Under the pieces are notes generated by a model that made no database searches, was not told the origin of the DNA, and worked only from the letters and a program-made list of their open reading frames with translations. Shown here in pieces: positions 1-35,945 of a stretch of DNA of 35,945 nucleotides; the first letter of the stretch is position 1; the number at the start of each line of letters is the position of its first letter. The stretch is from Phytoactinopolyspora mesophila (GTDB taxonomy: Bacteria > Actinomycetota > Actinomycetes > Jiangellales > Jiangellaceae): assembly GCF_010122465.1 (NCBI RefSeq), contig NZ_WLZY01000019.1, positions 1 through 35,945 on the forward strand, read 5' to 3'. A program made the translations under genes and the position numbers.

Positions 1-99
1 ACCGACTGCGCGAGATATATGACTTCTGCCCATCAGTCGATGTACTTTCCACAGCCAACCCAGATCTTTCGTGAGACGGACATTGATCTTCTTCGGCAT
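1..99 (-). CDS. Partial small ORF cut by the window edge
   Basis: An open frame begins with ATG at 99-97 and runs off the left edge. It reads MPKKINVRLTKDLG followed by about 19 more residues; I do not recognise it. Its interest is positional. The ISAs1 element at 111-1218 lies only 11 bp upstream of the ATG. If the element and one target duplication are removed in thought, the sequence before the ATG becomes GGAAGGATGTGTACT, a good ribosome site about nine bases from the start. The insertion separated most of that site from the gene and left only GGGATG. Whether it is a real gene cannot be decided from 33 codons. Confidence 0.35.
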   Translation of the reverse strand, partial: MPKKINVRLTKDLGWLWKVHRLMGRSHISRAVG

Positions 100-100
100 A

Positions 101-110
101 GTACACATCC
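101..110. repeat. 10-bp target-site duplication, left of IS copy 1
   Basis: GTACACATCC directly precedes the left terminal repeat and is repeated exactly at 1219-1228, directly after the right terminal repeat. Ten-base duplications are in the range known for the ISAs1 family and mark an independent insertion. Confidence 0.93.
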
Positions 111-1218
111 CAGGGCCTCGGCAAGGTCGGGATGTCAGCTGGTCAGGAGTAGATTCACAGGCTTGAGCGGATACCAGGCGTGATGTCGGAGTGCTTGGGC
201 GATGTTGGTGGCGCCGGCGAGGCGGTGCAGGCTGATCGCGAGGTTGCGTAGCGAGGCCATGGTCTGCGGGCCGTTGCTGGCACGGATCTGAGAGCGATCT
301 TCGTCGTAGGCCATATCGCGGACCCAGTGCAGACGATTCTCTATGTACGCAGGTATGAAGCGAACTCGGCCGGCGTGACGTCGGTGACGTCGAGAGAAGT
401 GACGGCGTAGACGATCTCGGTGCTGTACCTCTTCTCGTTCTTCTTGCGTCGCTTGCGCACGATCTGGATGGCCAGGCGAGCGTGCGGGAACACGATCCCG
501 GCAGCAATGGTGACGATCTTGATGCTGCGCTTCTCCACCCGTCCATGCGCCTTGGTGGTGTCGGTGTGCGCGACCGGGACGTCCTTCCAGGGCAGCTCGG
601 CCAGCTGGGCGTACAGCTCCGGCTGGTTCCGGATGACGGTGAGCAGGTAGTGCGCGCCGCCTCGTTCGAGCACCATGTAGTCGGCATGAGACCGCTGCGC
701 GTGGAGGGCATCGGCCGTGAGGACGGCGCTCTCGAGGTCATCGATGGTGTCCAGCAGCTGCGAGAAACATTGAGATCTCGTTGGTCGTCGTCGCCACGTG
801 ACGCTGCGCCAGTACGACGCCGTGACCAGTATCGATCGCCGCGAGCAGATGCACACGGCGCTCACCGTCGGCGCCGACACGAGCACCGCGCAGGCTCTTG
901 CCGTCCACCGCGACCGACACACGATCGCGGCGACGGGGTGGCGCACACCGCGTCGTTTGCGTGGGTCCGGCACCGCGGCCAGCACATCCACCAAACCACC
1001 CAGAGCGCGGCAGCGATCGACAGCGCTCACCAGGTGGTCAACTGCAGGATGGATCGGCGATGACGTGAACGCAGGCATGGCTCCTCGTCGATGATCATTA
1101 GGCGCAAGGAACCTTCATGATCACCACAGGAGTCACGCCTGCCCCAGCATTCTCACCCGCGTGTCGCCCACATCACCGCAGATCAGCCCCGAGCACCCGC
1201 GACCTTGCCGAGGCCCTG
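111..1218 (-). mobile_element. ISAs1-family insertion sequence, copy 1 (non-autonomous)
   Basis: An 1108-bp element is bounded by 19-bp perfect terminal inverted repeats. CAGGGCCTCGGCAAGGTCG opens the left end, and its reverse complement closes the right end at 1218. A 10-bp direct repeat flanks it. The same element recurs at 25277-26384 with no difference seen outside the right terminal region. The ends and boundaries are intact but the transposase is broken, so movement must have depended on a transposase supplied in trans. The length is slightly below the 1.2-1.5 kb usual for the family, which fits a loss inside the transposase gene. Confidence 0.93.
135..1078 (-). pseudogene. ISAs1-family transposase, frameshifted and internally deleted (copy 1)
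   Basis: The start is ATG 1078 behind a GAGGAG site. The N-terminal piece has the family's early motif (PDPRKRRGVRHPVAAIV). It then jumps, near 920 and in another frame, to VAVDGKSLRGA, the DGK region with the first catalytic Asp. Roughly 80 residues normally lie between these motifs and are missing. A second shift near 760, consistent with one extra T in a T run, restores the first frame (QLLDTIDDLESAVLTADALHAQ region). A third lesion near 345 puts a stop before IENRLHWVRDMAYDEDRSQ, the conserved C-terminal block, which continues in another frame to a stop at 135. All motifs are recognisable but no full-length product can be made. The lesions are the same in copy 2. Confidence 0.9.
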
Positions 1219-1228
1219 GTACACATCC
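1219..1228. repeat. 10-bp target-site duplication, right of IS copy 1
   Basis: GTACACATCC, identical to 101-110, follows the right terminal repeat of IS copy 1 directly. Confidence 0.93.
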
Positions 1229-1357
1229 TTCCAGCTCAGAAAGACGCGTCACGAAGCCTGGACCAGTTCACGCCGGGAAGACGCCGCCCCTAGAAGAATC
1301 CCAGGATCGCCGTCTCTGGCTCGGGGGGCTTCCTGTGGCCAGTAGCGCCGCAGGTGA

Positions 1358-2473
1358 TCAGGTCGGGATGATGGGCAGATGGCGGCCCACGAGTGTTGGC
1401 CGGTGCAGGTCGATTGCCCCGGCGATGCGGCCCAGTTCGCCTGTCGCCGCGGATTCTTCGCCGCCTATCACGGCGGGCACCCCTGCGTCGCCGGATCGGC
1501 GGAGGATGACGTCGAGCGGGACCCGGCCCAGTAGTGGTGTGGCGAGTTGTTCGGCCAAGCGGGCGCCGCCACCAGTGCCGAAGACGGCCGATTCCGCGCT
1601 GCTCTCGGCCGCGGACATGTTCTCCACGACGCCGGCGATACGCATGCGAGCGTCGGCTGCCATGCGGCCGGCTCGGTAGGCGACCCGCTGCGCCGCCAGC
1701 TGTGGTGTCGTGACGACGACGAGCTGCGCGTGCGGCACCAGGCCCAGAAGCGTCAGCGCGACGTCACCAGTGCCGGGCGGCAAGTCGACGAACAGGACGT
1801 CGAGTTCACCCCAGTACACGTCGTCGAAGAACTGCTGCAGGGCTTTGTCCAGCATGGGTCCGCGCCAGACGATGGGTTCGTCGTCGACGAAGAACCCGGT
1901 GGACATGAGGCGAACGCCGTGTGCTTCGATCGGCAGCATCATGCCGTTCATGGCCACGGGTGGGCGGTCGACACCGAACAGCTGCGGGATGGAGTGGCCC
2001 CAGACGTCGGCGTCGAGGATGCCGACGCGCTGCCCGTCGGCGGCGAGGGACGCCGCGAGGTTGGCGGTGATGGTTGATTTGCCGACGCCTCCTTTACCGC
2101 TGGCCACGGCCACCACGCTAGCGCGGGAGCCGTATCCGCGGGGCCCGTCGCCGGTGTGGCTGCGCAGTTGCCCGGCTAGGCGCATGCGTTGGTGTGGCGG
2201 CATGACGTCGAAGTCGACCTCTACGGTGCTCACGCCTGGCACCGACCGCACTGCGGTCGCTACGGCGGCGCCCAGGTCTGTTTTGAGTGGGCATGCTGCC
2301 GTGGTGAGCCGGACCTGGATGCGGGTGTGTCCAGTCCGGCTGACGCGGACGTCGCCGAGCATGCCGAGCTCGGCGAGTGGCTGGTGGATCTCCGGGTCTT
2401 CCACCTGCCCCGCAGCGGATTGCACGGCGGCACGCACCGCGTCGACGTCGATGACTGTCCGCCGGCGGAGCAT
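1358..2473 (-). CDS. mrp: Mrp/ApbC-family P-loop ATPase (Fe-S cluster carrier)
   Basis: A 371-residue protein. An N-terminal MIP18-type domain (about 8-90) precedes a ParA/MinD-type ATPase domain. The deviant Walker A motif GKGGVGKST lies near 125-133, and DLPPGTGD is the downstream family signature. Mrp proteins bind and transfer [4Fe-4S] clusters to apo-enzymes in the cytoplasm. The start is ATG 2473: its A is also the last base of the upstream gene's TGA (TGATG), so translation is probably coupled to the molybdoenzyme gene. This suggests dedicated cluster delivery to the five-cluster enzyme encoded just upstream. After VENM the usual CxxC pair is absent (SAAESSAESAVFG), as in other actinobacterial Mrp proteins. 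An upstream in-frame ATG at 2581 lies deep inside the previous gene and was not chosen. Confidence 0.9.
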   Translation of the reverse strand: MLRRRTVIDVDAVRAAVQSAAGQVEDPEIHQPLAELGMLGDVRVSRTGHTRIQVRLTTAACPLKTDLGAAVATAVRSVPGVSTVEVDFDVMPPHQRMRLAGQLRSHTGDGPRGYGSRASVVAVASGKGGVGKSTITANLAASLAADGQRVGILDADVWGHSIPQLFGVDRPPVAMNGMMLPIEAHGVRLMSTGFFVDDEPIVWRGPMLDKALQQFFDDVYWGELDVLFVDLPPGTGDVALTLLGLVPHAQLVVVTTPQLAAQRVAYRAGRMAADARMRIAGVVENMSAAESSAESAVFGTGGGARLAEQLATPLLGRVPLDVILRRSGDAGVPAVIGGEESAATGELGRIAGAIDLHRPTLVGRHLPIIPT

Positions 2474-5304
2474 CAGCGACCGTCCTTGAAGGCTTTGCGT
2501 TTCGGCTTGACCGGGCGCATCAGGAACTCCGGGCGCCGCCACCCGGCAGGGTTGGGTCCCGGTCGGGTTGTGGCTAGCCATTCGTGGAAGACGTCGTGCG
2601 CCAGCGTGGTGTCGACTTCGATGTCGCCGTAACGGTCATCTGGTTGAGCGGGCTCGATACGGACTTTCTGGTGCCAGCAGTGCATTCCGGAGATGGGGTC
2701 GGGTTGGACCGGGAAGGTGAGGTTCTGGTGGACGCCGGGGTCATCCCACGAGATGCGAGAGCTGTCTGGGTCGTCGCTGGTGAACGGGCCGACGGGGGTG
2801 GTGTATCGCAGCCGCCAGATGCCGTCGTTACGGTTGAGATCCACCGCACCGCTGACCCAACGGCTACCGTCCTGGCCTTCCAGCCGCCACCGGCCCATAT
2901 GGTGGGACAGCGCCGTCACGCCGGGGCGGATGCCCTGGGTGGCCCAGACCCGCACCACGAAGAACCCGATGCGGGTACGCACGCGGACGAGATCGCCCGT
3001 GGACACCTCAAGGCGATCCGCGTCGGTCACGTTCATCCACAACGGGTGGGTGTTGCTGATCTCGTTGAGGTATTTGGCGTTGCCGGAGCGGGTGTGGATC
3101 AGCGTGGGAAGCCGAAACGTCGGCGTGAGGACGAGTTCGCGGTTGTCCAGGTCGATCTGGCGCCGGGAGACGTGGGATTCGATGTAGCCGGGAGTGGCGT
3201 GTTCCGGCCAGCCGAATTCGACCATAGTCGGTGAGAACAGCTCCAGCTTCCGGGACGGGGTGAGCCAGCCGGCAACCGTCGAACCGTCGTCGAGTCGCAC
3301 GCCCACCGCGCCGGCCTCACCGATCAGCGGCGGAGTGGATTCCTCGGTGGTGGGTTTTCGTAGCACGCCGTGCTCGTCCGGTTCGGCGCCGTCTAGCTCA
3401 GCGTTAGTCAGCGGGCGTTCGTCTTGCCGGTACACGTCCGCGGCCACTTCATATGCGCCGAGTTTGCGCATGTATTCCAGCGGCGTCACCCCCAGCTTCT
3501 CCGCCTGCTCCGGTAGTCCGGGCACCCGGTTCTCGAACACCCACCGGTAGTACTCGTCCACGGTGATCTTCTCGCCTGGACGGTACGGCGATTCGAAGTA
3601 TCTGCGGATCCCCAGCGTCCCGTCCGGATCGATCCGCCAGGACAGCTCGAACCAGAACTCGTTCTCCTCCCACACCTGTCCGGGGTTGGTGTCGCGAGTG
3701 TCGCCGTAGTCGATACCGAGCTTGTCCATCGCCACCCGGCGCACCGGCTGGCGGAACCCCAGCCACTTGCCAGCATGTGTCTCGTAGGAGTGGGTGTCGT
3801 GCCGCTCGGACGCGTGCCCCATCGGTAGCACATAGTCGGCGAAGGTGGCCGTCTCCGACCAGGTGGGCGTGAGCGCCACGTGCAGCCCCACCTTGTCTTC
3901 GTCGGTCAGCGCCTCGATCCAGCTGAACCCACCGGGGTTGGTCCATACCGGGTTGTAGACCCGGCTGAAATACACCGAGACCAGGCCCCGACCCTCGGCC
4001 AACAAATGTGGCAGCAGGATGGACATCTCATTGGTGCACAACGGATACTCCGGCGGCCACAGCAGCTCGTTCCAGACGTCGTGCCCGTCGGGCATGTCCG
4101 GGCCGTGCGGGACGAACTTGTCCCAGCCGTTCGGGCTGGTTCCACCCTTGGTGCCGACGCTGCCGGTCAGCACATTGAGGAAGAACAGGCAGCGCGCCAC
4201 CTGCCATCCGCCGAGGTTGCCCGCCGCGGCTGACCTCCAAATGTGCGCGGCCAGTCGACTTCCGGCGCCGGCCACCAGTCGGGCCAGCTCCTCGATCCGC
4301 GGGGCCGGGACCTGAGCCTCCTCGGCGGCGAACTCAAACGTATACGGCGCATAATCCTCGGTGATCCGGTCCAGGAACGTCTCGAAGTCCCTAGGCGCAT
4401 CCGGATGCAACCGCTGCAGGTACACGTCCCAGTTCACCCAGCGCCGCACATAGGCCTCGTCGATCTGGCGGGTACGCAGCAGGTATGCCGCCACCGCCAG
4501 CAGGATCGCCGCCTCGCTACCGGGCCACGGGGCGATCCACAGATCGGCGTGTGATGCCGTGTTGGACATCCGCGGATCCAGGACCACCAGCTTGGCGCCG
4601 TCCAGCTTGCCCTCCATGATCCGCTGCGCGTGCGGGTTGAAGTAGTGACCGGTCTCCAGATGGCTGGACAACAACAAGATGACCCGGGCGTTGGCATGAT
4701 CCGGCGACGGGCGATCGTAGCCGCCCCACAGCGTGTATCCGGTGCGCGCACCAGACGAGCACACATTGGTATGGCTGTTGTGCCCGTCCACCCCCCAAGC
4801 CAGCAGGAACCGCTCGGCGAATCCGTCCTCGCCCGGTCGTCCTACGTGGTAGATCACCTCGTCCCGGCGATCTTCGATGATGGCGGCCCGGATCCGGGCC
4901 GCGATGTCGTCGACCGCTTCGTCCCAGCTACACCGCCGCCACTCACCCCCACCTCGGGTGCCCACCCGTTTGAGCGGGTACAGAATCCGCTCCGGATCGT
5001 TCAGCTGATTGATCGTGGCTGGGCCCTTGGCACAGTTGCGCCCACGAGACCCGGGATGAGCCGGGTTGCCCTCCAGCTTCTTGACCGACAGATCCTCCTT
5101 GTCGACATAGGCCAGCAACCCACATGCCGACTCACAGTTGAAGCACGTGGTGGGGATCAGCATGTACTCGCGAGGCACCTTGCGCGGGTGGGCCTTGGCG
5201 TCGAACTCGACGTGGTGGTCCCACTGTTCCACGGGTGGAAAATTGCGCAGGTGCTCATGGGCCCGTGCCCCGGGTATCGGCACGCTGGACTCGTCGATCG
5301 CCAT
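2473..5304 (-). CDS. Molybdopterin oxidoreductase catalytic subunit (SoeA/PsrA-like, possible sulfite dehydrogenase)
   Basis: A 943-residue DMSO-reductase-family enzyme. Residues 54-91 hold a C-x2-C-x3-C-x29-C set for one [4Fe-4S] cluster. The molybdopterin domains follow, and a C-terminal dinucleotide-binding domain lies at about 720-900. Cys182 (NVCSSGAR) is a candidate Mo ligand. The N-terminus has no twin-arginine signal, so the enzyme should act in the cytoplasm. SoeA, which oxidises sulfite to sulfate there, also lacks this signal, whereas periplasmic PsrA/PhsA carry it. The length matches SoeA. It lies 17 bp after the ferredoxin-anchor gene, behind a GAGAGGA site, and overlaps mrp by one base. 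The sulfite assignment is inferred from length, topology and the sulfur genes nearby. Polysulfide, thiosulfate or another oxyanion is possible. Confidence 0.85.
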   Translation of the reverse strand: MAIDESSVPIPGARAHEHLRNFPPVEQWDHHVEFDAKAHPRKVPREYMLIPTTCFNCESACGLLAYVDKEDLSVKKLEGNPAHPGSRGRNCAKGPATINQLNDPERILYPLKRVGTRGGGEWRRCSWDEAVDDIAARIRAAIIEDRRDEVIYHVGRPGEDGFAERFLLAWGVDGHNSHTNVCSSGARTGYTLWGGYDRPSPDHANARVILLLSSHLETGHYFNPHAQRIMEGKLDGAKLVVLDPRMSNTASHADLWIAPWPGSEAAILLAVAAYLLRTRQIDEAYVRRWVNWDVYLQRLHPDAPRDFETFLDRITEDYAPYTFEFAAEEAQVPAPRIEELARLVAGAGSRLAAHIWRSAAAGNLGGWQVARCLFFLNVLTGSVGTKGGTSPNGWDKFVPHGPDMPDGHDVWNELLWPPEYPLCTNEMSILLPHLLAEGRGLVSVYFSRVYNPVWTNPGGFSWIEALTDEDKVGLHVALTPTWSETATFADYVLPMGHASERHDTHSYETHAGKWLGFRQPVRRVAMDKLGIDYGDTRDTNPGQVWEENEFWFELSWRIDPDGTLGIRRYFESPYRPGEKITVDEYYRWVFENRVPGLPEQAEKLGVTPLEYMRKLGAYEVAADVYRQDERPLTNAELDGAEPDEHGVLRKPTTEESTPPLIGEAGAVGVRLDDGSTVAGWLTPSRKLELFSPTMVEFGWPEHATPGYIESHVSRRQIDLDNRELVLTPTFRLPTLIHTRSGNAKYLNEISNTHPLWMNVTDADRLEVSTGDLVRVRTRIGFFVVRVWATQGIRPGVTALSHHMGRWRLEGQDGSRWVSGAVDLNRNDGIWRLRYTTPVGPFTSDDPDSSRISWDDPGVHQNLTFPVQPDPISGMHCWHQKVRIEPAQPDDRYGDIEVDTTLAHDVFHEWLATTRPGPNPAGWRRPEFLMRPVKPKRKAFKDGR

Positions 5305-5321
5305 ATGAGGTCCTCTCCCCG

Positions 5322-6845
5322 CTATGACAGCGGAACCTCTTGCGCGGCCCGCACGAAGACGGTCTCGTACGCCAGCAGCGCCACCTGGACCAGCACACCA
5401 GCGACGACCACCGCCACCGCTGCGCTACCACTCACGCCGCCCCAACCCGCCACGGCCAGCACGGCAGCGATGCCTGCCAATGCGTTGCCGCCCCAGAACA
5501 TCCCCGCGTAGCGTCCGCGGATAAGTACGTGAGCGGCCACGCTGGCGTTCCGGGTGGCATGTTTCGTACCGTATTCCAATGCCAGCATCAGCAGATGGAC
5601 GACGGCCGCGATGAGCAGCACCCGGGCCAGCAACCGCTGCCCCTCATCGCTCACGTCGACCGCCTGGGCGATCACGGCCAACGCACCCGAGCCCACCATG
5701 AACGCTTGCACGACCAGATGCCAGAACAACAGCGGCGACTGCCACAGGTCTCGCCCTTCGGCCTGGCCGAACAGGAACGCGGTGTATCCGGCGGCCAGAA
5801 CACCCGCAGGTATCGCCAGCCAACGCACCAGGGCAAGGGCACCGTCCGCGCCGCCCACCCCAGCCAACAGCCATAACAGCGCGACGCCGCCGAAACCGAC
5901 CAGGACGAACGCACCTAGCGTCACCCATGAACGCCACTGCGGGCGCAGGAACATGTACAGAAATCGCGCCGGTCGCTTCAAGTCCCACACCAGCAGTAAC
6001 CCGGTCACCGCCGTCATCGCCAGCGCGAGCACCGGTGCGACGACGTCGGTGAGAACACCCAAGTCAATGCGAAGGAACAGCGCCAACGCAACCACCAGCA
6101 GTGCCCCCGCCCCCACCGACTTGGTCCACAGGTAGGTGCTCACCCGCCAGCCCCACGGCCGAGGATGCGCGGTGTTCAGCGTGGTGGTCGCCTGTGTGAC
6201 GGTGCTCTCGGCGACATCCCCGGCGGTCGCCAAGCGCTGGTCATCCGGCTTCGCCCACAGGTACGTGTCACGAACAGGCGCCTCCAGCGGATCCAGGACC
6301 GCGCGGTCGGCGCCGAGATAGAACACGTTCGGACCGGTATTCTGTTCCGCGGCACGCACCGTTACCGGATTCTCCCTGATCAGCCGACCGATCCCACTTG
6401 ACGGGTCGTCGACGTCACCCACCCAGATCGAGTGCGTTGGGCAGACCACCACGCATGCCGGTTCCAGCCCCTCATCCACCCGGTGCGCACAGAAGTTGCA
6501 CTTGGCGGCTGTGTTCGTGTCCGCGTCGATGTAGATCGCGTCGTACGGGCAAGCCTGCAGGCAGCTCTTGCAGCCGATGCAGTTGTCGGCATCAAAGTCG
6601 ACGATCCCGTCATCCCGCTTGAACAGCGCTGTCGTAGGGCAAATCGACACGCATGGCGCATCGGTGCAGTGGTTGCACCGCAGCACACCGAACTCGCGCG
6701 TGGTCGACGGGTACTCCCCCTTGTCTACGTACTTCACCCAGGTCCGGAACTGCCCCACAGGCACCTCATGCTCCGTCTTACACGCCACCGTGCAGGCATG
6801 ACATCCGATACACGTGCGTTGATCGATTGCGAAGCCGTATCTCAT
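5322..6845 (-). CDS. Four-cluster ferredoxin fused to NrfD/DmsC-type membrane anchor (SoeB-SoeC-like)
   Basis: A 507-residue fusion. Residues 1-140 carry sixteen cysteines in four groups (12/15/18/22, 57/60/65/69, 89/92/95/99, 116/119/131/135), enough for four [4Fe-4S] clusters as in DmsB, PsrB and SoeB. From about 205 onwards there are roughly eight hydrophobic helices, with NrfD-like features such as KRPARFLYMF before a PQWRSW turn, and a quinone-linked role is expected. In most systems these are two separate subunits. The order anchor-catalytic subunit-Mrp on one strand makes an operon. ATG 6845 was chosen because the ferredoxin domain starts there. A GTG at 6956 would add 37 residues with no family match. 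An eight-codon leader ORF with a perfect ribosome site ends five bases before ATG 6845. Confidence 0.87.
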   Translation of the reverse strand: MRYGFAIDQRTCIGCHACTVACKTEHEVPVGQFRTWVKYVDKGEYPSTTREFGVLRCNHCTDAPCVSICPTTALFKRDDGIVDFDADNCIGCKSCLQACPYDAIYIDADTNTAAKCNFCAHRVDEGLEPACVVVCPTHSIWVGDVDDPSSGIGRLIRENPVTVRAAEQNTGPNVFYLGADRAVLDPLEAPVRDTYLWAKPDDQRLATAGDVAESTVTQATTTLNTAHPRPWGWRVSTYLWTKSVGAGALLVVALALFLRIDLGVLTDVVAPVLALAMTAVTGLLLVWDLKRPARFLYMFLRPQWRSWVTLGAFVLVGFGGVALLWLLAGVGGADGALALVRWLAIPAGVLAAGYTAFLFGQAEGRDLWQSPLLFWHLVVQAFMVGSGALAVIAQAVDVSDEGQRLLARVLLIAAVVHLLMLALEYGTKHATRNASVAAHVLIRGRYAGMFWGGNALAGIAAVLAVAGWGGVSGSAAVAVVVAGVLVQVALLAYETVFVRAAQEVPLS

Positions 6846-7202
6846 CGGACTTAGCTTCGAGTTCCGAAATTCAGCATTTGAGACTCCTCCACGAAACCAC
6901 GCGCGCGGTGAACTGAAGTGCTGCAGGAACGACTCCACCGACTCCTTCTCAATCACCCATCCCCGCCAGTGAGGACATTACATTGAAATCACACTTTTAC
7001 TATTGCTCCGGCCTGTCTCGAGTTCCGACATGGTAAAGAGAAGGCACGATCAACGGCAGGCGGGGTCGAAACCATGCCACGCTCTCGCTTGCGCCTGACG
7101 AAATACGTCCTCTATCCGGATCTTAGAACTGTCAAAGACGATCGAAGCCCTGGCGCAACGTACCGCCTGGATTTCGCGTCCAAGGATCCGACCGGAGTAG
7201 AC
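6846..7202. promoter_or_regulatory. Divergent control region between the oxidoreductase operon and cysH
   Basis: This 357-bp gap must hold promoters for both directions. The 11-mer TCGAGTTCCGA occurs at 6857-6867 and again at 7018-7028, both in the same orientation. The left copy falls inside the leader ORF of the minus-strand operon. The middle (6979-7012) is AT-rich. I cannot fix individual promoter boxes with confidence. Confidence 0.4.
6851..6877 (-). CDS. Eight-codon leader ORF upstream of the ferredoxin-anchor gene
   Basis: On the minus strand GGAGGAG is followed after six bases by ATG and the codons for MLNFGTRS, then TAA. The stop is separated from ATG 6845 by GTCCG only. The ribosome site here is far better than the one directly before the large gene, so ribosomes probably enter here and re-initiate. 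It has no cysteine codons, so a cysteine-attenuation leader is not indicated. Chance occurrence is possible because the ORF is so short. Confidence 0.4.
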   Translation of the reverse strand: MLNFGTRS

Positions 7203-7901
7203 ATGAGTCATATGACAAATGCGGAACTTCAAGACATCGCCGAAAGCGCGCGCACGCAACTTGAATCGGCCGACGCCACGGAAATCGTTAAGTGGGCACA
7301 TGAAACTTTCGGCACGCGACTCGTAATCACCGCCTCGATGGCCGACGGAGTGTTATGTCATCTGGTGTCACAGATCGCTCCGGGACTGCGGGTGGTGTTC
7401 CTCGACACTGGCTATCATTTTGCCGAGACCATTGGGACTCGAGACGCAATTGCGGCGGAGTATCGAATTGTCGTCGACTCCGTACATCATCCGCTCTCCG
7501 TTGCGGATCATGAGGCTAGCCATGGAAGTCTGTACGAAACGAATCCCGATCTCTGCTGTTTCATGCGGAAAGTGCTGCCACTTGATCTGGCGTTGCGGCC
7601 GTATCAAGCTTGGGCCAGCGGAGTACGCCGTTCAGAATCTGCCACCCGGGCACAAACACCGGTAATAGATTGGGACTCGCGACGCCATATGGTGAAGATC
7701 AATCCTCTCGCCTATTGGACCGATGATCAAGTGAACTCGTACATAAAGGAACACGGAATAATCGAAAACCCACTGCGCCAACTGGGCTACACTTCGATCG
7801 GCTGCGCGCCGTGCACCCAGCCGATACAAGAAGGGGCAGATATCCGATCCGGCCGCTGGGCCGGCCACTCCAAGACTGAGTGCGGACTGCATGAGCACTA
7901 A
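7203..7901 (+). CDS. cysH: Adenylyl-sulfate (APS) reductase, CysH family
   Basis: A 232-residue thioredoxin-dependent reductase that converts activated sulfate to sulfite in the cytoplasm. The PP-loop-type motif TASMADGVL is near 43-51. Cys118-Cys119 and Cys201/Cys204 (CAPC) are the [4Fe-4S] ligands that distinguish APS reductases from PAPS reductases lacking the cluster. Cys227 in the C-terminal ECGLH motif is the catalytic nucleophile. All key residues are present, so it should be active. ATG 7203 has GGAG five bases upstream. The frame is open back to 7074, but that extension matches nothing. No sulfite reductase gene lies beside it, although the two often cluster. It is divergent from the Soe-like operon. 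Confidence 0.93.
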   Translation: MSHMTNAELQDIAESARTQLESADATEIVKWAHETFGTRLVITASMADGVLCHLVSQIAPGLRVVFLDTGYHFAETIGTRDAIAAEYRIVVDSVHHPLSVADHEASHGSLYETNPDLCCFMRKVLPLDLALRPYQAWASGVRRSESATRAQTPVIDWDSRRHMVKINPLAYWTDDQVNSYIKEHGIIENPLRQLGYTSIGCAPCTQPIQEGADIRSGRWAGHSKTECGLHEH

Positions 7902-8658
7902 GGCCTCACATTGTCCGTCACCACCGAAATCGCCCGCACTGTCACAATTGGACCGAGGAAGTAGTCACGCAACAAAGGTCAGCTTATAGGCCGGCGCTGA
8001 CGGCGTTGGACCGAAAGTCCAGCATCCGCTAGCTGCAGATCTCAAATTCGCTTCCGGCCCTCACGCCAGAGTACTCGGCCTCGATAGAGTGCCCGGCTTG
8101 GCCGTGGCTCGAGATTGCCGTGAAGCGCAACCGATTCGTCGAAGCTCACCGGCGCGCCGAGAGAATCGGCCGCTGCTGGAACCCAAGGCCAGCGCCCTCG
8201 CGGGGATACAAACATTATGTCACCGCACATCCCAGGCCCAGCGTTCGTGAGCGGTTCCTACCGCCGGCTGTTCCAGATCGACAAGTGTTTCCGGATAGCC
8301 AGGTCCGATCTCGCTGCCAGACCCATCTACCACGATGCTAAGGAGCCGATCGAGGCGCACCTTGACCATCGTGTTCGTCACACTCGCCGTCTCTGGCTGG
8401 ATCGAGGGCACCACCGGTACGTCGATTGAAAAGCACGGCACAACCACTCGCCACCACGGTACGAGACCGGCGCCGCTGCTGCGCACAATTTGACTCAGCT
8501 CGGGCTACAAACTACACCACGGACTGTCCGGAAACGCGAGGCAGTTCAGACCCCTCGACAGCTACCGAATCAGACTCACACCGGCAGGCAACGGTGAGCG
8601 TACGAATAAGGATCACTCACTATACGTGAGAACCTGCTGGGCGCGCGAACGATCTGGG
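7902..8658. other. 757-bp stretch without an intact gene
   Basis: The only recognisable content is the decayed dehydrogenase fragment at about 7975-8172 on the minus strand, listed separately. Short open frames at 8220-8486 on both strands have no family features that I recognise. No terminator hairpin with a T-run was seen after cysH. Confidence 0.6.
7975..8172 (-). pseudogene. Decayed N-terminal fragment of an MDR dehydrogenase
   Basis: Translated with frame changes, the minus strand gives APVSFDESVALHGNLEPRP, then IEAEYSGVRAGSEFE, then SAASGCWTFGPTPSAPAY. These three blocks line up in order with the first ~80 residues of the intact dehydrogenase at 8659-9696 (VTLGQRTVREPGPSQAL, TEYSGVSVGTEL, RAATGRPTQIFGPMPYVPGY). 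At least two shifts separate them, one explained by a single extra T near 8085. Nothing beyond this point aligns. It is a dead third copy of the dehydrogenase family in this window. Confidence 0.6.
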
Positions 8659-9696
8659 CTAGTCGCCCGGCCGTTCGCGCCAGTCGATCACTACCCCGTT
8701 GAGCCCGTCCCGTTGCGACGCGAACAATTGACTGTAAATGGCGGCTGACTTCTGCCAGGGTACAAAATCACTTATCAGAGGGTGTAGATTAAGAGCGCCA
8801 CTCATCAGCAGGCGCAGTACGCCGGCCTGACACCGTCGATCACCGACTCCCCCAGGAACAAGGACGCGGATACCCTTCTCGGCAAGGGGAGTGAGACGAA
8901 GTTCCAAACGGAGCTCGTGGGTGGCGCCCACTTGCGCAAACGTGCCGCCCTTGCCCAGGCATTCCACCGCGTCATCGACCAACGACGCCCCACCAGTTCC
9001 AGTAGCCTCAGCTACCACGTCCACGCCCAACGCGTGCCTGTCAGCAATCTGTGCAGACACAGGCCCCTCGTTGGCATCGACTGCCCAATCGACACAGTGA
9101 GCTGCAGAAAGTTCGAGCCGTTTAGGGACGACGTCGGTCCCGATGACGTACGCTCCACGTAACCGCGCGAGCTGCGCCATCGCCTGACCTATTAGACCTT
9201 GACCCAATATAAGAATGACGTCACCGGTCTTCAGGCAGGCCATATTTAAGGCATTGGCACCAACAGCTGGCTGAGCAAATAGGGCAGCTGTCGGGAGCCG
9301 GTCATTCGGCTCGATTCGATGCAATCCCGAGATATCTGAGACGAAGTAGCGTTGATGAGTTCCGCTGGTGACGCACGCAACTGTATCACCAACTTGAAAG
9401 TCTGCACTCGCTGCCTGCTCCCCGACTGCCATTACCCGGCCAACAGCCTGATAACCCGGCACGTATGGCATTGGGCCGAAGATCTGAGTAGGTCTGCCGG
9501 TTGCAGCTCTCAATTCGGTGCCGACGCTCACGCCAGAGTACTCGGTTTTGATGAGAGCCTGACTTGGTCCCGGTTCTCGCACCGTGCGCTGACCCAGGGT
9601 GACCTTCTCCACATCTTCCACAATCAGCGCAGGCGCACTGTCCGGAATATCCGACTCCCTTGTCCGTTTGGTTCTACTTGCGTTCGGAATGCTCAT
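8659..9696 (-). CDS. MDR-family dehydrogenase without zinc ligands (BchC-like)
   Basis: A 345-residue medium-chain dehydrogenase/reductase. The GroES-like domain contains YSGVSVGTEL, where classical zinc alcohol dehydrogenases have a zinc-binding Cys. No structural-zinc cysteine cluster is visible, so it is probably zinc-independent. A Rossmann domain follows with GQGLIGQ near the middle. Such proteins often act on sugar-like alcohols, and in some bacteria the same domain is fused to a Gfo/Idh/MocA domain. Here two Gfo/Idh genes lie directly upstream on the same strand. ATG 9696 has a GGAGGAG site eight bases before it. A paralog is at 26514-27542 and a dead fragment at 7975-8172. The substrate is unknown. 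Confidence 0.82.
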   Translation of the reverse strand: MSIPNASRTKRTRESDIPDSAPALIVEDVEKVTLGQRTVREPGPSQALIKTEYSGVSVGTELRAATGRPTQIFGPMPYVPGYQAVGRVMAVGEQAASADFQVGDTVACVTSGTHQRYFVSDISGLHRIEPNDRLPTAALFAQPAVGANALNMACLKTGDVILILGQGLIGQAMAQLARLRGAYVIGTDVVPKRLELSAAHCVDWAVDANEGPVSAQIADRHALGVDVVAEATGTGGASLVDDAVECLGKGGTFAQVGATHELRLELRLTPLAEKGIRVLVPGGVGDRRCQAGVLRLLMSGALNLHPLISDFVPWQKSAAIYSQLFASQRDGLNGVVIDWRERPGD

Positions 9697-10062
9697 CCGC
9701 CCTACTCCTCCATTCTCGACAGGTTCAATATGAGGAATGAATCACGGCGCACCGACCGCAGGGCCGAATTACACTTCTTCGATAGTCAGACTGTATATCC
9801 AACACGGCCTTAGCTAATCTAGCCTGTAATCCACATAACCGTCTCCCCTCGCAAATGCGCCGCCAGCCACTTGTCTATAAACGCACGCTTTCCGATATGC
9901 AGGACGTCGATCGCAACTCCAAATCTATTCTCAGCCACCCCGAATAGCCGAATACGCACGCATCGAATCTCGAGCAGCACAGCCGAAGGATCTACTTGAC
10001 GAGCCCTCACAGGACGTCGTCAACAAGGGACCTCCGGAATCTAGCCCGATTCTGGCTCACCG
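9697..10062. other. 366-bp gap with no supported gene
   Basis: It lies between two minus-strand genes. A 63-codon open frame at 9819-10010 (minus, GTG start) has no ribosome site and no family I can name. The gap carries the leader and ribosome site of the dehydrogenase gene. Confidence 0.5.
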
Positions 10063-10968
10063 TCAATCCTTTCTCATAACTTGTGGAGGATTGGCCTTAA
10101 GACTTGGATCCTGGGAAGCAATGTCTTCAAATAGGCGTACGGGGGTGATGAACTGTTCATAGGGCATCAGGGGTTTACCTGTCGAGATAGTGTCCAGGAA
10201 TTTCTCCAGGCCACGTGCCAAAGCAAGATAACGATTCCTACTACCGTGAGACGGCACGCCGAGATCGCGGGCTACCACGCCACCGCGGCCTATCATCATC
10301 GTTTGCCAGCTTTCGTGGTCGCACCTGACTAATGAAATCACAAGTTGGGTCACCGGATCTGATTCTGTCTCGCACGTGATGGTTACGCTATGATCAACGC
10401 GAGCGACCCGAACGTTTGCCAGATCCGGGTTACCGAGAATCTCCAGCGCCCCTTCGACCGTGTGACATCCATAAAAGCTAAGACCACCGTACGGAGAGTC
10501 TGGGTCAGCTGGCCCAGTTAGGAACACGACACGCGGTGGCCCGATTCTTTGTAATGCGGAATGCGACTCAACTACACCTGGAATGAATCGCATAGCCGCC
10601 CAACAGGCAAGAATGGCGTTTCCTCGCCGCGCGGCTTCAATAATTTCCTTCACATCGGCGACGGTAGTGGCGCAAGGCTTGTTTACATAAACATGCTTTC
10701 CGGCTGACAAGAACGGTACAGCGTTCTGGCGATGAAGCCCTCCGTGGAGATCGGTGACTATCGCGGCGTCGACATCATCGACCAGTTCCTCGGGATCATC
10801 GACAACTTTCTCGATCTTTCCTGCGGCGGCGAGGTCAAGATTTCGCTTCGTTCGCCCTCCAGTTAACGCAACTACACGGAATCCGTTGTAGGACTTATCA
10901 ATATTCAGATACTGAATGAACTTTTCAGCGTGTGGGCTGTCGGTGCCAGCGATTGCTATTCGTTGCAC
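10063..10968 (-). CDS. Gfo/Idh/MocA-family oxidoreductase, paralog 1
   Basis: A 301-residue NAD(P)-dependent oxidoreductase. The N-terminal nucleotide-binding start is IAIAGTDSPHA. The usual (E/D)KP motif after strand 4 reads NKPCATTVAD, so Glu is replaced by Asn while the catalytic-type Lys is kept. YGCHTVE carries the conserved His of the C-terminal domain. The GTG start at 10968 has GGGAGGA before it. It is clearly paralogous to the gene at 12032-12904: both start with a short strand leading to GTD-PHA and share HGGLHRQ-AVP and YGCHTVE. These enzymes usually oxidise or reduce sugars or cyclitols. It probably belongs with the downstream MDR dehydrogenase in one operon. Confidence 0.85.
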   Translation of the reverse strand: MQRIAIAGTDSPHAEKFIQYLNIDKSYNGFRVVALTGGRTKRNLDLAAAGKIEKVVDDPEELVDDVDAAIVTDLHGGLHRQNAVPFLSAGKHVYVNKPCATTVADVKEIIEAARRGNAILACWAAMRFIPGVVESHSALQRIGPPRVVFLTGPADPDSPYGGLSFYGCHTVEGALEILGNPDLANVRVARVDHSVTITCETESDPVTQLVISLVRCDHESWQTMMIGRGGVVARDLGVPSHGSRNRYLALARGLEKFLDTISTGKPLMPYEQFITPVRLFEDIASQDPSLKANPPQVMRKD

Positions 10969-11333
10969 GAGTCCTCCCTTGAGTTGTGATATTCCGTCGG
11001 CGGTTTTTCAGTGTCCAACTGAATCTGCGCGGATCCTATCTCGTCCCATAGCCCAATGGATGGGAAATTCTTGCGCGACACGCCTCTTCCGTAAAGGAGG
11101 CGATTCTCGCTAGCCGGCGACCCTCGGGTCCCACCGCGTCGCTTGAGCCCCTTTGGCGTACGGAGCAACGGCCTAATGGAATTGTGACGTAGGGTTGATA
11201 CGCGCCGACCCGTCACTATCACGAGCTGCTGGAGGGGGGCCGCAGTTAGAGTTGCGGTCGCCGCTGATGTCGCGCCTCGTTGATTCGTTCACAGTAAGCC
11301 GGCAAGGTCTTGTGGATCTCGTCTTCGGTGCAC

Positions 11334-11697
11334 CTAGACCTGGGTCTTCTCGTCCAGGCTGAGCACGACCGCCGCGCCCGGCGGATCGAGGCACAGGCCG
11401 ACGTCAGCGCCAGAATCCGACCCTGACCTCAGCCGGGCCCTGCTCCCTCGGTGCCGCATGCGAACGCTCGGCCAGCCCAGGAACCCCGTGGCTGCGTACC
11501 GGGAAAGCCACAGGTCCACCCGTCGACCGCGAAACCCCAGCCAACACCGCGACCTCCTTCTTCTGCCGACCCTCGGCCCGCCACAACACAATCCGCGCCC
11601 GGTTCGCCACATTCGCCGGCACGTCCCGGCTCTCGGCAGGGCCCGCAGGTCCGCTTCCTCACCTGCCGTCAACTGCATCATCCCAGTCAACAACATG
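11334..11697 (-). pseudogene. IS630-family transposase remnant
   Basis: Reading across two frames gives MQLTAGEEADLRAL, then CPANVANRARIVLW, RAEGRQKKEVAVLAGVSRST, VDLWLSRYAA and HGVPGLAERSHAAPREQ. This is the helix-turn-helix N-terminal region of IS630/Tc1-type transposases. It jumps to LDPPGAAVVLSLDEKTQV, the segment with the first catalytic Asp. The DNA between these blocks, the remaining catalytic residues and the C-terminus are missing, and frameshifts break the rest. No terminal repeats were found. It is a dead relic. Confidence 0.75.
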
Positions 11698-11904
11698 ATC
11701 ACGAAATCTACGTAAAGACACCGGAACCACAGGACACTAGGTCGCGAACTCCGTGCGCTGTGCCCGTCGCATCCCGCAACCGCCGAAACTGCTTGATGCA
11801 CCTGGATTAGCCCGCCCACCGACGAACAACGGATGCCGCCAGGTCGCCAAACCATCTGGTTCTATTGTAACGACGCCCGACTCTGCTGACAGGTTCCGCA
11901 CCGA

Positions 11905-11932
11905 CCCAAGCCCAAGCCCAAGCCCAAGCCCA
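11905..11932. repeat. CCCAAG hexanucleotide tandem repeat
   Basis: Four perfect CCCAAG units are followed by CCCA, in non-coding DNA upstream of the IS630 relic. It is a simple microsatellite-like tract with no assigned role. Confidence 0.9.
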
Positions 11933-12031
11933 CGAAAGATATACACACGAGCCACTGCGATTGATAAGAATCAACTGCGAGTCTCTTCCTCCTTCATCTC
12001 TCAAAATGAAACTGAATACGTCATGGTTAGG

Positions 12032-12904
12032 CTAGGTTGCGAGTTGAGCTTTAGAAATATTCTCAAAGAGCTTCACTGGTGCAACAAGCTGTCCGTACGG
12101 CGTTTGCTGGGCATTCATGTTGACGGCGTCGAGAAACTTGGCCAGGCCGCGGGTGACGGGGAAGTAGTGGTCCGAAGGATCGCCAACTTCCGATGCCACT
12201 ATTCCGCCCGAGCCGATCATCATGGCGCCCCACATCTCTTCAGCGCCTTCGTCTATCTTCACTAAGGACATGATCAACCGAATGGGAGGCTTGGTTTCGG
12301 TGCGGCCTATGACAGTGATGTCGTGATTAGCCTGCTCGACATGTACATCATTGCTGAACTCTGGATTTCCAAGCACTTCCATCGCGAACTCGACTGTGTG
12401 GCAGCCGTAGAATATGTGACCACCATAAGGGAGTTCGGGATTCGTTGGGCCGCCTACACTGAGAACCTGAAGCTCACCAAGGCGGCTCGCGGAATCACGC
12501 AGTTTGTCGACGAGTGGACTGAACCGCATGCCTGACGATGAGCCGACAACAACGTCCGCTTGCCGTGCGGCTTCGATGATCGCTTCCGCGTCGGCAACTG
12601 TGACTGCGAGGGGCTTTTCGATGTAGACATGCTTTCCCGCCGTCAACAACGGTACCGCGCTCTGCCGATGCAAGCCGCCATGCATGTGGCCGACAACTGC
12701 GACATCGACCCGATCAATAAGAGCACTGACGTCATCGACTATCTCCTCAACCCCACCCAGTTCCGCCAATTCGATGTTCCTTTGAGTTTGCCCTCCAGCA
12801 ATTGCCACGAAGCGGAATCCCTCGTAGGCTTTATCGACGTTGAGATAACGAACATAGTAGTCGGCGTGCGGGCAATCGGTGCCAACAAGTCCTAGACGTA
12901 ACAA
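12032..12904 (-). CDS. Gfo/Idh/MocA-family oxidoreductase, paralog 2
   Basis: A 290-residue relative of the protein at 10063-10968. It begins LRLGLVGTDCPHA and has the canonical EKPLAVTVAD motif and YGCHTVE. The start is placed at TTG 12904. It has AGGAGGAG just upstream, and it aligns residue for residue with the start of paralog 1. The ATG at 12925 lies upstream of that ribosome site. Together with the paralog and the MDR dehydrogenase it probably forms an oxidoreductase set on one substrate. It has the canonical EKP motif that paralog 1 lacks. Confidence 0.85.
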   Translation of the reverse strand: MLRLGLVGTDCPHADYYVRYLNVDKAYEGFRFVAIAGGQTQRNIELAELGGVEEIVDDVSALIDRVDVAVVGHMHGGLHRQSAVPLLTAGKHVYIEKPLAVTVADAEAIIEAARQADVVVGSSSGMRFSPLVDKLRDSASRLGELQVLSVGGPTNPELPYGGHIFYGCHTVEFAMEVLGNPEFSNDVHVEQANHDITVIGRTETKPPIRLIMSLVKIDEGAEEMWGAMMIGSGGIVASEVGDPSDHYFPVTRGLAKFLDAVNMNAQQTPYGQLVAPVKLFENISKAQLAT

Positions 12905-13116
12905 GGCTCCTCCTCTTGATTCCATCTGTTAATGCGTCATAGCAATATCGTGAAAAATTCGCGAGATCTCCAGTTGCCCGCTTGGCTCTAGGTCGTTGGA
13001 TAGCATTATTCTACGGGCGCCCTCCTCCGCCTAGGGCGTCGATTCACGCTGGCGTATTCTCCACCTGAAGTCGTCGAGATAGAATGTTTGGACGTCGCCC
13101 GCGTGGCTGGTTCAGC

Positions 13117-15147
13117 CTATGCGAGTGGTCGCCAGTAGAGTTTGCCGTTCCTTGTGGCGATGACGATCCGGCCATTGACGGCTCCGATGGTTTGTGCGCC
13201 GGTAGGCGCTTTGTCGAGCGTGGTCCATGGGGCTCGGCCTTTTGCTTCGGCGGGACGGTAGATGATGTGACCTTCGTCGGTGAGGGCGATGAGGGTGTTC
13301 CACCAGGCCTCGAGGGAGATGATGCCGTCTGCGTCATCGACGCGCTGCCATTCGGTGTCTATCAGTGCTGGGGTGCGTGCCCAGAGCGCGCCGTCGGCGA
13401 CGGCGAACAGTTCGGAGAACTTGCTAGCTATGTCGACAACGGATAGGTGAGCTTTGGCGAAGGGATGCCATGCCCTGTTCTCTGTAACGGCATGCCGCCA
13501 GGACATGCCGTCCTGTTGGTCAACAGCCAGGAGTCGCCCGCTGGTTGACTCTGTGGCCGCTAGCGCCGTCATGCGCGTGGCATCGCCGATGTCGCGCCAG
13601 GCGATGTTTTGCGGGGTGGCGTCGCGGCAGTAGAGGCGACCATCTCGACCAATGGCGAAGAGGCGGTGTTCGAACGTAGCAATCGAGGAGATGAGCGGTG
13701 CGTCGCCGATCAGTTCCCAGGTATTCGGTGAGATGCGCTGGCTGAGGCGGGTGATGACATTTCGGGTAGTATGTGGCACTGCACTCTTCGTGTCTGACGC
13801 TGGCACGCACTTGCTTGCACCATCGTCCTGGGTCGCGGAGGAGGAACACAGGCCGTTTGCCCAGTCGGTGGTGGCAGCGGTGAAGACGGTTCCGTTGCGG
13901 CGGAAGATGCCCATAGTGGCGTATCCGCCCATTCCGTGGCCGCGCCAGGAAGTGAGATCGGCGTGGGCGAGGATGGCGAAGTCTTCGGGGGTGCCGTCGT
14001 GGCCGGTGGCTCTGGGGATGCCGTCGTCGGTGAGGGTGTACTCGGCGGCGTCGGTTTCATAGCCAACGATGTCCTGTCCCCGGCCGAATGTGCCGTCGTC
14101 CTCGAAGGCGACGCCATCAAACACCCAATGCTCCGGGAAACACACTTCGTACGCGGCATCCTCCCGGCGAGCGCCGGGTCCGGTCTTGCCGAGGAACGAG
14201 TCCCCCATCGAATGCACCGCGCCATTTCGGGTACTGACGCCGGTCATAAAGTTGGGTGGTCGGTCGAGAGGTGCCGACCACCACTCGGTGGTGACACGGT
14301 CGTTCTCGACTCCGGTGAGGGGATCAAGGAGTGGGCTTCGGTAGCAGATGATCTGCCGGTCATCATCGGCGAAACGGATTTGCCAATTGCACACGTTACC
14401 GCTAAAGAACGCAACGTTACCGCCCCGAACGACGAACTCCTCGACGTTATCTCGCATTTGCTTCGACCAATACTCGTCATGCCCGACCGACAACAACAGT
14501 TGGTACCGGGACAGCAACTCAGGCTCACGATGCAGGTCCACACTGGTACAGCAGTCCACGGTGAAGCCCTCGGATTCGGCCCAGGCCAGGAAGCGTCCCT
14601 CCCACCGCTCGAAGAACTGCACCCACAGCGGGTTCGGGCGCTGGCAAGACACGACATGCGCCCGTTCGACCAGGTCATCGTTGTGTTCAGATACCTGACC
14701 GGTAGCACTGGGCGGGTCGGGAAACCCGTCATACAAACTCTTGCCAAGCATGCCCGTCGCAATCGGAGACCAACCGTTATACGCCTCATACGTGGACACC
14801 GCCACACTTAATAACATCCGGCTGCTCGGCGCAGATGCCTTTACCACAAAGAACAACCGAGTGCTCACCCCATCACCAGCGACCAAGTCTGCGGTGTAGA
14901 CGCCACTCGGCCAATCATCCGGGACTGTCAGACTGGTCAGGGTGGGCCAGCCACAGCCACGCTCGTGCGCCTTAAGCGGCGTGGCGTGCTCACCACACCA
15001 CGCCGTCTCACGGTGCACCACCTCGGCCGAAGGCACTCGTCTGATCTCGATGCCGACTTCGCCCTCGCCCTGCAAGCTGGCATGTAAACCAACCGTCTCG
15101 CCCGGGTACACCGACCGCTCCGAACAGTAACCCTCAATCGTCACCAC
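13117..15147 (-). CDS. N,N-dimethylformamidase large-subunit-like protein with C-terminal propeller repeats
   Basis: A 676-residue protein. The N-terminal two-thirds match the N,N-dimethylformamidase beta-subunit family: STYEAYNGW near 118-126, GHDEYW near 222-227, then GGNVAFFSGN and EHWVFDG. In known enzymes this subunit holds a mononuclear iron site that hydrolyses a formamide C-N bond. From about residue 475 there are five repeats of ~40 residues (W-x-x-I/V-G/D, then LFAIGRDGRLYCRD-like strands), resembling tectonin/PQQ-type propeller blades. No small subunit gene is nearby. The start is ambiguous among clustered GTG codons. GTG 15147 is eight bases after GAGGAG; the first GTG (15156) overlaps that site. 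A decayed paralog lies at about 27845-29066. The true substrate is unknown and is likely an amide. Confidence 0.82.
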   Translation of the reverse strand: MVTIEGYCSERSVYPGETVGLHASLQGEGEVGIEIRRVPSAEVVHRETAWCGEHATPLKAHERGCGWPTLTSLTVPDDWPSGVYTADLVAGDGVSTRLFFVVKASAPSSRMLLSVAVSTYEAYNGWSPIATGMLGKSLYDGFPDPPSATGQVSEHNDDLVERAHVVSCQRPNPLWVQFFERWEGRFLAWAESEGFTVDCCTSVDLHREPELLSRYQLLLSVGHDEYWSKQMRDNVEEFVVRGGNVAFFSGNVCNWQIRFADDDRQIICYRSPLLDPLTGVENDRVTTEWWSAPLDRPPNFMTGVSTRNGAVHSMGDSFLGKTGPGARREDAAYEVCFPEHWVFDGVAFEDDGTFGRGQDIVGYETDAAEYTLTDDGIPRATGHDGTPEDFAILAHADLTSWRGHGMGGYATMGIFRRNGTVFTAATTDWANGLCSSSATQDDGASKCVPASDTKSAVPHTTRNVITRLSQRISPNTWELIGDAPLISSIATFEHRLFAIGRDGRLYCRDATPQNIAWRDIGDATRMTALAATESTSGRLLAVDQQDGMSWRHAVTENRAWHPFAKAHLSVVDIASKFSELFAVADGALWARTPALIDTEWQRVDDADGIISLEAWWNTLIALTDEGHIIYRPAEAKGRAPWTTLDKAPTGAQTIGAVNGRIVIATRNGKLYWRPLA

Positions 15148-15594
15148 AGACACCACTCCTCATCAGACTCGACCAGCGGCTGCATACCGGGTCGCGGGCT
15201 CAATGCGGCACTGCTGGACTAGCGCGCTCCAAAACATGAGGCGGCTTGCCCGGATAAGACCTACCCTCAGCGCCGTCAAGATCAAATCGCGGCGTCGACG
15301 TGCCGCGCGGTACTCGCGGGCAGCCAGAAGCCGACACATCATGCTCGACCTGGTGTTCGGATCAGCCCAAGTAAAGTCTCTCGCAGCTCAAAATGAAATG
15401 CTTAATTCACTCTAGCACAGCGTGAAGTCTCTACGGCTTCAATAGATGGTTGAGAATGCGTGGTCTTGGTGCGCTCAAGCCAGCCGTACGAATCACTATG
15501 AAGGACCGATTCCGCCGCGTTCAATGCGGTCGTCCGATCTTCGGCGCACCACAAAGGGCGCTGAGATGACCTTGGCTAGCACCGATGGCGAAGG
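15148..15594. other. 447-bp gap upstream of the DMFase-like gene
   Basis: It lies between the gamma-glutamyltransferase stop and the DMFase-like start, both on the minus strand. It presumably carries the promoter of the DMFase-like gene. The AT-rich part is at 15365-15420. No gene or clear promoter pair can be defended. Confidence 0.45.
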
Positions 15595-17334
15595 TCAGAT
15601 TCCGATCCCGATCGACTTGCGGAAGACGTCCACGCCGCCGACGAGCTCGCCATCATCAAGCTGGATCCCCAGAGGCTTTGCGAGCGAGCTCTGTGTCCCT
15701 GTCTCATATACGGTTTCCACCTCGTGGCCGCGCTGCGCCAATCCATCCAACGTGTCGCTTCGAACGCGGTCATCGATCACTACTGTCCGAACCGTGGGCC
15801 CGATCGGCGCAGACGGATCGGCGCCTTCGCAGTGCAGCCGGGGAGCGCCTATCGCTTCCTGTACGTCCATGCCGAAGTCGACGATGTTAATGATGCATTG
15901 GAACATAGCCGTTACAACCCGCCGCGCGCCTGGCGCGCCGAGCGCCACGATGGGCTCGCCATCCTTGAACAGCATTACTGGAGTTGCATGTCCAAGCTGC
16001 TTCTTCGACGGGCCGACAGAGTTTGGCGTGCCTGGTTCGGGGTTCATCCACATGGTGACGTCGTACAAGTTGACGCCCGTGCCAGGCGTAACAACACACG
16101 ACCCGAAAGCCAGACCTAACGTCTGGGTAAAGGTGACAAGGTTGCCCTGGCTGTCTGCTGCGGCGATGTGGGTGGTGTCGCGTCCGCCCGGGTCTCCGGC
16201 CACGCTCGTCGGTGCAGGAGTGAGACGGGAGAACGGCCAGGGATTGCCTGGCCGGGTATGTTTGGCGACCTGGTCATCGGCAAACCCCTCCAGCAGGGTC
16301 GCCGCATACGCCTTATCGATGAGCGCATCAGCAGGAACAGTGGTTCCTTCCGGGTCACCTACATACACGAAGCGGTCTGTCCACGCCTGCCGCATGATCT
16401 CGGCGATGAGATGCAGGCACTGAACCGACCACCGATCGCGCGAGCGAAGGTCGATCTGCTCAGCAAGGTTGAGCATCTCGATCAAGGTGAGTCCACCTGT
16501 CATGCCCGATGACGTCACCAACTCGTAGTCTCTATAGGTTGAGCGCAGCCCGCTGGTGACCTCTGGCCGATACTGAGCGAGGTCGCTCGCCGAGAGGACA
16601 CCTCCCCCAGCTTGAACGTAGTCACATATGGAGTTCCCTATGTCTCCGCGGTAGAACGCGTCCGTGCCGTCCACCGCGACCTGTTCGATCGTGGTGGCCA
16701 GATCCGGCTGCGTCACTGGACGTCCACTCCCCTGGTAGATGCCGTCGGGGAACGGGATGCCATTGGTAAGAAAGATGCGGTTGATTTCGTCGTAACCCTG
16801 CAGATGCTCGAGGTGCGTCGCAAAGCTCGCAAGGTCTTCCTCGTCCACAGCAAACCCTGTCCGAGCCAACGCAACCGCCGGCTGTAATAGCTCCTGCCAT
16901 GGCATAGTCGCATGACGTGCGTGTAGCTCGGCTAGTCCAGAGACGTACGTTGGCACACCTACGGAGAGGAAGCCTCGCTCGTTTCTGGTCCCTTCGACCC
17001 CCTTCCAACCGAACATCGAGGACGATGTGTCGTACAGGTAGGGCACGAACACGTCTTCAGATAATCCCGCAGGGGTCCGCCCGTAGAAGTTGATCTCAGT
17101 GGTCTCGCCCGTCGTTCCCGAGTGTGCGAGCAGCACGCCAACCCCACCGACGCTGTTCATCGCCGTCTCACGCACCGCGGTCACGAAGCTCATCGCCACG
17201 GCCGCGTCGAACGCATTACCACCTGCTCGCAGGATGGACGCTCCAGTCTCTGCGCCCTCAATGTTGTGGGCCACGACCATCCCGCGTTCACTGCGTGCCG
17301 GGCTCTTCGCCACAAGACGTGCCGTACGACTCAT
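15595..17334 (-). CDS. Gamma-glutamyltransferase family Ntn-hydrolase
   Basis: A 579-residue member of the GGT family, whose precursors cleave themselves to expose an N-terminal Thr. That Thr is T387 here, in DTTHIAAADSQGN (386-398). Family features ERGMVVAH near 16-23 and GGNAFDAAVA near 38-47 are present. No signal peptide is visible, so it may act in the cytoplasm, unlike the glutathione-degrading periplasmic enzymes. Members also include acylases and other amidases. The ATG overlaps the maoC stop (ATGA) and has AAGGAG before it, so the two are co-translated. The substrate could be a gamma-glutamyl amide or another amide. Confidence 0.87.
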   Translation of the reverse strand: MSRTARLVAKSPARSERGMVVAHNIEGAETGASILRAGGNAFDAAVAMSFVTAVRETAMNSVGGVGVLLAHSGTTGETTEINFYGRTPAGLSEDVFVPYLYDTSSSMFGWKGVEGTRNERGFLSVGVPTYVSGLAELHARHATMPWQELLQPAVALARTGFAVDEEDLASFATHLEHLQGYDEINRIFLTNGIPFPDGIYQGSGRPVTQPDLATTIEQVAVDGTDAFYRGDIGNSICDYVQAGGGVLSASDLAQYRPEVTSGLRSTYRDYELVTSSGMTGGLTLIEMLNLAEQIDLRSRDRWSVQCLHLIAEIMRQAWTDRFVYVGDPEGTTVPADALIDKAYAATLLEGFADDQVAKHTRPGNPWPFSRLTPAPTSVAGDPGGRDTTHIAAADSQGNLVTFTQTLGLAFGSCVVTPGTGVNLYDVTMWMNPEPGTPNSVGPSKKQLGHATPVMLFKDGEPIVALGAPGARRVVTAMFQCIINIVDFGMDVQEAIGAPRLHCEGADPSAPIGPTVRTVVIDDRVRSDTLDGLAQRGHEVETVYETGTQSSLAKPLGIQLDDGELVGGVDVFRKSIGIGI

Positions 17335-17903
17335 TCCGTATCTCCTTCGACGGGATTGAGAGTCATCGGGCCTGACTTAGCCGCCGGGAAGTAGTCCTGA
17401 ACCTGCGGGGCGTCGCGCTTGTACACCATGAACGTGCGTTCCCACGTGACGCACTCGTCGCCGTCCTGGTTCAAGCCCCTGGTCCGGCAAGTCACAATGC
17501 CGGCATATGGTCTCGATTTCGATTCACGCTTGGCCAGCACAAGCGACTCCGCATATACAGTGTCGCCGACAAACAATGGGTGGGGCAGGTGGATGTGCTC
17601 CCATGAGAGATTGACGATGGCGTTTTGGCTAGTATCGCCGACACTCAAACCGAGCACCAGCGCGACAGTCAGGCCGGAATTGACGATAATCTTGCCGTAA
17701 GGCGCGCGGGCCGCGACCTCGGCATTGAAGTGGTTCTGGTTCGTGTTCATAGTCAGCAGGGTGAACCACGCATTGTCTGCCTCGTTGATGGTGCGGCCTA
17801 ACGGATGCTGGTAATGGTCTCCCACCTCAAAGTCCTCGTAGTAGCGCCCCTTCCAGCCTGCCTTTGCCCTGCCAGAGCTTCGACTCCCGGATTCCGCTGC
17901 CAT
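17331..17903 (-). CDS. MaoC-family hydratase (mesaconyl-CoA hydratase-like)
   Basis: A 190-residue single-domain hot-dog protein of the MaoC/R-hydratase type. The segment TMNTNQNHFNAEVA resembles the active-site stretch of mesaconyl-CoA and itaconyl-CoA hydratases. WERTFMVYKR near the C-terminus is also family-like. It would add water to an enoyl-CoA made by a CoA-transferase. ATG 17903 follows GGAGG at five bases; an in-frame ATG at 17939 lacks a site. Its stop overlaps the GGT start by four bases. A palindromic motif shared with the caiB upstream region lies at 17933-17951, about 30 bp before this start. Confidence 0.8.
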   Translation of the reverse strand: MAAESGSRSSGRAKAGWKGRYYEDFEVGDHYQHPLGRTINEADNAWFTLLTMNTNQNHFNAEVAARAPYGKIIVNSGLTVALVLGLSVGDTSQNAIVNLSWEHIHLPHPLFVGDTVYAESLVLAKRESKSRPYAGIVTCRTRGLNQDGDECVTWERTFMVYKRDAPQVQDYFPAAKSGPMTLNPVEGDTE

Positions 17904-17932
17904 GGCACCTCCAAGCCTAGGCTCGGTCACCC

Positions 17933-17951
17933 AAAACACTCGGAGTTTTCT
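17933..17951. promoter_or_regulatory. Candidate GntR operator, maoC side
   Basis: CAAAACACTCGGAGTTTTC is an imperfect palindrome centred on G17942, with seven of nine positions paired. It shares CTCGGAGTTTT exactly with the site before caiB (18815-18833). It lies between the divergent maoC and gntR genes. Confidence 0.45.
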
Positions 17952-18080
17952 GGTACATTAACGCCGTGGATGGAGCACCGTCAATGGATAATCATCCAAC
18001 CGATCGTGGAAGACAGGGACAATCATGTGCCTGCTCACCCGGGAGAATGACCGGATTTGAGCCCATCGAGGGATGACATC

Positions 18081-18818
18081 ATGCCGCCCGAAGAGGCTAA
18101 GGCCGGTAGCGGCACTCCCCCACTCCCGGCGTACGCAAAGCTGGCGGCCGAAATTCGTGATCAGATCGTCTCCGGAGCACTCAAACCTGGTGATCAGCTA
18201 CCTACCGAGCCTGAGCTTTCCTCCCGCTACAACGTCAGCCGGAACACGGCACGTGAGGCCATGCGAGTCCTCGCCAGCCAGGGCATGTTGCGAGTCAAAC
18301 GCGGTGTGAGCGGAGGACTCTTTGTCACCCACCCAGCACCGGATGAGATCAGCACATCCCTGCAGGCCAACATCGATCTCTTAACGGCCGGCGCCCAGCT
18401 CCCGGTGTCCGCGCTCGTCGAGGTGCGCGAAATGCTTGAGATACCGGCCGCCGAACTGGCCGCGCTCCGGCGGACTGACGAGGAGGTGGCTGTGATTCGC
18501 GCAACCCTCTTCAGACCTGACACCGTCGACACGTCCCTCATCTTCACCTACAACCGCGATTTCCATGCCGGACTGCTCGCCGCCCATAACCCTCTGCTCA
18601 CCCTTGTCGCGCAACCAGTCTTCAACATCCTCGAAGACCGCATTCTCCGTGACCGCGCGTCCGGTCGGTTCTGGCAACAGGTCGATCACGACCACCGAGA
18701 GATCCTGAGCTATGTCGAGGCTCGTGACCAGGCGGGCGCCCGGGAGGCAACCCGTGCCCATCTATGGAACCTCAAGAGCAACTACCCACGCCTTGACCGC
18801 GATAACATTGACGCTTAA
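18081..18818 (+). CDS. FadR-subfamily GntR transcriptional regulator
   Basis: A 245-residue regulator. The winged helix-turn-helix (about 20-90) shows the GntR signature LKPGDQLPTEPELSSRYNVS, then AREAMRVLASQGML. The C-terminal all-helical ligand domain (about 110-235) resembles the FCD type, which usually binds a carboxylate, often with a metal. It is divergent from maoC-ggt and 24 bp upstream of caiB. It therefore very likely controls both, with an acid substrate or its CoA ester as inducer. ATG 18081 has GAGGG eight bases before it; a TTG at 18057 is a weaker choice. Confidence 0.9.
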   Translation: MPPEEAKAGSGTPPLPAYAKLAAEIRDQIVSGALKPGDQLPTEPELSSRYNVSRNTAREAMRVLASQGMLRVKRGVSGGLFVTHPAPDEISTSLQANIDLLTAGAQLPVSALVEVREMLEIPAAELAALRRTDEEVAVIRATLFRPDTVDTSLIFTYNRDFHAGLLAAHNPLLTLVAQPVFNILEDRILRDRASGRFWQQVDHDHREILSYVEARDQAGAREATRAHLWNLKSNYPRLDRDNIDA

Positions 18819-18833
18819 ACCTCGGAGTTTTAC
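18815..18833. promoter_or_regulatory. Candidate GntR operator, caiB side
   Basis: The palindrome TAAACCTCGGAGTTTTA overlaps the gntR stop and ends about 10 bp before the caiB ATG. Seven of eight positions each side of the central G pair. The core CTCGGAGTTTT equals the site upstream of maoC. The gap is too short for a normal leader, so caiB may be read through from gntR or be nearly leaderless. Confidence 0.45.
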
Positions 18834-18842
18834 GCTTCAAAC

Positions 18843-20039
18843 ATGAAGCCACTCCAGGATGTTCGGATAATCAGCATCGAGCAGTACGGTGCTGGCCCCT
18901 ATGGCAGCCTGCACCTCGCAGATCTTGGCGCAGAAATCATCAAGATCGAAGACCCGAACAGCGGTGGCGACGTCGCCCGCTACATTCCCCCGTACGCCGA
19001 AGGAGAGGATTCCCTGTTTTTCGAAACCTTCAACCGCAATAAACGCTCGCTGTCCCTCGACATCCGCTCAGATGCCGGCCGCAAAGTATTCGAAGATCTC
19101 GTCCGTGTCAGTGACGCCGTGTACTCCAACCTTCGCGGCGATGTCCCCGCGGCACTCAAGCTCACCTATGCCGACCTCGACCACCTAAACCCGCGTATCG
19201 TGTGCTGTTCACTCTCTGGATATGGCCAGACCGGACCCCGCGCCGCCGACCCAGGATACGACTACCTCCTGCAGGGACTCGTTGGCTGGATGGACATCAC
19301 TGGCGAGCCCGCCGGCCCGCCGACCAAGACCGGACTGTCCGTCGTAGATTTCTCCGGCGGCCTTGCCGGCGCAATCGCCGTCCTGGCCGGAATCCACGCC
19401 GCAAGGCGCGACGGAGTTGGCATGGACTGCGACCTCAGTCTTTTCGAAGTCGCGCTGTCTATGCTCAGCTATCTCGCCACATGGCATCTCAACACCGGCC
19501 ATCAACCAGCTCGAACCCGCCACTCGGCACATCCCTCACTGGTTCCCTTCCAGAACTTCCAGACGAAGGACGCATGGATCGTCGTCGCCTGCGCTAAGGA
19601 GAAGTTCTGGCGCCTACTCACAAAAGCGATCGGTCGCACCGACCTTGCCAACGACGAGCGTTTTGCGACGTTCGCCGATCGCGCTCGCCGCGCACACGAG
19701 CTCACGCCAATCCTCGAAGCTGCCTTCCGAACAAGATCCAGCGCCGATTGGCTTGCCCGGCTTCACGATGCCGGTGTCCCCTGCGCACCCGTCAATACCG
19801 TCGCCGACGCCCTGAACGACGAACAGACCATCGCCCGCGGCGCCATCGTCAACGTGGACCACCCACGATGGGGAGCTGTTCAACAGCTCGCCTCGCCCGT
19901 GCACGTCGGACCACCAGACCCCAGGCATCGCCGCGCACCGCGACGCAACGAAGACTTCGAGTACATCGTCCGCGACCTTCTAGGCTACAAAGATGCCACT
20001 ATTACCGGCCTCACCACCGCTGGCGCCTTCGGGCAATAA
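18843..20039 (+). CDS. CaiB/BaiF (family III) CoA-transferase
   Basis: A 398-residue family III CoA-transferase, full length. Such enzymes move CoA between acids, with an Asp that forms the aspartyl-CoA intermediate; here this is the Asp of DPGYDYLLQG near 139-148. The N-terminal MKPLQDVRIISIEQYGAGP and GAEIIKIEDP blocks are typical. With the MaoC hydratase and CitE-type lyase nearby, it would activate a short dicarboxylic acid. It follows gntR by 24 bp. The only ribosome-like GGAG is about 15 bases before the ATG and lies inside the palindrome. It converges with asnB. Confidence 0.88.
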   Translation: MKPLQDVRIISIEQYGAGPYGSLHLADLGAEIIKIEDPNSGGDVARYIPPYAEGEDSLFFETFNRNKRSLSLDIRSDAGRKVFEDLVRVSDAVYSNLRGDVPAALKLTYADLDHLNPRIVCCSLSGYGQTGPRAADPGYDYLLQGLVGWMDITGEPAGPPTKTGLSVVDFSGGLAGAIAVLAGIHAARRDGVGMDCDLSLFEVALSMLSYLATWHLNTGHQPARTRHSAHPSLVPFQNFQTKDAWIVVACAKEKFWRLLTKAIGRTDLANDERFATFADRARRAHELTPILEAAFRTRSSADWLARLHDAGVPCAPVNTVADALNDEQTIARGAIVNVDHPRWGAVQQLASPVHVGPPDPRHRRAPRRNEDFEYIVRDLLGYKDATITGLTTAGAFGQ

Positions 20040-20085
20040 GTAGCCGGCGCGGACGCACACAAACTGCACCGTCGATTCAAGGCTC

Positions 20086-21924
20086 TTACGGTAAGACTAG
20101 CTTAGGCTTGTAGATTTCTAGCCAATGGTACAGATCCAGGACCGAGTTAATACCCGCCTTGACACCGCTCGGTATATCGCCATCCGCACTCGTCGCCTTA
20201 GATAGCCAGCTATGGTCGACCAGGTCGAAAACTAGGGCGCCTGGTTCGGCAACGATGTCGCGCGCCTGTTGTTGCAGAATCTTCACGTATGCCGAATCCT
20301 GCGTGAGCGGATATCCGCTCTTTACACGGTTGGAAATCGATTCAGGCACTACGTGCTTTGTGGCATGCCTGAGCAGACTCTTCTCCCTCCCATCAAATCT
20401 CTTAAGCCTCCAAGGAGTATTGTACACATACTCGACGAGTCTATGATCGCAAAATGGAACTCGCACTTCTAAACTCGTGGCCATCGACATCCGATCTTTA
20501 CGGTCAAGCAGTGTGCGGACAAATCGCGTCAGATGCAGATAGCACGCCGTGCGCATGTTCTGTTCCAGTTCATCGGCGTCATCGAGGTGGTCCACACTCG
20601 TCGCGGCGCTAGAATATTGGTCAGCTATATAGGTGGGTATATCAAGAGAATTCCGCAGGTCCGGATGTAACCACGCCAACGGATCGGTCATTCTCGATTT
20701 GGACATGGCCATCCACGGAAAGGTCTTCGAATTCTGAACCAAGTCCTCGCTGAACCAGGGGTAGCCACCAAATACCTCATCCGCCGACTCTCCAGATAGC
20801 GCCACGGTCGAGGTTGTACGTATGGATTTGAACAGCAAGTACAGCGAAGTGTCCAGGTCACCCCAGCCATTAGGCGCATCTCGGGCCTGAATTGTTGCGC
20901 GCCGAACCTCGAGGTCGGCCACCATGGACGAATCAAGCATTACATTCCGATGGCGTGAACCAACATGGTTCACCATATCTCGGACGTACGGTGCGTCAGG
21001 TGATAGACGGACCGATGTAGGTCTGAAGTTCGCTTCATAACCGTCGAAGTCGACCGAGAACGTCCGTAGTTCCTCACCTTGCTCGGCCAGGTGCAGCGCA
21101 GCAAGACCGGTGATCGCGCTCGAGTCAAGTCCACCGGACAGGAGGACACACCGAGGCACGTCCGCCACAAGTTGACGATGGACAACGTCTGCCATGAGCT
21201 CACGTATACGGTTGACTGTAGCCAATCGGTCATCATGATGCTCTAACGCCTTGAGTCGCCAGTACGTATGTGTTCGCGTACCGGCGGGGGTGACGGTGAC
21301 GGTCGTTCCCGGCTCGACTTCGGCCACGTTCTTCCACGGCGAACAACCTGGAGCCTTCGTCGAGGCCAACATCTCACGCAGACCGTCAGCGTCGACCGCT
21401 TTTGACGCGAGCGGATTGGCGAAAATGGCCTTCGGCTCAGATCCGAACAACAAGCCGTCACCTGTCGTATAGTAATACAGCGGTTTAATCCCCATCCTAT
21501 CGCGAACCAAAACCAGCTTTGCGTCACGCTCGTCCCAGATCGCAAATGCGAACATGCCATTCAGATACTCAGCGACAGACTCGCCCCATTCGATGTATCC
21601 GTTCAATGCGACTTCGGTGTCGCACTGAGTCTTGAAGACATGTCCGCGGCCGATCAGGTCTTCGCGCAGCTCAGTAAAGTTATATATTTCACCCGAATAG
21701 CTTATAGCAACCGCACCACCCGAGGTTTCGGCGATCATAGGCTGACGGCCACCTATAGGATCTATCACTGCCAACCGGCGATGACCGAGCGCAACGTGCT
21801 CACGTATCCACACACCATAGCCATCTGGGCCGCGACTGACCATAGTGTGAGTCATTCGCTCAACAATATTTCGGAACCCTCGGAGGTCAGCGCCATAAGA
21901 AACCCATCCAGTGATGCCGCACAC
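20086..21924 (-). CDS. Asparagine synthetase B-type glutamine amidotransferase
   Basis: A 612-residue class II amidotransferase. Translation from GTG 21924 gives Cys2 as the N-terminal nucleophile (CGITGWVS) after removal of Met. GAGGTG stands before it, which decides against the longer GTG at 21969. The glutaminase domain (1-~210) supplies ammonia. The ATP-pyrophosphatase domain has LSGGLDSSAI, adenylates a carboxylate and forms an amide. It follows the CitE-type gene by 44 bp in the same direction. In accessory clusters such enzymes often amidate substrates other than aspartate, so the gene symbol asnB is not assigned. Confidence 0.9.
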   Translation of the reverse strand: MCGITGWVSYGADLRGFRNIVERMTHTMVSRGPDGYGVWIREHVALGHRRLAVIDPIGGRQPMIAETSGGAVAISYSGEIYNFTELREDLIGRGHVFKTQCDTEVALNGYIEWGESVAEYLNGMFAFAIWDERDAKLVLVRDRMGIKPLYYYTTGDGLLFGSEPKAIFANPLASKAVDADGLREMLASTKAPGCSPWKNVAEVEPGTTVTVTPAGTRTHTYWRLKALEHHDDRLATVNRIRELMADVVHRQLVADVPRCVLLSGGLDSSAITGLAALHLAEQGEELRTFSVDFDGYEANFRPTSVRLSPDAPYVRDMVNHVGSRHRNVMLDSSMVADLEVRRATIQARDAPNGWGDLDTSLYLLFKSIRTTSTVALSGESADEVFGGYPWFSEDLVQNSKTFPWMAMSKSRMTDPLAWLHPDLRNSLDIPTYIADQYSSAATSVDHLDDADELEQNMRTACYLHLTRFVRTLLDRKDRMSMATSLEVRVPFCDHRLVEYVYNTPWRLKRFDGREKSLLRHATKHVVPESISNRVKSGYPLTQDSAYVKILQQQARDIVAEPGALVFDLVDHSWLSKATSADGDIPSGVKAGINSVLDLYHWLEIYKPKLVLP

Positions 21925-21968
21925 GCTTTCACCTCGCTGATTGACGTCCAACTTGCACGCGAGCTGCA

Positions 21969-22790
21969 CTAGTAGGGCGAACGGCCGCCCGCACGGGAAA
22001 GTAGCGTTCGCGCTCGCTCTACGATGGGCTTCCCCACGACTTCATTGTCAAATGATCCAACCGATCCGTCTCCTGCGGCCGCCAAGACCTGCTGTGCCCA
22101 GTGAATCTCCGCGGCGGACGGTGTGAAAACAGCATTAACAATGGGCACTTGCCGTGGATGAATGCAAAGCTTTCCAGTGAATCCATAGCTCGCCGCATGC
22201 TCAGCCTCGATTGTCAGATTCTTGTCTTCAACCAAGGCCGTCATAACTCCATCGATCGGCGGCGCTATGCATGACGCCGCCGACGCAAGAACAATTTGGC
22301 ATCGCGCGAAACTAAGCGCAGATAGGTCCGCGTGATCGATTCCCAATTCTCGCCCAAGGTCCGCGTTCCCGAAGACAGCCCTAGTCACGCCCGGCTCCGA
22401 GCATATTTCTCGAGCTCGAAGAATCCCTTCAGCGGTCTCTAATAGCGGGAGCACGGTGGATCCAGACGGCAGGCGACGCATAAGGTCTGCGACCTGTGCC
22501 GAGTTCGTAATCTTCGGTTGCATCACGCTGCATGGTCTGCCCGCCAGTGCTGCGACATCGTCCTCGTGCCACGGCGTGCCCGCTGCGTTAATTCGGACAA
22601 TACCCACACCGCCCTCCGCAAACCAGCACCGTATGTGTTTACGCGCTTCGGCCTTCTTCTCGGGCGCCACTGCGTCTTCGATATCCAGAACAACGCCATC
22701 GGCTCCGCTTGCGACGGCCTTCTCGAAGCGATCTGGCCGATCGCCGGGCACAAAGAGCAGTGAACGTGCGCGAGCAATGAAGTCCCACAT
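21969..22790 (-). CDS. HpcH/HpaI-CitE family lyase (citramalyl/malyl-CoA lyase-like)
   Basis: A 273-residue CitE-type protein. SLLFVPGDRPDRFEKA opens the barrel, followed by VVLDIEDAVAPEKK and PLLETAEGIL with a metal-binding Glu. NADLGRELG carries the second metal-binding acid. These Mg-dependent enzymes split or join 3-hydroxy acyl-CoAs, for example citramalyl-CoA to acetyl-CoA and pyruvate. Upstream of a hydratase product this would complete a C5 acid route. ATG 22790 lies nine bases after GAGGG. The ATG at 22799 directly abuts that site and is unlikely. Confidence 0.87.
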   Translation of the reverse strand: MWDFIARARSLLFVPGDRPDRFEKAVASGADGVVLDIEDAVAPEKKAEARKHIRCWFAEGGVGIVRINAAGTPWHEDDVAALAGRPCSVMQPKITNSAQVADLMRRLPSGSTVLPLLETAEGILRAREICSEPGVTRAVFGNADLGRELGIDHADLSALSFARCQIVLASAASCIAPPIDGVMTALVEDKNLTIEAEHAASYGFTGKLCIHPRQVPIVNAVFTPSAAEIHWAQQVLAAAGDGSVGSFDNEVVGKPIVERARTLLSRAGGRSPY

Positions 22791-23341
22791 ACAAGTCATC
22801 CCTCTATCTCAGAAGGTCTCGGTGGCCGACGCTGGCGTATCCCACCGCTCGCTTGCCATCCTGGCCTCACGCCCTGCTCACCTGACAGGGGGCGAGTTCC
22901 CGCTCTCCGGCCGTGACGAACCAAGAGTTTGTGCGTCGCCGGCAGACCGAGAGAGCCGGGTCTTTACCACATCACGCCGCTGGCAGAGTCGAACCTCGTT
23001 CGCAGTTGGGCTGATGGGGCCGGCCGGACTCCGGTGTCAGCGCCCAGGCTGCGGCGAAAACAGGCACCCTTATTTCTTAAACACCAGTCTAATATCGTCT
23101 CTCCCATGGTGCGTAGCAAAGGCTGCATCGATCTTGCCTGGGACAGCAGCCTCGCTGTACGGCTCCCATCGATGTTGGCATGGTTGTCAACGATCTCTCA
23201 ATACTACTCTCTAGGCTGCGGGTGAATTCCTAACCATCTCAGCCATGCGATGGGCGAATGTATGAATCAGAGATCCTACGCAAGGCGCCCAGAGATAACG
23301 CCGGGACCTGCCATCTTTCAGGGAGAACCGAGACTTGCGCG
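22791..23341. other. 551-bp divergent gap between the CitE-type and Eis-type genes
   Basis: It must carry promoters for the citE-asnB operon (minus) and the acetyltransferase (plus). I found no gene with family features in it. Base composition in the middle (22850-23050) is higher in GC than in the genes either side, which may mark inserted or decayed DNA. Confidence 0.45.
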
Positions 23342-24547
23342 ATGAGTGACATTACAATCCGTCCACTGCACGTTCATGAACAACGCGAGGCTTACGAGCT
23401 CGCGATGCGCGCTTACCATCTATCGCCTACCGACAGCGGATGGAAACGTTGGCTCGAGCCACTTAGCGCTGATCGCCGTTTTGGTGCCTTCCTGCATGGC
23501 ACTTTGGCAGGCGTAATCAGCGCATTCTCCACAGAACTCACGGTGCCAGGAGGGCGTACTCTCACTGTAGCTGCAACCGGTGGCGCCGCTGTACGCGCTG
23601 ATTACAGCCGGCGGGGCGTGTTAACCGCCCTGATGCAAGAACAGTTGCGAGACTGCGCCGAACGCGGCGAGAAGGCGACCTACGGCTGGGGCCCCACAAG
23701 CGCCACCCTCTACGGCCGCTATGGCAGCGGTATAGCAACAAACTCGAAGAATGTTCACATCACGTCCCGGAACGCAATATTTCGCAATGATACACCCACC
23801 GGGGGTGCAGTGCGCATGCTACGCAACTCGGACGCTATTCCACTGATTCAAGAGATATACCAGTCAGCCGCCTCATATCGGCCGGGCATGATAAGACGTC
23901 CGACCGGATTGTGGCCTGACGACCTCGGATCCACATCTTCCGAGCATAACGTCGCCGTGCATACCGGCCCGCAGGGGGACGATGGATTCGTCTTGTACCG
24001 TCCGGTCAATTTCTCCCACGACGGCCCTAACCTTCAAGCCGACCTATTTGTCGACGACTTGCACACAACAAACCCACACGCCATGAGCGACCTCTGGCGT
24101 TTTCTGACAAGTATCGATCTGACCTCAGAAATCTACGCACCGATGCGGCCGATCGACGAATTCATCGATCTAATGTTGATCGATCCGCGACAGTATCGTG
24201 TAGGCGAGGTACAAGATCACACCCTATTGCGCATCCTCGACGTTCTCGAAGCATTGGCCGCGCGATCATACCGACGGGCTAAGCCCGTTGTGATGGGTAT
24301 TGTAGATCGATTGTTCCCTGAAAACGATGGGAACTATCGAATTAGTTCGCAGGGAGTTGAGCGAACAGGTCACGCTGCGCAGGTTCGTATGGGCGTAGAA
24401 ACGCTAGCCATGATCTATCTAGGAGCGTGGTCTCCCAGCACCCTAGCAATTGCCGGGCGGATCAACGTGCTCGATGCCGAAGCAATATCGGCTGCCGACG
24501 AGCTCTTTCGACCCACAACTGCGCCGTGGTGTGGCACGTCCTTCTAA
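23342..24547 (+). CDS. Eis-type GNAT N-acetyltransferase
   Basis: A 401-residue protein with the Eis architecture: an N-terminal GNAT domain (ADYSRRGVLTALM as the acetyl-CoA loop; LYGRYGSG), a second GNAT-like domain and a C-terminal SCP2-like domain. It ends exactly in WCGTSF. In Eis enzymes the carboxylate of the terminal Phe acts as catalytic base, so the active end appears intact. Known members acetylate aminoglycosides, lysine or polyamine-like amines. ATG 23342 aligns with the family start; an in-frame ATG at 23258 would add residues with no match. It could protect the host from, or modify, an amine in the same pathway. Confidence 0.88.
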   Translation: MSDITIRPLHVHEQREAYELAMRAYHLSPTDSGWKRWLEPLSADRRFGAFLHGTLAGVISAFSTELTVPGGRTLTVAATGGAAVRADYSRRGVLTALMQEQLRDCAERGEKATYGWGPTSATLYGRYGSGIATNSKNVHITSRNAIFRNDTPTGGAVRMLRNSDAIPLIQEIYQSAASYRPGMIRRPTGLWPDDLGSTSSEHNVAVHTGPQGDDGFVLYRPVNFSHDGPNLQADLFVDDLHTTNPHAMSDLWRFLTSIDLTSEIYAPMRPIDEFIDLMLIDPRQYRVGEVQDHTLLRILDVLEALAARSYRRAKPVVMGIVDRLFPENDGNYRISSQGVERTGHAAQVRMGVETLAMIYLGAWSPSTLAIAGRINVLDAEAISAADELFRPTTAPWCGTSF

Positions 24548-25266
24548 CCAACGTCCGGCGCTCCTTGTGGCGATCGGCACGGAGCTGCGCGGGCCGGGCA
24601 CCGTCGGAGCAAGCACACAGCAAGCGCTGCTTGACCGAGTTGAGCCACCCTGGTGCGAATCTGCGGCGCGGGTCTTGATCGCTTCGCGCACAGTGTGGAT
24701 GTCGGCCGGTAGCGGATCAACGGCGGTGATGGTTATGGACGGAGACGAGACGATCGAACGTGAGCAAGGTCAGGTGACACAGGCGAAGCAGCGGCCTCGG
24801 CTGGATCTGTTGCGGATGGGACGCCTGCCTGAGGCGTACGTGGCACCGCCTGCGTTGTGTGAGCTCGGCGCGAGCAGGTGCGGCACCGCGCCAAGTTGGT
24901 GACGCTGCGCCCTGCGAGCCGGGCCAAGACTCCGGCGTCAGCGCAGGCCCGGACGCGGTCGTGACGCTCCATGCCCCACCCAGCGCGGGCGAAGGGATGA
25001 CCGCAGCCAGCCTGCCTCCGGTAACTACCGGTCCGGACCCTGGAGACAACACGACCACCCGAACAAGCACCGAACGCTTTCTCAAACGAAGGGGGAGCCC
25101 CCACTCTGCCTCGTTCGACACTTGATTGGCGTGCGCCAGGCGCGGCGCCGGAGTCGACGTCAAGACCTACGGCCGCGAAGCCGTCGGCCCTAGCGGGCCG
25201 ATCCTTGACCCCCGACGCCTCAGGCCAGCGCGCCCACAAACGGCGACGGAAGAGGCAAACGACGAG
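24548..25266. other. 719-bp gap with transposase debris
   Basis: It lies between the acetyltransferase and IS copy 2. The one recognisable part is an IS110-type fragment around 24770-24935 (plus). Overlapping open frames on both strands look like GC-rich shadow frames rather than genes. Confidence 0.5.
24770..24935 (+). pseudogene. IS110-family transposase fragment
   Basis: LDLLRMGRLPEAYVAPPALC is followed, after a one-base shift, by REQVRHRAKLVTLR. This is the conserved middle block of IS110/IS116 transposases (typically LPEAYVAPP-RELRELVRHRAKL). The upstream DEDD residues and the downstream C-terminal domain are not recognisable, and stops follow. It is a short relic of a third element type in the island. 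Confidence 0.6.
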
Positions 25267-25276
25267 GACAACCCCT
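25267..25276. repeat. 10-bp target-site duplication, left of IS copy 2
   Basis: GACAACCCCT precedes the left terminal repeat and recurs exactly at 26385-26394. Confidence 0.93.
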
Positions 25277-26384
25277 CAGGGCCTCGGCAAGGTCGGGATG
25301 TCAGCTGGTCAGGAGTAGATTCACAGGCTTGAGCGGATACCAGGCGTGATGTCGGAGTGCTTGGGCGATGTTGGTGGCGCCGGCGAGGCGGTGCAGGCTG
25401 ATCGCGAGGTTGCGTAGCGAGGCCATGGTCTGCGGGCCGTTGCTGGCACGGATCTGAGAGCGATCTTCGTCGTAGGCCATATCGCGGACCCAGTGCAGAC
25501 GATTCTCTATGTACGCAGGTATGAAGCGAACTCGGCCGGCGTGACGTCGGTGACGTCGAGAGAAGTGACGGCGTAGACGATCTCGGTGCTGTACCTCTTC
25601 TCGTTCTTCTTGCGTCGCTTGCGCACGATCTGGATGGCCAGGCGAGCGTGCGGGAACACGATCCCGGCAGCAATGGTGACGATCTTGATGCTGCGCTTCT
25701 CCACCCGTCCATGCGCCTTGGTGGTGTCGGTGTGCGCGACCGGGACGTCCTTCCAGGGCAGCTCGGCCAGCTGGGCGTACAGCTCCGGCTGGTTCCGGAT
25801 GACGGTGAGCAGGTAGTGCGCGCCGCCTCGTTCGAGCACCATGTAGTCGGCATGAGACCGCTGCGCGTGGAGGGCATCGGCCGTGAGGACGGCGCTCTCG
25901 AGGTCATCGATGGTGTCCAGCAGCTGCGAGAAACATTGAGATCTCGTTGGTCGTCGTCGCCACGTGACGCTGCGCCAGTACGACGCCGTGACCAGTATCG
26001 ATCGCCGCGAGCAGATGCACACGGCGCTCACCGTCGGCGCCGACACGAGCACCGCGCAGGCTCTTGCCGTCCACCGCGACCGACACACGATCGCGGCGAC
26101 GGGGTGGCGCACACCGCGTCGTTTGCGTGGGTCCGGCACCGCGGCCAGCACATCCACCAAACCACCCAGAGCGCGGCAGCGATCGACAGCGCTCACCAGG
26201 TGGTCAACTGCAGGATGGATCGGCGATGACGTGAACGCAGGCATGGCTCCTCGTCGATGATCATTAGGCGCAAGGAACCTTCATGATCACCACAGGAGTC
26301 ACGCCTGCCCCAGCATTCTCACCCGCGTGTCGCCCACATCACCGCAGATCAGCCCCGAGCACCGACGATTTTGCCGAGGCCCTG
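25277..26384 (-). mobile_element. ISAs1-family insertion sequence, copy 2 (non-autonomous)
   Basis: An 1108-bp copy of the element at 111-1218, offset by exactly 25166 bp, in the same orientation and with its own 10-bp duplication. No difference was seen over the first ~1087 bp, including the transposase lesions. The right end differs: four substitutions fall in 26364-26370 (GACGATT in place of CGCGACC), so its right repeat matches the left one at 17 of 19 positions only. Confidence 0.93.
25301..26244 (-). pseudogene. ISAs1-family transposase, frameshifted and internally deleted (copy 2)
   Basis: It is the same as the transposase relic of copy 1, with the deletion/shift before VAVDGKSLRGA, the extra T before QLLDTIDDL and the stop before IENRLHWVRD all retained. 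The shared lesions show that the broken form itself was copied. Confidence 0.9.
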
Positions 26385-26394
26385 GACAACCCCT
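26385..26394. repeat. 10-bp target-site duplication, right of IS copy 2
   Basis: GACAACCCCT, identical to 25267-25276, follows the right terminal repeat. Confidence 0.93.
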
Positions 26395-26513
26395 TGACAC
26401 GGCCCCGTTCCTTCAGGGATGACCAGCTAATACATGACTTTGCCGGGGCCGTAGCCGAGACCCTCAGCCCGGGCTACCGCCGCAGCCTTGGTCAGCTGAG
26501 AATTCTCGAAGTC

Positions 26514-27542
26514 CTACTCAGCATCTCGCCAATCAATGACTATACCGTTGAGACGATCGCGATCACGGCCAAATAGCTCGTTGTATACATCTGCGGCCTC
26601 ATTCCAGTTCACCTTATGAGTTATCAGCGGACCTATGTCGATAATACCTGTCGAAAGCATACGTAGAGTGTGTTCAACATTCTTTGCGTCACCCACGCCG
26701 TGGGCGAATATCCATCGAATTTCCTTAAGATGAGGCTCTTCAATGTCAAACGTAATCCCCTCGACCGCATTGCCGCCGACCCAGATGAACGTACCTTCCG
26801 ATCGCACGCATCTGAGCGAATCTTTTATTGACACGTTTGCAGTGTGGAGAACCGTATCCACTCCGTCGGGAAAGCGCCCAGCGAGCTGCTCCGACGGAAG
26901 GGACGCGGCTGCGTCGATGATCCAATCAACGCAGTGCGTCGAGGAGATAGCGATCTTCTCCTTAGATATCTCTGTGCCAATCACGTAAGCACCACGCAAT
27001 CTCGCCAGCATGGCTGTAAGCTGACCGACCAGTCCTTGGCCGACAATCATAACCGATTGACCACTTTGAATGCCGGCTCGGTTGAGAAAATGTGCTCCAG
27101 CAGAGCACATCACGAAGAGTGATGCGCTGGCTAGATGGTTATCGGAGTCAAGTTTGTAGACAGAGCTAGCGCTGGCGACAAGGTATCGCTGATGCGTACT
27201 CGTAGTGAATACAGCGACAACGTCACCTACGCCCAGCGTGGAGTCAGGCTCATCGTCGCCAAGTGCGGCAATACGGCCTACAGCTTGGTAGCCGGGAACG
27301 TATGGCGGAGGTCCCCATGCATCCAAAGAGGCGGGAATCTTGCGCATTGCCGCAAACGTTTCTGTGCCAACGCTGACGCCCGAATAGTCGACTCGCACCA
27401 GAACCTGACCCTGCCCAGGAACCGGCACGGGGCGGCGACGCAGCTCAGCGTGGCATATGTCGGTGACCTCAAGCGCATGTGCATCACTAGGGACATCCGC
27501 AGCGGATGAAAATGCGCTCTTCGAAGAAGTGGACTCACTCAC
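26514..27542 (-). CDS. MDR-family dehydrogenase without zinc ligands, paralog 2
   Basis: A 342-residue paralog of the protein at 8659-9696, sharing DYSGVSVGTE, PYVPGYQAVGRI, VGQGLVGQ with LARLRGAYVIGTE, and a C-terminal GLNG/RLNG-VVIDWR ending. It too lacks the Cys ligands of zinc alcohol dehydrogenases. The start is GTG 27542 with only a weak GAGCC site, so expression may be low. It stands directly downstream of the decayed DMFase-like gene, mirroring the order in the intact cluster. The 119 bp on its 3' side end at IS copy 2. Confidence 0.82.
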   Translation of the reverse strand: MSESTSSKSAFSSAADVPSDAHALEVTDICHAELRRRPVPVPGQGQVLVRVDYSGVSVGTETFAAMRKIPASLDAWGPPPYVPGYQAVGRIAALGDDEPDSTLGVGDVVAVFTTSTHQRYLVASASSVYKLDSDNHLASASLFVMCSAGAHFLNRAGIQSGQSVMIVGQGLVGQLTAMLARLRGAYVIGTEISKEKIAISSTHCVDWIIDAAASLPSEQLAGRFPDGVDTVLHTANVSIKDSLRCVRSEGTFIWVGGNAVEGITFDIEEPHLKEIRWIFAHGVGDAKNVEHTLRMLSTGIIDIGPLITHKVNWNEAADVYNELFGRDRDRLNGIVIDWRDAE

Positions 27543-27844
27543 GATTGGCTCACAACCCTTCGAGCTGGAGGGGAATTCTAGATGGAGTTTTCTGACGCGT
27601 GGACTGCCCGCCTATCGCAGGACGTCAACTACCGCCCCTCTTTAGCTATTCTCGACCAGGTTCACCAGAGCGGCTAGCTGCTCGCAATGCATTAGGGGAC
27701 GCGTTGGAGGCTGCTTGTTTAGTGATTGGTCAAGGCGGGTTGTTCAATAAGATCGTATAGTACAAATTCCATCGCGCATAGGAGTCGACTCTAACCTTGC
27801 TTTGTCAGTCACCCGCTCTGATCATACGATAACCTGGGGCAATG

Positions 27845-29066
27845 TGAGAAAGGCGCCACCCGAGGTAGCCAGAGAGGATGCGGCGGTTACGATGCAGCCG
27901 TGTGTGCCGATGGTTCGTGCGCGGACGAGGATGATGACAGTGTTCTGCCAAGCTTCGAGAGAGGTGATGCCGTCGGCCTCGTTGACGAGGGTGCCGATGT
28001 GTGTAGCCGTCGTCGGCAACGACGAACAGGTCGGAGAACGTGCAACCGAGGTCGCGAGTCTCGGCCGTGGGAGCCTTGGCGATAGAGCGCCAGGAAATGT
28101 TCCGTGGCGTGACGTCGCGGTAATACAGGTGTATGTCTCGGCCAATCCCCAAGAGTTGATGTTCGCACGCCGTCCTCGATGCCAGGGAAGAGGGCGTCTC
28201 CGATGACCTCCTACGTGTTGGGTGAATTGCGTTGCAATTGCGCGCGGGCAACCTCGTCCCGGACAACTCCAAGATCGCGGTCCATTCCGTGTCCAGAATC
28301 GCGTGCAACGGGTTCGCGGCCAGAGCCCAGATTTCGCCGTGCGACAGAGACGCAACATGATCGAGCAGCCCACACCCGGCTTCCCAGCTGCCTCGCGCTG
28401 AGTCACCTGCTCCGTCAGCACAGCAACGAAGATCTCGTACTTCTCCGCAGGCTATGACCGCCGACGTTTCGTGTGCGAGTTCGCCTCTCGATCCGAGACG
28501 ACCATCTACCTACATATCGGTCTGACACACCGGTCCGTGTTTGGGTATTTCCAACCGGGTCTAGGCTGAATAACTCAGACGCAAAATACACCTCCGGGCA
28601 CACCCGCTCGCATTGCGGTGGTGGTGGGTGGGAAACCCGTCACAGAGACTCTTACCCAGCATGCCGGTTCGCTAATAGTGACCATGACTTGTACGCTTCA
28701 TTCGTCGACAGCGCCAGTACAAGACGTAGCCGGCTGGCTGATCGGCGGGCCTAGACCGCAAAGAAGAACCGTGTGCACACGTAGTTGCCCGCGATGAGGC
28801 CAGCGGTGCAGACGCTGCTGACCCAATCGTCGGCGATGGTGAGGATGATCAGGATAATCCAGCGACAGTCGTTGTCGCTGGGATTCGGGAGGGTGAGTGG
28901 TGCTCATCGCATCGATCCTTGACAGGGCGAACAACCTCCGCGGATGGCGCTCGCCTGATCTTAAACGCCGACATCATCGCCACCGGCGAGGCTTGCATTC
29001 ATGGCGACCGTCTCAGCTGGGAACACTGACCGCTGCGAACAGTAGCCGGCAACTGCCGTCGCAACA
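27845..29066 (-). pseudogene. Decayed second copy of the DMFase-like gene
   Basis: Fragments in all three minus frames follow the intact gene at 13117-15147 in order: GYCSQRSVFPAETVAMNASL near 29040, KIRRAPSAEVV, LTIADDWVSSVCTAGLIAGN, LSTNEAYKSW, then after a large internal loss CEHQLLGIGRDIHLYYRD, TPRNISWRSIAKAP and ADGITSLEAWQNT near 27960. The catalytic middle (from about residue 150 to 470 of the intact protein) is almost all gone, and stops and shifts break the rest. The total is about 1.2 kb against 2.0 kb for the intact gene. It cannot make a functional enzyme. Confidence 0.82.
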
Positions 29067-29561
29067 CGACTCCACATTCAAGGTCGACATGGGTATGCGC
29101 GGCAGCACACAGCACTGAAACGCGGCGCATGGCTGGCTGTAGTGCCGGACCTTGAATCTAAGCAGGACTGGTCCGCGGGCAAGAAATTCGACCAGGATAT
29201 GAAACCACAGTAGTCAGTGCGATTATGTCGCGAAACAAATTGTCGGTCAATCTTAACATGCGCGTGACGTGCTCGTCGGGGAAGAAGGCGTTGTGTGTTC
29301 TGATCAGTCGGGTTCAGTAAGGCTCGGAACCGGCCAACGACAAGGACCTAGACGCAACCAACGTCAATCAGCGTGAGTGCCTACACCGCCGCGCCACGCG
29401 GTAAGGGGCTGCTGCGCGCGTTGCGGGCAGGGCTCCAATTCACCGAGCTGAAGTGAACACACATCGGCTTCATCGATCCTTGACACCGCCGGCGACGCAT
29501 CCAGAGATCTGCGGCGCTTGTGTATCGCAGAACCAAATGATACGCGGCCCACGACGTGGGT
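29067..29561. other. 495-bp gap with nothing recognisable
   Basis: It lies between the decayed DMFase-like gene and the CBS-nucleotidyltransferase stop. No gene, repeat or terminator could be supported. It probably marks the right border of the accessory block, since GC content rises from here on. Confidence 0.4.
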
Positions 29562-30623
29562 TCACAGTTGGCCGCGTGCTTGGGCCAATTCGTTCGGTCG
29601 GCCGATGTCCTGCCAGTGATCCTGAAGAGGCCATAGACCGACCCGTTCGCCGCGGTCGAGGCAGTCGTCGAACAGACGCGTAATCGGGAACAGTTCGCCG
29701 CGCGGCACACGAGGCGGCAGTTGCGGATCAAGGACATAGATGCCGGCGTTCACCGGCCAACAGGTCGTGGGCTTCTCGACGATGCGAACAAGCCGCTGCT
29801 CGTCGACCTCAAGCACACCGAAAGGCACCTGGTGGTGGTACTCACTGGTGGCGATGGTCGCCACCACACCCTGCTCGGCGTGCGCGTCCAACATCGCCTG
29901 CACGGAAAAGCCAGTGATCAAGTCTCCGTTCATCAACAACAACGGCGACGTCGGCCGTTCCGCGACCTCGTCCAACAGGCCCAGAGCGCCACCAGTGCCT
30001 AGCGGCTGGTCTTCCTTCTCCCACAGATAGTCGATCGAACAACAGTACTTCGATCCGTCACCGAAGTACTGCACGATCAGATCCCCCAAGTAGTTCACGG
30101 ACATAAAGATCCGCCGGATTCCCGAGCCGACCAGATGAAGAACTATCCGCTCCAGGATCGGCCGCCCCGCTACCGGCAACATCGGCTTCGGGACATCGTC
30201 GGTCAACGGTGCAAGCCGCGTGCCGCGGCCACCCGCCATCACCACGGCCCAGTTCTCAAGCGGCTGCGCGCCCACGATGTCGTCCTCGACATGCACCCCT
30301 ACCACCCGGCCCCCGCCATCGACGATCGGAACCTCACCGACATTCAGGGCATGCATCATGTCGAGCACCTCAGCCCGTCCCTGGCTCGGAGTTGCCGTCG
30401 TGACCGGCCGACCAACTAAATCACGCACCGAGTCATCCGGGGTGGCCCCATCCACGAGAGCCTTGCGGATATTGCGCTCCCCCACCATGCCGACAAGCCG
30501 CGAGTCGTCATCCACAATGAGCACGGCCGAAACACCGTGCTTATCCAGGATCGTCAAACAGTCGCGAATCGAAGAGTCGAGCGCCGCCAGCATGTCCACG
30601 AGGTGTGTTTGCTCGCTCCCCAT
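29562..30623 (-). CDS. CBS-domain sugar-phosphate nucleotidyltransferase
   Basis: A 353-residue protein. A pair of CBS domains (about 1-115, with two LVG/VVG-type repeats) precedes a nucleotidyltransferase domain starting VVMAGGRGTRLAPLT and VPKPMLPVAGRPILE, the signature that binds NTP and sugar phosphate. The architecture is that of PtmE-like enzymes, which make GDP- or other NDP-activated amino sugars for nonulosonic acid or glycan synthesis. CBS pairs usually sense adenine nucleotides or, in some cases, S-adenosyl compounds. ATG 30623 follows GGAGG at five bases. It diverges from cysD with about 200 bp between starts, so the two may share control. Confidence 0.85.
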   Translation of the reverse strand: MGSEQTHLVDMLAALDSSIRDCLTILDKHGVSAVLIVDDDSRLVGMVGERNIRKALVDGATPDDSVRDLVGRPVTTATPSQGRAEVLDMMHALNVGEVPIVDGGGRVVGVHVEDDIVGAQPLENWAVVMAGGRGTRLAPLTDDVPKPMLPVAGRPILERIVLHLVGSGIRRIFMSVNYLGDLIVQYFGDGSKYCCSIDYLWEKEDQPLGTGGALGLLDEVAERPTSPLLLMNGDLITGFSVQAMLDAHAEQGVVATIATSEYHHQVPFGVLEVDEQRLVRIVEKPTTCWPVNAGIYVLDPQLPPRVPRGELFPITRLFDDCLDRGERVGLWPLQDHWQDIGRPNELAQARGQL

Positions 30624-30781
30624 GACAACCTCCGCGTCCACCAAGGCACAGCCGTATCCACGGCGACAACGTTCGCGTCTGACGCTTCGCGCGCCAAGGG
30701 GCCGAGTTTCAAGCCATTAGATTTCGTGGTGTCAAGGTCCGGCTTCCGGAGACAGAATCTGTACCCTCACCGGAAGTCTCG

Positions 30782-30829
30782 ATGCGGATCTATCTTTCTC
30801 AAAACACCGAGAAGATAGGACAGCCGTGA
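30782..30829 (+). CDS. 15-codon leader ORF overlapping the cysD start
   Basis: GGAAG, then ATG 30782 and codons for [15 protein letters not shown], ending in TGA 30827-30829. That stop overlaps the cysD GTG as GTGA. It has its own ribosome site, and the overlap allows translational coupling. It contains no Cys or Met codons beyond the start, so classical sulfur-amino-acid attenuation is not indicated. A hairpin spans its middle. Confidence 0.45.
   Translation: MRIYLSQNTEKIGQP
30790..30818 (+). promoter_or_regulatory. Hairpin covering the cysD ribosome site
   Basis: CTATCTTTCTC (30790-30800) can pair with GAGAAGATAG (30809-30818) around an eight-base loop, with one bulged T. The 3' arm overlaps the first bases of the AGGA ribosome site (30817-30820) of cysD. 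Ribosomes translating the leader ORF would open it. As DNA it could instead be an operator. Confidence 0.5.
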
Positions 30830-31737
30830 CGACCACGTACGAGCTTCCTCACGTGCGTACGCTTGAAGCCGAAGCGGTGCACATTTTCCGAGAAGTCGCC
30901 GCCACATTCGAACGGCCCGTCTTGTTGTTCTCCGGCGGCAAGGATTCTGCTGTGATGCTGCATGTGGCGGTGCGTGCTTTCTGGCCTGCCCCGCTACCGT
31001 TCCCGGTGCTGCACGTCGACACAGGGCACAACTTTGACGAGGTCATGGCCTTCCGGGACACCACGGTCAGGCGGCTTGACGCACGGCTGCTCGTCAGCAA
31101 TGTCCAGGACGACATCGACGCCGGACGTGTCACCGAGGAGCAAGGCCCTCGCGCGAGCCGGAACCGGTTGCAGACGACGGCGCTGATGCGGACGCTCGAT
31201 GAGTATTCCTTCGATGCCGTCTTCGGTGGCGCCCGCCGAGATGAGGAGAAGGCCCGAGCGAAGGAAAGGGTATTCAGCTTCCGCGACGAATTCGGCCAAT
31301 GGGATCCGCGGAATCAGCGGCCTGAACTATGGAGTCTCTATAACGGTCGGCATCGAAAGGGCCAGCACATCCGTGTCTTCCCGTTGTCCAACTGGACTGA
31401 ACTCGATATCTGGCAGTACATCAATGATCAGGATGTCGATTTGCCATCGCTGTACTACGCCCACCGGCGGACGGTCTTCCAGCGCGACGGCATGCTGCTC
31501 GCGCTCACTCCTCATGTGATGTTGCTCGACGACGAAGAACCCTATGAGGCGACCGTGCGCTTCCGCACTGTCGGCGACGCCACCTGCACCGGATGCATCG
31601 AATCATCCGCCGCGACGCCGGAAGCCGTCATGGCCGAGGTCGCTGCCACCCGCGTCACCGAGCGAGGCGCCACTCGTGCCGACGACCGGATCTCCGAAGC
31701 AGGCATGGAGGACCGCAAGAAAGAGGGCTACTTCTAG
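30826..31737 (+). CDS. cysD: Sulfate adenylyltransferase small subunit
   Basis: A 303-residue PP-loop enzyme, full length for the family. [10 protein letters not shown] (36-45) binds ATP, and the [18 protein letters not shown] block is a strongly conserved CysD signature. With CysN it makes APS from sulfate and ATP in the cytoplasm. The start is GTG 30826 after AGGA. Its TAG overlaps the GTG of cysNC by one base (TAGTG), so the subunits are co-translated. Confidence 0.95.
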
Positions 31738-33569
31738 TGTCTCAACTGCTGCGTCTGGCCACCGCCGGCAGCGTCGACGACGGCAAGTCGACGCTGATCG
31801 GACGGCTGTTGTACGACTCCAAGACGGTCTTCGAAGACCAGCTCGAAGCGATCGAACGGACCAGCCGCGAACGCGGTGAGGCGCACACCAACTTGGCTTT
31901 ACTGACCGACGGCCTGCGTGCCGAACGTGAGCAGGGCATCACCATCGACGTCGCCTACCGGTACTTCGCCACACCACGGCGCACATTTATCATCGCCGAC
32001 ACCCCTGGTCACATCCAGTACACCCGCAACATGGTCACCGGCGCCTCTACCGCGGACCTTGCGATGATTCTGATCGATGCCCGCGCTGGTGCGCTCGAGC
32101 AGACCCGTCGGCATGCGTTTCTCGCCAGCTTGCTGGGCGTTCCGCACCTGATCTTGTGCGTGAACAAGATGGACCTAGTCGACTGGTCTCGCGAACGGTT
32201 CGACGAGATCTGTCAGGAGTTCCGCCAGTTCGCAACCAAACTGGACGTCCACGACCTGACCTTCGTCCCGATCTCAGCCCTGCACGGTGACAATGTCGTG
32301 CACGGCAGCGCCAGCATGCCCTGGTACGACGGGCCATCGCTGTTGCATCACCTGGACGACGTCCACGTCGCCTCAGACCGTAATCTCATCGACGCACGGT
32401 TCCCCGTGCAATACGTCATCCGCAGTCACGAGTTCCGCGGCTACGCCGGCACCGTGGCCGGCGGCGTGTTCCGGCCTGGCGACCAGGTGATGGTTCTGCC
32501 TTCGGGATTCACCTCCACCGTCGAAGAGATCTGGGGGCCTGGCGGCGCACCGGCCGACCATGCCTTCCCGCCAGAGTCCGTCGTTATGCGCCTGTCCAGC
32601 GAACTCGACGTCGGACGTGGAGACGTCATCTGCCGACCAGGAAACCGGCCGCACGCTACGCGGCACATCGATGCGATGGTCTGCTGGCTCACGGAGCAGT
32701 CCGCCCTCTCCCCCGGCGCCCGGTACGTCATCCAGCACACCACACGCACAATGAGGACGAGCGTGCGCCAGCTCGACTACCGTCTCGACGTCAACACGCT
32801 GCACCGCGACGAACACGCCGAACGGCTCCAGCTCAACGAGATCGGCCGCGTCCAGCTGCACACGCAGCAACCACTCCTGTTCGATCCGTACCGTCGCAAT
32901 CGGAACACCGGCAGCTTCATTCTGGTCGACGAGACGACCAACAACACCGTCGCCGCCGGCATGATCATCCAGCCACACCAGCCCAACCCGGACGTCGTCG
33001 CGCATCCGGAAACCATCGGACGAGCCGACCGCGCCTCCCACGGCCTAACGGTGTGGCTCACCGGCTTGTCGGGCGCCGGCAAATCCACCGTCGCCGCCGA
33101 ACTCCAACGTATGTTCGTCGCAGCTGGCCGCCCCGCCTACCTTCTCGACGGCGACAACCTCCGCAAGGGTCTCAACGCCGACCTAGGCTTCGGCCCTGGT
33201 GACCGCGCGGAGAACGTCCGCAGGGTCGCAGAAGTAGCGCGTCTGTTCGCCGATGCTGGACTCGTCGCGGTCGTCTCGTTGATGAGCCCTTCGCGCACCG
33301 CTCGCAACGCTGCGCGCGAGACCCACGAGGACGCCGGGCTACCGTTCGTCGAGGTCTTCGTTGACACTCCCCTGGAAGTCTGCGAAGCCCGCGACCCTAA
33401 GGGTCTGTACAGCCGCGCTCGAGCCGGCGACGTCGTCGCCCTCACCGGCATCGACGATCCCTACGAGCCGCCCGAATCACCCAACCTGGTACTGCGCCCC
33501 GACGACGGCACCCCAGAAGCCATGGCTATCAAAGTTCTGACATACCTGACCAGCCGGCTTCGCTCTTGA
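31737..33569 (+). CDS. cysNC: Bifunctional sulfate adenylyltransferase large subunit / APS kinase
   Basis: A 610-residue fusion. Residues 1-~430 are the CysN GTPase (GSVDDGKST near 11-19, ADTPGH, NKMD), which drives sulfate adenylylation. From about 437 to the end is the APS kinase CysC (GLSGAGKST, then DGDN and the IDDPYEPP block), which phosphorylates APS to PAPS. The GTG start overlaps the cysD stop. Upstream in-frame codons would lie inside cysD. One product thus makes both APS and PAPS, while the CysH here is of the APS-using type. PAPS may therefore serve a sulfotransferase outside this window. Confidence 0.95.
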
Positions 33570-33621
33570 CAGCGATTGGTGCGCCACCGGTAATATACCT
33601 ACTAAATCCGTCGGAATAGTA
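33566..33621 (+). promoter_or_regulatory. Candidate promoter and operator for the TauE/SafE gene
   Basis: TTGACA (33566-33571, overlapping the cysNC stop) and TAATAT (33591-33596) are 19 bases apart, longer than ideal. Just downstream, where transcription would begin, TACTA (33600-33604) and TAGTA (33617-33621) form an inverted repeat with a 12-bp spacer. That position is typical of a repressor site. Confidence 0.4.
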
Positions 33622-33636
33622 TGAGATGAGATTGCT

Positions 33637-34548
33637 GTGCACATCCTGGTCATGCTGGGGCTGGTGGGGTTCGGCGCTCAGATGGTCGACGGAAGCCTGG
33701 GGATGGGGTTCGGGGCGACGTCGACCACCATGTTGCTGGCGATGGGGACCACTCCGGCACTGGCTTCGGCCACGGTGCATCTGACCCAGATCGGGACCAC
33801 GCTGGCATCAGGTCTGTCGCATTGGCGGTTCGACAATCTCGACTGGGCAGTGGTGCGCCGTATCGGAATCCCGGGCGGGATCGGCGCGTTCATCGGGGCG
33901 ACCTTCCTGTCCAGCCTTTCCACCGCCGCGGCCACCCCGTTGATGGCCGGCGTGCTGTTCATCCTGGGGCTATACATCCTGATCCGGTTCACGACGGCCG
34001 GGGTGCCGGTGGCCAATCTCGGCAAGCCGTTACGCAATAGGTTCCTGGCGCCTCTGGGACTCGTCGCGGGCTTCGTCAACGCGACGGCCGGAGGCGGGTG
34101 GGGCCCGATCAGCACCTCCACCCTGCTCGCCAGCGGCCGGATCGAACCCCACAAAGTGGTCGGCTCGGTCGGCACCAGCGAGTTCATGGTCGCCACCAGC
34201 GCCAGCGCGGGATTCCTGCTCGGACTCGGCTTTCATGGCGTCAAATTCAGCTGGGTGGCGCTAATGCTGCTCGGCGGGGTCATCGCCGCACCCGTCGCGG
34301 CATGGCTGGTCCGCCGCATCCCCGCCCGCATCCTCGGATCTGCCGTTGGCGGGCTCATCGTGTTGCTGAATGCACGCACACTGCTCTCCGAACACGCACT
34401 CAACATTTCGCCCGGGACGCGCGGCCCGATCTACCTGCTCGTGCTACTCGCCTGGGCGGCCGCCGTCACCCACGTCATCCGCCTACACCGCAAACAACAG
34501 GAACCGGATGTCCGGACTCGGCCCGCAGCTCCGCGCAGGAGGCGCTGA
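33637..34548 (+). CDS. TauE/SafE-family membrane transporter
   Basis: A 303-residue protein with about eight hydrophobic helices in two halves, each with a family motif: QMVDGSLGMGFG near the N-terminus and NATAGGGWGP in the middle. TauE/SafE (TSUP) carriers move sulfite, sulfonates, sulfate or other organic anions across the cytoplasmic membrane. It lies 67 bp after cysNC, with its own candidate promoter and operator between. The GTG start is the only in-frame choice near GAGATGAG. It could export excess sulfite or import sulfate for CysDNC; direction cannot be told from sequence. The C-terminal tail is rich in Arg. Confidence 0.88.
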   Translation: MHILVMLGLVGFGAQMVDGSLGMGFGATSTTMLLAMGTTPALASATVHLTQIGTTLASGLSHWRFDNLDWAVVRRIGIPGGIGAFIGATFLSSLSTAAATPLMAGVLFILGLYILIRFTTAGVPVANLGKPLRNRFLAPLGLVAGFVNATAGGGWGPISTSTLLASGRIEPHKVVGSVGTSEFMVATSASAGFLLGLGFHGVKFSWVALMLLGGVIAAPVAAWLVRRIPARILGSAVGGLIVLLNARTLLSEHALNISPGTRGPIYLLVLLAWAAAVTHVIRLHRKQQEPDVRTRPAAPRRRR

Positions 34549-34719
34549 CGCCGCAGCGAGGTGCCGACTTCCACGACGCAAGAGCGCGACACGCCGCGCG
34601 GCGCACCGCGGCCTGCAGCGGTCCTTTCCACTAGAGTGCCCATCAATCTTCATTCTGTTGCTTAAGTCCGCTCGCGCGGCCGGACAGCATGTGTCCGATT
34701 AGCAGGTATACCCGCTCCC

Positions 34720-34742
34720 CCAGCAGCTGTTGTAGCTGCTGG
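34720..34742. repeat. Perfect 9-bp inverted repeat upstream of the recombinase
   Basis: CCAGCAGCT (34720-34728), loop GTTGT, AGCTGCTGG (34734-34742). It lies 50 bp before the recombinase ATG. No T-run follows, so it is not a classical terminator. A second, shorter repeat GGACA-GCATG-TGTCC is at 34682-34696. Either could be a protein-binding or recombinase site. Confidence 0.6.
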
Positions 34743-34791
34743 CTCCCAACCGCCTTTCTGGGATCTCCACCACGTCAAGGAGCACATTCGC

Positions 34792-35820
34792 ATGGCGTAT
34801 GTTCAGGCTGCCTGCCCACCAGGCGGCACACGCACATGGACCGTAGTCAACGAGAAGTACGAGGTCATCACCGTTATCGACGAATGGCTTGAGTCGCACC
34901 GAAACCGGGATCATGGGTCCCCGAATACCGTGAACAACTACGCCACCTCGCTGGCTCAGTGGTGGACTTTCCTTGAGCTTCGCGGCGAGGCTGATCAGTG
35001 GAACGCTTTGGGCGCTCCCACGCTTGCAAGCTTTCTCACCTGGCTACGCAATGGTCGGACATCCGAGCACGTCCTGATTCCGTCACAGAAGTCACCATCA
35101 CCAGCGACGCTACAAGCGCGCCTGGCCGCAGTGATCTCGTTTTACCGGTGGCATGGCGCCATGAGTGGGGTGCCCGTCATCGAACGGGTCATGCGAGGCC
35201 CGGCATCCAGGCGTCGCAGTCACGGACTCCTCGCGCATCTGGCCGCCCGTTCTCCGCTACGGGCAACGTCGCTCGTGCGGGTACGCCGGCCGCGTGGAGC
35301 GCGTCCTCCCGTTCTCAAACCCAAGGAATGGCAGGCGATTCTCGACGCCTGTGCGGTCTTCAACCAAGAGACCGGTGAGTGGACCGGCAACCTTCGCGAC
35401 CGCTTCCTGTTCGCCCTCTTACAAGATTCAGGCTTGCGCCTCGGCGAGGCACTGGGGATGCGGATCAAAGACTTCGCCGCGCTGGCGGAAGCCCTTCCGT
35501 ACGTCGACGTCGTACCACGCGAGGACAACTCGAATGGCGCACGCGTTAAGGGCATGCGCTTCCGGGTGGTCTACGTCAGCCATGATCTACGGGAATTATT
35601 CACTGACTACGTGACTCATATGACGTGCCGGGCTGCCGACGAAGGAATCACCATTACGTTAGACTCTCCGCTATTCGTTAACCTCTACCGCCCGCCTTTA
35701 ATGGCTGCCATGCGCCCCGAAACCGTTTACGACAAAGTGAACAGGCTCAAGAAGAACGGCGTGGGCCCCAAGGAATGGACCCCGCACTGGTTCAGGCACA
35801 GTCATGCCACCGAGCTGTAA
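34792..35820 (+). CDS. Tyrosine recombinase, C-terminally truncated (Tn554 TnpA-like)
   Basis: A 342-residue phage-integrase-family protein. An N-terminal SAM-like DNA-binding domain (about 20-130) precedes the catalytic domain. Arg216 (SGLRLGEAL) and His332-x-x-Arg335 (HWFRH) are present. The protein stops six residues later, so the last His/Trp and the nucleophilic Tyr, normally some 25-35 residues on, are absent. No frame in the remaining 125 bases restores them. The long N-terminal domain and spacing recall TnpA of Tn554-type elements, which work with TnpB and TnpC; neither is visible here. AAGGAG stands nine bases before ATG 34792. It is probably inactive for strand cleavage. Confidence 0.75.
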   Translation: MAYVQAACPPGGTRTWTVVNEKYEVITVIDEWLESHRNRDHGSPNTVNNYATSLAQWWTFLELRGEADQWNALGAPTLASFLTWLRNGRTSEHVLIPSQKSPSPATLQARLAAVISFYRWHGAMSGVPVIERVMRGPASRRRSHGLLAHLAARSPLRATSLVRVRRPRGARPPVLKPKEWQAILDACAVFNQETGEWTGNLRDRFLFALLQDSGLRLGEALGMRIKDFAALAEALPYVDVVPREDNSNGARVKGMRFRVVYVSHDLRELFTDYVTHMTCRAADEGITITLDSPLFVNLYRPPLMAAMRPETVYDKVNRLKKNGVGPKEWTPHWFRHSHATEL

Positions 35821-35945
35821 ATGAGCGGAATTGCATCTGATGCATCATTCGGCAGTTTGTGTGAATGTGGCCGACCTGGCGTGCGAGGCCAGAGGGTCAT
35901 CGGTGGGGATGGCTTGATGGTGTGGCGACACGCGTCGTGAGCTGG
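35821..35945. other. Right edge, no feature
   Basis: The last 125 bases after the recombinase stop contain no recognisable coding or terminal-repeat sequence. They may belong to the DNA that truncated the recombinase. Confidence 0.4.

Follow-up and report, generated by a model that had tools for sequence, protein, structure and literature searches.

A six-gene set in the actinobacterium Phytoactinopolyspora mesophila may encode an acquired, GntR-controlled route for releasing a short branched dicarboxylic acid held in amide form and then degrading it, a tentative reading to which we give a probability of about 0.4. The set lies in the window, the whole 35,945-nucleotide stretch of contig NZ_WLZY01000019.1 analyzed here, and joins three enzymes of CoA-ester chemistry to a hydrolase of the gamma-glutamyltranspeptidase (GGT) family and an AsnB-like amidotransferase. 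If this reading is correct, it would describe a dicarboxylate-CoA breakdown route fed by amide-bound acids, in which a GGT relative no longer engaged in gamma-glutamyl chemistry stands beside an amidotransferase of specialized-metabolite type. A limited search of the open-licence literature found no prior description of an amide-fed route of this kind, or of the loci with related CitE lyases (49-66% identity) described below.

Gene set and organization

The genes, their families and coupling, the conservation of the core, the altered GGT pocket and the AsnB subgroup are read from the sequence. Five genes, for a GGT-type Ntn-hydrolase, MaoC, CaiB, AsnB and CitE, occupy positions 15595-22799 as open, full-length frames above their Pfam cut-offs, in agreement with the initial annotation; a sixth member of the set, a GntR/FCD regulator, was absent from its list.

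15595..17334, minus strand: non-canonical GGT-family Ntn-hydrolase, likely an amide hydrolase (PF01019, 382 bits, E 5e-114)
17331..17334, minus strand: ATGA overlap of the MaoC stop and GGT start (4 bases, read in the sequence)
17331..17939, minus strand: MaoC-type enoyl-CoA hydratase, RipB/Ich-like but below that model's cut-off (PF01575, 56 bits; PF19315, 78 bits)
18057..18818, plus strand: GntR/FCD transcription regulator, divergent from MaoC and 24 bases before CaiB (PF00392 and PF07729)
18843..20039, plus strand: CaiB-type (family III) CoA-transferase, dicarboxylate type (PF02515, 405 bits, E 3e-121)
20086..21924, minus strand: AsnB-like ATP-dependent carboxylate amidotransferase (PF00733, 277 bits; PF13537, 149 bits)
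21969..22799, minus strand: CitE-like CoA-ester lyase (PF03328, 118 bits, E 5.8e-34)

CaiB and GntR lie on the plus strand and GGT, MaoC, AsnB and CitE on the minus strand, so that an interleaved set, as first described, is present as genes but not as one interleaved operon: there are three short transcription units, MaoC to GGT, GntR to CaiB, and CitE to AsnB. The GGT start does overlap the MaoC stop, and this ATGA likely couples translation of the two genes, which supports a route fed by an amide. AsnB also stands where it had been placed, in line after CitE on the same strand. Its frame as listed starts at 21969, and the conserved Cys comes after a GTG at 21924; with this GTG taken as the start, about 44 bases separate CitE from AsnB. 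The MaoC start is possibly 12 codons further in.

A shared operator, CTCGGAGTTTT, before MaoC and CaiB was considered and dropped, as it has three matches (at most two mismatches) against 1.8 expected; 27 of 100 shuffles reach three matches, and nothing resembling it occurs upstream of CitE. Gfo/Idh, ADH and DMFA-like genes were rejected as members of the route because their close homologues are absent from 49 relatives' loci, and a larger locus set likewise held no homologues of the DMFA protein.

The CoA-transferase, hydratase and lyase core

Most likely, the three core enzymes activate a small branched dicarboxylic acid, then hydrate and cleave it. MaoC scores 181.9 bits against the RipB/Ich equivalog NF038241, under its cut-off of 340, with comparison MaoC proteins from loci L055, L107 and L166 at 153, 181 and 203 bits. 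Its nearest relatives, including those of Nocardia transvalensis and Nonomuraea, are 75-76% identical, and a contig scan with MaoC yielded six loci. None of the seven NCBIfam matches of CaiB is named for a CaiB-type itaconate transferase; the best two, for succinate-glutarate (254 bits, cut-off 750) and mesaconate (230 bits, cut-off 700), both fall short. The Asp of its GLSVVDFSGG stretch, which we take to be catalytic, aligns with an Asp in the nearest solved relatives; close ones include 9br6, a succinate-hydroxymethylglutarate CoA-transferase that is presumably human SUGCT. CitE reaches 156 bits against the RipC/Ccl equivalog (cut-off 375), and its best solved relatives are 9nzb and 8khl, each an 'acyl-CoA lyase beta chain' and, we assume, a citramalyl-CoA lyase. 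Also close is 6aq4, 'citrate lyase subunit beta-like', which we take to be Rv2498c. In a tree, CitE groups with loci L046, L047, L163, L166 and L167. The RipC score was rejected as a test of substrate because control CitE paralogues score alike (148 bits for another CitE of the same genome, 152 for that of L055 and 246 for that of L054).

The families named in the initial annotation as those of itaconate and mesaconate breakdown stand, as Ict/Ich/Ccl types, while the substrate itself is not established, the equivalog cut-offs being missed and the CitE paralogues scoring alike, a result that also weakens the amide-fed route. Judged from these comparisons, itaconate or mesaconate is a possible but unproven substrate. 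That the enzymes act on a different acyl-CoA, for instance of the glutarate, 3-methylglutaconyl or 3-hydroxy-3-methylglutaryl type, is somewhat unlikely and compatible with the other readings; it draws on the top CaiB score for succinate-glutarate CoA-transferase, on 6aq4 and 9br6 among the close solved relatives, and on the near-equal RipC/Ccl score of the L055 CitE, from a pair that we take to be of leucine-breakdown type. The window MaoC is, however, nearer to RipB/Ich than is the L055 MaoC (182 versus 153 bits), and the best solved matches of CitE remain 9nzb and 8khl.

The CoA-transferase of the known ict cluster is, as we understand it, a CaiB-family protein. According to PMC12290011, Ict/Ich/Ccl-type enzymes carry out C5-dicarboxylate breakdown, and the itaconate/methylsuccinate cluster of Pseudomonas and Cupriavidus (ict, ich, ccl, mcd, mmgE) shares with the window a CoA-transferase, a hydratase and a CitE-type lyase within about 7 kb. 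That cluster differs in having mcd and mmgE, which the window lacks, and the window differs in its three units, its additional GntR, GGT and AsnB genes, and its missed equivalog cut-offs. Feeding by a cis-aconitate decarboxylase or a methylsuccinate isomerase was rejected because MmgE/PrpD has zero matches in this genome.

Conservation among relatives

Of 49 relatives' loci, 23 carry similar MaoC and CaiB genes (at least 55% identity) no more than 4 kb apart, so the MaoC-CaiB pairing is not due to chance; CitE accompanies the pair in 18 of the 23 and GntR in 13. A GntR of 37-53% identity occurs in 14 of the 49, and 13 of these hold MaoC and CaiB. Conservation of the whole five-gene neighbourhood elsewhere was not borne out: none of the 58 relatives' loci that were fetched held GGT or AsnB, and this weakens the amide-fed route. 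Eight of the 49 loci are shorter than 12 kb (L044, L045, L052, L053, L100, L108-L110), where such absence means little, and the other 41 reach about 9-10 kb per side; an AsnB match (45%) in genome G018 lies outside the fetched neighbourhoods. Since relatives keep the three-enzyme core and lack the amide partners, the set resembles a locally modified form of an established pathway type.

The suggestion that an amide is cleaved and its acid then processed finds partial support, in that some relatives' cassettes adjoin amide or ester hydrolases: 6 of the 23 MaoC-CaiB loci hold an amidase with hydantoinase A/B (L048, L092, L095, L165) or an S15/CocE hydrolase (L047, L166). It is weakened by the cassette loci in which the hydrolases searched for are absent, 16 of 23 (17 when the distant amidase of L088 is disregarded), in a search with few query proteins that other hydrolase families would escape. 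S15/CocE also occurs in L163 and L185, both with CitE and a distant CaiB. In L202 and L203 a CaiB relative (51-53%) adjoins an amidase, and in L202 the two overlap by 4 bases.

Two groups of actinobacterial loci invite comparison. Those with the order GntR-MaoC-[LLM]-CaiB-MmgE-[RidA, thiolase]-FadE-CitE (such as L042, L087, L096 and L165) share MaoC (58-75%), full-length CaiB (61-66%) and, where present, GntR (37-47%), but their CitE is just 35-40% identical, and MmgE, FadE, LLM, RidA and thiolase are not beside the window set. Loci with CitE of 49-66% identity (L046, L047, L051, L163, L166, L185) share the CitE clade (the tree lacks L051 and L185) and CaiB and/or MaoC; in place of GGT and AsnB, five of the six have a PapA-type acyltransferase gene (identified with Pfam in L047, L166 and L185 and with tblastn, at 35-38%, in L051 and L163) and four have S15/CocE.

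This second group bears on a rather unlikely alternative, in which the set works in the building direction within a specialized-metabolite cluster: CitE and MaoC would build a dicarboxyl-CoA with a double bond or a methyl branch, CaiB would release or swap the acid, AsnB would cap a carboxyl as an amide, and GGT would trim or deprotect the product. The resemblance of the window CitE to that of the PapA-type loci favors it, as do the aminotransferase and annotated lysine 2,3-aminomutase genes of L166, an Eis-like GNAT and fragments of a DMFA2_C gene in L051, and the specialized-metabolite settings of some AsnB relatives (L035 with phenazine-type genes, L169 with TsnB genes, L037 with citramalate synthase and CaiB). 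Yet a Pfam scan of the 30 window ORFs matched no carrier protein, NRPS, PKS, glycosyltransferase or PapA, and FCD-GntR control together with the amidase/hydantoinase settings of four relatives suits breakdown.

A GGT relative with an altered pocket

The GGT-family protein retains the family's catalytic Thr in a TTH motif (Thr387, in DTTH), aligned with the first residue of the small subunit in solved structures, and scores 345 bits against TIGR00066, just under the equivalog cut-off of 357.85. It differs from gamma-glutamyltranspeptidase, in E. coli GGT numbering, by the replacements Arg114 to Tyr, Asn411 to Gly, Gln430 to Val, Asp433 to Trp, Ser462/Ser463 to Gly-His and Gly484 to Ala, and the PLSSMXP motif was not found in its alignment. 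With most gamma-glutamyl contacts lost, the gamma-glutamyl substrate proposed earlier is unlikely; the enzyme probably cleaves amide bonds. According to PMC8062742, E. coli GGT carrying D433N acts on a glutaryl (C5 dicarboxyl) amide, more so with Y444A and G484A, and some extremophile GGTs also have Arg114 and the Ser462/463 pair replaced. The changes at Asp433 and Gly484 support the proposed route, and the loss of Arg114 and Ser462/463, which hold the distal carboxylate, weakens it. A single-sequence structure prediction of the protein (pLDDT 33) was discarded.

A specialized AsnB-like amidotransferase

By sequence comparison the AsnB-like protein is assigned to a specialized carboxylate-amidating group, not to housekeeping AsnB: its best solved relative is 7ylz, a 'hydroxyamidotransferase' (640 bits, E 2.7e-191), against 134 bits (E 4.5e-38) for E. 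coli AsnB. Its 465.8 bits against TIGR01536 (cut-off 267.1) are non-discriminating, as this model probably also covers specialized members. It is 48% identical to SaHAT and closer, at 53-59%, to other proteins from actinobacteria and rhizobia. SaHAT, which belongs to the same AsnB group, uses ATP to activate the free acid and not its CoA ester (PMC13418202), and this favors the amide-fed route. The TsnB9/SaHAT hydroxyamidotransferases (7ylz by name; PMC13418202 and PMC5719088) are the closest solved relatives, but the AurF-family (TsnB7-like) partner is absent here. A hydroxamate product, suggested by 7ylz, was lowered in rank and a plain amide is likelier, because AurF (PF11583) has 0 matches in the genome. 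A PF01425 amidase adjoins the AsnB relatives in 4 of 4 loci fetched from the same bacterial family, which supports the amide-fed route; it is weakened in turn because pure breakdown needs no energy-costing AsnB step.

An apparently acquired stretch

The stretch carrying the set was apparently acquired. Over 6.5-31 kb the G+C content is 58.9%, compared with 67% for two stretches elsewhere in the genome; the window holds an integrase and an exact repeat of 300 bases that has weak transposase-associated matches; and close copies were not found in four same-genus genomes (3 to 6 candidates scored per genome, a depth at which weaker homologues can be missed, and a strict threshold of E at most 1e-90 for GGT). 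The nearest relatives of MaoC, CitE and AsnB differ, as in a mosaic, and no importer is seen inside the set, both of which weaken the proposed route. These features, with the absence of GGT and AsnB from the 58 loci, also fit a mosaic island whose dicarboxyl-CoA cassette, GGT hydrolase and AsnB are chance neighbours that share no function. We consider such an assembly rather doubtful, as the ATGA overlap and the short CitE-AsnB gap suggest co-expression and hydrolases recur near some CaiB relatives and amidases near AsnB family relatives.

Proposed route

In the amide-fed breakdown that we prefer, we infer the substrate, the direction, the regulation and the role of AsnB. The GGT-type hydrolase would open the amide to give a free dicarboxylic acid, most likely C5, to which CaiB would transfer CoA, probably from succinyl-CoA. 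MaoC would hydrate the enoyl-CoA (or dehydrate the hydroxyacyl-CoA), and CitE would split the 3-hydroxyacyl-CoA into acetyl-CoA and a 2-oxo acid. GntR/FCD could sense the acid or its CoA ester and regulate the divergent MaoC-GGT and GntR-CaiB units. AsnB would use ATP and, most likely, glutamine to convert a free carboxylate to a primary amide; we think that AsnB in this way forms or restores the hydrolase's amide substrate, for storage, detoxification or export of surplus acid.

A full make-and-break system under one GntR, in which AsnB amidates a branched diacid, the re-specialized GGT reopens it and CaiB, MaoC and CitE link it to or from acetyl-CoA and pyruvate, is improbable; sister loci would then use PapA-type ester makers and S15/CocE hydrolases. 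The actinobacterial loci with CitE of 49-66% identity do have enzymes that form bonds and enzymes that break them alongside the cassette. In all five genomes of the same family that have a CitE of this clade, an NTP-transferase gene lies within 7 kb of it.

Organization of the gene set

The initial annotation placed CaiB-, MaoC- and CitE-type genes together with GGT-type and AsnB-type genes, and all five do lie within 15595-22799 of the window (G000:C19:1-35945, from a 6.5 Mb genome in 27 contigs). A GntR/FCD regulator gene, absent from that list, is the sixth member of the set.

15595-22799; strands -, -, +, +, -, -; six genes in this order: GGT family, MaoC, GntR/FCD, CaiB, AsnB, CitE
111-410 and 25277-25576; exact direct repeat of 300 bases
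34792-35820; integrase gene of phage type, close to where the contig ends

The overlap of the GGT start with the maoC stop was confirmed as a shared ATGA, and AsnB does follow the lyase in line, on the same - strand, with its likely GTG start (21924) about 44 bases past CitE; 24 bases separate GntR from CaiB. The overlap and gaps point to three transcription units, the first two (MaoC-GGT and GntR-CaiB) mutually divergent, and CaiB is convergent with AsnB. In the best reading of the set, cleavage of an amide would be followed by CoA activation, hydration and then C-C cleavage, the whole route under GntR control, with AsnB making or remaking the amide; we infer both the direction of the route and the role of AsnB.

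Recurrence and relatives of the core

MaoC matches (E <= 0.001) were found in 83 of 118 relatives including the own genome, the best others at 75-76% protein identity, and CaiB matches (1e-100) in 31 of 393 class genomes, again including its own. Loci were fetched around the best MaoC and CaiB matches and plasmid matches, and searched with the window proteins. MaoC lies at most 4 kb from CaiB (at least 55% identity) in 23 of 49 loci; 18 of these 23 also carry CitE, 13 GntR, and 12 both. GGT and AsnB were found in none of the 49 loci, nor in seven additional CitE loci (L185-L191) or two additional CaiB loci (L202, L203), making 0 of 58 relatives' loci, eight of them shorter than 12 kb. The core recurs among relatives but the five-gene set does not; a chance neighbourhood of genes is a serious rival to the amide-breakdown reading. 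Within the own genome, the window's MaoC is the sole match (E <= 0.001); a second CaiB and CitE lie close together on contig C6 (L174, 9056-11870).

The relatives' loci are of two kinds. Kind A has the order GntR-MaoC-[LLM]-CaiB-MmgE/PrpD-[RidA, MaoC-like, thiolase]-FadE-CitE, with CitE at 35-40%, and resembles the Pseudomonas/Cupriavidus itaconate-methylsuccinate cluster as outlined in passages of PMC12290011. Because methylsuccinate isomerases are, in the same passages, nearly confined to Pseudomonadota (96.2%), the actinobacterial MmgE genes may have another function. Kind B comprises six loci with CitE at 49-66% (L046, L047, L051, L163, L166, L185); all but L046 carry a PapA-type acyltransferase (by Pfam in L047, L166 and L185; by tblastn, 35-38%, in L051 and L163), and four an S15/CocE hydrolase (L047, L163, L166, L185). 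In other families, L186-L191 encode CitE at 47-55% without a MaoC match and with CaiB at most distant (27-30%), so this CitE clade also occurs apart from the cassette. In the own family, CitE lies at most 7 kb from the same NTP-transferase gene in 5/5 genomes (own, G006, G010, G016, G020), a gene that seven other members have without CitE (1e-60).

In its tree, CitE of the window clusters with kind B (support 97/95, with L046, L047, L163 and one L166 copy), and more closely with L046 and L047 (92/95). MaoC falls among kind A proteins, closest to the Nocardia type with weak support there, the CaiB tree does not resolve the position of the window protein, and AsnB groups weakly (92/87, 93/88, then 91/91) with proteins of the own-family members G015, G021, G019 and G017, and next with one of Streptomyces cadmiisoli. 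Given the differing placements of CitE, MaoC and AsnB, the set is probably a mosaic.

The cassette substrate is likely a C5 dicarboxylate. Among solved proteins, CitE matches 'acyl-CoA lyase beta chain' 9nzb and 8khl best (165 bits), followed by 6aq4 (129 bits), which we take to be Rv2498c; those nearest to CaiB are 'formyl-coenzyme A transferase' 10uh and succinate-hydroxymethylglutarate CoA-transferase 9br6. No NCBIfam equivalog cut-off was reached by CaiB, MaoC or CitE. RipC_Ccl/NCBIfam scores were dropped as a substrate test, since control CitE proteins (another own-genome locus, 148; L055, 152; L163, 149) give about the same score as that of the window (156 bits); the L054 CitE scores 246, and in control scoring the L055 MaoC reaches 153 vs 182 for the window MaoC.

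Hydrolases beside the core

Among the 23 MaoC-CaiB loci, four carry an amidase with hydantoinase A/B (L048, L092, L095, L165) and two S15/CocE (L047, L166); in L088 a distantly related amidase (44%) lies some 7 kb off, and the remaining 16 have none of the searched hydrolases. A hydrolase next to the cassette is a pattern of some lineages, not a rule. The four hydantoinase loci hold kind A cassettes, with hydantoinase A/B 88-95% identical to those of L165 and amidase at 65-72%, an arrangement that suggests an actinobacterial dicarboxylate route fed by a cyclic imide or amide. A CaiB relative (51-53%) adjoins an amidase in G021 and G017, with a 4-base overlap in G021 (L202). Close to this pair, L202 and L203 also encode a PucR-type regulator and ATPases of ABC importer type; for L203, the presence of an S9 peptidase and of an enzyme of the enolase superfamily was confirmed.

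The GGT-family protein and the amidotransferase

Thr387 of the GGT protein aligns with residue 1 of solved small subunits. Read from the alignment, with E. coli numbering via contacts listed in PMC6769717, the replacements are Arg114 to Tyr, Asn411 to Gly, Gln430 to Val, Asp433 to Trp, Ser462-Ser463 to Gly-His and Gly484 to Ala. They point to an altered pocket, in which gamma-glutamyl specificity is unlikely, although that Arg and the two Ser residues are also missing from extremophile GGTs described in parts of PMC8062742. According to the same parts, E. coli GGT D433N is active on glutaryl-7-ACA, the amide of a C5 dicarboxylic acid, and further so with Y444A and G484A. The overall interpretation is partly supported: the core recurs and hydrolases adjoin it in some lineages, but a gamma-glutamyl substrate is unlikely and the five-gene set does not recur in the relatives' loci. 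A search of 393 class genomes at E <= 1e-90 matched no GGT besides the genome's own. Two further GGT-family genes occur in the own genome, the one on C3 retaining the SSM motif and RETAPA stretch, and a similarly altered Variovorax protein (33%) shares its locus with an M20 hydrolase, an amidase and binding proteins of tripartite transporters.

The best solved relative of AsnB is 7ylz, a 'hydroxyamidotransferase' (640 bits vs 134 for E. coli AsnB), and SaHAT (WP_313772113, in L169) is 48% identical. With ATP, SaHAT converts free benzoic acid to the hydroxamate and does not use benzoyl-CoA (passages of PMC13418202); the AsnB-like MatC/ActJ are proposed in parts of PMC5719088 to make alkyl-succinic acid hydroxamates. 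Since the own genome has no AurF-family match, an ordinary amide is the more likely product. Such an activity could also serve a building direction of the gene set, likewise a serious rival. An amidase lies immediately beside AsnB in 4 of 26 AsnB loci (three amidase queries; L143, L144, L145, L157). These are the own-family loci fetched, from five other family genomes with an AsnB match, G018 being left out; L143 and L144 share one arrangement, leaving three that are independent. With 8 to 13 amidase matches listed for each of these four genomes, we infer that such adjacency by chance would be rare. In the open-licence PMC papers searched, nothing relevant was found on C5-acid amides in gene clusters, or joining asparagine synthase with MaoC/CaiB/citrate lyase, GGT with itaconate/MaoC, MaoC/CaiB with hydantoinase, or MaoC with PapA/CocE. 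A different locus that also unites AsnB, CaiB and C5-acid chemistry is L037, on a Streptomyces cadmiisoli plasmid: AsnB (54%) is followed by an annotated citramalate synthase, CaiB (32%) and a P450, and preceded by two Gfo/Idh genes and a radical-SAM/B12 gene.

An apparently acquired stretch

The gene-set region appears to be an acquired stretch. Its G+C content is 58.9% across 6.5-31 kb, vs 67.1% and 67.6% in two other own-genome stretches. Among four same-genus genomes, MaoC has weak matches in three (E 2.8e-5 to 3.4e-4) and none in one, and CaiB (1e-100), GGT (1e-90), AsnB (1e-150) and CitE (1e-60) have none in any. ORFs overlapping the repeat copies (341-1078; 25507-26244) share one weak transposase-associated match that stays under its cut-off, and the integrase gene lies in the same window.

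The low-G+C stretch is flanked by genes of sulfate-activation type at 30826-34548 (a PAPS_reduct domain, a fusion of GTPase and APS kinase, and a TauE exporter) and by another PAPS_reduct gene at 7074-7901. A molybdopterin oxidoreductase, a 4Fe-4S/NrfD fusion and a NUBPL-type gene stand in a row at 1358-6956, forming a respiratory oxidoreductase unit. A doubled set occupies 8659-15156 and 26514-29053 (ADH1/ADH2, 42% identity; Gfo1/Gfo2, 48%), and includes a DMFA2_C-type amidase-like gene (13117-15156) whose second copy is in broken pieces (mostly 34-41%; 27964-29053). Adjoining CitE is an Eis-like GNAT with an SCP2_2 domain (23258-24547); L051 has a distant one (25%; 8543-9556) immediately ahead of MaoC-CaiB, and also carries DMFA2_C gene pieces.
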